Shown: positions 1 through 56,434 of the stretch, piece by piece
How the letters are laid out: each line of letters begins with the position of its first letter
How positions within the stretch are numbered: position 1 is the first letter of the stretch
Origin: Kiritimatiellota bacterium
Lineage (GTDB): Bacteria; Verrucomicrobiota; Lentisphaeria; Oligosphaerales; JAADHN01
Direction of reading: 5' to 3'
Length of the DNA stretch: 56,434 nt
NCBI GenBank assembly: GCA_013151865.1
Contig: JAADHN010000092.1
Location: 1 to 56,434, forward strand
The notes under the pieces: model-generated
The model's database searches: none
The model's input: only the letters and a program-made list of their open reading frames with translations
What the model was told of the DNA's origin: nothing
Translations under genes and position numbers: made by a program

Positions 1-2082
1 CGGGTCCGGTGCACCCTGCCGGAGGTTGCGAAACCGAACCGGACGCAAACGCTCCGCAACGACGAAATAGAAGTGGCAGTGAACGCCGCCGCCCCCGGGG
101 TGGTCTCGATTCGCGACCGGCGCACGGGCGAGCGCTTCCCGGGAACGCTGCTGCTCCCGGAAACAGAGATCGAAATCTGCGATCTCCGCAACGGTCGCCG
201 ATACCTCCAGGTCCCGGGCGGCGGCGCCACGCTTTCCTGGACGTTCGTTCCTGGCCCCGGGCGGGCGGACTACCATGGCGAAGTCCGGGTCGGCGCCCGG
301 CTTGCGGTGACACTACGCCTGACCCTTCGGCTCGAAAAAAATGCACTGGTTGCGCAGTTCGACGACGTACACGAGGAGCCCGGCTTCGAATTCATGCAGA
401 TACGGTTGCCCGAACTCTGCGCCGTCACGGCCGCTCACAGGGGGCATCTCGCCATCCCGACCGAAGCCGGAAGGGATATCCCCGCAGCGGAAGCCGGCAC
501 CGGCGAATACGAAGTGAAGTTAGACTGGTTCGATACTCTGCAGGCTGCCGTGCTCTGGCGGGAATCCGGCAAGAGCGCGATCCTGTGCCGTTCCCTGGGC
601 TATGAGGACGGTATCCTGGCACGCGTCATGCCGCCGTGCGCGGAAGCCGGACGGTACGCCGCCTTGGGAGCGCGGTTGGTGCACCGCCTGCGCGCCTTTC
701 CCCCGGCCGCGCAGTTCGTGGCACAGCCGTCCTCCGGCATCCGTCTCTCGCTGGTGCGGGACGTGGACGGCGACGGGACCGCCGACTGGGTGGACGCTGC
801 CAAAACGATCCGCGAAACTTTCACCTGCCGCCCGAACCCCCTGTACTGCAGCGCCACGACGTACAAGATCATGTGCGACGTACGACCCCACCGGCTCGTG
901 ACGACGTTCGGCCAGGCACTCGATCTCATCAGGCGCGTTCATAACCTCACCGACGGCATGAACCAGGTCGTCTATCTCGTCGGCTGGCAGCATGACGGGC
1001 ACGACACGGGATACCCGGACGTCTCGGTCGTGAATCCCCGGCTCGGAGGGTATGACGCGCTGCGGCATCTCATGCTCGAAGCCCGGAAACTCGGCGCGAT
1101 CGTGTCGTTCCACGACAACTACGACGATGCGTACAAAGACTCCCCGAAGTGGGACCCTGACGTCGTCGCCCGGAACAACCGCGGCGAACTCTGGAAGGGC
1201 GGCGTGTGGGCCGGCAGCCAGTCGTACATTCTTTCCGCGCCCAAGTACATGCAGAAAGGCGGGCGCGACCGGATCCGTTACACCGTGCAGCATTACGGCA
1301 TCAAACAAACCACGCATATCGACGTGCTCTCCGCCGTGCCCCAGCGGCACGACCTCGATCCCCGCGCGCCGGCGGGCATCCGTGAGTCGCTCGAGGGCAA
1401 GTTCGCCATTATCCGGGAGTTCAATCGGCTCGGGGTCGATGTGACCAGTGAGGGTGTCACCGAGCCGTTCATCGGCCCAATGACCCGGTTCCGCCACCTG
1501 ATGCGACGCGACCGGCAGGTCTTTCCCGGAGAACGCCGCATCCCCTTTGTCCCGTTCGCGATTCACGGTCGGGTCGTGTACGGCGGCGGACAGGCGGGGT
1601 TCGGTGAACTGCTCGGGGGCTTCATCTACGGCCAGACGTACAGTGCAGACTTCAACAAGGCGACTCCGGAAGCGCTCATGCTCGATCTCATCTACCTGTT
1701 GGATGTACCCATGCGGGCGCTCGCAACCCGCGAAATGCAGCGGTACGAGCGCGCGGAGGACCTCGAACGGGTCATTTACGGCAAAGACACGTTCGTCGAG
1801 GTCGATTGGGCCCGAAACTCCTACCGAATCGTTTTCGAGGGACGCACCATCGCCCGTAACTGGACAACTCTGATCGAAACGAAACCGGGTGTGATGCTGG
1901 TTTACTCCAAAGACGGCGGCCGCATCGCCTGTCCTTTTCCCGGCGCCCCGGCGGCACTCGAGGTGCGTCCGCTGACGGAGGACGGCCCCGGCGCCCCGGT
2001 CCCATACGAATACGCTGAGGGCCTCGTCCACTTCACAGCCGCGCCGCACCGCCCCTATCGCCTGGCCGCACCAGTGAGGTAG
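1..2082 (+). CDS. Glycoside hydrolase, GH101-like (5' end outside window)
   Basis: The reading frame is open from base 1 with no stop, so the GTG at 73 is probably internal and the true start lies upstream of the window. The N-terminal part is beta-rich. The central part reads as a TIM barrel: VYLVGWQHDGHD near 970-1010, a basic/aromatic stretch SFHDNYDDAYKDSPKW near 1107-1150, HIDVLS near 1315 and DVTSEG near 1440. Known GH101 endo-alpha-N-acetylgalactosaminidases use an Asp nucleophile followed by a Glu acid/base in a similar order; Asp at 1321 and Glu at 1450 are the candidates here. The substrate is not proven, and a related uncharacterised GH family is equally possible. It lies 82 bases before the GH78 gene on the same strand and is probably co-transcribed. 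Sure that it is a carbohydrate-active enzyme, less sure of the family. Confidence 0.6.
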   Translation, partial: RVRCTLPEVAKPNRTQTLRNDEIEVAVNAAAPGVVSIRDRRTGERFPGTLLLPETEIEICDLRNGRRYLQVPGGGATLSWTFVPGPGRADYHGEVRVGARLAVTLRLTLRLEKNALVAQFDDVHEEPGFEFMQIRLPELCAVTAAHRGHLAIPTEAGRDIPAAEAGTGEYEVKLDWFDTLQAAVLWRESGKSAILCRSLGYEDGILARVMPPCAEAGRYAALGARLVHRLRAFPPAAQFVAQPSSGIRLSLVRDVDGDGTADWVDAAKTIRETFTCRPNPLYCSATTYKIMCDVRPHRLVTTFGQALDLIRRVHNLTDGMNQVVYLVGWQHDGHDTGYPDVSVVNPRLGGYDALRHLMLEARKLGAIVSFHDNYDDAYKDSPKWDPDVVARNNRGELWKGGVWAGSQSYILSAPKYMQKGGRDRIRYTVQHYGIKQTTHIDVLSAVPQRHDLDPRAPAGIRESLEGKFAIIREFNRLGVDVTSEGVTEPFIGPMTRFRHLMRRDRQVFPGERRIPFVPFAIHGRVVYGGGQAGFGELLGGFIYGQTYSADFNKATPEALMLDLIYLLDVPMRALATREMQRYERAEDLERVIYGKDTFVEVDWARNSYRIVFEGRTIARNWTTLIETKPGVMLVYSKDGGRIACPFPGAPAALEVRPLTEDGPGAPVPYEYAEGLVHFTAAPHRPYRLAAPVR

Positions 2083-2164
2083 TAGCGCCCGGTCACAAAA
2101 ACGGCGTGAACCGCATTGGGAGCGGGCTCGAGGTATTCAAACGCGAACATTCTTCGGAGCGATC

Positions 2165-5100
2165 ATGTCCACCAACACCAAACCGGAAACGAACAGAAGC
2201 CGGCAGCCGAACCTCCATCGAGTGCGGCGCACCAAGAGAAAACCCGCGGCCCGGGCCCTCCGGCTTCTCCTCTTACTGTCAAGCGGCCTTGTCCAAGCCG
2301 CCCCCCCGCCGCCTGCCCGGGTGTCGGTTCTGAATCCCGGGAAGTTCGACGCACCCCGCCCGCGCCTGAGCTGGCGGTTTGCGGAGTCCGCCCGCTCGGT
2401 GCGGGGCGAACGCCAGACCGCGTATCGTATCCTGGTCGCTGCATCCCGGGAAAACCTCGACGCCGACCGCGGTACGCTCTGGGACTCGGGCAAGGTGGAC
2501 TCCGACGCCTCGTACCTCGTGCCATACGGCCGCCCGGCGCTCGAACCTTTCACGCACTGTTTCTGGAAAGTCCGCGTGTGGGACAAAGACGGGCGTCCGT
2601 CGCCGTGGAGCGAACCGGCGGAATGGACCGTCGCCCCGCACCGGGGCAAAGACTGGAGCCCGGCTCACTGGATCGCGCTGCCGAAATCCGTGTACGCTGC
2701 CGCGCCTGTGCCGATGCCTTTTGACTTGAAAGGCGCCTCCTGGATCTGGACCGGCGAGGGGAAGCCCCGGAAAGAAGCGCCGGCCGGGACCCGGTTCTTC
2801 CGGAAAACCATCGATCTCCCCGCCGGACGCGTGGTCCGCGCCGCCCGCATCTGCCTGACGACCGATAACGCCTTCACGCTGTTCGTGAACGGCGTCGAGG
2901 CCGGCAGCGGCAAGGATTGGAACCGCGCCCGGATTTTGGACGTGGCCAAACTGCTGCATCCGGGACGGAACGAATTCCTGATCCGCGCCTGGAACGCACC
3001 CGGACCGAACAGTCCTGCCGGCGTGGTCGCGCGCCTGCGCATCCAGTCCCGGGAGGGCGAGCCCATCGAAGTGCACAGCGATGCGTCGTGGCAATGGGCG
3101 CTTGCGCCCACCGGCCCGTGGAAGAAAGCCGTGGTGATGGGACGCTTCGGCTGTCCGCCCTGGAGAGGGAACGTCCGGATCGTCGACGCCCCGCCTACAC
3201 AGACCGTGCCCAGTCCGATCTTCCGGCGCGAGTTCCGGGTCAAGCCCGGCTTGGCTCGAGCGGTCGTGTTCATCTGCGGCGTCGGCTATTACGAACTGCG
3301 CTTGAACGGTCGAAAGGTCGGCGACGACGCCCTGGCCCCGCCGTTCACGCGTTACGACAAGCGCGTGCTGTTCCAGGGGTACGATGTGACCGATCGCCTG
3401 CACCCGGGCGAAAACTGCGCGGGCGTCCTTCTCGGTAACGGCTTTTTCAATCAGCACGCACGCGCCGCCTGGAACATGGACCGGGCGCCGTGGCGGGACT
3501 ACCCGCAATTAATCGCGCTCTTCCGCCTCGAGTACACGGACGGCACTGTGGAAACCATCGGAACGGACGGCCTTTGGCGCGTCACCACCGGCCCGTACCG
3601 GTTCGATTGCATCCGCAACGGCGTGGTGTACGACGCCCGGAAATGGCCGCCCGGCTGGGACGGCCCCGGGTTCGACGCTTCGGCGTGGTACGCCGCTGAA
3701 GTCGTGTCCGGTCCGAAAGGCGACCTGCAATTGGATTCAGGACCGCCCGTTCGCATCACGCGCACGTTCCGTCCCGTCCGGGTCGAACCGTTCGGCGAAA
3801 ACAGATGGGTGTTCGACGCCGGCCGCAATATCGCCGGATGGGTGCGGCTCAGGGTCCGGGGTACGCCGGGCATGCGTGTACGCCTGCGTTACCGCGAACT
3901 CCGCAGAGCGGACGGGTCGCTCGATCCACGCAACGAATCATTGGTTCACACCGGTCCGTTCCAGACCGACACTTTCATACTCGGCGCGACCGAAGAAACG
4001 CTCGAACCCCGTTTCGTCTATCATGGGTTCCGCTACATCGAAGTCTCGGGCGCCGTTCGCCCGCCGCGGATCGGGGACATGACCGTGTGCGTGGTCGGGA
4101 CAGACTTCGAGCCTGCGGGCGGGTTCACCTGCTCGAACGAACTCATCAACAAAATCCAGGACGCAACGCTGCGCTCGTACCGCAGCAATTTCGTCGGCAT
4201 CCCGACCGACTGTCCGCATCGCGAGAAGAATGGCTGGACCGGTGACGCCCAGCTCGCGGTTGAGACCGGCCTGTTCAACTACGACAGTGCACCGGCGTAC
4301 GCCCGGTGGCTCGAAGACATGGCCGCCTGTCAGGCGCCCAACGGCGATTTCCCGGGCATTGTGCCCACCGGCGGCTGGGGGTACGGCACCGGGCCGGCCT
4401 GGGACGCCGCCTATTTCATCATCCCGTACCACGTCTACGTGTACACCGGCGACCGGCGCGTGTTGCTCCGGCGATACAACGGCATGAAACGGTACCTCGC
4501 CTTTCTGGAGAAACGCGCCCGGGACGGAATCGTCCGATACGGACTCGGCGACTGGTGTCCGCCGCGCGGAGGGGCGTCCGGGCACAAATGTCCGCGGGAC
4601 CTGACTTCGACGGCCCACTTTCAGCGCTTCCTCCGGATCGCCGCGCAGGTTGCGGGAATGCTGGGGTTGGACGCGGACCGCCGGCGTTACCAACAACGCG
4701 CGCAGGAAGTGCGTGACCGATTCAACCGGGAATTCTACGATCCCAGGGCCGGCACATACGCGGGCGACACGCAGACCTCACTGGCCTGCGCTCTGTACTT
4801 CGATCTCGTTCCCGACGCACAGCAAGAGCGGGTGTTCGCCCGGCTCACCGCGGAAGTCGAGAAGCAGAAGCGGCACATCGATTGCGGCATTCTCGGGGCC
4901 AAGTACGTCCCGAACGTCCTGACGGACCGAGGCCGGGCCGATCTGGCCTGGGCGATGGTCACGCAGACCGATTTTCCCGGCTGGGGACACTGGATCGCCC
5001 AGGGGGCCACCACCCTCTGGGAGCAATGGGGCGGCGGAGGCAGCCACAACCACATCATGTTCGGGGATGTCGGGGCTTGGTTCTACAAGACCCTGGCCGG

Positions 5101-5452
5101 GATCCGGCCCGACCCGGCCTCCCCCGGTTTCCGGCATTTCGTGCTGAAGCCGGAGCCCGTCGGGGATCTGCGCGAAGTCCGCGCCTGGCACCGATGCCCT
5201 TACGGCAGGATCGTCAGCGAATGGCGACGCAGCGGCGACCACTTCTCGTGGCGCGTGGTCATACCGCCCGGCACTTCAGCGACGGTATACGTTCCTGCGG
5301 AGTCCGCAGCGGATGTCGCCGAAAACGGGAAGCCTGCGCGCACAGCCGCCGGCCTGACGTACCTGGGCGAGCGGTCGGGACGTGTGGTGTTCCGGGCGGT
5401 TTCCGGCGAATACCGTTTTGAGGGCCGATTCCGGGAGCGCCGAGGTCCGTGA
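2165..5452 (+). CDS. Secreted alpha-L-rhamnosidase, GH78
   Basis: Predicted to release terminal alpha-L-rhamnose from pectin side chains or other glycans. The 1095-residue protein starts with a long basic N-region and a hydrophobic core ending in GLVQAA, consistent with a signal peptide. The family's N-terminal motif (PRLSWRF, then RQTAYRILVA) follows. Two beta-sandwich modules lead to the catalytic alpha/alpha barrel, with DCPHREKNGWTGDAQ near residue 680, which carries the family's acidic residues, and TLWEQW near residue 950, which carries the distal catalytic Glu. A C-terminal beta domain closes the protein. Start: ATG 2165 has ggag at 2156-2159. Length is normal for multi-domain bacterial GH78 enzymes. 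It sits between two other glycoside hydrolase genes, consistent with a polysaccharide degradation cluster. Confidence 0.93.
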   Translation: MSTNTKPETNRSRQPNLHRVRRTKRKPAARALRLLLLLSSGLVQAAPPPPARVSVLNPGKFDAPRPRLSWRFAESARSVRGERQTAYRILVAASRENLDADRGTLWDSGKVDSDASYLVPYGRPALEPFTHCFWKVRVWDKDGRPSPWSEPAEWTVAPHRGKDWSPAHWIALPKSVYAAAPVPMPFDLKGASWIWTGEGKPRKEAPAGTRFFRKTIDLPAGRVVRAARICLTTDNAFTLFVNGVEAGSGKDWNRARILDVAKLLHPGRNEFLIRAWNAPGPNSPAGVVARLRIQSREGEPIEVHSDASWQWALAPTGPWKKAVVMGRFGCPPWRGNVRIVDAPPTQTVPSPIFRREFRVKPGLARAVVFICGVGYYELRLNGRKVGDDALAPPFTRYDKRVLFQGYDVTDRLHPGENCAGVLLGNGFFNQHARAAWNMDRAPWRDYPQLIALFRLEYTDGTVETIGTDGLWRVTTGPYRFDCIRNGVVYDARKWPPGWDGPGFDASAWYAAEVVSGPKGDLQLDSGPPVRITRTFRPVRVEPFGENRWVFDAGRNIAGWVRLRVRGTPGMRVRLRYRELRRADGSLDPRNESLVHTGPFQTDTFILGATEETLEPRFVYHGFRYIEVSGAVRPPRIGDMTVCVVGTDFEPAGGFTCSNELINKIQDATLRSYRSNFVGIPTDCPHREKNGWTGDAQLAVETGLFNYDSAPAYARWLEDMAACQAPNGDFPGIVPTGGWGYGTGPAWDAAYFIIPYHVYVYTGDRRVLLRRYNGMKRYLAFLEKRARDGIVRYGLGDWCPPRGGASGHKCPRDLTSTAHFQRFLRIAAQVAGMLGLDADRRRYQQRAQEVRDRFNREFYDPRAGTYAGDTQTSLACALYFDLVPDAQQERVFARLTAEVEKQKRHIDCGILGAKYVPNVLTDRGRADLAWAMVTQTDFPGWGHWIAQGATTLWEQWGGGGSHNHIMFGDVGAWFYKTLAGIRPDPASPGFRHFVLKPEPVGDLREVRAWHRCPYGRIVSEWRRSGDHFSWRVVIPPGTSATVYVPAESAADVAENGKPARTAAGLTYLGERSGRVVFRAVSGEYRFEGRFRERRGP

Positions 5453-5488
5453 CGCGCGGCGCCTCGCAGGGGTCGGAGGACATGGAAC

Positions 5489-5510
5489 CCGGACGGCGTA
5501 TGCCGTCCGG
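5489..5510 (+). promoter_or_regulatory. Perfect hairpin in the gap before the GH39-like gene
   Basis: A 9-bp perfect stem (CCGGACGGC / GCCGTCCGG) with a GTAT loop lies in the 88-base gap between the GH78 stop and the next start. There is no T-run after it, so it is unlikely to be a classical terminator. It could be an intercistronic RNA-processing or stability element, or an operator. Only the structure is seen; the role is inferred. Confidence 0.4.
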
Positions 5511-5540
5511 ATTCTCGGGCTCAACGAGGGGAGCGATTCG

Positions 5541-7757
5541 ATGAAAGACGGTGTTGCACACAAGAGCTTCAACGAGCGCTGCTTCGGATTGCGTGTCCGG
5601 CGCCGGCGCTTCATGGCGGCGTGCGGTTTCCTGGCCTTGGCAACGGCCGTGGCGTCGGGCGGGCGGCCGGCAGCAGCGCCGAGTTCGCTTCGGGACTGGT
5701 TGCTCTGCGGGGCGTTCCCGGGGATGGGCGGACTCGGCGGGAACGGACACCGGCTCGAAGCGCACCTGCGTCCGTCGCCCGGGGACACGGAGCGACTCAA
5801 CGCCTTGGACAAGCGCTTCGTCGCCACGTGGAAGGAATACCGATCACCCGGCGATTGGGTGTCTCTGGACGAGGAGGGAACGTTCAAAGATCGTCCGGAT
5901 TTCGCCTGGCCGCGAGGATGTGCCTATGCCGCGGTGTATCTCTCCGCGCCGCACGAGACGAATGCCGAAATCGCGGTAGAGGTCTCGTGCGGCCGTGCGG
6001 TCGTCTGGTGGGGTTCGGCGAGGCTTCGGACACCGGTGTCCGTCACGCTGCGTCCCGAGTGGGAGCGCCTGCTCATCAAATTCGTCCACCCGCGCGTGAA
6101 CGAGCCGGGCTTTCTGAAACCATGGCGCTACCGGGTTCGCTTGCGGACTCCGCGGGGCGATCCGGTCCAGGGCCTGCGGTATTGCCTGGACGATCCGCTG
6201 TGCCGTCCGCCGCCCGGCGTCCCCCCGCCCCTTGCAGTCCTTTCAAAGGACCTCTCTTTGAAAGTGCGACCCGGTCGACCCGCCTTCACGTTTCTTCCGG
6301 ACGAACTCCTGCGATGCACGCTGGTATTCAACGCCGGGGCGCCGTCCGACGCGTCGATGTCCGTCGATTGGCGTCTGGCGGATTTCGAGGACAACACCGT
6401 GGCGCACGGCACGACGCCCCTGCGTTTTGCGAACGCACCTGTCGCCCGGGTTGCCTTGGCGCCGGGATCGCGGCCCGTGGGTTTCTACAACCTCTGGATC
6501 GAGGTTCGGAAAGGCAGGTGGGTGATTCGCCGGTTCGGTCCATTCGGTTTCGCGGTGGTTCGCGGGCCGGCCGTGCCGGGCCCCACCCCTCGAAAACTGT
6601 CGAGTTCCTTCTATTGGCTGCGTCCGGACGACGGTTACCTCGAGTGGCTGCACCGGATCGGCATGGTTCGGAATGTGGGCGTATCGGCCACGTGGTGGAC
6701 GAAAACGCCGGAATCTCCGGAATACAAGCCGGGGATCGACGCCATTATTGCCCGGGCTCGCAAACTCGGCGTGGAACTGGTGGGGTATCTCGACGGCGGC
6801 TGGCCTGCGGCCATGAACCCGAAACTGAAGTTGAAACCCGACCAATTGTTCGTGTGGTTCTGGCAGCCGCTGCCCGTGTGCGGAACGCCCGAGTATGAGC
6901 GCGTGGTGCGCCGGTACGTACGCCGCACCGTGCGGCGATACCGCGACACCATCCATGTCTGGAAGACCTATAACGAGATCGACCGAACTCCCATGCCCGC
7001 GGCGCGCTACGCGTACATCGCCCGGCTCATTGCAGCGGAAGTACGGATTGCCGACCCTCGGGCCCGGATCGTCGGGGCGTCGTTCACGAAGCCGCCCGAA
7101 GCGTACTGGAAAAAGGTGGTCGCGGCAGGAGGATCGACCGGGCACGACGCCATCGACCTGCACTGCTATCCGTTGGGTCCGCCAACGTTCGCGGCGCCCT
7201 GCAATCTCAGTGGTTGGAAAGTGCACGGCGCGGCCTACAACGCGGTCATAACCGAGACCGGCGGGAAACCGCGACCCATTTGGTGGGGCGAGGTGGGAGC
7301 GCGCCGTTCTTTGTGCGCCGATGCCGCTGCGGGGCAAGCGGACTTCTTCCTGAAGATGAATGCCGTCGGATTTGCCGATCCCGGCGTCGAAGTGATCGCA
7401 TGGTGCGATCCGATGGCCGAGCACGCCGACGACTTCACTCTCATGCACAAAGGGTCGGGAGCGTCGCCTGCCGTGTGCGCGGCCAACGTTGCCGCGCACT
7501 TCATGGATGGACGCAAGGCCCGGATCTTGCGCCGGGATTCCGTGCAGGCCGCGGTCCTGAGCGGTCCACAGGACCAACTGCTGGCGGTGTGGACCTTCCA
7601 GCCGCAGACGTTGACGCTCGACGTCAAGGGCGGGCGCGCCGAGCGCATCGACTTGGTCGGACGAACGACCCCGCTGAAAGTGACCGACGGGACATGCGAG
7701 ATTCGAGCAGAGCGACGCATTCAACTCATTCGCGCTCGGGAGATCTCCATTCGTTGA
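5541..7757 (+). CDS. Clan GH-A glycoside hydrolase, GH39-like, exported
   Basis: Predicted retaining glycosidase of 738 residues, of the beta-xylosidase/GH39 type or a related family. The start ATG 5541 is preferred because gaggggag lies at 5526-5533; an upstream in-frame start at 5382 would overlap the GH78 gene. The N-terminus has a twin-arginine-like cluster (RVRRRRFMAA) before a hydrophobic stretch, so export, possibly by Tat, is likely. A beta-rich N-terminal half precedes the barrel. The expected clan A pair is visible: acid/base Glu479 in YNEID and nucleophile Glu584 in WWGEVG, about 105 residues apart. The C-terminus is a small beta domain. Substrate cannot be read from sequence. Last gene of the three-hydrolase run; no clear terminator follows. 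Confidence 0.78.
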   Translation: MKDGVAHKSFNERCFGLRVRRRRFMAACGFLALATAVASGGRPAAAPSSLRDWLLCGAFPGMGGLGGNGHRLEAHLRPSPGDTERLNALDKRFVATWKEYRSPGDWVSLDEEGTFKDRPDFAWPRGCAYAAVYLSAPHETNAEIAVEVSCGRAVVWWGSARLRTPVSVTLRPEWERLLIKFVHPRVNEPGFLKPWRYRVRLRTPRGDPVQGLRYCLDDPLCRPPPGVPPPLAVLSKDLSLKVRPGRPAFTFLPDELLRCTLVFNAGAPSDASMSVDWRLADFEDNTVAHGTTPLRFANAPVARVALAPGSRPVGFYNLWIEVRKGRWVIRRFGPFGFAVVRGPAVPGPTPRKLSSSFYWLRPDDGYLEWLHRIGMVRNVGVSATWWTKTPESPEYKPGIDAIIARARKLGVELVGYLDGGWPAAMNPKLKLKPDQLFVWFWQPLPVCGTPEYERVVRRYVRRTVRRYRDTIHVWKTYNEIDRTPMPAARYAYIARLIAAEVRIADPRARIVGASFTKPPEAYWKKVVAAGGSTGHDAIDLHCYPLGPPTFAAPCNLSGWKVHGAAYNAVITETGGKPRPIWWGEVGARRSLCADAAAGQADFFLKMNAVGFADPGVEVIAWCDPMAEHADDFTLMHKGSGASPAVCAANVAAHFMDGRKARILRRDSVQAAVLSGPQDQLLAVWTFQPQTLTLDVKGGRAERIDLVGRTTPLKVTDGTCEIRAERRIQLIRAREISIR

Positions 7758-7811
7758 AAACGTTCCGGGGCGCGGCCTCGGAGAGTGGCGATGCCACAGG
7801 AGGAATGACGC

Positions 7812-7943
7812 ATGGCTGTTCTCGACCGGTTTCGTCTGGACCGACGGGCGGTCGTGATCGCGGGCGCGATTCTTTTATGGGTGAGATTTCGTTCCCGCCG
7901 AACGGGATCGGCTGTCCCTGTCCGCTCTGCGCATCATACCTGA
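7812..7943 (+). pseudogene. Possible 5' remnant of an SDR-family oxidoreductase gene
   Basis: A strong Shine-Dalgarno (aggaggaa near 7799-7805) precedes an ATG at 7812 whose product begins MAVLDRFRLDRRAVVIAGA. This resembles the start of many short-chain dehydrogenases (MxLFxLDGRxAVVTGA). The resemblance stops there: the glycine-rich Rossmann motif is absent and the frame ends after 43 codons in sequence resembling intergenic repeat. The simplest reading is the 5' stub of a gene whose body was deleted or replaced. A chance ORF is possible. Confidence 0.3.
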
Positions 7944-8050
7944 AGGCGATCAGGTCCCGGCGGCGGGCCTCGCCGTCGAATTCTTTCATTGCCCCCTTAC
8001 CGGAAAAAACCGGATACCGCGTTGGTTCGTTGTCCCCGACGGGGACGCCG

Positions 8051-8204
8051 AGTCCAGCCCAGGGTTCACCCTGGGATAATCGTACCATAACAAAAATCGT
8101 TGGTTCCTGAAAGGGACGGCTACATGGGCCGGCCATGCGGCAATCCCACAAATCGGGGTTGGGACGCCGTTTCGGACCCAAGGTTGAAGCCCGGGGCTGG
8201 ATTT
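8051..8204. repeat. Imperfect inverted repeat, about 25 bp arms
   Basis: The left arm at 8051-8075 (agtccagcccagggttcacc...) matches the reverse complement of the right arm at 8178-8204 with a few mismatches and small gaps; about 100 bases separate them. The left arm also contains its own palindrome, CCCAGGGTTCACCCTGGG, and ccccgacgggg lies just outside. This layout resembles REP-like or MITE-like intergenic elements. No transposase is present. Confidence 0.5.
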
Positions 8205-8313
8205 GGCAGTCCGCCTCAGGCAGACAAATTCGGTTGTCGCATTGATCCGTGTTCCAGAACTCGGTAACGCTGTAAAGCAGAATGCCCTCTTTTTTTTGTC
8301 ACAGTCACCGCCA

Positions 8314-8386
8314 GTGTGGGCGACTACTTTACAGAAGATGACGCCAAGCTCAAATTCGCGCGAAACTGTAACGCAGTCGCCCACAC
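8314..8386. repeat. 21-bp inverted repeat with 31-nt loop
   Basis: Arm 8314-8334 begins GTGTGGGCGACT and ends TTACAG. The arm at 8366-8386 is its reverse complement except for two positions near the middle. The loop is 8335-8365. Related TTTACAG/CTGTAAA words also occur at about 8271 and 8423, so this part of the patch is built from repeated short motifs. It lies just beyond the broken 3' end of the RHS remnant. Function is unknown. Confidence 0.6.
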
Positions 8387-8445
8387 CCATTCCCGGGAGT
8401 CCGTCCAAAAAAGGGAATCCAACTTTACAGACCCCCAAGCCCAAT

Positions 8446-9330
8446 CTACTGAGGTCTGGCGTACAGGCCGAGGTCGCTGTCAAAGAACTTCGTACAGAAG
8501 AAAAAGATATTCCCGACTGCGGACTGTGCAAGGTCGGTTCCGTCGGGCGCGAAGATTTTCGTGCGCCCGAAGGCGTCGTAAGTGTAGTATTCGGCGAGGG
8601 CGCCGGTGGCGTCGTCGAACAGGGCCACGATGTTCCCGCGGAAGTCGTACAGGGGATGGTAGACGCCGGTCGGGGTCTGGAGCAGGACGAGGCCGCCGAC
8701 GCCGCCGGGGGCGTCGGCGCGCCAGACCATGGCGCGCAGGAGATCGCCGGGGGCGTCGAATTCGGCGACGGGCAGGGCGCCGGCGTAGACGGTGAAGGAT
8801 GAAGCGGCTTGGTCCCAGGTGTAGCGTTTGCGGAGGATGCGGCGGCCGAGGGGATCGTAAATGAATTCGAGGCGGAAGCGGTCTGCGGCGGGGAGGCCGG
8901 GGCCGGTTTTTTCGGCGGCGACGAGGCGGTTTTCGAGGCGAGGTTTCCGCGGGCGTCGTAGGCGTAGGTGGTGGTGGAGTTGTCCTCGGCGGTTTCGGAC
9001 AGCAGTTGATGCAGACCGTCGGAGGAGTAGGTGTAAGTGGTTTGGCTTTCCGCGTCGGTGCGGGCGAGACGGTTGCCGTAGTCGTCGTAGGCGTAGATGA
9101 CGTTCGAGCCGTTGTCGAGGGTTTCGGATGCGAGGTAGCCGAAGGGTTCGGTGTAGGTGGTGGAGAGGGGAACGGGGGTTTGGGCGGTCCAGGCGGTGAC
9201 GCGGTCGAGGGTGTCGTAGGCGTTTTCCTGGGTGGCGTCGAAACTGGTGCGCCAACGGTCGGCGGCGGTGTAAAGCCATTGGGCGAGGAGGTTGCGTTCG
9301 GCGGCGGCGTAGTCGCGCGAGTTCCGGCGA
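8446..9330 (-). pseudogene. RHS-repeat protein remnant, frameshifted and truncated
   Basis: Reading leftwards from about 9323, one frame gives typical RHS/YD repeats (VIYAYDDYGNRLARTD, TTYAYDARGNLAS). Near 8935-8950 the homology jumps to the next frame (RLEFIYDPLGRRILRKRY), then continues through YDFRGNIVALFD and YYTYDAFGRTKIF to the RHS core end KFFDSDLGLY, where it stops after four unrelated residues. So it has one frameshift, no start region, and no C-terminal variable (toxin) domain or immunity gene. RHS proteins are large secreted or surface shells that process a C-terminal toxin; this copy cannot do so. It directly follows the beta-helix gene and borders the inverted repeats. Confidence 0.82.
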
Positions 9331-9372
9331 ATCCCGGCCGAACCGGGGCGCTGTTCCCCATTTCCCGCTTGT

Positions 9373-12300
9373 TTACCGGGCGTCCCGCACCGGCTTCAAG
9401 CGGAGTTGTCCGGCGTTCCAGACCTGCCAGTTCGGGCCGGAGCACCCGGACCAGACGGCCCACAGGTCGTTTCCGGTGAGTTTCGCGGGTGGCCGAAGGG
9501 TAGGATTGCCGCCGGGCTTGTGCACGCCGATATTGAAATTGCAGAAAGCGGTCTTGTCCGGATCCAGGCACAGCAAGGCGATGGGAATCTTCCACTCGCA
9601 GGTCCATTCGCCGGGCTTGTCGGCTCGCGCGGCGTATTCGACGCCGGCTCGGAGGCGTACGGCCCTGGCCCGAGGCAATTCCGCCACACTGATGCTGTCG
9701 AAGTTGCCGAGATAGTCTCCGACCAGGTAGAAAATGGGGCCATGCGGTCTTTCGTCGAGCCACCAACCGCCGGTACCGACCCCCGTTTTTCCTTCGAAGA
9801 TCACTTCGGCCATATCGCCCGCCCACCAGGTATCGCCTTTTTTCAATGGGACCGCCGGGTTTACCGGGTTGCGCAGAGCGACGTAGAGGAAGTCGCGGTC
9901 GCGGAGGACCCAGGCCGTGCTGGGCAGCGATTTGGTCGGAGCGTCGCCGGGACCGCGGCGCAGGTCGAGGGCCTGGGTCGGATCGAATCCGGCCCATTCT
10001 TCGGCGGTGAGTCGACCGTCGATATTGATCGGAGCACGTCGGGAAAAGGCCCGGCAGACCGGCATTTTCTTGTTCGCGGGGCGGGCGTTGGTCAGGAGGT
10101 CCTCATGCGTGCCCGCCGGGTGCCGCACCGGCCAAGTGGCCCGCAGCGCATCTTTGTACAGACCGATATCCTCCGCCGGCAGGGGGTCGAAGCCCGCGGC
10201 GACCGCTACGCGGGCGTCTGTGCGCAGCCGGAAGTCGCGCCGGGCCGGACCTCGGAAGCCGGCGCCGGGACCGCGCCAATTGTGTTCGATGCGCGATAGC
10301 GCGTGCGTTTTCCGCGAGCCGCCGAGAAAACTGCCGCACTCGAGTGCCGCGTTGCGAGCGACCACGTTGCCGGTGAGGAATACCGACAGGTCCCGGGCGT
10401 TGGCCGGGTATTCCTTGAGCTGCGGGTAGCGGACGCTCCAGGGCGGTTCGTTCACCTTCATCCGGCGCAGGTAGGCGTCGAGGCGGAACCGCGGCGGCGT
10501 GTTCACTTTGCGGTACACCCATGACCGGTCGCCGAGGTTGATCGCCAGGGCGCAATCGAGAAACAGGTTGTTCTCGACCGTATTGTCCGGGCCGCCTGAG
10601 AAGAAGACGCCGCTCTTGGATGAACAGTGCTGAAAGATGTTGCCGTAAAGTGTGATATCGCCGTTCATGTGGTCGATGTGCAAGGCGTGACGGCCGGTGT
10701 AAGCGAAACGTTTGAAGGTCTCGTTCCATGGCAGGTGGTGCCAGTAATTGAACCGGACCACCTGACCGCGTTCGCCCAACACCCGCGAGCCGCCGTACAT
10801 GTAATATGAGCCCATTTCTCCGGCTTCGTAACACGTATCGTGAATCTCCGAGTATTCGAGAACGTGGTCGTTCTCCCGGACGTACACCGCTTGGTGCGGG
10901 CCGTCGTGGATGAGGCAGTGCGAAATCCGCGTCCCCACGCCCACCTGGGACACGCCCGCCTGGTATCCGGCCCGATTCCAACGGTCGAAGTGATGAATGT
11001 GGCAGTTCTCGAGCAAATGTCCGGACGGCGTCAGGGTGTTGACGTCGCCGCCGCGCATGTACACGGCGCCGTCGCCCAGGTATTCGAGGTCGCAGCCGAC
11101 CACCGTGTGGTTGCGTCCGCCCTCGATCCGCACGCCGTACACGCCGATATTGCGGAATACGCAACCGGCCAGGGTCACGTCTTCTCCCTCGGAGATGACG
11201 GCGCCGTGAAACCGTCCTGCCTCGAACACCAAGCCGCGGAAGGCCACGTGCGACACATTGTTCAGGGCCAGAAACGGCTCGTTGAGCAATGACACGACCA
11301 CGTCTCCTTTCCTGATCGGCGCCGGCGGCCAGAAAAAGAGCATGCCGGCGGCCTGATCGAGGTACCACTCGCCGGGTGCATCGAGTTCGCGCAGTACGTT
11401 CGCGGCAAAATAGGGGGCGCCCTGGATGAACGCATACGGCGGCAGCGGCGGTGCGATGCGCACTTGACGGTTCCGGGGATCGATAGACGTCACTTTGACC
11501 CAGTCCGCGGCATACATTCGCCCCCAGTAACCGAAGAGCCAAATCTCGGGTTCGTCGAGCCAGGACGCATGACGGGGATCGCCGTAGACGAAACCGTTGG
11601 TGCGGTCAATGGTCTTGTTGACGAACTTCCCAAGTTTTTCGCCGATGAGGGCGTTGACGGTGGTGAAGCGCTTGCTCATCTGGAAGGCGTCATTCGGCCA
11701 GCGCGCCAGGGGCATGGGACGTTCCTTGAAGAACAGTTCGAGGTGGGCGGGTTTGTCGGGTTTTATCCCGTACCCACGTGGATAGAACTTCCCCAAGTCT
11801 TTGATGCCGAGCGCCGTCAGATTGGCTTGGAGGACATGCGGTTGAGCTGCTTTGGGAATACGTTTGAGTCCGGTTGGGTCGGTCAGTTTCTCGAAGTTGT
11901 CGACCCTGCGTCCGCCGCGCAGGATCACGGACGCACCGGACGCGGCACGGTAGAGGATGAGGGCGTCCGGCGTCCCGGAGTCTTCCGGTCCGAGTATGAA
12001 GCTTGCGGTCCGGCGGTAGACGCCGGCTGCGAGCACAACCGCCACACCGCCGGGCGGGAGGGGCCCCGCCGCCTTCAGGGCCCGCACGGCGTCTCGCGCT
12101 CGCTCGAGGGTCTTGAAAGGGCGTTGCCGGGTACCGGGGTTGGCGTCGTTCCCGCCGGGCGCCACGTAGAATCCGGGCACGGGCCGAGAAAGGCGCTCGA
12201 CCCGACGGGTGCGGGCGTTCCTGAACGGCTCGCCGTCCCTGAGGCCCCGCACGTCCTCGAGGCGCTCGATGGCTTCAAGGCGGAAGTTCTCGTGTTTGCC

Positions 12301-13440
12301 GGTGAAGAAATCCCGAACAGCGGCATAGCCCTTTCGGGCCTCGGTGTACCGGCGTTGGTCCCGCCAGAGGTCGGCCTGGGCCAGCATGGCCCGCGCCCGA
12401 TAGTGCAACGGTGCGGCGGCATTGTCCGCCACCTGCCCATAGGCGCGGCGGGCATCGTCCCAGCGCTTTACTCGGCGAAAGCTGTCGCCGATGTCGAGCC
12501 GGGCGATACATCTCAGGTTGCCGACCGCGAACCGGCTTTCCGGATCTCCTTCCAGGTCGGCCAGTCGGGAAAGCCTTTTTCGCAGAGCTTCTTCTTCTGC
12601 CGCTTCCGCCGGGGGGGGCCGCACGCCCCTGGCCCGCCCCAGCATTCCGCTCAGCTCCGCCACGAGGTCCGCCAACGGGTCGCCCAGCCGTTTGATCAGG
12701 TCGGCCGGCAGTGCGCTGCTGTAAAAAGACAGGTCTGCAATGTCGAAATCGAGCACGCCCACCCCGTACCCGCATTCGCCGATGCGAAGGCGGTCGGGCC
12801 CTTTGTGGGGCGGGGTGTACGGGACCACGGCCTCCGCCTCCGCTTGAAGCGCGCCGTCCGTGTAAAGGCGGAGTGTCTTACGGTCCCAGGTGAGGGCGAC
12901 GTGATGCCAGCGGTCCGGTTCGAGGCAACCGGGCGCGGAAACGGATTTCCGGAGACTGTCCGGACGCCCGAGCCCGAACGAGATCGTCCCACTCGCCGGG
13001 ACGACCACGAACCGCCAGCCGCCGTACCAGCCGCTGCCGACGGCCATCACGCCGCCGTTGTTGCGCTTGTACCCGGCGCGGTCCACCTTTTCCCAGCCCC
13101 GGACCCGGAGCCAGAAGCAGACCGAGAAACCCTTTGGGGACGGGTTGACGGGCTTCCCCCGGAGCATTCCGTGAAAGATGTGGACAGCGCTCTGTTCTTG
13201 CCAACGTCCGTCCGTTTTCGTCAGGGTCCCTTTCTGTGGGCCGGGGTCGAAAGCGAGTCCCTCTTGCTTCAGGTCTGCAAACGTGTACCAGCGGACGAGA
13301 TCGGGCCTGTTCCGGGCCGTTTGTCGCACCCCGGCGCGGAGCGCCCGTACGCTGAAACCCGCTCTCGCAAGCCGTCCCGTTCCGAGGGCCGCGGCAAGAA
13401 GGAGTGCGGAAGTCCATCGCAAGGATTTCCAAGTTCCCAT
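9373..13440 (-). CDS. Secreted LamG / parallel beta-helix / CBM9-like protein
   Basis: The 1355-residue protein is preferred over a longer frame because ATG 13440 begins a clean signal peptide (ALLLAAALGTGRLARA). Visible modules, in order: a LamG/concanavalin-like domain at about 45-240 (LVRWYTF, WHHVALTWD, LYTDGALQ); helical repeat-like sequence at 280-390; a right-handed parallel beta-helix from about 420 (FYVAPGGNDANPGT, PFKTLERARDAV) to about 1070, with many short Asn/Gly turns; and a C-terminal CBM9/DOMON-like domain from about 1135 (INIDGRLTAEEW). Beta-helix proteins of this build are often polysaccharide lyases or glycosidases, but no catalytic residues can be assigned. The UroD-like gene lies 274 bases upstream on the same strand. 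Confidence 0.8.
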   Translation of the reverse strand: MGTWKSLRWTSALLLAAALGTGRLARAGFSVRALRAGVRQTARNRPDLVRWYTFADLKQEGLAFDPGPQKGTLTKTDGRWQEQSAVHIFHGMLRGKPVNPSPKGFSVCFWLRVRGWEKVDRAGYKRNNGGVMAVGSGWYGGWRFVVVPASGTISFGLGRPDSLRKSVSAPGCLEPDRWHHVALTWDRKTLRLYTDGALQAEAEAVVPYTPPHKGPDRLRIGECGYGVGVLDFDIADLSFYSSALPADLIKRLGDPLADLVAELSGMLGRARGVRPPPAEAAEEEALRKRLSRLADLEGDPESRFAVGNLRCIARLDIGDSFRRVKRWDDARRAYGQVADNAAAPLHYRARAMLAQADLWRDQRRYTEARKGYAAVRDFFTGKHENFRLEAIERLEDVRGLRDGEPFRNARTRRVERLSRPVPGFYVAPGGNDANPGTRQRPFKTLERARDAVRALKAAGPLPPGGVAVVLAAGVYRRTASFILGPEDSGTPDALILYRAASGASVILRGGRRVDNFEKLTDPTGLKRIPKAAQPHVLQANLTALGIKDLGKFYPRGYGIKPDKPAHLELFFKERPMPLARWPNDAFQMSKRFTTVNALIGEKLGKFVNKTIDRTNGFVYGDPRHASWLDEPEIWLFGYWGRMYAADWVKVTSIDPRNRQVRIAPPLPPYAFIQGAPYFAANVLRELDAPGEWYLDQAAGMLFFWPPAPIRKGDVVVSLLNEPFLALNNVSHVAFRGLVFEAGRFHGAVISEGEDVTLAGCVFRNIGVYGVRIEGGRNHTVVGCDLEYLGDGAVYMRGGDVNTLTPSGHLLENCHIHHFDRWNRAGYQAGVSQVGVGTRISHCLIHDGPHQAVYVRENDHVLEYSEIHDTCYEAGEMGSYYMYGGSRVLGERGQVVRFNYWHHLPWNETFKRFAYTGRHALHIDHMNGDITLYGNIFQHCSSKSGVFFSGGPDNTVENNLFLDCALAINLGDRSWVYRKVNTPPRFRLDAYLRRMKVNEPPWSVRYPQLKEYPANARDLSVFLTGNVVARNAALECGSFLGGSRKTHALSRIEHNWRGPGAGFRGPARRDFRLRTDARVAVAAGFDPLPAEDIGLYKDALRATWPVRHPAGTHEDLLTNARPANKKMPVCRAFSRRAPINIDGRLTAEEWAGFDPTQALDLRRGPGDAPTKSLPSTAWVLRDRDFLYVALRNPVNPAVPLKKGDTWWAGDMAEVIFEGKTGVGTGGWWLDERPHGPIFYLVGDYLGNFDSISVAELPRARAVRLRAGVEYAARADKPGEWTCEWKIPIALLCLDPDKTAFCNFNIGVHKPGGNPTLRPPAKLTGNDLWAVWSGCSGPNWQVWNAGQLRLKPVRDAR

Positions 13441-13714
13441 GGGCCTTCGCCTTTTCGGGTTGGTCGGACCGTAACGGCCGAGTTCTCGAAACGTTCCCGC
13501 GAGCCGCGCCGACGGTCGGACGACCTCTTCCCCGCACTTGGGCGGAGCGCCGGTGGGGGTACGGGTCCGGGGGCCCGGGGCGACTGCCGGACCTTCCGTA
13601 AGCGCAGGGGACTTTGACCGGATTGAAACGGCCGTCCCGGTCCGAAACCGCAGATCGAGGCCGTCTTCCTGCAACCGGTCCCAGGGAAAAGCGTGCACCG
13701 GAATGCGCAGCGGG

Positions 13715-14980
13715 TCAGCGCCCGACCGCGTCCCGTGCGATGTGCGTCCAACGCCTGAGTCGGTCCGGCTCGCCTTCGACGTTTTCGATGTCCTTGAGTA
13801 GGAGGTGAATACGTGCGTTGTTCGCATGGGCGGCGGACAGCCCTTCCCGCAGGATTCGCCGGATACGGGTTTCGTCGAATGCCCCGCACACCATGTCGGT
13901 GGGGTTCGGGCGCCATGACATGACATAGTTCGGCCCAAGTTGTTCGGCGCAGCGGCAGGGGTCCGCGAGCGGTGCGACGCCGACGCTGCGCAGGTTGCGC
14001 GCGGCGCGCAGCATCTCGATCTTGCGGGTCAGGTCCTCGCAGCACCCGTAATGCGTCAGGCCGAACTGCTGCATGATCGGCAATTGATAGCGGAAGAGGA
14101 ATTCTTCGTGTTGGTCGGGCCCCACCACGGTGTACTCCTGGGCGGCGAAGAACCCCCAGAGTTCTTTCCGGCGGCGCGGCGCGGCGTTCGGCTTGGGGTC
14201 CTCCAGATCCCGGCAGTAGGGCATGGACTGATTCTGGTGGTTGGTCAAGCTGAAATGGCCGGCGTCCTCGGCCTGCTGCTGGTTCCGCAGGATGCCGTCG
14301 CGCATGAAAGCCAGGAGCCGATGCAGTCGCTCCGGGGCCTCGTACATGTCGATCATGAGTCGGTCGAGACCGCGCAGCGACGCGATGGTTGTCGAGATAT
14401 CGCCGGCAAAGCCGATGAGGACGGGGCCGCGGTTGACGTCGATTTCGATCAGGTCGCCGACGGCGTTTCCGAGGCGCTCCACCATGCGCCGGGTTGCTTC
14501 CTCATCGATGCCGTGCTCCGGCGCGTGCATCCGGGCCATGTCGGACCAGTCTTTGATGGGAGGATCGCCCTTCCAGGCCCCGAACGGTGTGTCCGGTCGG
14601 GTCTGATGCGCGGGCACTCCCCACAGTCCGCCGTGCAAGCCGCCCCCGGCGGTGTGAACGGCCGGCACGGTAATCCATGGTTCGAAGATGAAGTCGTCGC
14701 CGATTCCCGCGTGGAAGAGGTCCGTGCGCAACCGACGTTCCCATTGCCGAAAGAAGGGATCGCGGCACTCCAGGGCGTCGTCGCCGAAGACCTCGCGACA
14801 CCACATGTTCCAGCCGCCGAAACGGACCAGCACCGGGGTGGGGCCCGGTTCCAGGCTGTTGTGGCGGCGCCAGAGTTCACGACGCTTATCTTGGATCGGG
14901 TCGGCCGCGACCTCAGCGTAGCGCCGGACGAGATCACGGAGAACGACGATGTCGTGCCGTTGGTCGTCGTGCATGGGCAT
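13715..14980 (-). CDS. Uroporphyrinogen decarboxylase-like (URO-D/MtaA superfamily) protein
   Basis: A 421-residue soluble protein. It resembles the large group of URO-D/methyltransferase-fold proteins found in Planctomycetes- and Lentisphaerae-type genomes, where they usually sit beside carbohydrate genes rather than heme genes. Recognisable parts are the N-terminal DIVVLRDLVRRYAE, EIDVNRGPVLIGFAGD in the middle, and THYGCCEDLTRKI followed by LGPNYVMSWRPNP. The HxxCCE segment could bind zinc, as in corrinoid methyltransferases, but that is inference. Heme synthesis is unlikely because no other heme gene is near. Start: ATG 14980 with aagga upstream; a second ATG lies at 14974. Confidence 0.65.
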   Translation of the reverse strand: MPMHDDQRHDIVVLRDLVRRYAEVAADPIQDKRRELWRRHNSLEPGPTPVLVRFGGWNMWCREVFGDDALECRDPFFRQWERRLRTDLFHAGIGDDFIFEPWITVPAVHTAGGGLHGGLWGVPAHQTRPDTPFGAWKGDPPIKDWSDMARMHAPEHGIDEEATRRMVERLGNAVGDLIEIDVNRGPVLIGFAGDISTTIASLRGLDRLMIDMYEAPERLHRLLAFMRDGILRNQQQAEDAGHFSLTNHQNQSMPYCRDLEDPKPNAAPRRRKELWGFFAAQEYTVVGPDQHEEFLFRYQLPIMQQFGLTHYGCCEDLTRKIEMLRAARNLRSVGVAPLADPCRCAEQLGPNYVMSWRPNPTDMVCGAFDETRIRRILREGLSAAHANNARIHLLLKDIENVEGEPDRLRRWTHIARDAVGR

Positions 14981-15481
14981 GGGGGTCCTTATTGTCGGCG
15001 TGTCCGGGGCTGTTTATTCCTCTCCTCGAACCAAGACAAAGCACAGACAAACACCTCCAGCCTCCGCCGAAACGTCTCAACCATCCGGAAACGCCCTGTT
15101 TCTGCGGCCGGTGTCGCGGCGCTTCCCGCATCCCTCAACCGCGGATAGTACCGCGCTTCCGGTGTTTCGCAAGTCCGAAAACCGCGCGGAGAGCGAAATG
15201 CGCTGGAGGCGCCTGCGGACTCCGCAGGTTCGTCGCGTCGGTTTTGGGAAAGTCTGTACTGCTGTGGGTGTTGGGCTTTCGCCGACCCGAAATCGACGGC
15301 CAAAGGGCTTGAATGCAGGCTGACCGGGCAGGATAGTTTGAGCCCGGCCGAAATAGGACCCCTGGCCGAAACGGTTGCGCGGCCCCGGGCTTCGGGCGCA
15401 ACTTGCGAGACCGGTTCGGAGCACGGTCGCCCACCGTTCCGGAAGGTGGGGAGAGTGCGATCCGGAATCGAGGAGAAAACC
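14981..15481. other. Divergent intergenic region, no gene recognised
   Basis: About 500 bases between the divergently oriented UroD-like and sulfatase genes. It should hold both promoters, but no convincing -35/-10 pair is visible. Short frames here have no family resemblance. Confidence 0.5.
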
Positions 15482-17239
15482 ATGCCGAAATCACCCAATG
15501 TCGTGCTCGTGCTCACCGATGACCAGGGGTACCCGCCGTTGGGTTGTCACGGACACCCGTTCATCAGGACGCCCCACCTGGATAGGTTTCATGCGGAATC
15601 CGTCAGTTTCGATCAGTTCCACACCGGCACCACCTGTGCGCCGACCCGCGCCGGCATCATGACGGGCCATTACTGCAACTCGACGGGTGTCTGGCACACC
15701 ATCGGCGGCCGATCTCTGCTGCGCCGGGACGAATGGTCTTTGGCCACGGCCCTGCGGGAGAACGGGTATCGCACCGGCATGTTCGGCAAATGGCACCTCG
15801 GCGACGAGTACCCGTACCGTCCTGAGGACCGCGGCTTCGACACGGTTGTGCGCCACGGCGGGGGCGGGGTCAGCCAGCAGCCCGATTGGTGGGGAAACGA
15901 TTACTTCGACGACACCTACTGGAAGAACGGAACGCCCACGGCCTTCGAGGGGTACTGCACCGATGTGTTTTTCGACCAAGCCCTGGCCTTCATCGAGGCA
16001 AACCGGGACCGGCCCTTTTTCTGCTACATCTCGACCAACGCTCCGCACGGTCCGTTCAATGTCGAGCCGGTCTACCGCGACCTGTACGCGGATGAAGCGG
16101 GCAGTGAGCAGTACGCCCGTTTTCTGGGAATGGTCACCAATATCGACGACAACTTCGGTCGGCTCCGGGCCCGACTGGCCGAGCTTGGCCTCGAGGACGA
16201 CACGATTCTTATTTTCATGAGCGACAACGGTCAGACCGGGGTCGACCCGGCCGTCAACGGCGCCATGTTCAATGCCGGGATGCGCGGACTCAAAGGCAGT
16301 CCGTACGAAGGAGGGCACCGGGTGCCGTTTTTCGTACGCTGGCCGGGCGGCGGACTTCAGACCGCTCGCCGGGTGGACGATCTCGCCGCTTACATCGACA
16401 TCATGCCGACGCTGCTCGATCTCTGCGGCATCGCCCCCCCGGCGCAACGGGTGTTCCACGGCAGGAGCTTGGTTCCGCTGCTTCGGGGTGAGTCGGGCGG
16501 GCCCTGGTCCGACCGGGCGATCGTCACGGACACCCAGCGCGTGGCCCACCCGCTCAAATGGCGAATGAGTTGCGTCATGCGAGGGCCATGGCGACTGGTC
16601 AACCGGAACGAACTCTACGACCTCCGAGTCGATCCCGGTCAGCGAACGAACGTGATCGCGGACCATTCCGAACTCGCGGCCGAACTGCGTGAAGCGTACG
16701 AGCATTGGTGGGGGCTGTGCTCCCGGCAGATGGACGACGACATCCCCTTTTCCGTCGGCGCCGACGGACAGGAGGAGACGGTGTTGCGCTCCCACGACTT
16801 GCGCAACGAGCAGGACCATGCCGTGGTTTGGAACCAAGCCCAGGTCCGAGGGGGGGAAACGTGCCACGGATATTGGGAGGTCTTTGTGGAACGGTCCGGC
16901 ACGTACCGGTTCGAACTGCGACGCTGGCCCCGCGAGGCCGGGCACACCGTCACTGGCGGGATCGAGGGCGACGACGTTGTCTACCGGGCCGACGGCATCG
17001 CCCCCGGAGCCGAAGCTCATTACAGGGGGGGACGCGCCCTTCCTTTCGACACTGCCTATCTCGAGATGGACGGGCTGCCGCAACAGTGCACCGCCGTGAA
17101 CCCAGGGGACGCGGCCGCGGTTTTCACGGTCGAACTCAAGCGCGGTCCGCGCCATGTTCGGGCGCGGTTTGCGGGCAATTCCGGGCTGTACGGCTCGGCC
17201 TATTACGTCTACGTGCGTCGTCTTGCAGGCGGCCCCTGA
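15482..17239 (+). CDS. Sulfatase, formylglycine-dependent (type I arylsulfatase)
   Basis: Predicted to hydrolyse sulfate esters, probably on polysaccharide sugars. In the 585-residue product the metal-binding Asp pair is at D13-D14 (TDDQ), the maturation motif is CAPTR at 52-56 with Cys52 as the residue converted to formylglycine, and GKWHLGD and SDNGQTG follow where the family has them. A 100-150 residue C-terminal beta-rich extension follows the catalytic domain. No signal peptide is seen, which is odd for an enzyme acting on large polysaccharides, so it may act on imported oligosaccharides. Start: ATG 15482 with gaggag at 15469-15474; the in-frame upstream extension has no such support. 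An SSS transporter gene converges on it, 50 bases away. Confidence 0.92.
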   Translation: MPKSPNVVLVLTDDQGYPPLGCHGHPFIRTPHLDRFHAESVSFDQFHTGTTCAPTRAGIMTGHYCNSTGVWHTIGGRSLLRRDEWSLATALRENGYRTGMFGKWHLGDEYPYRPEDRGFDTVVRHGGGGVSQQPDWWGNDYFDDTYWKNGTPTAFEGYCTDVFFDQALAFIEANRDRPFFCYISTNAPHGPFNVEPVYRDLYADEAGSEQYARFLGMVTNIDDNFGRLRARLAELGLEDDTILIFMSDNGQTGVDPAVNGAMFNAGMRGLKGSPYEGGHRVPFFVRWPGGGLQTARRVDDLAAYIDIMPTLLDLCGIAPPAQRVFHGRSLVPLLRGESGGPWSDRAIVTDTQRVAHPLKWRMSCVMRGPWRLVNRNELYDLRVDPGQRTNVIADHSELAAELREAYEHWWGLCSRQMDDDIPFSVGADGQEETVLRSHDLRNEQDHAVVWNQAQVRGGETCHGYWEVFVERSGTYRFELRRWPREAGHTVTGGIEGDDVVYRADGIAPGAEAHYRGGRALPFDTAYLEMDGLPQQCTAVNPGDAAAVFTVELKRGPRHVRARFAGNSGLYGSAYYVYVRRLAGGP

Positions 17240-17289
17240 CTTGCGGGAACGATTCTTGGGGGAGGTCGTGAGGCGGCCGGTGCTCGAGG

Positions 17290-18678
17290 CTATTTCGACG
17301 CGTTCGGCAGATGAATCATTCGTGCGGCAATAGCCCCCGCCAGCACCACTCCGGCGCACACCAGCGAGCCCACGGCCCCTGCCACGGCATAGTCTGCGAC
17401 GCGCCCGCCGACCAAGAGCACGACCGGGACTGTTCCGCCCGCCGCCATGCCGCCCCACACCCAAGGCCGCGGCGCCGCCTTGGACGCCTTTCGCGAGGCC
17501 AGCAGGAGCAGCGGGACAAGCAGGCCGCCGGCGTAGAACGAGTACGCCAGCAGCAGGTTACCGATGATGTGCGGCGACCGCCAGGCCAGCAGCGCACTCC
17601 CGGCGGCAACGACGGCGACCAGGACGCGCAGGCGCCGGGGCGATTCTGCGCGCACGCCGGCCTCGGCGTTGGGCCATGGAATGTCCAAATCCAGCACTGT
17701 CGCGGCAGTCAGCAGGCAGGTGTCGGCCGAGGAAAAGACCGCGGCCAGGAGGCCGAGCATGGCGGCGGTCGCGGCCCACGGCGGGAGCAGCCCGGCCCCC
17801 CCAAGCAGGAACGGCAGGGCCCCGCGGGGATCTCCCGGACCGATGCCCGCCTGACGCAGCCGGACACCGGCGAACGTCAGGGCCGCGGCGCACGGCAGCA
17901 GGAGCGCAGCGGCAATCAAAGCGCCGCGCCGCGCCGCCGCCGTGGTGCGGGCTGCCAGCACGCGCGAGAACATATCCGGCCCGACTACGTACATCCCGCC
18001 CACCACCAGCAGCAAGGCGGTCCAGCGGGAGAAAGGGACTGCTTCCGACCACAGCAGGTCGCGGGGCGCCGGCCACAGTGCCGCTGCGGGCGTCTGCAAT
18101 CGGAGCGCGGCCCAAGCGGCCCCCAGAACGGCGGCCCCGATAAGGACGGCTTGGACCAAGTCCGTTCGCAATACGGACATTTGTCCGCCCCACGCCGTGT
18201 AGAAACCGACGGCGCCGGCCGCCAGCGCCACGCCTGCCCAGAGCGGCAGGCCGACCAGTTCCCGCAGCAGGGCCCCCGCGGCCACCCACTGAGCCGCGAT
18301 GACTCCCGTCCACATCACGGCAATGATCCCTGCAGCCAGGGACCGGGCCGGCCGGCCGTACCCGGTTTCGAGCCACTGGGGCAGGCTGCGAATGCCGGGG
18401 CAAGAACGCATCGGCCCCACCCAGAACCGGGAGAGCAGCAGCAGTCCCACGCAGCCCGTACCGAGCCACCAGAAAGCCACCCAGCCCAAGGTGTAGGCTC
18501 GTCCCACCAAGCCGACGGTGGCCGACGCCCCCAGGCAAGTGGCCAGCAATGACCCGGCCACCGTCCCTGTCGAGGCGCGCCGCCCCCCGAGATACAGGTC
18601 CGTCCGATCCCCGCGACGGGCCGCCAGGGCCGTCGCCAGAAAGACAACCAAGACAATTGCCGTGCCGATTGGGTTCAT
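17290..18678 (-). CDS. Sodium:solute symporter (SSS family)
   Basis: An integral membrane protein of 462 residues with about 12-13 hydrophobic segments. It has the SSS hallmarks: an early conserved stretch DLYLGGRRASTGTVAGSLLATCLGASA, the VMWTGVIAAQW helix and the TAWGGQMSVLRTDLVQA motif typical of the family. It probably takes up a sugar or sugar acid with sodium, but the substrate cannot be predicted. It converges on the sulfatase gene, and the pairing suggests uptake of desulfated products. It is somewhat shorter than many SSS proteins (about 500) but all core helices appear present. Confidence 0.87.
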   Translation of the reverse strand: MNPIGTAIVLVVFLATALAARRGDRTDLYLGGRRASTGTVAGSLLATCLGASATVGLVGRAYTLGWVAFWWLGTGCVGLLLLSRFWVGPMRSCPGIRSLPQWLETGYGRPARSLAAGIIAVMWTGVIAAQWVAAGALLRELVGLPLWAGVALAAGAVGFYTAWGGQMSVLRTDLVQAVLIGAAVLGAAWAALRLQTPAAALWPAPRDLLWSEAVPFSRWTALLLVVGGMYVVGPDMFSRVLAARTTAAARRGALIAAALLLPCAAALTFAGVRLRQAGIGPGDPRGALPFLLGGAGLLPPWAATAAMLGLLAAVFSSADTCLLTAATVLDLDIPWPNAEAGVRAESPRRLRVLVAVVAAGSALLAWRSPHIIGNLLLAYSFYAGGLLVPLLLLASRKASKAAPRPWVWGGMAAGGTVPVVLLVGGRVADYAVAGAVGSLVCAGVVLAGAIAARMIHLPNASK

Positions 18679-19062
18679 GCAAATGTTCCCCGGGGCCCCG
18701 GAGCCGATCCATCAAACGTCCCGGAATGACTCACACAGTCCTGCGGAGAGCGGCGGCCGTCCCCACCCACCGAGATCGTGCCGGGCGGTCCCACGGGCGT
18801 AAACGCCTCTTGAATCGCGGACCGCAAAGGGGCCGGTCCGCGCGGTCGCGATCTGCCGGTTTCATCATCGAGTGCCGCACGCAGGGCCTGCCGCTATATT
18901 ATTGTGCGTGTCCCCACCAGACGGCCTGAGGGCCGACTTTACCGTAGCCTGGGGCGGCGCCCCGTTGGGGCGTTTTTCGCGGAATCCTCGAATAAAGCGA
19001 CAGGCCCCATAATCGGCACTGGGCGGGGCGGCAGCGGCCTTGCCGTTTCTCGCGTTCCCTGG
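18679..19062. other. Intergenic region between SSS and TPR genes
   Basis: No gene is recognised in these 384 bases. They contain a GC-rich hairpin (GCGGACC / GGTCCGC around 18816-18845), an AT-rich word ctatattattg at about 18894-18903 and the terminator-like hairpin listed separately. Both flanking genes read leftwards. Confidence 0.45.
18958..18977 (+). terminator. Intrinsic terminator-like hairpin on the plus strand
   Basis: The stem CGCCCC / GGGGCG with a GTT loop is immediately followed by TTTTT. It is oriented rightwards although no plus-strand gene is recognised upstream. A small plus-strand RNA starting near the AT-rich box at 18894-18903 is possible but lacks a good -35. It could also be half of a two-way element. 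Confidence 0.45.
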
Positions 19063-19647
19063 TCATGTGTCCTCCTCGCCGGGGGCCAGCTCGACGCGGC
19101 CCCGTCCCGTCTGCTGTTGGGCGATTTCCTCACAGGCTTCCCGGAACAGGCCCTCGAGTTCGGCCTTTTCTCCGGCATCGGGCAAGGCGTTGCCGGCGCG
19201 TTCCAGGACGGCGGCCGCCCGGTCCGTGTCTCGCAACTCATACAGCAGGATTTCGATCATGCGGGCATACGCCCGGTACTCGCCGGGAAACTCCTCGAGT
19301 GTTTTCTCAAATGCGGCCAGCGCCTCTTCGAGCCGGCCTGCCGCGGCCATGGCTTCGGCCGGGCCGTACGCCGGCTGCGGCTTATCGAAGCTTGCCTCGG
19401 GAAAAAAGAGGCCGCCGGCAGAACGCCCCAACAGCCCTGCCGCGGCCGGCGCCCCGACCACCGCGCCGAGGCCCGCAAAAGTCCCGGCCGACAAAGCCAG
19501 CCCGACGAGGCGCCATCCCGTCAGCCCGGCCGACAGACCAAAGCCGAAAAAGATACCGGCCGCGAGCAAGAAAAAGAAGACGCCGAACACAGTCTTGACC
19601 ATGGCCGTTACGGCGCGACCGGTCTTGCCGGTAGGCTCATCGTGCAT
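19063..19647 (-). CDS. Small membrane-anchored TPR protein
   Basis: A 194-residue protein. Start ATG 19647 is chosen because ggagag lies just upstream and the frame extension beyond it looks non-coding. Two hydrophobic stretches (VFGVFFFLLAAGIFFGFGLSAGL and LVGLALSAGTFAGLGAVVG, about residues 18-65) precede a soluble tail with tetratricopeptide-like helices (AEAMAAAGRLEEALAAFEKTLEEFPGEYRAYAR, about 95-130) and an acidic end. This suggests a membrane-tethered scaffold. No specific partner or function can be assigned. It is divergent from the large GH42-like gene. Confidence 0.65.
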   Translation of the reverse strand: MHDEPTGKTGRAVTAMVKTVFGVFFFLLAAGIFFGFGLSAGLTGWRLVGLALSAGTFAGLGAVVGAPAAAGLLGRSAGGLFFPEASFDKPQPAYGPAEAMAAAGRLEEALAAFEKTLEEFPGEYRAYARMIEILLYELRDTDRAAAVLERAGNALPDAGEKAELEGLFREACEEIAQQQTGRGRVELAPGEEDT

Positions 19648-19824
19648 CTGTCCGGTCTCTCCCCGCGATCCCGCCGGAGCTTGACGGGACGGCCTCGGCC
19701 GGGAACATTGTTTTGCGGTGTCCACGGCGCCCGAAAAGGTCCTGCCGACCCTACGGGCCTGTCGCCCGTCGGGCCTGCACCTCGCTTGGCCGGCGATCAT
19801 CGCGAACCCCTCGGCGTCGACACA

Positions 19825-19830
19825 GCATTA
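19825..19830 (-). promoter_or_regulatory. Candidate -10 box (TATAAT) for the TPR gene
   Basis: A perfect TATAAT reads leftwards, about 180 bases upstream of the TPR start. The matching -35 position is poor (GTCAAA at 17-base spacing), so the call rests on the -10 alone. Confidence 0.35.
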
Positions 19831-19916
19831 TAGCCCGTCGCGGCGTTTTTTGACGGCCGGCGGAGCAAACTCCCGGCCTCGGTGCACCGGGCCGAGAATC
19901 GCAAGGAGAGAGTCGA

Positions 19917-22900
19917 ATGAAACCGACCCGCTTTGTTTTGGCCATGCTCCCTTTCCGGTGGTCGTTTGCTCTTCTTCTGCTGGCGCCCGTCTTCCCCGGC
20001 GCGACTGCTCCCTGCCGGGCCGCCGACTTGAAGATTTGGCTGTTCGACAAGGGCCTTGAGGGCTGGAAACCGGCCAATTGGGAAAAGCTCGAGGTGGTGT
20101 CCGGAACTCTCGACGGGGTCACCCGTTTCGACAGTCAATTGTTGTCGCCGGAGTTGGACATTCGTGCCGCGGATTACACTGAATTGGTCGTGCGGGTGCA
20201 GAGCGACACAGCCGGCGGCGGCGAAGTGTTCTTCGCACAGTCCGGCAAGGGGCTGACGGATAAGCTCAAGGCGCGGCATTCCCTGCCTGCGACAGGGGAT
20301 TTCGCGCTGCACCGGATCCGTCTGACCGGGGCGCCGGGCTGGGAGGGACGGATCGACCGGGTCCGGTTCGACCCGCTGAACCCGCCGGGCGCGCATGTGC
20401 GCATCGACTTCATTGCGCTGATTCCGAAAGGCGCCGGGCAACTGTTGAACGGCGGCGCGGAACTGGCGGTGGACGGCGTCCCCATCGAATGGCGGGAGCA
20501 TGGCGGAGCGGAACGGGTATCGACCCGGGCATCCGCCCCGGCGCACTCGGGCCGCTGGTTCTTGCGAAGTTCGCAGGGGACTTGGTGGGAAACCCGTTCG
20601 CTGGACGAGTCGTTCCTGAACCCGGTCGAAATTCGGGCGTTTGCTCGCCGAGCGCCGGCCGCCGAGAAAACAACCAGACTCCGCGTCGAAGCGCGCTTCC
20701 GCGATCTGCCGGGGAAGGAGATTGCGCGACGCTCTCAGGTCTTCGCGCCGGGCATGTCCTGGGGACCCGTGAAGGCGTTGTTTCGTCCGCCGGACCGGGC
20801 GGCAGCGGTGCGGCTGCGTTTCATGGCTGAGAAGGGGACGGTGGACGTTGACGATGTGAAAGTTACGTACGGACCGCGGGCGCCGATTACGGACGCGGCG
20901 CGCCCGCACCCCGGCATGCCGGCCTGGAACGCCGTGTGGATTTGGCACCCGGATTTATTGCAGCGGGACCACGTACGCGCCTATCTGCGGTACGACCTGC
21001 TCCTGCCGGCGGACGGGCGTATCCGGAACGCCCGGATCCAGGTGACCGCGGACGACGGATACGCACTCTCCGTCAACGGGGCGGAGGTGCAGCGCACTTT
21101 CGGCGAACGCGATGGCTGGCGCACGCCCGAGCTGCTCGACCTGACGGCCCGCCTGCGTCCCGGTCGCAACTCTCTCTTCGTCGAGGTGCGGGATCAGACT
21201 TCGGCGCAGGGGTTCCTCGCCGAGGGACTGGTGTCGATGCGGGACGGCAGGGAGATGCCGTTCCGGACCGACGGTTCCTGGCAGGCGGCGACGACGCCGG
21301 ACGGTCCATGGAAACCTGCCCGTGTCCTGGGTCGCCCGCCCTGCGCCCCGTGGGGCGCACTGCCCTACCGCATACTGACGCCGCCGGTCGAAGTACGTGC
21401 GGAGATCGCCGGCATTCCGCCGACACTGGATGTGCCGGGCCGCCTGATCGTACGGGCGACGCTGACGCCCGTCGAGCCGGTGCGGCGCCCGGTATACGCC
21501 GAGCTTGTCCTCCAGCAAAACGGGAAAACCTTGCGGCGCGTTTGGGCGGATCGCCCGTTCTTCCAAAACGCGTCTCGGCCCGGACTCGAAGGGCGCACGC
21601 CGCCGGCCGATTCGGCGGCCTGGACGGTCGCGCTGCCGTGGAGCCTGGCACAGGGCGAAGCGACGATACGTCTCTTTCTGCACGGTGCGGAGGTTGCGGA
21701 CCCCGCAACCCTGCGCACGACGTTTCGTGTCCGGGGCGTTCCCCCGCTTCGAGATTTCCCGGTCGCCCGTGTCGTGCGACAGGGCGGCATGGCAGTCTTG
21801 ACTGTGAACGGAAAGACCGTAAACCCGACGCAGGCACTGTTTCTGCGCCCGGACCCGATGCACCTGGCCCATGCGGCGCGCGCCGGCATCCGGGTCTGGG
21901 GCGTGGGGTTGAAGCAGGCGGGATTCTTCGAGAAGGGGTTCGACTTCAGTGCGCTGGACGAGACATTGAGCGCCTATCTGGAAGCGTGCCCGGACGCATG
22001 GCTGATCCTGAACCTGATTTTCGACGCACGGTACCAGCCCTGGTGGTTGAAGCAGCACCCGGAAGCGCATGTGCGCCTGGAAGACGGCAGCGACGTGGTC
22101 GGGGCGTATAAAAGCACGCGCAGCCAATGGCCGTCCATGAGTTCACCTCTTTGGCGGACAACGTACGCGCGGGTGTTGCGCGAACTCACTCGACACCTGA
22201 GGCAGACCCCGTTCTCTTCGCGCATCATCGGGATTCAGCCGTGCGCGGGCATCACCTGGGAGTGGTTCCACTGGGGCGCGCAGTCGGGCGACCTGGTGGA
22301 CTACAGCGAGGCCGGACAACGGGACTTCCGGCGTTGGCTGCGGGATAAATACGGCACGGACGCCGCATTGCAGGCGGCCTGGGCCCGGAAAGATGTGACG
22401 CTCGATACGGCACGGGTGCCGCGCACGGCGGCACGCAAGAGTCCGCAATTGGGCATGTTCTTCGATCCGGTCGGCCAGCGCGACGTGATCGACTACAACC
22501 GCTACCAGCACGACGTGGTGGCGGACAACATCCGGCTGTTGTACGGCGTACTCAAGCAGGAAAGCGCCGGTCGCCTCCTGTGCGGCACATACTACGGCTA
22601 CGTCATGTACCTGGCGGAGTCTATCGGGTTCAATCAGGCGTCGGGCCACTTCGCTCTGCACCGGGTCTTGAAGTGTTCGGACACGGATTATGGGATCGCT
22701 CCGACGACCTATTCTTGGCGGAAGCCAGGGGACGGACCGGCCAGCATGACCGCTTTCGGCTCGTTCGCGCTGCACGGGCGATTGTGGTGGGACCAGGCCG
22801 ACCTGCGCACCCATTGGGCGGACCAAGATTACGGCCGGCCCGCGGACCTCGCGGGCAGCATCGCGCAGCTTCGTCGCGAGGTGCTCCGGGCCCTGGCCCA

Positions 22901-23909
22901 GGGGACCGCCCTTCAGTGGTACGACTTTTCGAACGGTTGGATCTTCGGCGACCCGCGCATTGCCGACGAGTTGACCTCGCTCCAGAAGCTCCTGGACCGG
23001 CGTGAGACGTTTCGTCCGCTGCCGCCTCCTCGGGTGTTGGCGGTAGTGGTGGACGAGGAACAGATGGGGCGGTTCGATCCGTTCCGCCCGCCGTACCTGG
23101 GGCGGTTGATCAACGGTCAGGTCGAGGCCCTGATCCGCTCAGGCGTGCCATGGCGGCCGGTTCTGTTCCGGGACGTCCTGGAACAGCCGGAATTGCTGAA
23201 ACACCGCGCTTTTTTGTTCTTGAACCTATTCCACCTGGACGCCAACCAACGACGTTTCTTGAAGGAACGGGTGTTGCGGGAAGGCCGGACTGCGGCCTTT
23301 GTCGGACCGGTGGGCGTACTCGACGACCGCGGTCTCGATGTCGATGCACCCGCGACGCTTCTCGGGTGTCCGGCGCGGCTGTCGCGAACGCCTGTGCCGC
23401 TCGCTGCGGAGTTCGCAGACTTATCGGCTGACGCAACCTGGAAAGAAACGGCAGGCATCGAATTCGGCGCCGACAAGGCTTTTGCCCCGGTCTTTCTCCC
23501 GCAACCGGACGCCACGTGGGCCGTGCTGGCCCGATTCAGGAGCGGCGAAAAAGGTGCGGCAATGGTGGTACGTCGAGCGAAAGATGCCGTCGTAATCTGG
23601 TCCGCCGCACCCGGATTGCCGCCCGAAGCGATTCGTGCTTTGGCGCGGACCGCGGGTTTGCCGGTGGCGGGCAGTTCGAACGACGTGTATTACGTCGGAG
23701 ACGGGTTTGTAGGGGTGCACGCGCGAACGGCCGGGGTCAAAACGATTACACTGACGCGGGCCGGCGCAGTACGCGAGGTATTCCGCGGCCGGTCGTGGCC
23801 TGCCGGTACGCGCCGCTTGGAGGTCCGGCTCAAGGCCGGTCAAACAGCCCTGTTTCGCACGGCGCCCCCCCCACTGCGCCGCGCCGTTGTTCGAAGACAG
23901 AAGAACTGA
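19917..23909 (+). CDS. Large secreted GH42-like glycoside hydrolase
   Basis: A 1330-residue protein with an N-terminal signal peptide (FALLLLAPVFPGATAPCRA). The first 450 or so residues are beta-sandwich, carbohydrate-binding-like modules (FDKGLEGWKPANWEKL at the start; a GH2-like accessory module with ADDGYALSVNGAEV near residue 380). A TIM barrel follows from about 640 to 1030: AARAGIRVWGVGL, YQPWWLKQHPE, GIQPCAGITWEWFHWG with a candidate acid/base Glu near 782, then FDPVGQRDVIDYNRYQHDVV. This order resembles GH42-type beta-galactosidases, and a C-terminal beta domain follows. The nucleophile cannot be placed with certainty. Start: ATG 19917 follows aaggagag. No close partner gene lies on the same strand; a rho-independent terminator-like structure follows. 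Confidence 0.75.
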   Translation: MKPTRFVLAMLPFRWSFALLLLAPVFPGATAPCRAADLKIWLFDKGLEGWKPANWEKLEVVSGTLDGVTRFDSQLLSPELDIRAADYTELVVRVQSDTAGGGEVFFAQSGKGLTDKLKARHSLPATGDFALHRIRLTGAPGWEGRIDRVRFDPLNPPGAHVRIDFIALIPKGAGQLLNGGAELAVDGVPIEWREHGGAERVSTRASAPAHSGRWFLRSSQGTWWETRSLDESFLNPVEIRAFARRAPAAEKTTRLRVEARFRDLPGKEIARRSQVFAPGMSWGPVKALFRPPDRAAAVRLRFMAEKGTVDVDDVKVTYGPRAPITDAARPHPGMPAWNAVWIWHPDLLQRDHVRAYLRYDLLLPADGRIRNARIQVTADDGYALSVNGAEVQRTFGERDGWRTPELLDLTARLRPGRNSLFVEVRDQTSAQGFLAEGLVSMRDGREMPFRTDGSWQAATTPDGPWKPARVLGRPPCAPWGALPYRILTPPVEVRAEIAGIPPTLDVPGRLIVRATLTPVEPVRRPVYAELVLQQNGKTLRRVWADRPFFQNASRPGLEGRTPPADSAAWTVALPWSLAQGEATIRLFLHGAEVADPATLRTTFRVRGVPPLRDFPVARVVRQGGMAVLTVNGKTVNPTQALFLRPDPMHLAHAARAGIRVWGVGLKQAGFFEKGFDFSALDETLSAYLEACPDAWLILNLIFDARYQPWWLKQHPEAHVRLEDGSDVVGAYKSTRSQWPSMSSPLWRTTYARVLRELTRHLRQTPFSSRIIGIQPCAGITWEWFHWGAQSGDLVDYSEAGQRDFRRWLRDKYGTDAALQAAWARKDVTLDTARVPRTAARKSPQLGMFFDPVGQRDVIDYNRYQHDVVADNIRLLYGVLKQESAGRLLCGTYYGYVMYLAESIGFNQASGHFALHRVLKCSDTDYGIAPTTYSWRKPGDGPASMTAFGSFALHGRLWWDQADLRTHWADQDYGRPADLAGSIAQLRREVLRALAQGTALQWYDFSNGWIFGDPRIADELTSLQKLLDRRETFRPLPPPRVLAVVVDEEQMGRFDPFRPPYLGRLINGQVEALIRSGVPWRPVLFRDVLEQPELLKHRAFLFLNLFHLDANQRRFLKERVLREGRTAAFVGPVGVLDDRGLDVDAPATLLGCPARLSRTPVPLAAEFADLSADATWKETAGIEFGADKAFAPVFLPQPDATWAVLARFRSGEKGAAMVVRRAKDAVVIWSAAPGLPPEAIRALARTAGLPVAGSSNDVYYVGDGFVGVHARTAGVKTITLTRAGAVREVFRGRSWPAGTRRLEVRLKAGQTALFRTAPPPLRRAVVRRQKN

Positions 23910-24214
23910 CTCTGGCAAAGGCGCAGTGAACGCCAAGAAAAGAAAGGGAAGGAACCGAGACAGGATTGACAGGACGGAATGTTATCCGGTTCATCCAGTT
24001 GATCCTGTCCGGGGTTTTTTCTGCGGTCTCCGCGTCTCGATCCCGCGGAGCGGGAGGGCGCGAGGAGTCCGGGATTCGAACGAGTCGATGGAGAGGGACG
24101 CTCGAAAACCCGCGCCCCTCATCGCATCGATATCCGACCAAGCACGGACTTCGCAGATACAGCGTTCCCCGGGGATGAAGCAGCGGCCGAACAAATGCCC
24201 TGAAGGAAAGAAGA
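23910..24214. other. Intergenic region after the GH42-like gene
   Basis: Apart from the terminator-like structure, the region holds matching words on either side of it: ggcgcagtgaacgccaagaa near 23921-23940 and ctgcggtctccgcgtctcg near 24021-24040. This purine-rich/pyrimidine-rich pair resembles common intergenic repeats. No gene is seen. Confidence 0.4.
23957..24020 (+). terminator. Rho-independent terminator-like long hairpin
   Basis: An imperfect stem pairs gacaggattgacaggacgg (from 23959) with the run ending gttgatcctgtccgg at about 24012. A TTTTTT run follows at 24015-24020. It lies about 50 bases after the stop of the GH42-like gene and is correctly oriented for it. Confidence 0.6.
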
Positions 24215-24293
<79 letters not shown>

Positions 24294-24321
24294 AAAAAAG
24301 CAGTGGAAACAGAAGGCGGTT

Positions 24322-24349
24322 ACTATAGCCATGCACATGCAATGCGCAA
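24322..24349 (-). promoter_or_regulatory. Promoter of tRNA-Pro
   Basis: Reading leftwards, TTGCGC (24349-24344) and TATAGT (24327-24322) are separated by 16 bases. The -10 ends about 28 bases before the tRNA 5' end, leaving a short leader. The region is otherwise non-coding. Confidence 0.5.
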
Positions 24350-24413
24350 GCGGAAGGCGCAAGGGTCACGCAGGTCCCGCCTTTCACAGCCATTGCAGAG
24401 AGTGGGGCCTGAA

Positions 24414-25688
24414 TCAGGCGCCGCCCAATTTGTCCATGAGCTTGATCAAGGGCAAGAAGAGCGCGATGACGATCGTACCGATGATGACCGCCATAACGAC
24501 AATCATGGCGGGCTCGATCAAGGACGTGAGGGCCTCCACGGCCCGGTCCACTTCTTCATCGTAAGTATCCGCGACACGGTTCAGCATCTCGGGCAATGCA
24601 CCGGTTTCCTCTCCCACCTCGACCATACTGACGACCATACCGGGAAAGATATTGGCCGCCTCGAGAGGTTTGGTCATGCCCTCACCTTCTTTTACCGCGT
24701 CATGCACGGTCTGGATGGCCCGGGAAACGACCTCGTTGCCCGCCGTATCGCGAACGATCTGCAAGGCCTGCAATACCGCCACACCGGATTGCATGAGGGT
24801 CCCGAGCGTTCGACAGAAGCGTGACACGGTGGACTTGATGACCAGGTCGTTGAACGGCGGGAGCTTGACCATGATGTAGTCCATGACGAACGCACCTGTT
24901 CCTGTCCGCCGCAGCATTTTGAGCACGATTATTCCGCCCACGACACAGCCGATGACCAGCAGGGACCGATCCTTGATGAGATTACTGGCTCTGATGACGA
25001 AGAGAGTCAGCCCGGGCAGGTCTTCGCCGGGCAGCATGTCCGCGAAGATCTTTGCGAACTTGGGTACGATGAAGACCATCAGTCCTGTGGTGATGCCGCC
25101 GGCCACCACGAGTACGACGAGAGGGTAGACCAAGGCGGCTTTGACCTTACCCGCGACTCTCTGGGCTTTTTCCATGAATTCGGCCAAGCGGTTCAGGACC
25201 GTTTCCAATGCGCCCGATGCCTCGCCGGCGCGGACCATACTGACGTAAAGTTTGGAAAAGGACCGGGGATGCGCGGAAAGGGCTTCCGAGAATGTACTGC
25301 CGGCCTCGACCGTGGAAGCCAGGTTCCCGACCACCTTTCGTACGCCCGGGTCCCCTCTGGACTGGCGTTCGAGTGTACGCAGCGCCCTCACCAAAGGGAG
25401 TCCGGCGTCCAGCAGCGTCGCGAGCTGACGGGTAAACGTAGTCAGCTTCTTCTTACGAATAGAGCCGCCGCCGAACGAACGCTTGGCGCCCCCGGCCTTC
25501 CGTCCACCGGCGCCTGGTGCGGCCCGGCCCGGCTTCCCGCCTCCCGGCCCCCTAGCTTGGGAAATGCTCGTGGGAAACAGCCCCATCTGCTTCAGTTTGC
25601 TCGATGCATCCTGCTCGTTTTCGGCCTCGACACGGCCTTTCTGCTCTTTGCCGCGCCCGTCCAATGCGATGTAATGGAATTTGGCCAT
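24414..25688 (-). CDS. pilC: Type IV pilus / type II secretion inner-membrane platform protein
   Basis: A 424-residue GspF/PilC family protein, the inner-membrane platform that couples the PilB and PilT motors to pilin polymerisation. It starts MAKFHYIALDGRGKEQKG, the usual family opening. Two T2SSF domains are visible: TFTRQLATLLDAGLPLVRAL (first, about residue 85) and FCRTLGTLMQSGVAVLQAL (second, about 290). Each is followed by hydrophobic helices, including VYPLVVLVVAGGITTGLMVFIVP and a C-terminal MIVVMAVIIGTIVIALFLP. A Gly/Ala/Lys-rich linker lies at about 45-75. Start: ATG 25688 follows aggag. It is the last gene of the pilB-pilB-pilT-pilC run, with tRNA-Pro downstream. Confidence 0.95.
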   Translation of the reverse strand: MAKFHYIALDGRGKEQKGRVEAENEQDASSKLKQMGLFPTSISQARGPGGGKPGRAAPGAGGRKAGGAKRSFGGGSIRKKKLTTFTRQLATLLDAGLPLVRALRTLERQSRGDPGVRKVVGNLASTVEAGSTFSEALSAHPRSFSKLYVSMVRAGEASGALETVLNRLAEFMEKAQRVAGKVKAALVYPLVVLVVAGGITTGLMVFIVPKFAKIFADMLPGEDLPGLTLFVIRASNLIKDRSLLVIGCVVGGIIVLKMLRRTGTGAFVMDYIMVKLPPFNDLVIKSTVSRFCRTLGTLMQSGVAVLQALQIVRDTAGNEVVSRAIQTVHDAVKEGEGMTKPLEAANIFPGMVVSMVEVGEETGALPEMLNRVADTYDEEVDRAVEALTSLIEPAMIVVMAVIIGTIVIALFLPLIKLMDKLGGA

Positions 25689-25990
25689 GTTCCGATCTCC
25701 TGTGAACCCGGGCCCAGTCCCTGTTTGCGATGCCTCTCGCAACAGTCTGGAGCGCAGGTGAACACACCCCACCGATTCATTCCCCCCAGAGGGGGCGCGA
25801 ACCCATCACTGTCGATGCTTTCATCTCCGGCCGGGAAACCAGCCTTGCGCCTACCGAAAGGCTCCCGGCCCATTCGCGACCAGCCCGAGCCCGGACAAAC
25901 CTTCGCCGGGGCCTCGGATACCGGAAGGCCCCTTTTCCGAGGGACGCCCGCCATCGTCCACCGCGGCGGCGGCCCTCTGCGGGGTCCGGG
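25689..25990 (-). other. Structured leader between pilT and pilC
   Basis: A 302-base gap with no gene but several strong hairpins in the leftward transcript. One is GGGGCCT/AGGCCCC near 25910-25935. Another, at 25829-25870, has an outer stem GGCCGGG/CCCGGCC, inner stem AGCCTT/AAGGCT and a one-sided bulge GGTTT. A third is TTGCGA/TCGCAA near 25724-25743. A c-di-GMP (GEMM) riboswitch would make sense before a pilus gene, but its conserved sequence was not found. Confidence 0.45.
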
Positions 25991-27076
25991 TCAGCGTCTT
26001 TTCTTGCCTTTGGCCTGTTGCTCCATCTTCTGGATAATGGCTTCGGGGTCTTTGCACTTGGTGATGAGTTCACCGTAGGATATTCTGCCCGCGTCGTAGA
26101 GAGAGAGGAGGTGGGAGTCGAGTGTCTGCATCCCATACTTGGCCCCGGTTTGGATGTCGGATGTAATCCGGTACGTCTTATTGTCACGGATCAGCGCCTG
26201 GATCGACGGGGTCGCGATCATGATCTCGAAGGCGGCGATGCGGCCCGGCTTATCGGCCCGGGGCAAGAGCACTTGGGACAGCACGCAGACCAGAGACGTG
26301 GCAAGCTGGGAGCGGATTTGTTCTTGCTGGTCGGTCGGAAACGCGTCCACGATGCGGTCAACCGTTTCCGCAGCGCCGGTGGTATGCAAAGTAGCGAACA
26401 CGAGGTGTCCGGTCTCCGCCGCGGTGACGGCGGCGGCGATTGTCTCGAGGTCCCGCATTTCGCCGACGAGAATGACGTCCGGGTCCTGACGCAGGGCGCG
26501 CCGGAGCGCCTCGGCGAAACTGGGCACGTCCACCCCGATTTCCCGCTGAGTGACCAAACTGGTCTTATGTTCGTGGAAGAACTCGATCGGATCTTCAACG
26601 GTAATGATGTGACAATCTCGCTGCTGATTGATGACGTCGATCATGGAAGCCAGGGTGGTCGACTTGCCGCTACCGGTGGGACCGGTCACCAGCACCAACC
26701 CCCGCGGTTTGAACAAGATGTCTTTGAGGGCGGGAGGAAGGCCGATCTGCTCCAGCGTCATTAAGTCGTTGGGAATGCAACGCAGGACGAGACCGATGCT
26801 GCCTTTTTGCTTGAAGACGCTGACCCGGAACCTGGCCTTGCTTCCGAAGGCGAAACCGAAGTCCACGCTTCCCATTTCCTGCAGATGCTGTTGATTGACC
26901 TCGGACGTGATGGCCTTCATCAAGCGCTCGGTATCGTCGGCGGTCAGCGGCTCGGTGTCCAGCGGCGTCAACCCGCCGTGGATGCGGAGTACCGGGGGAG
27001 AACCGACCGGGAGGTGAAGGTCGCTGGCGCCTTCCCCGACCACAAGTTCCAACAAGTCCGCCATCTCGATTGCCAT
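25991..27076 (-). CDS. pilT: Pilus retraction ATPase PilT
   Basis: A 361-residue hexameric ATPase that drives pilus disassembly (twitching). Family features: [17 protein letters not shown] at the N-terminus, Walker [10 protein letters not shown] near residue 132, an Asp box in TVEDPIEF, Walker [10 protein letters not shown], a His box [10 protein letters not shown], and the PilT-specific C-terminal helix, here [11 protein letters not shown] in place of AIRNLIRE. The ATG at 27076 (MAIEMADLL) is preferred to an upstream TTG because agggga is well placed in front of it. It is about 135 bases downstream of pilB and the order matches pilus motor operons. Confidence 0.95.
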
Positions 27077-27210
27077 AACACGATCCCCTTGTCTCAATAA
27101 CAGTTCCGAAAAAAGAGCTTTTCGCTGCCGTCCCGACGGTCGGCTTTCTTCGCGCCTCGCGGGGGAAACGCGGGCGGCTGAAGCCGATCAGGCGGCCGGC
27201 AAACACGGCC

Positions 27211-28920
27211 TCACGTGTACTTGAGGATTTCCTCGGGCGTCGTAATCCCGTCCAAGATCGCCCGGACACCGCTCTGCCGCATGCTGGACATCCCTTGCTC
27301 GATGGCCTTGTTGCGGATTTGGGTCGTCGGCAGTCGCTGATTGATCATATCTTCGATCTCGGGGGTTACCCGGAGAAATTCGAAAATACCGATTCGGCCT
27401 TTGAATCCCGTATTGTTGCAGTTGGAGCAGCCTTTGCCGTAGAAAAAGCGACGGTCGCCCACATCCTCGCGCGTCAGGCCGAGCAACTTCAATTCGGAGT
27501 CTTCGGGCACATACTCCGTTCGGCAGGAAGAACAAACGCGCCGAATCAGGCGTTGGGCCAACACGGCACACAAGGTGGAACTTATCAAGAACGGCTCGAC
27601 TCCCATATCGATCAACCGGGTGACGGCCCCCGGGGCGTCATTGGTATGGAGCGTACTCAACACGAGGTGCCCGGTCAGGGACGCCTGGATGGCCATGGCT
27701 GCGGTGTCCAAGTCTCGAATCTCACCGACCATGATACGGTCCGGGTCTTGCCGCAAGAACGCGCGCAGTGCGTTGGCAAAAGTCATGCCGATGCTTTCAC
27801 GCACACCGAGCTGCATGATTCCCTCGAGGTCGTACTCGACCGGATCTTCCGCCGTGAGGAGTTTCTCCTCGATGGTATTGATATCCCTGAGACAGGAATA
27901 AAGGGTGGTCGTTTTGCCGGAACCGGTCGGGCCGGTCACGATCACGATACCGTTCGGACGCCGAATGATCTCACGGACGGCCGTCATGGTGCGTTCGTCC
28001 ATGCCCAGATTATGCAGGTCGAGTGAGACCACACTACGGTCCAACACCCGCAGAACCACGCTCTCACCGTACTGCGTCGGCAGAGTCGAGACACGAAGGT
28101 CTATGGGTTTGCCTGCGATCCGCAGTTCGATGCGGCCGTCCTGGGGTTGACGGCGTTCGGCAATATTCAAGTTGCTGAGGACCTTGATACGGCTGATCAC
28201 CGGAATGGCCAAGTTTTTGGGGGGAGGAGCCATTTCGTACAGGGCGCCGTCGATTCGGTAGCGGATTCGAAATTCGTCGGCAAACGGCTCGAAGTGAATG
28301 TCGCTGGCCTGGTCTTTGATAGCTTGGTACAGCACGACCTGCACGAAACGGACGATGGGCGCGTCGTTTGCCATTGCCTCCAAGTCGTCCTCGTTCTCTT
28401 CATCGACGGCGGCGGGTACACCAAAGCCGGTCGCTTCAAGTTCGGCAAGGATGTCCCGCACCGAATCCATCTGTTGAGGATAATACTTGTCGAGGGCGTC
28501 GTCTATGTCCACGGCGCGCGCCACAAGGATTCGACATTCCTGACCCAGGACGTAATTCAATTCGTCGATCATGCGATAGTTGAGGGGGTCTTTTGCCGCG
28601 ACGCAGAGGACGCCGTCTTCCTCCCGGACCGGGACGATCTCGTACAGTCTGGCGATGGAGGCGTTCAGCTTCTCCGTCAGTTCTTCCGGTATATCGAGCG
28701 TGGTAAGATCCACGACCTCGGTCGCCAGATTGTCCGCCAGAAGTTGAAGGAAATCGTCTTCCGAAATGATTTCGTAATTGAACAAGACCGTGGTGAATGC
28801 CTTGCCTGTACGCTCGTGCTCGGCATAGATTTCCTCGAGTTGGCTCTCGGTGGCAATCTTGTTGTCGAGAAGCAGATGCCAAATCGCACTGGTGTCTGCA
28901 TCCAAATCTGGTCTTGCCAT
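27211..28920 (-). CDS. pilB: Pilus assembly / type II secretion ATPase PilB/GspE
   Basis: A 569-residue ATPase powering pilus or pseudopilus extension. It has an N-terminal MshE-type domain (LLLDNKIATESQLEEIYAEH), a linker, then the core: SDIHFEPFADEFRIRYRIDG, Walker A GPTGSGKTTTLYS, an Asp box in AEDPVEYDL, Walker B RIMVGEIRD and a His box GHLVLSTLHTND. A tetra-cysteine zinc-binding segment (VCSSC and GCSNC) precedes FKGRIGIFEFL, as in GspE. ATG 28920 is chosen because ggag lies about 8 bases before it; ATG 28929 is too close to that ggag. It is the second of two adjacent paralogous ATPase genes. Confidence 0.93.
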   Translation of the reverse strand: MARPDLDADTSAIWHLLLDNKIATESQLEEIYAEHERTGKAFTTVLFNYEIISEDDFLQLLADNLATEVVDLTTLDIPEELTEKLNASIARLYEIVPVREEDGVLCVAAKDPLNYRMIDELNYVLGQECRILVARAVDIDDALDKYYPQQMDSVRDILAELEATGFGVPAAVDEENEDDLEAMANDAPIVRFVQVVLYQAIKDQASDIHFEPFADEFRIRYRIDGALYEMAPPPKNLAIPVISRIKVLSNLNIAERRQPQDGRIELRIAGKPIDLRVSTLPTQYGESVVLRVLDRSVVSLDLHNLGMDERTMTAVREIIRRPNGIVIVTGPTGSGKTTTLYSCLRDINTIEEKLLTAEDPVEYDLEGIMQLGVRESIGMTFANALRAFLRQDPDRIMVGEIRDLDTAAMAIQASLTGHLVLSTLHTNDAPGAVTRLIDMGVEPFLISSTLCAVLAQRLIRRVCSSCRTEYVPEDSELKLLGLTREDVGDRRFFYGKGCSNCNNTGFKGRIGIFEFLRVTPEIEDMINQRLPTTQIRNKAIEQGMSSMRQSGVRAILDGITTPEEILKYT

Positions 28921-29304
28921 GGTGGTCATCTCCGAAAGCGTGCGGGGCCGGACACCCTCGCAAAGCAAACTCAAGGGGAGCCGTGCAGTCCTGCACGGCC
29001 GCGATTGTCACGCGGCATTTCGTACTGTTGGCTGCAATACAATCGTCGGGGGCTTTAGCCTGAAAAATGCATGAGCCGTCTGCTGCGATGACGCATCTCA
29101 TACAGCTTCAGAACATTGCCGCCGCTCACCGACCGAGCGGGTGTTTCACCACAGTCTTGCCCGACGCTCGATGCAATGAGCTGGGTCCGCATGAACTGGG
29201 CCCTTCCGCGACGAAGTTCCTGAATCAATCCAGCTAGGGGCGTCCGAAAGCGCCCAACGCCATTCTCCAAGCGTGCCGCAGGGACTTTTTCCGATACCTT
29301 ATAG
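28921..29304. other. Intergenic region between the two ATPase genes
   Basis: About 380 bases. It contains an 18-base perfect palindrome at 28981-28998 (CCGTGCAG TC CTGCACGG), about 60 bases upstream of the pilB start, which could be an operator or leader hairpin. A 71-codon frame at 29055-29270 (minus) shows no family resemblance and is not called. No convincing promoter pair was found. Confidence 0.4.
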
Positions 29305-31032
29305 TCAGATATCCTGCACCACGTCCGTCGCGTCGGCCGCCGTCACCCGAATGACTTCCTCGAGCGTCGTGCTGCCGGCCGCCGCCTTGCGCAGACCGTC
29401 TTCGCGAAGCGTGCGCATTCCCAGCTCCCGGGCCCGCACGCGGATCGTGCTGGCCGTGACTTTCTGGTAAATGAGCTGCTGGATACTCTCGTCCACCATG
29501 AAAACTTCAAATATGCCGAACCGTCCCCGATATCCCTCGCTGCACTCCGAGCACCCCCGCCCTTTCATGAGGGTTGCGCCCTCAAAATAGTTGTCCGGCA
29601 GATGCAACGCGGCCAAATCCGACGGATCGGGCTCGATCGGTTGCGCACAATTCTTGCAAACGCGCCGCACCAAGCGCTGCGCCATTATCGCTCGAACCGC
29701 CGAGGCAACCAAGAACGGCTTCACCCCCATGTCGACCAATCGGGTCACTGCACTCGGTGCGTCATTCGTGTGCAATGTGCTGAATACCAAGTGCCCGGTC
29801 AAGGCCGCATTGATGGCGATTTCGCCGGTCTCAACGTCACGAATCTCACCCACCATGATGATGTTCGGCGCCTGACGGAGCATGGACCGCAATGCGTTGG
29901 CGAACGTCAGCCCTATCTCGGCATTCATCTGCACCTGATTGATCCCGGACAGCTCGTACTCGACCGGGTCTTCCGCAGTGATGATCTTCACCGTGGGCTG
30001 GTTGAGCGTGTTCAGGAAGGCATACAGCGATGTTGTCTTGCCGGACCCCGTCGGACCCGTTACAAGAAAAATACCGTCCGGCAGGTTGATAACCGTCTCG
30101 ATGATCTCTTGGTCGTCGGCAAAAAAGCCAAGTTCGGGGATTCCGAGCATTACGCTCGTCTTGTCCAGGATACGCATAACGATGGACTCGCCGTGCACGG
30201 TCGGGATGTCGGAAACACGCAAATCCAAATTGCGCCCCATGGCGGTAATCTGAATCCTGCCGTCCTGCGGAACCCGGTGTTCCGAAATATCCATTCTCGA
30301 CATAATCTTTATACGACTCAAGATATTATTCTGTAAATACTTCGGCGGGTTTTCCACCTCGTGGAGCACGCCGTCTATTCGATACCTCACCCGCAGGCGC
30401 TTTTCCAGCGGCTCAATGTGAATGTCGGAACTGCGGGTACGGAACGCCTCGAGGATTATTAGAGACACCAAGCGGATGATCGGGGCATCCTCGTCGTCTT
30501 CCTCATCCACTTCAGTGAAGAACTGAGTGCCCGTCAGCTCACTGACGTCCAACGTGCCCTCAGTGAGATCTTCCAGAAAGGACTCCACGCTTTCTTCCAC
30601 ACTACCGTAATGGTAGTTCAGAGCTTCCCGGATCTGACTTGCGGGCGCAATGACTCCCTCGACGTCAGTCTTCAAGATATAACGCAACGAGTCCAGGGTC
30701 TCGAGGTCGGTCGGGTCTGCCATGGCCACACGAAGCACGTTGTCGGCCTTCATCACCGGCATGATCTTGTATCGGCGCGCCACGTCTGCCGGGACGGCAG
30801 CAATGACATCCTCTGGGATCTTGTAGTCTCTAAGGTCGAAAGTCTCCATGCCGTACTCGGCAGCGAGCATCATCATGACCTCTTCTTCGGCAACGAAATT
30901 CAGACTCTGGAGCGCCTCTATGATCGATATTCCCTCCAGGTCGGCACGCTTTCGCGCTTCCTCCGCCTGCTCCTCGGTAATCATCCCCCGAGAAGTCATG
31001 AGGTCGATCATAAAAGCATCCGAACCGGTCAT
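29305..31032 (-). CDS. Second PilB/GspE-type secretion ATPase
   Basis: A 575-residue paralogue of the neighbouring PilB. It has an N-terminal MshE/GSPII_E domain (DLMTSRGMITEEQAEEARKRA), then SDIHIEPLEKRLRVRYRIDG, Walker A GPTGSGKTTSLYAF, ITAEDPVEYELS, Walker B IIMVGEIRD, a His box GHLVFSTLHTND, and tetra-cysteine pairs VCKNC and GCSEC. An acidic linker (EVDEEDDEDAP) lies before the core. All catalytic elements are intact, so it is not a decayed copy. One of the pair may serve a type II secretion pseudopilus and the other type IV pili; sequence alone does not decide. Start: ATG 31032 preceded by ggagat. Confidence 0.92.
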   Translation of the reverse strand: MTGSDAFMIDLMTSRGMITEEQAEEARKRADLEGISIIEALQSLNFVAEEEVMMMLAAEYGMETFDLRDYKIPEDVIAAVPADVARRYKIMPVMKADNVLRVAMADPTDLETLDSLRYILKTDVEGVIAPASQIREALNYHYGSVEESVESFLEDLTEGTLDVSELTGTQFFTEVDEEDDEDAPIIRLVSLIILEAFRTRSSDIHIEPLEKRLRVRYRIDGVLHEVENPPKYLQNNILSRIKIMSRMDISEHRVPQDGRIQITAMGRNLDLRVSDIPTVHGESIVMRILDKTSVMLGIPELGFFADDQEIIETVINLPDGIFLVTGPTGSGKTTSLYAFLNTLNQPTVKIITAEDPVEYELSGINQVQMNAEIGLTFANALRSMLRQAPNIIMVGEIRDVETGEIAINAALTGHLVFSTLHTNDAPSAVTRLVDMGVKPFLVASAVRAIMAQRLVRRVCKNCAQPIEPDPSDLAALHLPDNYFEGATLMKGRGCSECSEGYRGRFGIFEVFMVDESIQQLIYQKVTASTIRVRARELGMRTLREDGLRKAAAGSTTLEEVIRVTAADATDVVQDI

Positions 31033-31343
31033 CTCTTATCTCCCTAGTCCCACCGCCGGCGCGATTCATCTGCCGTCGGCCGGGACACACCTGAAACAAC
31101 CCGCGCCGTCGAAGTCGCCGCCCGAACCGAAGTCCCGAACACCGGGTAGAGGTCACGCATTACACCGAATGACCGTCTGTGCGCTCATACCGGATACACA
31201 GGAGGCGGTTTCTGTCGCCCATATACAACACGCAGCCTCATACCATGGCCCACATTCGCCGTATTGTCAAATAACGGACTTGACTCGTCCGCTCCAACTC
31301 CGGGTCGACAACGATACGGGCTGTGAAGCAACACGATGTCCCA
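31033..31343. other. Intergenic region upstream of the secretion ATPase
   Basis: No gene is seen in these 311 bases. A leftward TTGACA lies at 31270-31265 (about 235 bases before the ATPase start), but the hexamers at 16-18 bases are weak, so a promoter is only suggested. Confidence 0.35.
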
Positions 31344-32000
31344 TCAGCGGCATTGGGGATCCGTCCCGCCGAACAACCGACACTCGACCTCGGCGCACAG
31401 TGCGTGATAAAACGGCAGGTGCCATTCCTGAACCGCAGCCGTATCTTCCGCGGGAGCTCTGATGACGATATGAGCCAAGTCCGACAGTCGCCCGCCGCAC
31501 GCACCGGTCATGGCGATTACGTGCATTTTTCGTGCCAACGCCACCCGCGCCGCCCAGATGATGTCTGCGGAATTACCCGATGTGCTGAGTCCCAGTAGGA
31601 TGTCTCCCGGCCGCCCCCAAGCGAACAGCTGTTGAGCGAAGACCAGTTCGCCACCTTGGTCGTTGAGCACCGCAGTCATCAGGGAAACGTGGGAGTTGAG
31701 AGAAAAAGCGCGCACCCCTCGCTGCAATCGCCCGGCCAAGTAGCACCCCGCTTCATCTCCACACGCTTCTTCAAGCGCCAACTGTTGATCCGACGTAAGC
31801 CGGCGGGGGATTCGGAACCCCTTGCCTAACTCACCGGCAATGTGATCGGCGTCGGCTGCACTTCCGCCGTTCCCGCAGATAAACAACGCGTTATCTCTCA
31901 GAAAACACTCCACCAGGAGGCACACCGCCTTCTCCAGCTCGGGGCCAACGGCACCGGCCTTGGGGCGTTGGACAAGTAAATTGCGAATATGAGAATACAT
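31344..32000 (-). CDS. GmhA-like SIS-domain phosphosugar isomerase
   Basis: A 218-residue cytoplasmic SIS-domain protein resembling GmhA, which converts sedoheptulose 7-phosphate to glycero-manno-heptose 7-phosphate for LPS core synthesis. Seen: FICGNGGSAADADHIAGELGKGF (sugar-phosphate loop), SHVSLMTAVLNDQG (compare SVLTAIGNDYG in GmhA), LGLSTSGNSADIIWAARVA and VIAMTGACGGRLSDLAHIVI. Start: ATG 32000 (MYSHIRN) with aggag is better supported than the GTG 33 bases earlier. It is slightly longer than typical GmhA (about 190). Divergent from dnaN. Confidence 0.83.
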   Translation of the reverse strand: MYSHIRNLLVQRPKAGAVGPELEKAVCLLVECFLRDNALFICGNGGSAADADHIAGELGKGFRIPRRLTSDQQLALEEACGDEAGCYLAGRLQRGVRAFSLNSHVSLMTAVLNDQGGELVFAQQLFAWGRPGDILLGLSTSGNSADIIWAARVALARKMHVIAMTGACGGRLSDLAHIVIRAPAEDTAAVQEWHLPFYHALCAEVECRLFGGTDPQCR

Positions 32001-32100
32001 TCGGGTTTGCTCCTGATTCGAGAGCGTTGTCACCGTCCACTCGTGGGGGAGGGAGCGACCACGGCGCCGGTGTACACGGACAGAAGCCTACAACCAACAC

Positions 32101-32310
32101 AGCAATGTGTCGACAACCTGTGTACAACATCAACACTGGTGGTTATTTACAGTTTACCGTCGTTTCATCGACAACTTGATGTCGGAACACAGACAGCCTG
32201 ATTCATTTTACCAAGAACATCTTACGGGACCCTATTGACAGAAACCCTCTCCTATAGTAATATATTAGAAATCTTTCTCAGATTCTATTCTTTGCAATAG
32301 CTGTCGATAA
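32101..32310. other. Candidate replication origin (AT-rich, DnaA-box-like sites)
   Basis: The 329-base gap between the SIS gene and dnaN is much richer in A+T than the rest of the window. It contains several sites one base from the DnaA box TTATNCACA: TTGTACACA (minus, 32127-32119), TTATTTACA (plus, 32143-32151) and TTATCGACA (minus, 32310-32302), plus a two-mismatch site at 32116-32108. Position beside dnaN-recF is a common origin location. dnaA is not in the window. Nothing proves origin activity. Confidence 0.4.
32235..32263 (+). promoter_or_regulatory. Strong sigma70-type promoter of dnaN
   Basis: TTGACA at 32235-32240 and TAATAT at 32258-32263 are separated by exactly 17 bases. The first is a perfect -35; the second differs from TATAAT in two positions. 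Transcription would start near 32270, about 60 bases before dnaN. It overlaps the candidate origin, so DnaA bound there could modulate dnaN. Confidence 0.8.
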
Positions 32311-32329
32311 CCTCATTCGGGGAATGGCA

Positions 32330-33421
32330 ATGAAGACATCGGTGACCAGAGACAACTTGGCTTCCGGCCTCCGCAGGGCCCTCAGCGTCGTTTCCACGCG
32401 AACCACGATTCCGGTGCTCAACAATGTATTGATCGAGGCCGACGACGGCAAGTTGGCGCTGACAACTACGGACTTGGAGGTCCAGGTTCGGACGGAAGTG
32501 GAAGCCGTTGTGGAGGAAAGCGGGGTCACTACACTTCCGGCCCGTAAGTTCGGCCAGCTTGTCAACGCCCTCCCCCCCGGGGAAGTGTACTTTGAAACGG
32601 GAGACAACGAGAGTACCGGGATTACTTGTGGGAACTCTCATTTTCGTCTGGTGGGACTGGATCCACAAGAATTCCCCAACGATGCGAGCTTCGAGGCGCA
32701 GTGGTCGTTTTCGTTGCCGTCGGCTGAATTCCGCAAGATGATCAACAAAGTTTCCTATGCGGTAAGTCTGGATGATCCGCGCCAGGTACTGAGCGGCATC
32801 CTGCTTAGCTTGCGCAACAACAATCTGATAGCGGTCGCGACCGACGGCAAACGTTTGGCCCTGCTCGAAAAGGGCCTCGAAGGCGAGTCGATGCCGGAAG
32901 GAGACGTGATCCTTCCCGACAAAGTGGTCAAGGAGCTGGAGCGACTCCTCGAGAATGAGGGTGATTTGTCTGTGGATCTCAGTGATTCACGGGCGGCTTT
33001 CAGCTTCGATGGGACTCGGATCACGTCAAAACTGGTCGACGGGGCGTATCCGAACTACCGTCAAGTAATTCCTGGCGGGTTTACGAAGTCTGTTGTAATC
33101 CCACGGGAAGTGTTTGCGGATGTACTCAATCGAGTTTCAATGGTGGTTAGCGAGACCAGTGCTTCGGTTAGACTCTCGATTGAGCCCGCCAAGATGACGG
33201 TGAGTGCACAGAGTCCGGAAGTGGGCGAGGCTAGTGAACCGCTTGAAGTCTCTTACGATGGTGAGCCCATCCAGTTTGCCTTCAACCCGTATTTTCTTGG
33301 CGATCCCCTTCGCAGACTGGAGTGCGATCAATTGGTACTGCAGTTCAACGATCAGTTCAGCCCGGTATCTCTGTCCGGAGACGAGGGGTTCCTGTACGTT
33401 CTGATGCCGATGCGCGGATGA
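32330..33421 (+). CDS. dnaN: DNA polymerase III beta subunit (sliding clamp)
   Basis: A 363-residue processivity clamp that encircles DNA and tethers the replicase; E. coli DnaN has 366 residues. It starts MKTSVTRDNLASGLRRALSVVSTRTTIPVLNNVLIEA, matching the family opening, and ends in the typical ...YVLMPMRG (compare MPMRL). The second ATG (32330) is preferred over 32324 because gggg at 32319-32322 is correctly spaced for it and the family begins MKxxV. The internal triplicated clamp-fold pattern is intact (FSLPSAEFRKMINKVSYAVS, VIPREVFADVLNRVS). It is transcribed with recF from the promoter upstream. Confidence 0.97.
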   Translation: MKTSVTRDNLASGLRRALSVVSTRTTIPVLNNVLIEADDGKLALTTTDLEVQVRTEVEAVVEESGVTTLPARKFGQLVNALPPGEVYFETGDNESTGITCGNSHFRLVGLDPQEFPNDASFEAQWSFSLPSAEFRKMINKVSYAVSLDDPRQVLSGILLSLRNNNLIAVATDGKRLALLEKGLEGESMPEGDVILPDKVVKELERLLENEGDLSVDLSDSRAAFSFDGTRITSKLVDGAYPNYRQVIPGGFTKSVVIPREVFADVLNRVSMVVSETSASVRLSIEPAKMTVSAQSPEVGEASEPLEVSYDGEPIQFAFNPYFLGDPLRRLECDQLVLQFNDQFSPVSLSGDEGFLYVLMPMRG

Positions 33422-33510
33422 ATGCCCGCCTTTCTGGGATTTGATCGCAGCACGGAACGTACGTGAACTTTGATCGCCTGGTGTGACCGGGGATCGTGAC
33501 GACCGGGTCC

Positions 33511-34635
33511 ATGTCCATCCTTCATCAGCTACGCCTCCGTGGTTTTCGCAACTATTCCCGGCTCGACATGAGTTTTCGGCCAGGGGTGAACCTTCTGGTG
33601 GGGGGGAACGGTCAGGGGAAAACCAATCTCCTGGAAGCTGTTTACTTCTTGTCTTTGCTTCGCTCGTTTCGCACGTCCCGGATCGCTGAACTGTGCGAGT
33701 GGGGGCGCTCCAGTTTTTTTGTGGGCGGTCGAATGGGAAGTTCGGGCGGTGCCGCGGGGACGGTGGGGTTGGCGGTAGGTGTTGGAAAAGTGCGTAGGAT
33801 GCGTGTAGACGGTCGACGGATCCATCGGGCGAGTGAATTCATCGACAAGTTTCATTGTGTCGCCTTGGTGCCCGAGGATATCCACTTGATTAGAGGACCG
33901 GCCGCGGAGAGGCGCAGGTTTCTGGACATCCTGCTGAGTCAGGCCGACCGGCGTTACCTGCATGTATTGGGCGGGTACAAACGACTACTTAAGTCTCGCA
34001 ACGCCATGCTGAGAAACAGCGGGCGTTTCGGACTGTCCGCGATTGCGGCCTTCGACGAACAATTATTGAGAGCGGGCGCCGCGTTAATCGGGGCCCGGGC
34101 CCGGTTGCAGGAGCGTTTGAAGGCTTCGGTGGTCGGCGAATGGAAGGGACTGTCAGAAGGGCCGGGAGGGGAGTTGAGCGTGGAGTACAAATCGATGCTG
34201 CGACAGGGAGAGCATTGTGAGGACAGTGAAGCGGATATGATAGAGACTTACCGAAGAATGCTTGCAGACACAGTTGATCAGGACCTTAAAGAGGGCTGGA
34301 CGCGTGTGGGGCCGCACCGTGATGACCTGTTGATTTTCTTGGACGGCAGAAAGCTGTCTGCGTTCGGTTCTGAAGGGCAATGTCGTCGGGCCGCCCTTGC
34401 GCTTCGGTTGGCGTCGATACAATTCCTGTCTCGCAGTGAATCGGTTAAGGTTGTGGTTCTGGTCGATGATGTGCTGGGGGAACTTGATTTGGAGCGTCGT
34501 ATGAGGTTTGGGGAAAGATTATCTGCCTGCGCACAGGTATTGCTTGCGTTGACCGAAGTGCCGGATTGGTTGCCGAGGGGGCCCGCGGCCACTTACAACG
34601 TGGGGAACGGGGCGGTGATTCGGGTACAAGGCTGA
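33511..34635 (+). CDS. recF: DNA replication and repair protein RecF
   Basis: An SMC-like ATPase of about 374 residues that loads RecA at gaps with RecO and RecR. It starts MSILHQLRLRGFRNYSRL, the classic RecF opening. Walker A GGNGQGKTN, ABC-signature-like FGSEGQCRRAALALRLA and Walker B VVVLVDDVLGELD are all present. The start is not certain: ATG 33511 fits the family, while GTG 33496 gives a five-residue extension with ggggat very close in front. It follows dnaN by about 90 bases; this is the conserved dnaN-recF order. No gyrB follows; an SSS gene converges instead. Confidence 0.95.
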   Translation: MSILHQLRLRGFRNYSRLDMSFRPGVNLLVGGNGQGKTNLLEAVYFLSLLRSFRTSRIAELCEWGRSSFFVGGRMGSSGGAAGTVGLAVGVGKVRRMRVDGRRIHRASEFIDKFHCVALVPEDIHLIRGPAAERRRFLDILLSQADRRYLHVLGGYKRLLKSRNAMLRNSGRFGLSAIAAFDEQLLRAGAALIGARARLQERLKASVVGEWKGLSEGPGGELSVEYKSMLRQGEHCEDSEADMIETYRRMLADTVDQDLKEGWTRVGPHRDDLLIFLDGRKLSAFGSEGQCRRAALALRLASIQFLSRSESVKVVVLVDDVLGELDLERRMRFGERLSACAQVLLALTEVPDWLPRGPAATYNVGNGAVIRVQG

Positions 34636-34792
34636 GGCGGTCGCGGACTGCGGCAGAAACCATGGAAACGGCATTTGCAGCGGTTGGACCTGTTGCTTTT
34701 CCAGGTGCTCCCGGCGGCGGAAGATGGTTGCCGGGGTTCCCTTGCAGTTCGGGCAGACGTGCCGAGCCCCACGTCCGCGGGTGACGTGCGTT

Positions 34793-36715
34793 TCAGGGAG
34801 CGCTTCTCGGTGGGTCGGCCGCCGAGAAGAGAGGGTTAAGAAAGAGGCCCACGAAAAAGCACACGAGGTTGCCGACGACCGGCCAGAGAAGGAAATTCAC
34901 GCCGCCGGCCATCATGAGGAACAATGCGGCATACGAACTGACAAACCCCGCCCCGGCTGCCCATTTGTTGATGCGAATGGGTAAGAACGCCAGCGCCATG
35001 AGCCCCAACATGCCGTTGGTCGATATTCCCATGACCTTGCCCCAAACAATCTGGGCATAACGTATTTTCATGAATGCCAAGGCCATGGCGATGGCCGCCG
35101 CGCCCCAGAACAGTGTGAGACGACGGGCGAGACGCAGATACTCTTCTTCGCTCCTCTGTTTCCTGCTGAAGCGACGCCAGAAATCTTCGACACACACGGT
35201 TGAGGAGGAATTCATGCACGAGTCGATGCTGGACATGGCGGCGGCGAAGATGGCCGCGATGACGATTCCCGCGACGCCGGCCGGAAGATGATGCATTACA
35301 AAATAGGGATACATGGGATCTGCTTTACCCGGCAAGTTTACCGCCGGGTGGGCCCGGTAGAAGGCGAACAGGGCCGTCCCCAGAAAATAAAAGATGAAAC
35401 CCAACGGGATGTAACTGATAATGGCGATCCAGACACTTCGGTTCGCGGCCTTGACCGAGGGGGTTGTCATGTAGCGTTGTGTCATGTCTTGTTGTGTGCC
35501 GTAGATTCGGACCGTTTGAAAAATGGTCTCGAGGACGAGCCACAGGGTGACGATGCGTTTGGGATCGAAGTCGGGTATGAGCGTGCGGAATTTGTGGTGT
35601 TCGATGCTGACATCGAAGAACGTCTGCACCCCGAGATCGTTGAATATGTACCCGAGTGTGAGAAAGGCCCCGAGTATGAAAATGACCACTTGGATGGCAT
35701 CGGTCCAGACCACGGCCTTCATGCCGCCGATGACTGTATAGGCGGTGATGACGACCCCCATGAGTACGATGGCCAACCACAACGGGGTGCCGGTGACCGT
35801 GTGGAACGCCAGGGCGGGGAGGTAAAGGACCAGTCCCATGCGGCCGATGGAGAATAGGATAAAACAGATTGCGCCTGTAAGCCGCGCCGATACGTGAATT
35901 CTTTGTTCCAGGAATTCATAGACACTCACGATTCCCGCGGCGCGGTATCGCGGCAACACGATTCCGGTGATGATCATGGCCGTCAGCATGAGACACGGCA
36001 GTTGGACCATGTACGTCCAGTCGTGCTCGCCGTAGGACATGCCCGGTAAGCCCATCATGGTCAATGCGGACAGGTAGGTGCCCAGGATGGACAGACCTAC
36101 CAAGACGTAATTGAGCCGTCCGTCGGCGATGAAAAACCCCCGCGTGTTCGAGATCCCGCGGCCGCACCACAAACCCACGATGAGCATAGCGACGAGGTAT
36201 GCTGCGAGTACGCTCCAATTGGCGGCGCCGAAAGTGCGGCGCAAGACGAGTCGGCCCGAAAAGGGGATGATCATTGCTTTGAGCGGTTCCGCCGCCACGC
36301 CGCGTGTCCAATGCCATTCTCCCTTCAAGATCGGAGGTTTGAATTCCGCCACCGAGACCGGATGCAGGATCTCGAAAGAGACGCGGTGTTCGAGGCGCGC
36401 ACGCGGCGGCACCCGGATGTCTACAGCAGGCTCCGCCACTCGGCAGGTCGCGGGGATGTTTGCCCAAACCGCTTTCAGTTCCAATGGTTGCGGCGTGGGG
36501 TTCCTTATAGCGAGCTTGAAGGTCACGGCGCCCCGCAGTCGTTTGCCCCGGATTCGGACTTCCAGCCCGGAGACATAGGCCCCGCTGCGGATGGCGTCCT
36601 CGAATGGCGGCTCCCAAAAGCGCGGAAGATCCCGGGGGCGAAACCCCAGGGCGAAAAGGACGACGAGAATCACCAGTCCCGTGAGAAGTAGCCCGAACAC
36701 GGCATTCTTGAGCAT
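34793..36715 (-). CDS. SSS symporter with N-terminal membrane-anchored ectodomain
   Basis: A 640-residue protein. Start ATG 36715 (MLKNAVFGLLL) follows ggaggg; a longer frame has no such support. Residues about 5-25 form a membrane helix. About 30-165 form a beta-rich domain (ISGLEV-like start YVSGLEVRIRGKRL, then AVTFKLAIRNPTPQPLELKAVW and PPRARLEHRVSFEI) resembling an Ig-like or LEA14-like fold. From about 180 the standard SSS core begins: GFFIADGRLNYVLVGLSILGTYLSALTMMG, YTVIGGMKAVVWTDAIQ and MSSIDSCMNSSSTV. SSS proteins couple sodium entry to sugar, vitamin or amino acid uptake. The ectodomain is not part of the usual family. It could bind substrate outside the membrane; this is inference. 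Confidence 0.88.
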   Translation of the reverse strand: MLKNAVFGLLLTGLVILVVLFALGFRPRDLPRFWEPPFEDAIRSGAYVSGLEVRIRGKRLRGAVTFKLAIRNPTPQPLELKAVWANIPATCRVAEPAVDIRVPPRARLEHRVSFEILHPVSVAEFKPPILKGEWHWTRGVAAEPLKAMIIPFSGRLVLRRTFGAANWSVLAAYLVAMLIVGLWCGRGISNTRGFFIADGRLNYVLVGLSILGTYLSALTMMGLPGMSYGEHDWTYMVQLPCLMLTAMIITGIVLPRYRAAGIVSVYEFLEQRIHVSARLTGAICFILFSIGRMGLVLYLPALAFHTVTGTPLWLAIVLMGVVITAYTVIGGMKAVVWTDAIQVVIFILGAFLTLGYIFNDLGVQTFFDVSIEHHKFRTLIPDFDPKRIVTLWLVLETIFQTVRIYGTQQDMTQRYMTTPSVKAANRSVWIAIISYIPLGFIFYFLGTALFAFYRAHPAVNLPGKADPMYPYFVMHHLPAGVAGIVIAAIFAAAMSSIDSCMNSSSTVCVEDFWRRFSRKQRSEEEYLRLARRLTLFWGAAAIAMALAFMKIRYAQIVWGKVMGISTNGMLGLMALAFLPIRINKWAAGAGFVSSYAALFLMMAGGVNFLLWPVVGNLVCFFVGLFLNPLFSAADPPRSAP

Positions 36716-37145
36716 CGAACGACCCTCCGAGGTTGTGTGATTCGATCTGGAAGCCCGCTCGCAGTGCGGCGAAAAGGAAGTATGCTTTGGTACGGTTTCA
36801 ATCCCAGCGGCATGGCGTTGACCGTGCCGGACGTGGTTGAAGGCCGGGCTCGGAGGCAGCGACCGCTGAGTGTCTGTCACAATTTGCTGCGCCATGCATC
36901 TTTTTCCAGTCCGATGTCTACCCGAAACGTTTTCCGCGGCCGGGAAAACAATTTGGAATTCGGACCGAGGGGGGAAGATCCGCAGGTTGCCCGGCGCCGA
37001 TTGTCCGATGGGCGACGCCGCATTGGCGGCACGAGCAGTTCCGAGTCTTGGCCGAGGTGAGTTTCAGTGTTCGGTCAGTCACGTATCTCCCGGCCGACCA
37101 TTCATCCGAGCCTGTTTGCCGCGAAGAACTCAGGAGGACCCATCC
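36716..37145. other. Divergent intergenic region, no gene recognised
   Basis: About 430 bases between the SSS gene and the flavin oxidoreductase gene. A rightward reading frame crosses it from 36870 but lacks coding character, and the strong aggagga at 37132-37138 marks the real start downstream. No clear promoter was identified. Confidence 0.4.
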
Positions 37146-38114
37146 GTGACGAATACAATCGAGACGTCCAGGCTGTTTGCTCCTCTCCAGGTTCGCCAAT
37201 GGACTTTTCGGAACCGGGTCGTCATGCCCCCCATGGTCACTTGTCGTTCGATTACTGCCGAAGACGGCGTGGAATGGTATCGCCGTCGTGCTGCCGGCGG
37301 CGCGGCATTGGTAATTGTCGAGGCCACCGGCGTGCCGCGATTCGGCTCGGAATTGACGGCGCCATCGCTTCGTCCGCTGGTGGACGCCGTACACCGGGAA
37401 GGCGCTCTGGCGGCAATTCAATTGTTCCCGGTCAACCGGGGCGACGATCACCAGGTGGACGCTTTGGTCGATGCAGAAATCGAGGGGATCGTTCGGGCAT
37501 ATCGTCTTGCCGCAAGAGTATGTCTCGACGCGGGATTCGACGGCGTCGAGCCCCACGGGGCACACGGTTTCTTGTTGAATCGTTTTTTCTCGTCGGCTCA
37601 CAACCATCGCACGGACAAGTATGGAGGGACGCCGGAGAACCGGGCGCGGTTGGCTGTCGAAATCGTCAGGACGCTTCGCGAAACAGTGAAGGAAAAAATG
37701 CTGCTGCTCTACCGTCACAGCCCTGTTATGGAGCCGGGGTATGGTTTGGAGGAGAGTCTGGAATTGACGCAGCGACTGGTGGCTGAGGGTGTGGACATTC
37801 TGGATCTGTCCCCTTCGAGTCGAGAGGGGCCGGCGGACTTGGCAGCTCCTTTCCGGCGTTTCGGCGTTCCCGTTATCGCCGTGGGCGCAATGGATCAGCC
37901 GTCCCGTGCGGCGGAGGCCCTCCGCGAGAAACGCGCCGACCTGATCGCCGTAGGTCGCGGCCTGATCGCCGATCCGGACTGGCCCCGCAAAGTCCGCCGC
38001 GGGCAATGGGACGCTGTCGTGGGCTGCATCAAATGCGATCTGAAGTGCTTCGGCAATCTCCGCACCGGTATTCCCATTGCGTGCACTCAGTGGGACGAGG
38101 CGGAATTCAAGTAG
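37146..38114 (+). CDS. Old Yellow Enzyme-like NADH:flavin oxidoreductase, short form with 4Fe-4S site
   Basis: A 322-residue FMN-type TIM barrel. GTG 37146 is chosen because aggagg lies 8 bases before it. Seen: LFAPLQVRQWTFRNRVVMPPM at the start, GGAALVIVEATGV, HGAHGFLLNRFFSSAHNHRTDKYGG (substrate and FMN contacts with the family's RTDxYGG), and ADLIAVGRGLIADPDW. It ends with CIKCDLKC followed 11 residues later by Cys, exactly the C-x2-C-x3-C-x11-C iron-sulfur ligand spacing of 2,4-dienoyl-CoA reductase/trimethylamine dehydrogenase types. The C-terminal FAD/NAD(P)H domain those enzymes carry is absent; the protein stops about ten residues after the last Cys. It lies 17 bases before the GH51 gene. 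Confidence 0.85.
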   Translation: MTNTIETSRLFAPLQVRQWTFRNRVVMPPMVTCRSITAEDGVEWYRRRAAGGAALVIVEATGVPRFGSELTAPSLRPLVDAVHREGALAAIQLFPVNRGDDHQVDALVDAEIEGIVRAYRLAARVCLDAGFDGVEPHGAHGFLLNRFFSSAHNHRTDKYGGTPENRARLAVEIVRTLRETVKEKMLLLYRHSPVMEPGYGLEESLELTQRLVAEGVDILDLSPSSREGPADLAAPFRRFGVPVIAVGAMDQPSRAAEALREKRADLIAVGRGLIADPDWPRKVRRGQWDAVVGCIKCDLKCFGNLRTGIPIACTQWDEAEFK

Positions 38115-38131
38115 AACGGAGGCCGGGATAA

Positions 38132-40663
38132 ATGATAATGGTCTCGAGGTTGATCGGCGCGATGGTGTTACTGACCGCCGCCGTGCGTGCAGCGGGTTGG
38201 CGCGACGAGTTCGATGGTCCGAAATTGAACCCACGCTGGACGTTCGACGTTCCCGTTCCGGGACCGTCCCTGAAACTCGGCGCGCGTCCGGGCTGGCTGC
38301 GATTGGTGGTGCCGCAAACCGCCCAAGGTTTCAACCACTGGACCGGCATCCAAAGGGCGCCGTTTCTGAGAACGACTGCCCCCAAGGGGGATTGGGATTT
38401 GAGTGCCCGAATCAACCTCGTCGAGTGGAAGCCGGAGTCGAATTTGCACTTGGCGCTGGTTGTGGGGACTTCGGACGAAAGGGTCCTGGCATGGGGCCCC
38501 TTCTTGAGTCGTGCGCTCTATCCGGATCACCCCAAGCCGGCGCTGTGGGTCGAACCGACCGGACAAGGGGCCTATATCCAGACCGACGTTCTCCCCGAGA
38601 ATGTCGAAGTGCGGATTTCGAAACGTGTGGATACATACCGTTTTCTATACCGAAAACACGGTGAAAAACGCTGGACCGAAGCCGGCTCTTTCTATGGCCC
38701 GGATTTCACGCCCCGCTTTGTCGGATTGATGGGGAAATCGTTTGCCGCGAACCCCGCCGGCGCTCTTGATGTGGACTATCTGGAACTCAAGCCATACCGG
38801 TCCGCCCCTGCGCCCGCGCCGCTTGAAGCCCGGCTCCGTGTCGACATCGAAGCCCCGGCCGTCCGGCTCCCCGAGTACCAGCGGGGTGCGTTTATCGAGA
38901 TGCTCGGCTCCTGTGTTTTCCAAGGGATTTGGGACGAACGCCTCACAAACCGCAAGTTCACGGGGGCGGCGGGGCCGGACGGTGTCGTCTGGCAATGGGA
39001 GGTTCAGGGCCGAGTTCGAAGTTGCGCCCCGGACCGGCGCTTGTTCTTCGCCGAGCCCCAGAGTCAACGGATCGAACTGGACGATGGCGCGGGGGGAGTG
39101 GTCCAGAGCGGATTGGTTCTCGAGCCCGGGCGCATGTATCGGGCTCGGATCGCGGCTCGCGTCAAGGGCGCCGTACAGCGACTGCAAGTGACCTTGCAGG
39201 TCGGAAAGAAAGCGATCGCGCATGAATTCACAGTCCCAAACGACGACTGGCATTCCTACACGTGTGAAATCGAGTGTCCTGCCGGCACGGACCCTGCGCG
39301 GTTCTCCATCGGCGCAACGGGGCCGGGAACGCTTTGGATCGGCGCCGCTTCCCTCATGCCGGCGGACAACGTGGGCGGTTTCAGGAGGGATCTCCTCGAT
39401 GTAATCCGCCTGGCCCCGCCGTCCATGATTCGTTGGCCGGGAGGCAACATGGTCTCCGGCTACCAGTGGCGCGACGGCGTGGGGGACCCCGACCGCCGGC
39501 CCATGCGCTGGGATCGGGCCTGGAACGCCTGGGTGTATAATGATATGGGAACGGACGAATTCATAGAGTACTGTCGTTTCATCGGGGCGGAGCCGTGCAT
39601 CTGTGTCAACGCCGGGGAAGGTACGGCGGAGCAGGCCGCCCAGTGGGTCGAGTATTGCAATGGCGGCCCGGAAACGCCCATGGGGCGCCTGCGGGCCGCC
39701 AACGGCCACCGGGCCCCGTACAATGTTCGGTACTGGGATGTCGGCAACGAAATCTGGGGGCCCTGGCAGCTCGGGCACGTCGGTCCGGAGGTCTACGGGC
39801 TGCGCGCCGTCGAGTTCGCCCGCGCGATGCGACGGGCATCTCCCGATATCGTCTTGGTGGGTTGCGGTGTCTTTCGGGACGATTTCGACCGCTGGAATCG
39901 ACGGATGCTGCCCATCTGCGGGCAATTCATGGATCTGCTCTCCGTGCACAATTACGTCGAATACGACATCCGCCGTTGCACGGCAGCCACATGGGAAAAG
40001 GTCGTCGGCGCCCCGGTGCGCATCGAGTCCGCCTTGCGCGAGACGTTTCGAATCGCACGAACAGCGGCCGGGAAAACCCTCCCCCTGGCCTTTGACGAGT
40101 GGAACGCCATCCCCCACATGCATGGCTGCCGCGGCGGTCAGGGCCTGCCCGAGGCAGTCTACGCCGCAGGAATGTTTCATGCCCTGCAGCGCTGTGGGGA
40201 GAATGTGCCGATCGCCAATTACGCCCTGCTCGTGAACCCCATCGGCGCCGTCCGAACCACCTCCCTCCAGGTGATTCAGACCCCGGTTTTTCTGACATTC
40301 CGCCTGTTTGCGGCACACACCGGTCCCTGGCGAATACCCGTCCGGATCCAGTCCCCTAACCTCGGAAAAACCCCGGTATTCGACGCAAGCGCCACGCTGT
40401 CGGCGGACCGGGCCACCCTGAATTTGACGGCAATCAACCGGCACCCGTCCCGTTCGCTGCGCGTGCGCTGGAACGTTCCCGGAGTGCGGCCCGGTTCCGC
40501 CCTGAAGTGGTCCGTCATATCCGGTCCGGAGCCGTGGGCTCGCAACACGGCCGAAAACCCGCGCAACGTTCGGATGCGCACATTCTCGGGGACGTGGAGC
40601 GACTTTGCATCCGCATCCCTGCCGCCTGCCGCCGTGATCGGGGCTTCTGTGCGGCTGAAATGA
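38132..40663 (+). CDS. Secreted alpha-L-arabinofuranosidase, GH51-like
   Basis: An 843-residue protein with a short signal peptide (LIGAMVLLTAAVRA). The N-terminal 230 residues are a concanavalin-like/DUF1349-type module (GWRDEFDGPKLNPRWTF). A GH51-type region follows: FIEMLGSCVFQGIWDE, a carbohydrate-binding insert, then MIRWPGGNMVSGYQWRDG, the strongest family hallmark. The acid/base Glu540 is in DVGNEIWGP and the nucleophile Glu656 in FDEWNA, with the expected order and distance. Predicted to release arabinofuranose from arabinan or arabinoxylan side chains. Start: ATG 38132 has ggagg at 38118-38122. Probably co-transcribed with the oxidoreductase upstream. Confidence 0.9.
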   Translation: MIMVSRLIGAMVLLTAAVRAAGWRDEFDGPKLNPRWTFDVPVPGPSLKLGARPGWLRLVVPQTAQGFNHWTGIQRAPFLRTTAPKGDWDLSARINLVEWKPESNLHLALVVGTSDERVLAWGPFLSRALYPDHPKPALWVEPTGQGAYIQTDVLPENVEVRISKRVDTYRFLYRKHGEKRWTEAGSFYGPDFTPRFVGLMGKSFAANPAGALDVDYLELKPYRSAPAPAPLEARLRVDIEAPAVRLPEYQRGAFIEMLGSCVFQGIWDERLTNRKFTGAAGPDGVVWQWEVQGRVRSCAPDRRLFFAEPQSQRIELDDGAGGVVQSGLVLEPGRMYRARIAARVKGAVQRLQVTLQVGKKAIAHEFTVPNDDWHSYTCEIECPAGTDPARFSIGATGPGTLWIGAASLMPADNVGGFRRDLLDVIRLAPPSMIRWPGGNMVSGYQWRDGVGDPDRRPMRWDRAWNAWVYNDMGTDEFIEYCRFIGAEPCICVNAGEGTAEQAAQWVEYCNGGPETPMGRLRAANGHRAPYNVRYWDVGNEIWGPWQLGHVGPEVYGLRAVEFARAMRRASPDIVLVGCGVFRDDFDRWNRRMLPICGQFMDLLSVHNYVEYDIRRCTAATWEKVVGAPVRIESALRETFRIARTAAGKTLPLAFDEWNAIPHMHGCRGGQGLPEAVYAAGMFHALQRCGENVPIANYALLVNPIGAVRTTSLQVIQTPVFLTFRLFAAHTGPWRIPVRIQSPNLGKTPVFDASATLSADRATLNLTAINRHPSRSLRVRWNVPGVRPGSALKWSVISGPEPWARNTAENPRNVRMRTFSGTWSDFASASLPPAAVIGASVRLK

Positions 40664-40949
40664 GGCGAGAGAGGGTATTGGACCGTCAGGGCGCACGCCG
40701 GAGCGCGGCAGTCGGAAAGGGCTTGTTCCGGATGGGGGCGAGACCGGGCGCCGCGAGCAGCGTCCGACGGTCGGTGCGTCAACCGTATCTTGATTTCGTC
40801 CGACGTTGCGACGGCTTGTCCCTTCCGTCCCGTTCGCTGTCCGTCCTGACAACCGTCGTTTCGGTGGTCGCGCCGCGCTTGGCGATCCCGGTCGGGGGCT
40901 GGACGCATCGGGTGGGCGGACGCGATCCGGGCTCGGGACCCCTCGGAAA

Positions 40950-42467
40950 TCAAAGCCGGTGTGAAGTCCGTCGCGGGACACCCAGCGTTTCCAGGTGACG
41001 TACGAAATGTCTTTCCAGGTTGGCGGCGTACCCGCTTTCGTCGGCTTCGAGGGCGGCGAAGAATCGAGGACCAAGTTTCGGGTCCGGCAGGATTCCGCCG
41101 TAGGTTACGTGCAGCAACTGACGGGCGTCGTCGTGGTCCATCAGGGCCGGCAGTTCGGCGTCCGGCAGCTCGTCGAGGTTCGGGATCGAGGCGAGGTCGG
41201 GGGTGACATGGTAGTACGCCAAGGCCTCGGGGAAGAACTCCACCGCACGACGATGGAGATCCCGATAGAGCCGCGGAGCAGACTGAGCGATCGTGCGGAC
41301 CGCCTCCAGCCAACTCGTGCCCGCGGTTTTCACGTGAACGCAAAGATCGCTGCAGCGACCGATGGTGGGATACACGCTGAACTTGTCGCTGCCCGAGTGG
41401 ACCGAGATCTTGTATCCGCCGTGAGTCTCCGCAATGGCGCAATGCAGGGCGAACTGTTTCTCGAACTCGGCCAAATCTCCAATGTAATCCACGGCCTTCT
41501 GGAACTCACCCACGAAACGCGGGGCCAGCGACGAAAGCTCAACTCCGAGCCGGCGCAGTTCGAGAATGATGTACAAATGGTGTTCCGGTTGGGTCGGGGC
41601 GGTGGTTTCATCAATGGAAAGCTCGAGGTCGAATTCGTCCCCGCGGCGCTTGCGCAGGTGACCGTACACTTCTGCAGCAAATTCGAGCGCACGCCCGTAC
41701 ATCACGGCGCAACGCTCCACCTCGAGTTTCGAAAGCAAAATGCTGGTTTGCCCGGCCGCGAACCGTTTGTCGGCATAGGCGGTCGAGACGTGCCGCCGGA
41801 AACCGTCGGGCAACGCGGCAAAAGCCCCTGCCACGCGCCCGGCATCCCATTTCTCGGCCTCTGCCGTCATGACCTCGCTGAGGTCGAGGGTGATCATTGT
41901 CATGCCGGCGTCCACGGCCCGGTCGATGTCGGACAGTGTCTTCAGATGGTCCCCGTCCGCACCGAAGCCGGCGCGATATCCTTCCTGAAATACCAAGTGC
42001 ACGACGTCGTCCACCACTCGCGGGAAGGTGCGATGAGTCAGGGCCAGTTCCCGGATCGACTGCTGAGCCAGGACCGGGGCCGCTTCGAATTGGGCTACGG
42101 CCCGCAGGTGTCCCGACGTAGCCATTCCCAGGCGGTCTCCGCAGCCGAATGTCGTACGCCGACGCCGCAGAGAAACGGGAGCGGTCCATGGGAACAGGCG
42201 CCGCAGAACCGCGGCGGTCGCCGGGGACAATACGTGCTGCCGCCAAACCAGGCGCCCACTTCGACAGACATCGGACGACAGGTCCGGAAGCAATTTGCCG
42301 GGATTGTCCGTGATTTCGAACAATCGCTTGCCCGTCCGGGTCCGCGCCAGACAGAACAGCACGCCGTCCGCGGACGCCCAACTGGATGGGTAGACCCGAA
42401 CGTCGGGGGCCTGCCCGGCCAATACCGAGTCGAACTGGGACCGGATTTCCTCGATGCGTCCCGTCAT
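40950..42467 (-). CDS. uxaE: Tagaturonate epimerase UxaE
   Basis: A 505-residue cytoplasmic enzyme that interconverts D-tagaturonate and D-fructuronate, joining galacturonate and glucuronate catabolism. Recognised by FGCGDRLGMATSGHLRAV, PVLAQQSIRELALTHRTF, VFQEGYRAGFGADGDHLKT, TMITLDLSE, and IAETHGGYKISVHSGSDKFSVYP followed by HVKTAGTSWLEAVR; the His, Asp and Glu residues in these segments are the expected metal and active-site positions. Start: ATG 42467 follows aaggagaggg; upstream codons are non-coding. Its presence implies uronate (pectin) use, consistent with the rhamnosidase and arabinofuranosidase in the window. Confidence 0.88.
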   Translation of the reverse strand: MTGRIEEIRSQFDSVLAGQAPDVRVYPSSWASADGVLFCLARTRTGKRLFEITDNPGKLLPDLSSDVCRSGRLVWRQHVLSPATAAVLRRLFPWTAPVSLRRRRTTFGCGDRLGMATSGHLRAVAQFEAAPVLAQQSIRELALTHRTFPRVVDDVVHLVFQEGYRAGFGADGDHLKTLSDIDRAVDAGMTMITLDLSEVMTAEAEKWDAGRVAGAFAALPDGFRRHVSTAYADKRFAAGQTSILLSKLEVERCAVMYGRALEFAAEVYGHLRKRRGDEFDLELSIDETTAPTQPEHHLYIILELRRLGVELSSLAPRFVGEFQKAVDYIGDLAEFEKQFALHCAIAETHGGYKISVHSGSDKFSVYPTIGRCSDLCVHVKTAGTSWLEAVRTIAQSAPRLYRDLHRRAVEFFPEALAYYHVTPDLASIPNLDELPDAELPALMDHDDARQLLHVTYGGILPDPKLGPRFFAALEADESGYAANLERHFVRHLETLGVPRRTSHRL

Positions 42468-42647
42468 GGCGCGTCCCTCTCCTTCACTGGACGTCCGGCG
42501 GGCTTTGCGTTGCGCAGAGCTTCCGGACTTCTGAAACCCGATCCGGACCCACACCCCCGGTCGGGGATCGTCGCTCCCGGCAACTGCTCGAACAGCAAGT
42601 GCGGGAGCGGGTTGCTTGGTCAAGAACATTCGACCGGTTGCCGGGCC

Positions 42648-42680
42648 GGCAAGAAAAACGCCCTGTCGAAAACAGGGCGT
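42648..42680 (-). terminator. Rho-independent terminator of the sigma factor gene
   Basis: Reading leftwards, a perfect 9-bp stem ACGCCCTGT/ACAGGGCGT with a 5-base loop (42680-42658) is followed by TTTTCTTG. It lies 30 bases after the sigma factor stop. Confidence 0.9.
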
Positions 42681-42709
42681 CCGTGTTTCAGGCCGACAGG
42701 GTTCTGCGG

Positions 42710-43546
42710 TCAGACCGCGAGTTCTTCTTCGACGCCCTCTTCATCGAGCATCATCCGCAGCTTCTCGAGCGCCTGATTCTGGATTTGACGCACGCGCTCG
42801 CGCGTCCGGCCGATGCATTGGCTCACTTCCTCGAGGGTTCGCGGGCGCTCGCCGTTCAGGCCGAAGCGGAGCTGCAGAATCCGCCGTTCCCGGTCGTCCA
42901 GATGATCGATGAGTTCGAGCATGTGCCGCAGAGTCTCTGCGTCTTGGACCAGGGCGTCCGGCCCGATGCTTTTGTCGTCCGGGATGATGTCCCGGAATTC
43001 GCCGTCCTCACCGTGCTGGATCGGGTCGTGCAGAGAAATGGTCGTCGTTTTACCGAGCCGCAGGCCCGAGACGGTTCGGACCGTAAGGTTGACTTCCTCG
43101 GCGATCTCCTTGTCCGTCGGCTCACGATCCAGTTTTTCTTTCAAGCGCGCGCGCGCGGCTTGTATCTTGCTGATCTTGCTGGCGGACTGCACCGGGATGC
43201 GGATCGTTCGCGCTTGGTTGGCCAATGCGCGCCGCATGGACTGCTTGATCCACCAGGCCGCGTAGCTGCTCAGCTTGGCTCCCTTGGAAGGGTCGAACTT
43301 TTCCACGGCCCGCATCAACCCGATGTTGCCCTCGGAAATCAGGTCGAGCAACGGGAGGCCAAGCCCTTTGAAGTCGTGGGCAATCTTCACCACCAAGCGG
43401 AGATTGCTCCGGATCAGCTTGTCGCGGGCTTCGGCATCGCCGGCAGCTATTCGGGCCGCAAGCTCCACTTCCTCCTGGGGCGTGACCAGCGAGTACTGCC
43501 CGATATTCTGCATATAGAGCTTCATTGTGTCATTGTCTGACAGCAT
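42710..43546 (-). CDS. RNA polymerase sigma factor, short RpoD/RpoS-like (sigma70 group)
   Basis: A 278-residue sigma70-family factor. Region 1.2 (MKLYMQNIGQYSLVTPQEEVELA) and region 2 (LIRSNLRLVVKIAHDFKGLGLPLLDLISEGNIGLMRAVEKFDP, then YAAWWIKQSMRRALAN) are complete. Region 3 (RARLKEKLDREPTDKEIAEEV) and region 4 (LEEVSQCIGRTRERVRQIQNQALEKLR) follow. The region 1.1 and the large non-conserved region of E. coli RpoD are absent, so it may be a compact primary sigma or a group 2 (RpoS-like) factor; sequence alone cannot tell. Start: ATG 43546 follows ggagga. It is monocistronic, with its own promoter and terminator. Confidence 0.95.
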   Translation of the reverse strand: MLSDNDTMKLYMQNIGQYSLVTPQEEVELAARIAAGDAEARDKLIRSNLRLVVKIAHDFKGLGLPLLDLISEGNIGLMRAVEKFDPSKGAKLSSYAAWWIKQSMRRALANQARTIRIPVQSASKISKIQAARARLKEKLDREPTDKEIAEEVNLTVRTVSGLRLGKTTTISLHDPIQHGEDGEFRDIIPDDKSIGPDALVQDAETLRHMLELIDHLDDRERRILQLRFGLNGERPRTLEEVSQCIGRTRERVRQIQNQALEKLRMMLDEEGVEEELAV

Positions 43547-43653
43547 CGAGACTCAATCCTCCATGATAGCGGGTCATGGTGCGGACACGCGTCGGAAAGC
43601 GAGACCGGGTCGACGCCCGTGAGAGGCACGAATAAACCGCCGTACCGAAGTCT

Positions 43654-43683
43654 ATAATATACCCAAACTCACGCGTTTGTCAA
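43654..43683 (-). promoter_or_regulatory. Sigma70-type promoter of the sigma factor gene
   Basis: Reading leftwards, a perfect TTGACA (43683-43678) is followed after 16 bases by TATATT (43661-43656), or after 18 by TATTAT. Transcription would begin near 43648, about 100 bases before the start. This near-consensus form suggests recognition by the housekeeping sigma, possibly by the product itself. Confidence 0.78.
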
Positions 43684-44132
43684 CCTTCGGCAACCATGAT
43701 GCGAAAACCGCCCAACACCACGCTGGAACTCTGCCACAATACAAAAACGGCCCGGGTCGCGTCATTATTGGCGGGCCCCGTCCCATGCACCGACACTCAC
43801 TTGCGCAAACCGAACGAACGCACCGCCCGGGGATGACCCGCGGAGGACGAGCGCCCCGGGTGCCGATGCAATGCAGACGGCAGGTCTCCGGAGCCGCGCC
43901 CGGCGGACCGAAGCGCGATTCACCCGGTACGTGTGTTGCGCTTCACGCCCCGTGTCTTGTCTCCAACGGTTCCATCCACCCAGGGCAGTGCCTGCCCCCG
44001 GCTTCTTGCGCCCCGTGGAACAGGACATACATTTGCCTGCGTCACGGGGTACGGATTTACGGCACGGTCCCGAATCGTGCCAACCGCCGAAAAGCCCCTT
44101 TTGGGCGGCGGGAAAGACGAAAGGAGGCCGCC
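43684..44132. other. Intergenic region with no recognised gene
   Basis: About 450 bases. tmRNA, RNase P, SRP RNA and 6S signatures were looked for by eye and not found. A GC-rich stem followed by TTTTT on the minus strand lies around 43746-43785 (cgggcc...tttttg) and could terminate a leftward transcript entering the sigma promoter region. aaggagg at about 44120-44126 marks the next gene. Confidence 0.4.
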
Positions 44133-44642
44133 ATGCGAGTCGCCGTGGGATCGGTCGTCAAAGGGTTCGAACTCAAGAGTGCGATCATTGACCATCTGCG
44201 CGCCCACGGGCACGAGGTGGTCGACGCCGGCTGCTACGGGACCGACGTATTTGCCAAGTTTCCGTCCGTTGGACAGCGAATCGCCCGAATCCTGCAGCGC
44301 GGTGAGGCGGAACTCGCCGTGAATTGCTGCGGCAGCGGCACCGGCGCGGCCTTGGCTGCCGGAAAATTCCAGGGGGTTTGCGCCGTGAGTTGCGAATCCG
44401 TCCGGACCGCCCGCCTGGCCCGGGTGGTGAACGACGCCAACTGCCTGTGCCTGGGGGAAAGCATTGTCCAGCCCGAACTCGCCTGCCGCATGGTCGACGC
44501 GTTTCTTGCGGCCCGGTTTCAGGATGCCGAGGGCGTTCCCCAAGCCGTGCTCGATTTCTGGGACGAGGCCCGCCGTGAACTGATGGACCGCGGCGGTCCC
44601 GCCGGACCTCGGGAAGTGGAATCCCTGCCGGGAGTGCTTTGA
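44133..44642 (+). CDS. RpiB/LacA/LacB-family sugar-phosphate isomerase
   Basis: A 169-residue cytoplasmic enzyme that interconverts aldose and ketose phosphates (ribose 5-phosphate/ribulose 5-phosphate, or galactose 6-phosphate/tagatose 6-phosphate). It has the family opening MRVAVGSVVKGFELKSAIIDHLRAHGHEVVDAG and the active-site loop NCCGSGTGAALAAGKFQGVCAVSC. Its catalytic Cys sits in the NCCGSG segment, as in RpiB (compare CGTGxGxSI). It departs from standard RpiB in several loop residues, so the exact sugar is open. Start: ATG 44133 with aaggagg. An upstream frame extension is not supported. Confidence 0.88.
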   Translation: MRVAVGSVVKGFELKSAIIDHLRAHGHEVVDAGCYGTDVFAKFPSVGQRIARILQRGEAELAVNCCGSGTGAALAAGKFQGVCAVSCESVRTARLARVVNDANCLCLGESIVQPELACRMVDAFLAARFQDAEGVPQAVLDFWDEARRELMDRGGPAGPREVESLPGVL

Positions 44643-44778
44643 GCATTCCGAAACCAACTTCGGACGCAAGTGAATGGCGCGAAACCCACCGCGCGTTACC
44701 GAAACAAGCTTGGCGCGCCACGTGCGCGTTCCTGCGCTTTGACCGGCCGTTACAGCCCCACCAGCCGAGGATTTGCTC

Positions 44779-46164
44779 ATGCACACCCCGTTTGCGCTCT
44801 GTTCCACCGCGGTTTCCGGGATCGTCCTCCAGGCATTGGTTGCCGCCGCGCCCGAAGACCGCCTGACCGCGCTGGACCGGTACGTCTCGGCGCCGGACGA
44901 GAACTATGCGTATCGTCTAATGTCCCGGGCCCGAACCGACAAGGGCTGTTGTTACGTCCTCTACATGGCCTCCCAAGTCTGGCGCACAGGCCGAGACGTG
45001 GACCGAATCCTCTGGCGGCACTGGCTGGAAATCTACGTGCCCGACCGCGTCGAGCACGATACCGCTCTGCTTTTCATCACCGGCGGCAAGAACGATTACC
45101 AGCCGCCCGATACCCCCCAGAACGCTTTGGTGCGGATCGCCGCCGAAACGCGGTCCGTGACCGTTCGCCTCCAGGCCGTGCCGAATCAACCCCTGTTTTT
45201 TCTCGCCGACCCGGAACTCCGTGAGCGCTCCGAGGACGCCATCCTGGCTTTTGCCTGGGCGCAGTACCTCAAGGACGGTGACGAAACCTGGCTGCCCCTG
45301 TTGCCCATGGTCAAGAGTGCCGTCCGCGCCATGGACACGACCACTGCGTTTTGCGCAGGCCTGGAAGATGGTCCCATACAGGTTCGCCGTTTCGTGGTCA
45401 CCGGCGCCTCCAAACGAGGCTGGACTTCGTGGCTCACGGCTGCCGCCGACCGTCGCGTGATCGGCGTCGCACCCATCGTGATCGACCTGCTGAACGTGCG
45501 GGCCTCGATGAAACATCAGCACCGCGCCTACGGTTATTTCTCCGAGGCCGTCCAAGATTATGTCGAAAACGGCGTACTCGATGCCATGGATACCCCCCGC
45601 GGCCGGGCGGCGACCGCGATTGTGGATCCCTACGCCTATCGGCGCCGCTACACCATGCCCAAGCTCATACTGAATTCAACCGGCGACCAGTTCTTCCTGC
45701 CCGATTCCTGGCGGTTCTATTGGAACGACCTGCCCGGCCCAAAAGTCTTGCGGTACGTCCCCAACACGGACCATGGCCTCAACGATTCCGCCTACGAAAC
45801 GCTGGCAACGTTCTATGCATCGGTCTTGAAAGGCCGCCCTTTGCCCCGATTCACCTGGCAGGTCGAGGCCCCGGGGCGGATCCGGGTGACCGCTCGGGAC
45901 AAGCCGCGGCAGGTCTTGGTTTGGCGCGCCCGAAACCCGAAAGCCCGCGATTTTCGGCTGGCAACGATCGGCGCGGCTTGGCACAGCACCGAACTGGCCG
46001 AGTCGAGCCCGGGGGTTTATGTCGCGGAGCAGCCGGCCCCGGCGCAGGGCTGGGCCGCTTTCGTCGTCGAGTTGATCTACCCCGACCCTTTCGTTTCCGG
46101 TCGCTCCCTGCGTCTGACCACCGGCGTCAGCGTGGTCCCGGATCGTCTTCCCTTTGCCGAGTGA
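44779..46164 (+). CDS. PhoPQ-activated pathogenicity-related family hydrolase
   Basis: A 461-residue alpha/beta-hydrolase of the PqaA type. It begins with a short hydrophobic leader (FALCSTAVSGIVLQALVAAA), so export is likely. Family sequences: LEIYVPDRVEHDTALLFITGG, then VVTGASKRGWTSWLTAAADRRV with nucleophile Ser near residue 211, NSTGDQFFLPDSWRFYW with the probable catalytic Asp, and NTDHGLNDS with the catalytic His. The biochemical activity of this family is poorly known; members occur widely in Planctomycetes and relatives. ATG 44779 is chosen because gagga at 44767-44771 is correctly spaced. Its 3' end overlaps the convergent membrane protein gene by 38 bases. Confidence 0.87.
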   Translation: MHTPFALCSTAVSGIVLQALVAAAPEDRLTALDRYVSAPDENYAYRLMSRARTDKGCCYVLYMASQVWRTGRDVDRILWRHWLEIYVPDRVEHDTALLFITGGKNDYQPPDTPQNALVRIAAETRSVTVRLQAVPNQPLFFLADPELRERSEDAILAFAWAQYLKDGDETWLPLLPMVKSAVRAMDTTTAFCAGLEDGPIQVRRFVVTGASKRGWTSWLTAAADRRVIGVAPIVIDLLNVRASMKHQHRAYGYFSEAVQDYVENGVLDAMDTPRGRAATAIVDPYAYRRRYTMPKLILNSTGDQFFLPDSWRFYWNDLPGPKVLRYVPNTDHGLNDSAYETLATFYASVLKGRPLPRFTWQVEAPGRIRVTARDKPRQVLVWRARNPKARDFRLATIGAAWHSTELAESSPGVYVAEQPAPAQGWAAFVVELIYPDPFVSGRSLRLTTGVSVVPDRLPFAE

Positions 46165-47809
46165 GTCCCGTTCCGGCCGGGATGTCGTCCGCCTTGCGAA
46201 CGGCGTACAGGAAGTTGGCGTCCTCCGCAATCACGCGCCATTCCGGGTCGTCGGCCGCAAGAGACGACAGGATGGGGTCTTCCTGTTTCCGCAGCACCAG
46301 CCGGGTGACGCCGAACGCGGTCACCAGCGTCCTCGATCCCTGAGAGGTGGAAAGCAGCGGCTCGATTCGTCGGAAAAACGCCGGCGGGTAGGCGTGGATG
46401 CGCCCGTCCTGGAAGACGCGCACCCGCTGGTGCGAGCGCCAAATGAGGTAGCCGCCCACGCTGAAGCTGTTGTACAATCCCCTCGGCAGGTCCGCCGGCA
46501 GTTTCGCCGCCACTTTGAATGGAAACGCCGCCTGACTGAACCCGAGGCCCGAGACAAAAAGACTCTCCGGCAGCCGGTATACCTGCAGGTGCGCGTGCAG
46601 AACGAAAAGCAACGGAACCACGATATGCAGCGCCGGCAAACGCAGGTGTCTCGGGAGCGGTCGGCGAGCGCCCCCCCCATTTTTTCGGACACGGAGCACC
46701 GCCTCCGCCGCAAATACGCCCGGCAGCGAAAACAGGCAGGCGACCGGCACGAAACGGACGCCCTTGCTCATCAGGTAGACCGAAAACAACGCCCGCAGCC
46801 AGACGCCGGGAAGGAACTTGCGGGCCGCAGCGGAAACCAGGGGCGGCAGCAAGATCAGCCAGCCCAGGACGAACGCTGTCTTCGGATAGCGACCCGGATG
46901 GAATGGGGCAAGCTCCTCGATGGGAATCACCAGGTCCATAGTCAGGTGATCGTACACGTACCGGAAAAGCCCCCATCCCGTGGGGTTGACGAGGCAGGCG
47001 GCCAGGCAGACGCCGAGCAACAGCGCACCCCGGCGCAGGCGTGGCGTTGCGAATAGTCGAGCGATTCGCCCCAGCGGGCCGCCCGTGCCCGCGACGACCA
47101 CCTCGATCCCCAGCGCCGCCAAGAACAGTGCGAAATACGCAAATCCGAATACCACCCCCGAATGCAAATTTGCCCAGAACAGGAAGAGCAACGGCAATTC
47201 CCATAAAAAACAGGCCTTGTAGGGCGCGGTCCGCCATCGGTCGAGCAGGACGATCAATATCGCCAGGCCCAGGAACGAGAAAATGTGCGGCCTCACCAGG
47301 AAACGAAAGAGACTGACGTCGATGGCCGCCAGGAACACGACTATCGACAGCCACGGATTCGCCCCGCGACGTCCGAAATGTCGAGCCAGGAGCCCCCAGC
47401 AACCTGCGAGTACGCCCGCTCGCAGCAGGATCAGGCCGGCGGCTCCCGCCAGGCGGTGGAGCGGGTAGACCAGCACCTCGAAAAGCCAGTAGGTCGGCCT
47501 CCAGGGATGGGCGGGGTACGTCCACGAGAAAAGATTGCGGTCGATGAGCCGGCCCGTGTCCCAGAATATCCGACCGATCTCGAGGTGCCAGAATATGTCG
47601 AACGAACAGACTTGGAAGATGCACGCGCCGAGAACGGCGAGAGAAATCCCGATGTGCACCGGCGGGTCGCGCCGGCATCGTTCGAGCAGTCCCCTGGGAA
47701 AAAAAATCACGGCGCGTGCTCTTCCGCTGGTCTCGAACTCACTGCGTCGGCCCGGTCCCGGCTCCCCGAAGCTTGACCGCGTCGATCTTCGGAACTCCGC
47801 CGTGTGCAT
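46127..47809 (-). CDS. Multi-pass membrane protein of unknown function (GT-C-like)
   Basis: A protein of about 560 residues with roughly ten or more hydrophobic segments after a hydrophilic N-terminus. Early sequence DIFWHLEIGRIFWDTGRLIDRNLFSWTYPAHPWRPTYWLFE follows the pattern D-x-W-H-x3-G...D-x-FS...PW...WL-x-E seen in membrane-bound glycosyltransferase-like (GT-C/oligosaccharyltransferase-type) proteins. A soluble C-terminal domain lies at about 430-560. Start is uncertain: ATG 47809, just 10 bases after the polymerase stop, or GTG 47710 (VIFFPRGLLERC). Close spacing suggests co-transcription with the polymerase gene. The 3' end overlaps the neighbouring hydrolase gene. No catalytic activity is proven. 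Confidence 0.6.
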   Translation of the reverse strand: MHTAEFRRSTRSSFGEPGPGRRSEFETSGRARAVIFFPRGLLERCRRDPPVHIGISLAVLGACIFQVCSFDIFWHLEIGRIFWDTGRLIDRNLFSWTYPAHPWRPTYWLFEVLVYPLHRLAGAAGLILLRAGVLAGCWGLLARHFGRRGANPWLSIVVFLAAIDVSLFRFLVRPHIFSFLGLAILIVLLDRWRTAPYKACFLWELPLLFLFWANLHSGVVFGFAYFALFLAALGIEVVVAGTGGPLGRIARLFATPRLRRGALLLGVCLAACLVNPTGWGLFRYVYDHLTMDLVIPIEELAPFHPGRYPKTAFVLGWLILLPPLVSAAARKFLPGVWLRALFSVYLMSKGVRFVPVACLFSLPGVFAAEAVLRVRKNGGGARRPLPRHLRLPALHIVVPLLFVLHAHLQVYRLPESLFVSGLGFSQAAFPFKVAAKLPADLPRGLYNSFSVGGYLIWRSHQRVRVFQDGRIHAYPPAFFRRIEPLLSTSQGSRTLVTAFGVTRLVLRKQEDPILSSLAADDPEWRVIAEDANFLYAVRKADDIPAGTGLTRQREDDPGPR

Positions 47810-47819
47810 CCCCGCCCCG

Positions 47820-50063
47820 TCAGGCGTCTGCAAGCCCCAACCCCGGGGAAGCGTCCGGCGCCTGTGGCAGGAACGCTGCGAACTTCGCGTGCAGTTTGGC
47901 CAGTTTGTCGAGGTAATACGGGATATTCTCGTCCCGGACCGCCGGGTCCGCGTCAGCCAGGAGTTTGGCGGCATCCGCCACGGCCACGTTTTTCTTGTTC
48001 CCGGTGACGTAAAAGGCCACTTGGTCGCCCTGGCTGTACTCGCGCCCGGAGCGGAGCACCAGTTCATAGGCCGCACTCCGTCGCGCCGTGCCGGCCTCGA
48101 GTTTTTCGGCGTAGACCCGCGGCGGAGTCGAGAGGACCTCCCGTTTTGCGAAGTCCGCAAGCGGCAGTGTGTGGTTGCGGATGGCCTCGGCGGTTCGCTC
48201 GTACAGGGCGGGGGCCTCAGCGCCGCGACCGGTCAACATCAGCTCGATCAATTGGTGGATGTACCGCCGCTGAAACGGTTCGAGCCCCCGCGATTTGAGG
48301 GCGGCGCCGGTCACGAGAACTTTGCCGTTGTGATCGAGTAGAGCGTAGTTCTTGCTCTTGTAACCGAACATGGCCGCGTAAGTCGCATCGACTTCGACTT
48401 CGATGCCGGGCGGCAGCTTTTCCTGGATGCGCCGTTGCATTTCGCCGGGGTCGCTCACGCTCGCGGGCGGCACGAAATAAAGACCATCGGTGTCCATCTC
48501 GATGACCACGGCCTCTTGGCTTTCGAGGAAACTCAGCATCGAACGCAGGACCTCGCGACCTCGCGCCGTGACCGCTTCGGCCATCCGGTAGTCGTTGAAC
48601 GTGCCCTGCGAGAAACCGAGGTAACCGTAAAAAGAGTTGATTAGAATCTTGAATGAACTCTGCAGCGCGTCGAAATACTCTCTCTCGGCTTCCGAGGCGG
48701 CATGGCGCGCGGCGTCCTTGGCCGTTAGACGGAAGCGGCGCAACTCTGCCAGGTAGAGCCGGAATACGTCGGCCGTGTCCCGGCTCGGACGCATGCCCGC
48801 GCTGATGATGATGGACGGGTAAAGAGACCGCACGTCCGCGTGCCAGACATTCGTGAAGACCCCGGTTTCAAGCGAGTCGGTCAATCCCCCCTGGAACGGG
48901 CGTGCCGGCTCGGGTTCCGGTACGGAGCGGTCCCGTTCCATGTAAGCCGCCACCAGCATGGCGTCGATTCGCGTTGCGCTGCCCCGACATACACAGTTTT
49001 GATACGTGAACGGCACTAGTTGCGCTTGGTAGAACGAGCTGGGGGACAGGACCCGGCTGATGGCCTCCGTTTCGCGCACGTCGTCCATGGCGTAGGCTCG
49101 CAACGTGTTCGGGTCCGTCGCGGCCAGCTCGGTGATCGACTCCGGCCGGACGTATGTCCGATCCTCGGCAGCGACCCCGAAATACCGGGCGACCGCCTTC
49201 AGGCCGTAGCTTTCCATGTCTCGGTGACTGACGTCGTAAAGCCGGACCAAGTGCAGGGTGTCCACCACGTGCCGCCCGTAAATGTCGAACCGGGTGTAAC
49301 TCGATTTGCGTTCCCCCGCGGTGAATCGGGACGATCTGGACTTGACCACGGACCCGTTGCGGCCCAGGGCCAAGCGGATCCGGTGACGTTTGCATCGTTC
49401 CGCGATGTACGGGAGGTCGAAATCGAAAATGTTGTGCCCCTCGATGACGTCCGGGTCCCTCTCGCGTACCAAACGGATCATTTCCCGGAGCATCTCGGCT
49501 TCCGTGAATTCCGGCACGGCCAGGCAGCGCTCCCAACCGCCGCTGTCCCGCATGGCAATGACCGTGATCTCGTCTCCGGCGCGTTTGGCATTCGGGAAAT
49601 CGTAGCCGGGCGTCGTTCGCGTTTCGATGTCGATCTGCATGCGGAGGATGTCCCGGAACACCATGCCCCGGAACAGACGCGCCGGAAGCAGGGAAAGCAA
49701 CTGTTGCACCTGATCGCTGAACACACGGTACGGTGCGCCCGGTTGCGTCGGAGAACGCCCGGTTTGCAGTTTCAGGAACTTCAGTGCCTTGAAGTAGGTA
49801 TCCGAATCCGGGAAATGGACCCGAGTGTTGAAGCGGGCGTCTCCCTTGAGAGGGTGCACTTCGACCGCGCCCGGCAGGGCCTGACCAAGCCCGACCCCGG
49901 CCGTCAGCAACCATGGGTGAAACGTTACGCGCCGGCTCGTCACCGTTCCGTTGTCTTCCCGCCGGAACAGTGCGGCCGTGCCGTCGGGGGCGGGCTCCAC
50001 CGCCACAAGTCGCTGAAACCGACTCGGGCACAATGCCTCGAAACTAATGGGCTGCTTGCTCAT
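47820..50063 (-). CDS. B-family DNA polymerase with 3'-5' exonuclease
   Basis: A 747-residue family B DNA polymerase. All six signatures are present. Exo I is DIETRT near residue 141, Exo II EGHNIFDFD, Exo III YAMDDVRE. The polymerase motifs are A (DVRSLYPSIII near 414), B (KILINSFYGYLG) and C (EMDTDGLYFV near 520, with two Asp). So it should proofread and extend. It is close in length to E. coli Pol II and archaeal PolB. Bacteria use this type in damage tolerance; this window cannot show its role. Start: ATG 50063 (MSKQPIS) fits ggag about 10 bases away; ATG 50072 is too close. The membrane protein gene follows 10 bases later. Confidence 0.93.
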   Translation of the reverse strand: MSKQPISFEALCPSRFQRLVAVEPAPDGTAALFRREDNGTVTSRRVTFHPWLLTAGVGLGQALPGAVEVHPLKGDARFNTRVHFPDSDTYFKALKFLKLQTGRSPTQPGAPYRVFSDQVQQLLSLLPARLFRGMVFRDILRMQIDIETRTTPGYDFPNAKRAGDEITVIAMRDSGGWERCLAVPEFTEAEMLREMIRLVRERDPDVIEGHNIFDFDLPYIAERCKRHRIRLALGRNGSVVKSRSSRFTAGERKSSYTRFDIYGRHVVDTLHLVRLYDVSHRDMESYGLKAVARYFGVAAEDRTYVRPESITELAATDPNTLRAYAMDDVRETEAISRVLSPSSFYQAQLVPFTYQNCVCRGSATRIDAMLVAAYMERDRSVPEPEPARPFQGGLTDSLETGVFTNVWHADVRSLYPSIIISAGMRPSRDTADVFRLYLAELRRFRLTAKDAARHAASEAEREYFDALQSSFKILINSFYGYLGFSQGTFNDYRMAEAVTARGREVLRSMLSFLESQEAVVIEMDTDGLYFVPPASVSDPGEMQRRIQEKLPPGIEVEVDATYAAMFGYKSKNYALLDHNGKVLVTGAALKSRGLEPFQRRYIHQLIELMLTGRGAEAPALYERTAEAIRNHTLPLADFAKREVLSTPPRVYAEKLEAGTARRSAAYELVLRSGREYSQGDQVAFYVTGNKKNVAVADAAKLLADADPAVRDENIPYYLDKLAKLHAKFAAFLPQAPDASPGLGLADA

Positions 50064-50346
50064 TTCCGCCATTCTCCAGCGTGCCCGGGAACCCTTGCAG
50101 CCATCCGCGGCAGATCTCAAAATCCGCTCGGCAGTATGCTCCCGACCTCACAGCCTCTTGCCGACTTCCATCCCCGGCCCGGTCCCAAAGGAGGTAGTCC
50201 CTCGGAAGCCGTGCCGTTTTCAGGGCGACCCGTGGCGAGCCACCCCAAAAAGATGATGCCGGACCGACCGCGGCGGATGTCCTTGCAAGACCCCCTTCGA
50301 AACAAGGCGCGCTGCTCCACGCGCCCTATTCGGACGGACTCCCGCA

Positions 50347-50421
50347 ACAAAAAAACAACCGTTCGGAAAAGACATGCAGCCGGGCGCTCCGAACCGGAAC
50401 CGTATCCGAACGCCGCAGGGA
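50347..50421 (-). ncRNA. Candidate small RNA of about 75 nt with intrinsic terminator
   Basis: A leftward promoter ends at 50428. About 75 bases later a stem pairs CCGGTTCGG with CCGAACGG (one bulged base; 50396-50358) and is followed by TTGTTTTTTTG. No start codon with a ribosome site or family-like frame is visible between them. The terminator part could instead end the transcript of the giant anchored protein, which stops at 50571. So the terminator is well supported and the separate RNA less so. Confidence 0.4.
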
Positions 50422-50427
50422 TCCTGT

Positions 50428-50456
50428 ATTATCAGTGGGATAGACCGGGTTTTCAA
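50428..50456 (-). promoter_or_regulatory. Promoter-like sequence upstream of the small RNA candidate
   Basis: Reading leftwards, TTGAAA (50456-50451) and GATAAT (50433-50428) are separated by 17 bases, each one mismatch from consensus. A 7-bp hairpin overlaps the -35 and could influence it. Confidence 0.5.
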
Positions 50457-50570
50457 CCCGGCGCGGTCGATTACAGACGCAGGGCCCCGTCCGCTCCGAG
50501 GCGCCGTTCGGTGCGGGCTGCCGGCGTACGAAACCCGGGTTCGGGGCTGATTCACCGAGACAGGTTTCAC

Positions 50571-53500
50571 TCATCGGTCGAGGCGACGCCGCAGCCAGGC
50601 ACGCCAAGAATTGACGTCGGAGGCGAAATCCACCCCGGCCGCGACCGGCAGGGGCTGCGTCAACGAATATCCGAAGCTCGGTAGGGGAGCGGCCCCGCGG
50701 TCGGCGGCTTCCTCCCGGAGCCGCAGGATGAGGGGGACGGCCTCGGGGCGATTCATGGCGACGCAGGCCCTGCGGACGGAATTGTTGATCAGGCAGTGCC
50801 CTTTGTCGTCCCGGAGCCGGTCGGCCAGTTCCCGGATCGCGGGCAGGTAGGCCGGGTCCGGCAGACAGTTCCAAATCCAACCGAGCGCCTTCTTTGCTTT
50901 GATTGCCGCGGCCTGTTTTTGCTGGAGTGTTTTGGCCCGCCGCACGGTATCGAGCAGACTTTTCATGTCGATTCGGGACCGCACCCGTGCCTTTGCCGCG
51001 GGGACGCCAAGGAGCGTGAGTGCGCAAAGATGTTGGTCCGTAGGGTGATCGAACCATGCCTTGACATATCCCGCCTTTTCGAGCGGTTCGAGCATGTCGG
51101 GATCGCCGGTCTGTGCGAGGGTCGTGAGCACAATGCGAAAGAGTGGGTCTTTGGGATTGGTCAGGATGTCGTTCAATGCCGGTTTCGCCCAATGTCCGGC
51201 GAGGCTCAGGAGCGCATTGACGAGAGACGAACGGGCGGCGCCCGCGGCATGCCGAGCCGTTCGGGCGAGGGCGGATATGTCATCCGGTGAGATTCTCCCT
51301 TGCCACAACAGTGAACGGATTTCCTGGGCTGCCGCCGACTGCAGCGTATGGTCGGAAGACGCCAGCGCCTGAATGAGCAGCGGTGCGGCGGCGTCTCCGA
51401 GTTGCGAAGCCAATGCCCGCAAGGCTTGGTCCCGCAAGTCCCGAGGTTCGCCGGTATCGCGGCAGATGGCCAGCAGTGCCTGGGTCACTTTGGGGTCTAT
51501 CCCGCGCCATGTGGCGATCAAAATGAGTTGACGTCGGTCGGGAATGCTCTTGTCTCGCAACTTCTTGGCCAATGACGCGAACGACGGCGGGCGCGACGCG
51601 CCGGCGATGTCATGTACTTTGAAATCGGGGGCCTGGAACCAGTATTCGCCCCTGGGCCGAAACACGGCCATGAGTCCCTGTTTGTGCATGCGCAGACTTT
51701 GGGCGTCGCGGAGCGTTTCCGTGTTCCGTTGACCCGCGAATCCGCCACTCATGTTGAACGAGACGAAGAAGCGCTCCTGGGGGTAATCGGTTTGGAGGTC
51801 GACGTATTTGTCCGCGAAAGAATCGACGACCGTGCCCGGTCCCTCGGCGCGCCGCAGGAGCTTGCCGTCCGCGGGTGAGAAAACCAGGAGTTCGCCAAGA
51901 GCGTTTGCGACGACGACTTGTTTGGCGTGGCGGTAGCGGAAGATGGGTGGAGAAATCCGTGTCCATGCAGTGTATCGCCAGCGGATGTGTCCATTGCGGA
52001 TGTCGATAGCGAAGAGGATGCCGTCGTCGGCATTGACGGCATAGACGGCGTCCGGCATCAGCCAGAATGCGTTGTTGAGGTTATGCAGGATTCCTTTCCG
52101 TTCTGCCGGGGTCCGTGCTCGGCGCGGGTACGGGGCTCGATATTCGAGGGAGCAGGCCCAGCGCACCGTTCCGGCGTCCGGCGACATTCGCAGGACAAAC
52201 CCGTTTTCAGTGAGAATATACAGGTCGTCTTTCCCCACGAGTCCCAGTTGCCTTCCGCCACCGTGGGTGACATACGAACGCAAGGCATCGTCCACGATCG
52301 GTTTTTCAGGCATTGTAGTCTTATGCCGTGCAATCGGTTGACGGCGTTTGTTCTTCGGTTCATTCATGTACTTTTGCGCCAGTTTCTTCTGCACGGTGGC
52401 GGCGGGGGTCTTGAGGCGGGACTTCTTGACACGTCGTGCGAACTTCGCGGCCTGTTCCGGCGTGTCATGCTGAAGGTAGTAGTGGGCGATGTCGTTCCAC
52501 AGCCGTAGGTCCTCGAGAGTCGCCGGTGGGGTATCGAGCAGAGACTCGGTGAACCGGTTCAACTGTTTCGGTCTTCCCAGAGCTTTCAGCATCCGCCAGA
52601 CGTCGGGGTGGAGGGAAGCGGGTGCGGGACCGGCCTTCTGAAGTTCATCGTACGCCTTGAGTGCCTGGATCGGATGGAGTTCTGCGAGATTTCGAACGAT
52701 TGCAGCCAGCAACCGGCGTCGGTTCGTTCCCCGGGCGGTTCGTAAACGGCGAATGACGGCGGCGTAGGCGGGGCCCAGGCGCGGCGTCCCACCGGCACGG
52801 CCGTAGCCGCTACGAATCGTCCAATCGGCTTTCAGATACAGGGACAGGGCCTCGTCGGTTCGTCCCAGTCGTTCCAGGATGGCGGCAACGCGCGACAAGC
52901 TGTGCGGCGGCGGGGTCCCGACGCGCAGCAGTTCGGCATTCGCGGCCGCCTTGTCGCCACTGTCGAGCAAGAGGTCGGCCAAGCGCAGGTGCACGTCCGC
53001 AACCGGTCCCGCATAGCCCCGCCGTTCTGTGTAGGGAAGAACGCGCCGCCAAAGTCGAATGCGTTCATCCGTGCGATCGAGGCGGTTGAGGAGCCGATCC
53101 ATGGCTTCGGACAAAGGCGCGACATACGGATTGAAGGTCGGCTGTTTCAATGCCATGTCGAGCCCCCGTCGATACACATCGAGGGCTTCGTCGACCTGCG
53201 AAGACGCCTGGAGAATGTTGCCCAATTCAAGAAGCCCTTCCGGACTCGAACCTCTGAGATACGAGCGGCGCTCGACGGTGCGCGCGCGGTTGGACCCGAA
53301 AACCGTCGTTCGAGCTTCGAGGGCCAACTCCAGCGGATGACTTGGCGGGCCGTCCGGCGTCAGCGTCATTCGTTCGAGACGTCTCACCGCCTCCGCCGTC
53401 ACTTCGTCGGGTGCATCCAGAGTACCGGAGACCGCGACCGTGCGGTAGTGAACGCCGCGGTGGACATCGAGCGGCTGCAGAGCCAGAGCCAGGTTCTTTC

Positions 53501-56003
53501 CGGTGGTCGTGTACCACCCCTGCAGCAGGATGTCGGCGCCCAGTATCTTCCCGAGCTTCATCGAGTTGTTTCGGGAAAACGCCGACGCCGTCCCGAGTTC
53601 CGACAGTGCCGCGGCCAGATGCTCTCTGTCCACGGTCTGCCAGTGTTCGCTCGAGTCGAGGGCAACACCCAGGAGGTCCGCGAGGGCTTTCGCCGGAATT
53701 TCTGTTTTCGATTCGGACAGGGACAGGGGGGTGAGCCCCAGTATCGCGACAACGTGTTTCCCCGCGGGTTTGACCGGTGTCTTGGCCGCGGCGGAGAGAG
53801 CCGCCCGGAGCGTTTCGCTCCCCAATTCCTTCTTGATCCGGGCGACTGTTTGCGCCGCGGTTTTCTCGAGATCGACGTTCCACACGGGGACCTGCAGGAT
53901 ACGCCGACTGAATGCGTCCCGATAATCGATCCACCAGACCGCCAAGTTCCGTTTTGTCCCGATTCTCTCGGAGGTCACGAAGACTATGGCGTCCGCGGCG
54001 ATTCGTACGGGACCGGCCCCGTCGGAGTCGGATGTGCCCGTTCCCAGTTGCCCGGTTTGTTCTTCCTTCCCCAGGCTGGGAGTCTCCGTTCTCTCCACCA
54101 GTCGCGCCCACGGTTCCCGACCGAGACGACTGCTTATGGCACGCCGCAGAAACGCGACTCCGACGTTTGTTCGGTCGAAGCTCGTCACCGCCAGACGAAC
54201 CGGACGCGGCGAGTGCGGCACGGCGAGAATCGGTACGGCGCCGCCCCCGGGACGATACCAGACGGCCATTGGCAGGTCGAGGGAACAGGCCGTGCCGCCG
54301 GAGAGTTGCCCCGTGGCCCGGGCAATCCCTTCCACGGTCAGCGTGTACAGGTACAGGTGATCGTTTTCGACATTGCGGTCCACGAAGTCGGTCACGGAAG
54401 CCGGCCCGCGAAAGACGACCCGGAACGGCGCGGCATTGCTGTAACTCATCCAACGCCCCGGCCGGACCCGTGCCGTCTCGGCGCATGCCCGCCGAACGAC
54501 GAACTCCGGTCCCTCGACCCAGTCCCCGCCCGAATAGGACAGGGAATCCCAGGAAAGACGAACCTGCCCGTTTCCGGCGGCGGCCCGGAACCCCGTGGGG
54601 TAGGGTGGGCGCACCATGGAACAGTGGAGCGTGCGTTTCGTGCCGTCCGCGGTACTGTCCCGTGTAAAATCGAGGCGGACAGCGGCAGGGCCGGGGCCAA
54701 TCGTCCAGCGACCATTCCTGTCCGCCGCAAGCTCGAAAGGCGAGACACCATCCGCCGTCCGAACCCGAAGTTTCGATCCGGGGCTCGGGCGGGAATGGAG
54801 GGAGGCGGCAATGTCGATCCCGGGATTGTCGGGGAGACGACCGCCGGCGGGGAGAGTGTTATACAGTTTGCGCGGGCAGAAGACGAAGGACTCCCCGGTC
54901 CGCCGGCACAGCGGGAGTTTCACTGTGGGACCATGCTCCGTTACGGGGCGGCAGAGCGCCGTTCGCTCGCTGAGAGTAAATGCTCCCTCGAACGAGCTCC
55001 ACGCCTTGGCCGCCCACACACCCTCGACCGCATAGCCGAGCTGTGCAAGGAATCCGGGGTTCACGGTTTCCGTGGGCAGTTCGACTCGGCCTTTTGCGAA
55101 CGGCGCACGACCCAGTTCCGTGAAACCCGTGCCCCGAACGATTCCTGCGCCGTAGATCGCCCGTGTCGTACCGACGACGATTTTGGGCTGTTCGAGAAGC
55201 GCGGGGATTGCGTTGCTCCGGGAAGGCCATTGAAGGAAAGGCCGTTGTCCGGCGGCCTGAACCAGCGTGGCCCGCGGAAGATCGAAAGCGACGGCCGTGC
55301 AGACGCCGCTCTCGGTCGGAACGGCCCCTGGGGCTTCCGATGCGACAAAGCGGACCTTGTAACGCATAAGGCGTCCCGGCGGCGCACCCGGATCGAGGAG
55401 CCGGAAGTCGTATCGATACAATGACGTTCCGGTCGAGGGGGACCCGGAGCCGGTGCGGAGTCCGTCGAGCCGCATTTTCGACAGTGTCTGCACAACCCGA
55501 AAAGGGCTGCCGGGAGCATCGGCCCGGAGCAGTTCGAGGCATTGCAGGCCGGGCCAGAGCGCGGGGGGATTGCCTTGTCCGGAGGTTGCGTAGCGTCGAG
55601 TTGTCGGCGGCCCCTCGACCAGGACCGTAATATGGAGAGCCACGGCGGGGGCGAGTTTCGGCAGGCCCGGGGTGGCGCGGTACTGAATCTTCGCGGTCTG
55701 CGTCATCCGCGGGCATTCCGCCGCAACCAGTACGGGCTGCGTCTCGACCCACCAGCCAACGACTCGATCCGGGGCCGGCCGGGGGGTCGCGGCCTTTGGA
55801 ACGGGGCGAACCAATGCGCGCCAGACGCCCCGCCTCGCCGGAGTCGTCCCCCGACCTCGTTCCCCGGGCCGGCCGCGGGAAAAGACGCCGCCGGGTCCGC
55901 GATGCCGGTCCCGGCGGACCTGGTCCGCGATCCGTAAGCCGGCGACAACGAGCAGGGCCAACGCCGCGATCCCGACGATCCCTTTGAGAACAGTCTTCTT
56001 CAT
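50571..56003 (-). CDS. Giant anchored multidomain protein (FN3-like, CsgG-like, TPR, PQQ, HEAT)
   Basis: An 1810-residue protein. Residues about 6-26 form an N-terminal membrane anchor (IVGIAALALLVVAGLRI), then an Arg/Pro-rich linker to about 75, and beta-rich modules to about 460. An FN3-like segment is near 470-590 (GNGQVRLSWDS). Two CsgG/FlgO-like domains are near 600-740 and 750-890 (VRLAVTSFDRTNVG; HWQTVDREHLAAALSELG; LGKILGADILLQG). TPR-like helices are at about 920-1075, a PQQ-like propeller part at about 1250-1400 (DDLYILTENGFVLRMSPDAGTVRW) and HEAT-like repeats at about 1490-1780. It probably is a periplasmic or outer-facing scaffold; no enzyme motif was found. Start: ATG 56003 with aggag. 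The tandem hairpin repeat lies 35 bases upstream. Confidence 0.75.
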   Translation of the reverse strand: MKKTVLKGIVGIAALALLVVAGLRIADQVRRDRHRGPGGVFSRGRPGERGRGTTPARRGVWRALVRPVPKAATPRPAPDRVVGWWVETQPVLVAAECPRMTQTAKIQYRATPGLPKLAPAVALHITVLVEGPPTTRRYATSGQGNPPALWPGLQCLELLRADAPGSPFRVVQTLSKMRLDGLRTGSGSPSTGTSLYRYDFRLLDPGAPPGRLMRYKVRFVASEAPGAVPTESGVCTAVAFDLPRATLVQAAGQRPFLQWPSRSNAIPALLEQPKIVVGTTRAIYGAGIVRGTGFTELGRAPFAKGRVELPTETVNPGFLAQLGYAVEGVWAAKAWSSFEGAFTLSERTALCRPVTEHGPTVKLPLCRRTGESFVFCPRKLYNTLPAGGRLPDNPGIDIAASLHSRPSPGSKLRVRTADGVSPFELAADRNGRWTIGPGPAAVRLDFTRDSTADGTKRTLHCSMVRPPYPTGFRAAAGNGQVRLSWDSLSYSGGDWVEGPEFVVRRACAETARVRPGRWMSYSNAAPFRVVFRGPASVTDFVDRNVENDHLYLYTLTVEGIARATGQLSGGTACSLDLPMAVWYRPGGGAVPILAVPHSPRPVRLAVTSFDRTNVGVAFLRRAISSRLGREPWARLVERTETPSLGKEEQTGQLGTGTSDSDGAGPVRIAADAIVFVTSERIGTKRNLAVWWIDYRDAFSRRILQVPVWNVDLEKTAAQTVARIKKELGSETLRAALSAAAKTPVKPAGKHVVAILGLTPLSLSESKTEIPAKALADLLGVALDSSEHWQTVDREHLAAALSELGTASAFSRNNSMKLGKILGADILLQGWYTTTGKNLALALQPLDVHRGVHYRTVAVSGTLDAPDEVTAEAVRRLERMTLTPDGPPSHPLELALEARTTVFGSNRARTVERRSYLRGSSPEGLLELGNILQASSQVDEALDVYRRGLDMALKQPTFNPYVAPLSEAMDRLLNRLDRTDERIRLWRRVLPYTERRGYAGPVADVHLRLADLLLDSGDKAAANAELLRVGTPPPHSLSRVAAILERLGRTDEALSLYLKADWTIRSGYGRAGGTPRLGPAYAAVIRRLRTARGTNRRRLLAAIVRNLAELHPIQALKAYDELQKAGPAPASLHPDVWRMLKALGRPKQLNRFTESLLDTPPATLEDLRLWNDIAHYYLQHDTPEQAAKFARRVKKSRLKTPAATVQKKLAQKYMNEPKNKRRQPIARHKTTMPEKPIVDDALRSYVTHGGGRQLGLVGKDDLYILTENGFVLRMSPDAGTVRWACSLEYRAPYPRRARTPAERKGILHNLNNAFWLMPDAVYAVNADDGILFAIDIRNGHIRWRYTAWTRISPPIFRYRHAKQVVVANALGELLVFSPADGKLLRRAEGPGTVVDSFADKYVDLQTDYPQERFFVSFNMSGGFAGQRNTETLRDAQSLRMHKQGLMAVFRPRGEYWFQAPDFKVHDIAGASRPPSFASLAKKLRDKSIPDRRQLILIATWRGIDPKVTQALLAICRDTGEPRDLRDQALRALASQLGDAAAPLLIQALASSDHTLQSAAAQEIRSLLWQGRISPDDISALARTARHAAGAARSSLVNALLSLAGHWAKPALNDILTNPKDPLFRIVLTTLAQTGDPDMLEPLEKAGYVKAWFDHPTDQHLCALTLLGVPAAKARVRSRIDMKSLLDTVRRAKTLQQKQAAAIKAKKALGWIWNCLPDPAYLPAIRELADRLRDDKGHCLINNSVRRACVAMNRPEAVPLILRLREEAADRGAAPLPSFGYSLTQPLPVAAGVDFASDVNSWRAWLRRRLDR

Positions 56004-56037
56004 GGCTCACATCTCCTCCTTTGGAGGGCGCCGGCTT

Positions 56038-56434
56038 GCCCGCAAAAGCGGTGTTGAAACACCGCACTCCGAAAGACGCTTTGCGTCGTAATCTCGCGGG
56101 CTTGCCCGCTTTGGAGTGCTGCGATTCATCGCAGCTTTCCCTTGCGGTATAACGCGTTGCCCGCAAAAGCGGTGTTGAAACACCGCACTCCACGGATGCT
56201 TTGCATCGTTCCACCGCGGGCTTGCCCGCTTTGGAGTGCTGCGATTCATCGCAGCTTTCCCTTGCGGTATAACGCGTTGCCCGCAAAAGCGGTGTTGAAA
56301 CACCGAAAGACGCTTCGCGTCGTAACCTCGCGGCCTCGCCGCTTTGGAGTGCTGCGGTTTATCGCAGCTTTCCCTTGCGGTATAACGCGTTGCCCGCAAA
56401 AGCGGTGTTGAAACACCGCACTCCGAAAGACGCT
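56038..56434. repeat. Tandem structured repeat, units of 121, 120 and 113 bp plus a partial unit
   Basis: Units begin at 56038, 56159, 56279 and 56392 with the same word (gcccgcaaaagcggtgttg); the last runs off the window. Each unit folds into several hairpins: GCGGTGTT/AACACCGC, GACGC/GCGTC, CGGGC/GCCCG and GCTGCGAT/ATCGCAGC, with long-range pairing of CACTCC to GGAGTG. The hairpin stems change together between units (GACGC/GCGTC becomes GATGC/GCATC in unit 2). A minus-strand open frame through it is a by-product of the repeat. No spacers of unique sequence exist, so it is not a CRISPR. Confidence 0.9.

Follow-up and report, generated by a model that had tools for sequence, protein, structure and literature searches.

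Where does replication of the chromosome start in a bacterium whose dnaN is not accompanied by dnaA? An origin beside dnaA is the common textbook arrangement in bacteria, and the question is raised here by a contig of 56,434 nucleotides (C142, the whole of which is called the window below) from a lentisphaeral genome assembled in 176 contigs and 97% complete. The genes around its dnaN are as follows.

24.4-31.0 kb, minus strand: T2SSE/T2SSF pilus-type genes (domain matches)
31344..32033, minus strand: SIS-domain (GmhA-like) gene, Pfam SIS_2, divergent neighbour of the gap
32034..32323, no strand: proposed oriC gap, AT-rich, with the divergent SIS-domain gene on one side and dnaN on the other
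32324..33421, plus strand: dnaN, DNA polymerase III sliding clamp, three Pfam clamp domains
33496..34635, plus strand: recF, SMC_N match

A first-pass annotation had proposed a replication origin in this gap, had described GmhA-like and pilus genes close to dnaN (borne out by the domain matches above) and had stated that dnaA was not beside dnaN. The assembly agreed: dnaA was located on another contig, C91 (148 kb), where DnaA is encoded at L001:1150-2508 (453 amino acids from the assumed start), and the window carries dnaN-recF without the adjoining dnaA of the canonical dnaA-dnaN-recF block. The gap between the SIS-domain gene and dnaN is in all likelihood the chromosomal oriC, uncoupled from dnaA. 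Computed results that bear on this reading are the excess and phasing of DnaA-box-like sites, the instability of the adjacent DNA, synteny, the points at which the skew turns in relatives and an altered recognition helix in DnaA. A box cluster beyond chance expectation, an adjacent AT-rich element calculated to melt easily and a DnaA encoded in the genome, which are among the features looked for in an oriC, were found.

The GC content of the gap was 46%, relative to 63% for the whole window, and the lowest-GC 200-bp stretches of the window (39% GC, starting at 32101, 32111 and 32121) lay inside it, in keeping with the earlier description of an AT-rich gap in GC-rich surroundings. According to nearest-neighbour energies, the least stable 40 bp and 120 bp of the window were found at 32253-32293 and 32198-32318, respectively, and the least stable 80 bp were taken as a putative unwinding element, the melting of which is a calculated property.

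32232..32312, no strand: proposed unwinding element, least stable 80 bp of the 56-kb window by nearest-neighbour stability

A comparable placement was seen in 10 of 19 relatives, in which the 40 bp of lowest stability within the 450 bp preceding dnaN were centred between -42 and -67. No terminator-like site was found near the gap, a search for RNA families in the window returned one tRNA 8 kb from the gap and no other family, and a genome-wide search for parS-like sites at one mismatch gave no match.

Six DnaA-box-like sites were identified in the gap by comparison with the relaxed consensus TTATNCACA, three with one mismatch (32119 and 32302 on the minus strand, 32143 on the plus strand) and three with two (32108 on the minus strand, 32165 and 32232 on the plus strand).

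32108..32127, minus strand: candidate double DnaA box, TTGTCGACA (32108-32116) and TTGTACACA (32119-32127) on the same strand with 2 bp between them
32143..32151, plus strand: DnaA-box-like site TTATTTACA, consensus match
32165..32173, plus strand: DnaA-box-like site TCATCGACA, consensus match
32232..32240, plus strand: DnaA-box-like site CTATTGACA, overlapping the -35 hexamer of the predicted dnaN promoter
32302..32310, minus strand: DnaA-box-like site TTATCGACA, best single match, directly upstream of dnaN

The first-pass count of three sites one base from the DnaA box thus held for TTATNCACA but not for the strict form TTATCCACA, from which 32302 alone differed by one base, and its single weaker site was an undercount. 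C was present at box position 6 in only one of the six sites (32119), which departs from the C6 of TTATNCACA. Within the 300 bp upstream of dnaN, six TTATNNACA sites (at most one mismatch) were counted against 1.1 expected from 300 dinucleotide shuffles (p = 0.003, the lowest value possible with 300). Outside the gap, the best 220-bp cluster of the window had three sites, no cluster of more than two boxes was detected in the 140 of 148 kb scanned on the dnaA contig, and the gap was the best box cluster in the 196 kb of this genome examined. The strict pair TGTNNAYAANNTGTNNAYAA occurred once in the genome of 6,213,565 bases, at 32108-32127 (reversed control, 0), and the single-box form TGTCGAYAAC at 19 places, two of them in the gap (reversed control, 4). 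A matrix trained on 19 relatives, to which the window did not contribute, also placed the best cluster of the 56 kb in this gap; after a first motif fit that was too permissive (298 sites), a tighter fit was used, with which 7 of the window's 22 hits (at least 8 bits, one-base-shifted hits on the near-palindrome being counted) fell in the gap, compared with at most three in 140 kb of the dnaA contig. Escherichia coli DnaA favours box pairs spaced 2 or 3 bp apart (PMC11317965), and the candidate pair resembles the E. coli double boxes described there in consisting of same-strand 9-mers at such a distance; it differs at box positions 5-6, which are CC in E. coli and CG and AC in the candidate boxes here.

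The site at 32232 coincides in part with a predicted promoter, which had been called near-perfect; this was accurate for the -35 hexamer, but the -10 matched at four of six positions.

32235..32263, plus strand: predicted sigma-70-type dnaN promoter, TTGACA-17-TAATAT, 10 of 12 consensus matches
32255..32263, plus strand: trinucleotide run TAGTAATAT, DnaA-trio-like, also spanning the -10 of the dnaN promoter

Runs of TANTANTA were present on the plus strand of the dnaN-proximal 140 bp in 10 of 20 stretches (3.2 expected) and on the minus strand likewise in 10 of 20. Because of this enrichment on both strands, and because it coincides with the likely -10, TAGTAATAT is regarded only as a candidate DnaA-trio.

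Relatives were collected with an alignment-based contig search, from which the best 80 of 517 were kept; the named dnaN relatives were mostly Lentisphaerae, Lentisphaeria or Victivallales, including Oligosphaera ethanolica (G012, a single contig). This disposed of a planctomycete affiliation, which the gene content had first suggested. Among 20 fetched relatives, recF followed dnaN directly in 19 (in the remaining one, L048, the sequence ends just past dnaN), and 14 had a divergent SIS-domain gene no more than about 350 bp from dnaN, with no such gene found in five; in L060 (G052, with the duplicate L032) it was about 1 kb away, across an 819-bp gap with almost no boxes. Boxes were counted in 20 of 30 dnaN-upstream stretches (29 loci and the window), after removal of loci from genera already present (L048, L051, L057, L059, L035, L037, L039 and L041) and of L060 with its duplicate L032; one genus (g22) was counted twice (L036 and L040), and G044 (L029) was left out. 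No locus was obtained from 23 of the 53 genomes that have dnaN, and these 23 do not enter the count; two of them (G053 and G054) were examined separately. The 20 stretches contained 111 boxes, as against 35.2 +/- 5.6 expected and a maximum of 50 in 300 shuffles, the excess being significant by itself (p < 0.05) in 13 stretches and not in seven. Boxes were also phased, with same-strand spacings of 11 and 12 bp observed 8 and 4 times (0.1 and 0.2 expected) and spacings of 22 and 23 bp observed 6 and 4 times (0.2 and 0.1 expected).

When 59 genomes were searched with the strict double box, 34 matches were obtained in 24 genomes and none in the other 35 (reversed control, 5). Five were located no more than about 340 bp upstream of dnaN (G000, G020, G026, G029 and G042), approximately four preceded the estimated start of dnaA by a few hundred bases (G023, G024, G049 and G055), and the remaining 25 were near neither gene. 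The double box is thus enriched and fits DnaA, and in the relatives it is not exclusive to the dnaN gap; double boxes outside oriC have been reported for E. coli as well (PMC11317965).

Cumulative GC skew over the window itself showed a local dip near 32 kb and its lowest value near 5 kb, in what is a 56-kb piece of a 176-contig genome. Skew in relatives was followed in 20-kb tiles sampled from four near-complete genomes. In O. ethanolica the minimum was flat from 2.09 to 2.55 Mb (lowest at 2.09-2.15 Mb), with dnaN at 2.34 Mb and dnaA at 0.61 Mb, and the maximum, near 5.05 Mb, was close to the point opposite dnaN (5.21 Mb). The minimum in G048 was flat from 1.19 to 1.41 Mb (lowest at 1.41 Mb; dnaN at 1.23 Mb, dnaA at 0.23 Mb), and in G053 the skew was lowest at 1.67 Mb (dnaN at 1.64 Mb, dnaA at 3.05 Mb). 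The fourth genome, G054 of the same class, had its minimum within 0.41-0.81 Mb (lowest at 0.61 Mb, sign change at 0.41-0.61 Mb), dnaN being at 0.95 Mb and dnaA at 1.30 Mb. The sampled minimum was therefore at or near dnaN in three of the four, and in none of the four next to dnaA, the position that had been named as evidence against an origin at dnaN. With the box cluster and its 11-bp phasing recurring in relatives, the first-pass proposal of a candidate origin gained support. Box excess is weak in the relatives whose skew is best (L058, from the genus Oligosphaera, 3 versus 2.5, p = 0.44; L061, from G048, 6 versus 4.1, p = 0.22), or there is a single weak site in the 300 bp preceding dnaN (G053); since the two lines of evidence, skew and boxes, derive largely from different relatives, they support each other mainly through their shared position. 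In G054 a double box was observed at G054:C1:587840-587859, far from both dnaN and dnaA; as this lies within the interval of the skew sign change, the origin of that genome may have moved again.

The separation of dnaA from dnaN is probably old. In a midpoint-rooted DnaN tree of 88 rows, 35 lentisphaeral rows grouped together (support 100/100), of which four had too little DNA for the position of dnaA to be judged; in none of the 31 others (30 and the window) was a same-strand dnaA found in the 4 kb upstream of dnaN, the nearest approach being L165, with dnaA about 4.0 kb away on the opposite strand. Among the other 53 rows, dnaA-dnaN was present in 44, absent in eight and undecidable in one, and dnaA was situated just upstream of dnaN in the Kiritimatiellae and in most of the Verrucomicrobiae sampled. 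The absence of dnaA upstream of dnaN across the judgeable lentisphaeral rows indicates that the block broke long ago, so that the earlier remark on a broken dnaA-dnaN block was right but describes an ancestral state. We infer that dnaA had already moved out of the block in an ancestor of the lentisphaeral rows; the eight exceptions show that there are further losses, or missing stretches. Two record titles appeared to be mislabelled: L168 (JABMPJ010000059.1, 'Lentisphaerae') grouped with Kiritimatiellae in this tree, and L092 (JAIPIM010000014.1, 'Paceibacterota') with Lentisphaeria. Extra DnaN-like matches were seen in G001, G003, G007, G010, G016, G021, G047 and G058, as open frames of about 380-620 amino acids with 25-34% identity to the clamp and, in some cases, two or three copies.

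The DnaA of this genome also differs from the usual form. Its recognition helix reads RNHGT by alignment, compared with RDHTT in the solved DnaA 8btg. D433, H434 and T435 (E. coli numbering) are among the base-contact residues of DnaA, and residue 433 has been reported as a conserved contact (PMC7561715). In all 30 class members examined, residue 433 was N (26), T (3) or S (1), and residue 435 was A in 29 and G in one, the genome of the window; at 45 other loci, D433 was found in 35, always with G435, and T433 (7) or N433 (3) with A435 in ten. The N433/G435 pair was the only one of its kind among the 75 examined: in all others G435 accompanied D433, and A435 accompanied N433, T433 or S433. DnaA sequences were read for 30 of the 52 genomes in which there was a match, so that for several of the 20 gaps the state of residue 433 is taken from class membership. 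The proportion of TTATNNACA sites with C at position 6 was 29 of 31 at 32 D433 loci of Verrucomicrobiota, 6 of 25 at nine non-D433 loci with dnaA-dnaN intact, and 7 of 25 in the 20 lentisphaeral dnaN gaps (p = 1e-7 and 4e-7; 0.008 and 0.0006 with the looser TTRTNNACA). These p-values refer to sites rather than to independent events, and overstate the evidence since the non-D433 state may have arisen once. The published contact is with box position 7 and the shift was at position 6, an adjacent but different base, so the suggested link between helix and box is a lead. It is about an even bet that, in an ancestor of Kiritimatiellae and Lentisphaeria, DnaA changed from D to N, T or S at 433 and to A at 435 while the box lost its C6, and that later, in Lentisphaeria, dnaA left and the re-coded origin stayed with dnaN. 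If true, the DnaA-origin code would have been rewritten across the class, the genome of the window being mixed, with N433/G435 and CG-type boxes (TTRTCGACA).

A possible forerunner is visible where dnaA has remained in place. At nine non-D433 dnaA-dnaN loci (Kiritimatiellae type) and 31 D433 loci, the dnaA-dnaN gap, taken to begin where the dnaA match ends, contained 55 and 25 boxes (14.5 and 9.2 expected), respectively, and the region upstream of dnaA 30 and 65 (11.6 and 23.7 expected). It is plausible that an origin lying partly in such a box-rich gap could stay with dnaN after dnaA had left. These Verrucomicrobiae and Kiritimatiellae loci resemble the window in their excess of boxes beside dnaN; they have it upstream of dnaA as well, and differ in that dnaA is still next to dnaN and that neither SIS nor recF was found beside dnaN in the sampled loci. 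For Methylacidiphilum infernorum, an origin has been placed 250 nt upstream of dnaA by GC skew (PMC2474590), and the gene context of oriC is described as variable in a review (PMC4285127). A closer parallel is found in cyanobacteria, in which oriC is known in a gap beside dnaN that dnaA does not flank (PMC4674748). The oriC of Cyanothece ATCC 51142, as described there, shares with the window a position just upstream of dnaN, an AT-rich stretch, few boxes and a lineage-specific consensus. The boxes themselves are different (TTTTCCACA in cyanobacteria; TTRTNNACA without a fixed C at position 6 here), as are the SIS gene neighbour and the recF after dnaN, and the cyanobacterial origin is backed by DnaA binding data, the one proposed here by comparative sequence evidence. 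Among titles listed from the open-licence literature on oriC or dnaA in Phycisphaera, Lentisphaera and Verrucomicrobia, none dealt with this origin.

The same observations could be read in other ways. The gap could be only a DnaA-controlled promoter of dnaN, perhaps also of the SIS gene, with the origin elsewhere, as might be suggested by the overlap of the -35/-10 pair with a box, by the double boxes outside the dnaN gap (close to dnaA in some four relatives, with 25 matches elsewhere), by a mild excess of boxes upstream of dnaA (51 versus 31.5 +/- 5.1 at 30 loci) and by G054, in which dnaN is not at the skew minimum. On the other side, three relatives have their skew turning point at or near dnaN, arrays phased over some 200 bp are unlike a single operator, and the unstable element adjoins the boxes in the window as well as in 10 of 19 relatives, which makes this explanation unlikely. 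Were the origin instead beside dnaA on contig C91, the textbook arrangement would be preserved, and G054 indicates that no single rule fits the whole class. Against such a location, the 300 bp upstream of the genome's own dnaA (start assumed) had no TTATNNACA site at one mismatch or fewer, C91 had no cluster of more than two boxes in the 140 of 148 kb scanned, and dnaA was away from the sampled skew minimum in G012, G048, G053 and G054; we consider it extremely improbable.

A further alternative concerns the motif rather than the place. The palindrome-like motif TTGTNNACAA might be the site of a regulator other than DnaA, given that the motif of the relatives is nearly symmetric (TTGTtaACAA) and departs from TTATCCACA, and that many double-box matches are remote from dnaN and dnaA. 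Its 11-bp spacing (2 bp between 9-mers) is nevertheless that of DnaA pairs (PMC11317965), the motif also occurs near some dnaA genes, and its departure from the canonical box accompanies a changed DnaA recognition helix, leaving another regulator highly unlikely.

With the gap taken as oriC, we infer that it is bound by DnaA, that it melts and that it serves its own genome as a bidirectional origin. DnaA made from the gene on contig C91 would bind the box array, the pair at 32108-32127 seating a dimer and the other boxes extending the filament towards dnaN. Opening would follow at the weakest DNA (32232-32312, with the TAGTAATAT run inside), where the helicase would be loaded, and two forks would depart, one through dnaN-recF and the other through the SIS and pilus genes. 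The same occupancy might touch the dnaN promoter, the -35 of which overlaps a box. On the evolutionary side, the origin would have stayed with dnaN when dnaA left the block in the ancestor of Lentisphaeria. Comparative evidence thereby places an origin in a little-studied class and suggests that dnaN, not dnaA, is the origin marker in this order, in which case software that takes dnaA as the reference point for rotating or annotating genomes would put the origin in the wrong place.

Elsewhere in the window, a family B DNA polymerase with an exonuclease domain (Pol II-like) was encoded at 47820-50120 on the minus strand, 15 kb from the proposed origin. Carbohydrate-related genes were abundant in two regions (73-23909 and 34793-46164) and included an alpha-L-rhamnosidase, an arabinofuranosidase C-terminal domain, GH42- and GH101-like genes, a sulfatase, a tagaturonate epimerase and two sodium:solute symporters.

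Follow-up and report, generated by a model that had tools for sequence, protein, structure and literature searches.

A tandem array of inverted GGAG-headed REP hairpins, probably the flank of a REPtron, at a contig end of a Kiritimatiellota bacterium

The DNA analysed here (the window: 56,434 nt, the entire contig C142 of a Kiritimatiellota bacterium) ends in a tandem array of hairpins, which we regard with high confidence as one flank of a REPtron, in which inverted REP pairs (REPINs, arranged as a BIME-like composite) are amplified in tandem beside their own RAYT (REP-associated tyrosine transposase). We read the array in this way because 74 of 80 related RAYT loci carry the same GGAG hairpin, versus 1 of 27 control loci of other RAYT types, and because all seven pairs of its stem covary. 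The RAYT appears to sit just past the contig end, between co-directional csgG-like and 1810-aa genes, across a putative join of two contigs. Judged by sequence, the hairpins are most likely recognised by this neighbouring single-strand transposase, and we take the array to be its single-stranded DNA substrate, not a leader of the giant gene.

Tandem units of inverted hairpins

The first-pass annotation of this DNA had described a tandem hairpin repeat, AT-richer than its surroundings, and both points hold: TRF delimits an array at 56036-56434 (period 120, 3.4 copies, score 620), with a GC content of 57.6% versus 63.0% for the window and 67.4% for the adjoining sequence. Its units (56036-56156, 56157-56276, 56277-56389 and a partial one at 56390-56434) are 83-92% alike and in register. 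The partial unit stops at the contig's last base, and since the array runs off the contig end, its copy number is a lower bound. Earlier placed 35 bases before the 1810-residue gene, the array does end just upstream of it, at a measured 32 nt from the ATG (56003). Folded as single-stranded DNA, two units reach -69.9 kcal/mol (z = -7.0 versus shuffles).

Each unit consists of two inverted REP hairpins headed GGAGTGC together with two extra hairpins. Read on its own strand, a REP has the format TT[TC]-GGAGT-stem-loop-stem-TTT; REP-a and REP-b differ in their stems, share an identical head and are inverted in orientation. The strands run -,+,-,+,+,- through the window with one head lost, the alternating arrangement of inverted pairs that marks REPs, REPINs and BIMEs. 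The lost head belongs to one REP of unit 3, where 7 nt (CACTCCG) are deleted. Bit scores below refer to the hairpin covariance model R1.

50571-56003, minus strand: neighbouring gene, 1810 aa, weak CsgG, TPR and PQQ matches
56036-56434, no strand assigned: tandem REPIN/BIME-like array of three complete units (121, 120 and 113 nt) plus 45 nt of a fourth
56045-56073, minus strand: REP-b of unit 1, TTCGGAGT-GCGGTGTTTCAACACCGC-TTT, inverted to REP-a (37.8 bits)
56075-56087, no strand assigned: accessory hairpin GACGC-TTT-GCGTC adjoining REP-b, unit 1
56096-56109, no strand assigned: accessory hairpin GCGGGC-TT-GCCCGC adjoining REP-a, unit 1
56110-56138, plus strand: REP-a of unit 1, TTTGGAGT-GCTGCGATTCATCGCAGC-TTT, head GGAG, 7-bp stem (39.8 bits)
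56166-56194, minus strand: REP-b of unit 2 (35.2 bits)
56195-56207: accessory hairpin adjoining REP-b, unit 2, GATGC/GCATC
56216-56229: accessory hairpin adjoining REP-a, unit 2
56230-56258, plus strand: REP-a of unit 2 (39.8 bits)
56289-56305, minus strand: REP-b of unit 3, hairpin retained, GGAGTGC head gone through the 7-nt deletion (placed by alignment; no R1 match)
56309-56321: accessory hairpin adjoining REP-b, unit 3, GACGC/GCGTC
56330-56342: accessory hairpin adjoining REP-a, unit 3, shortened
56343-56371, plus strand: REP-a of unit 3, G.T wobble at the seventh pair (36.4 bits)
56399-56427, minus strand: REP-b of the partial unit 4 (37.8 bits)

The annotation had argued for selection on structure from three sets of base changes, all of which are present: GACGC/GCGTC in units 1 and 3 versus GATGC/GCATC in unit 2, CGGGC/GCCCG reduced to CGGC/GCCG in unit 3, and an A-T pair turned into a G.T wobble in GCTGCGGT/ATCGCAGC of unit 3. 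We rejected covariation inside the array as proof of such selection. Among the eight copies of this genome a single pair changes on both sides, which 67 of 500 shuffles match, so the window alone cannot prove the point. The decisive evidence comes from relatives. We aligned 42 sequences, 40 of them selected solely by the head and the trailing TTT, plus two REPs from the window. Covariation scored 0.585 versus 0.164, a result that none of 500 shuffles gave (slides, 0.05-0.18); pairing holds in 90% of cells over the seven stem pairs, each of which shows double-sided changes. The covariance check on copies elsewhere, which the annotation had proposed, thus comes out in favour of structural selection.

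The RAYT gene on contig C106 and the inferred locus

Across the 6.2 Mb and 176 contigs of the same genome, the array unit has a single further site, the end of contig C106, where it lies on the opposite strand. There, outside the window, two blocks of units flank an ORF (L009:6136-6675) that matches NF047646 (REP_Tyr_transpos) at 80.9 bits, only just above the cutoff of 80, and Pfam Y1_Tnp weakly (21.4 bits, cutoff 23). The ORF carries the motifs NHYH and YVNENP, and a three-member profile finds E. coli TnpA_REP (4ER8; E 3e-9) with the HUH and Tyr motifs aligned; the domain is thus of the Y1/HUH type, with the HUH and Y...NP motifs of a RAYT. GGAG hairpins lie on both sides of the gene and on both strands, as flanking inverted REPs. 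Its GC3 is 58%, versus 69-78% in the neighbours, as expected of an acquired gene.

The last 27 nt of C142 overlap exactly with the first 27 nt of reverse-complemented C106, although this 27-mer recurs in other units and is by itself only suggestive of a join. C106 encodes a sigma factor, orf303, orf338 and csgG. In three relatives (G004, G005 and G017), large genes in the same direction come after csgG, and several of them match the CsgG domain; in a fourth (G020), the giant gene's homologues sit together with those of orf338 and csgG. Overlap and gene order in relatives support the putative order csgG, array-RAYT-array, 1810-aa gene. The first REP begins ~30 nt past the csgG stop, and the array ends just ahead of the ribosome-binding site of the giant gene, which is probably the far flank of the insertion and not part of the element.

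Beyond the giant gene (50571-56003), the window encodes a family-B DNA polymerase with exonuclease and polymerase domains (47820-50120, minus strand). The 1810-aa protein has a distant paralogue in the same genome (G000:C152:2919-6758). In several relatives, genes of this family, which matches CsgG, TPR and PQQ, cluster with those for orf338, csgG and an ECF sigma factor, and together they may form a surface or secretion system.

The hairpin covariance model found 12 copies of at least 33 bits in this genome, all at the C142 and C106 contig ends; among the best 150 first-look candidates that were scored, no dispersed copy beyond this locus reached 33 bits, the next-best match having 26.6. Confinement to one locus suggests a recent arrival or a weak copier. 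Marine bacteria also have REPs confined to the vicinity of their RAYT, a pattern that has been attributed to earlier horizontal transfer of that gene (PMC2817692). A RAYT can evidently reside in a genome whose REPs are still confined to one locus.

GGAG hairpins at RAYT loci and in related genomes

We fetched the 80 related RAYT loci, spread over at least 18 named phyla, by protein patterns alone. At the 74 positive loci, no more than 600 bp from the RAYT, GGAG is followed after one spacer nucleotide by a stem of 6 bp or longer; the background is a median of 6 loci over all 256 tetranucleotides, and 1-8 loci with shuffled flanks. The classical tags stay at background level (GTAG hairpins at 1-2 loci, GTGG at 4-6), and GAGT, found at 63 of the 80, is the GGAG motif shifted by one. 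GGAGTGC occurs at 5.7 per kb within 300 bp of the RAYT and at about 0.2 per kb beyond 600 bp. When pairing is not required, 70% of the GGAGTG occurrences near a RAYT nevertheless form a stem of at least 6 bp, versus 0.5% in shuffles. A conserved tetranucleotide before a covarying palindrome, as in REPs, is therefore present at these loci; the published GT[AG]G consensus does not rise above background there, which makes these REPs a variant and not members of the classical super-family.

The commonest close REP pair at these loci is +-. CT lies within 6 nt 3' of the hairpin foot in 90% of REPs; 5' of the head it occurs in 59%, so it is not always present there. We asked whether REPs in general have an accessory hairpin upstream of the head, and rejected the idea: at 15% of REPs versus 5% in shuffles, such a hairpin is lineage-specific. 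A second short hairpin of the GACGC/GCGTC type directly before the TTTGGAGTG head, giving a two-hairpin REP, is seen in the window (56075-56109) and in genome G056 (L024, L029 and L033); this form is found in the window's lineage and some relatives, and is not general across phyla.

The enzymes share features of their own. The HYH motif is kept in 78 of the 80 RAYTs, and a tree places 83 GGAG RAYTs on one side of a supported branch and 18 others on the other side, a separation that is weak evidence because the GGAG RAYTs were picked by similarity. In the region that contacts the guide in 4ER8, the clade has F or Y at the position of Q95 and mostly T at that of R104.

Run on 60 relatives, the covariance model found the copies that the own genome lacks: at least 124 in G011, 91 in G017, 73 in G058 and 71 in G022. 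The search for further copies thus succeeded in relatives, where many are dispersed, and the suggestion of a mobile intergenic element gains from these copies and from the RAYT association, though not from the window's own genome. REPs are present in 9 of 9 genomes with a close RAYT (the own genome included) versus 12 of 52 without one (p = 1.7e-5, a value that ignores relatedness among the genomes). In G011 and G056, many REPs occur with no cognate RAYT detected; REP copies may persist after their RAYT has gone or be parted from it, or the gene may have dropped out at contig breaks. The G011 genome, in which at least 124 REPs were found without a cognate RAYT, is 89% complete. Its REP pairs (L023, L028, L038 and L044) lie inside longer MITE-like elements with the shared outer sequence CATGCGCGTCAACTTAAG... 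and ...GTAAATACCC.

Other readings, a proposed mechanism and known systems

Between csgG and the giant gene, REP-derived hairpins may have been taken over by the host to terminate transcription or stabilise mRNA; this role, which is compatible with a mobile origin, we consider unlikely. Effects of REPs on mRNA stability, termination and translation have been reported in other bacteria (PMC6006769), and G004, from a different family of the order, independently has an inverted GGAG REP pair with different, longer stems in the same csgG/large-gene gap (L181:7045-7176); that pair, however, was spotted post hoc, and G004 holds at least 53 REPs. A leader of the 1810-aa gene, one of two options that the annotation had offered, is very improbable in the form of a cis-acting RNA (an attenuator or riboswitch-like element). 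The array stops at the right place, 32 nt before the start codon and immediately ahead of the ribosome-binding site, and its transcript would form a stable fold (by DNA parameters), yet the GGAG hairpin is absent near homologues of the gene in four relatives (G020, G015, G001 and G019) and at the own-genome paralogue on C152, units also lie on the other side of the RAYT, adjoining csgG, and an Rfam covariance-model scan of the array gave no relevant match. Equally hard to credit is an ordinary tandem satellite made by slippage with incidental hairpins: the similar, in-register units would suit it, but the RAYT association refutes it, head and stem recurring with full covariation beside one transposase clade in at least 18 phyla, and relatives hold dispersed copies. 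Slippage may explain only the tandem number. An assembly artefact, which the position at a contig end where the assembly broke might suggest, deserves almost no credence, as genuine substitutions and indels distinguish the units, which also occur inside C106 around the RAYT.

For the REPtron reading, we propose the following mechanism. In single-stranded DNA each REP would fold, and the RAYT, as an HUH/Y1 nuclease, would bind the hairpin and read GGAG as a guide. Guide bases A3 and G4 would select CT beside the hairpin foot, and the catalytic Tyr of YVNENP would cut and join, so that REP pairs are moved or copied; RAYT action or replication slippage could then stack units in tandem beside the gene. 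For the RAYTs from E. coli, Stenotrophomonas and Marinomonas, binding of single-stranded REPs involves the hairpin and GTAG; the cut falls at a CT (or CA) next to the hairpin, and the choice of site depends in part on the final two bases of the guide (PMC8266576). GGAG retains those two bases (AG) and differs at position 2. Roles in guide contact have been described for Q95 and R104 (PMC6006769), and we infer that the change at guide position 2 and the changes in the enzyme's guide-contact region may belong together.

The kind of element is already known: a REPtron with a tandem REPIN array. Tandem REPIN clusters lie beside RAYT genes in P. fluorescens SBW25 (PMC3116915) and, like ours, consist of inverted REP pairs with palindromic hairpins in near-identical tandem units that include the flanks; their heads are GTAG or GTGG, whereas here the head is GGAG, each unit has two accessory hairpins and REPs occupy one locus only. 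The GTAG and CGTC super-families (PMC3733652), of which the GTAG type is RAYT-associated, similarly have a short palindrome, a conserved unpaired tetranucleotide at one end and inverted dimers, but the tag here is GGAG(TGC), one nucleotide before the stem. E. coli TnpA_REP and its REP (4ER8; PMC8266576) offer a homologous HUH/Y1 nuclease and a hairpin with a 5' guide whose last two bases, AG, are thought to select CT; its sequence is distant (the profile match above), guide position 2 is T rather than G, and Q95 and R104 are replaced in our clade. TnpA_REP subclass 2.8 (PMC6006769) shares NHYH, W plus an aromatic residue, Y...NP and a Pro-containing N-terminus, a motif resemblance that may serve as a lead only. 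That subclass is reported only in Cyanobacteria, with GT[AG]G REPs, whereas our clade, compared with it by motifs, has W[FY]Q[YF]WD, at least 18 phyla and GGAG REPs.

Published REP tags are GT[AG]G or CGTC, and the string 'GGAG' does not occur in the text of PMC3733652. We found no description of GGAG-tagged REPs in the literature searched, the scope of which excluded the 2017 GBE RAYT classification and its supplements. The GGAG head and the HYH/W[FY]Q[YF]WD clade look like an undescribed variant. We lean towards the view that GGAG-tagged REPs form a third super-family, one that goes with this single RAYT clade in at least 18 bacterial phyla; the enzyme's guide-contact residues would then have changed in step with guide base 2. 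For the problem of how a RAYT selects its REPs, a clade with a one-base guide change and freely varying stems is a natural experiment: it could show which residues switch guide position 2 from T to G, and whether CT cleavage persists because A3 and G4 persist. Outside Proteobacteria, a large population of REPs would escape any search that, like that of PMC6006769, looks for GT[AG]G alone.

A different arrangement was seen in G013 (L077:600-3250), where a RAYT-like gene of another type (NHVH) lies between two inverted TCGGAGTGGGCGAGACGCCCACTCC arrays, with a spacing of roughly 90-270 nt, often 125, and the head itself within the palindrome.
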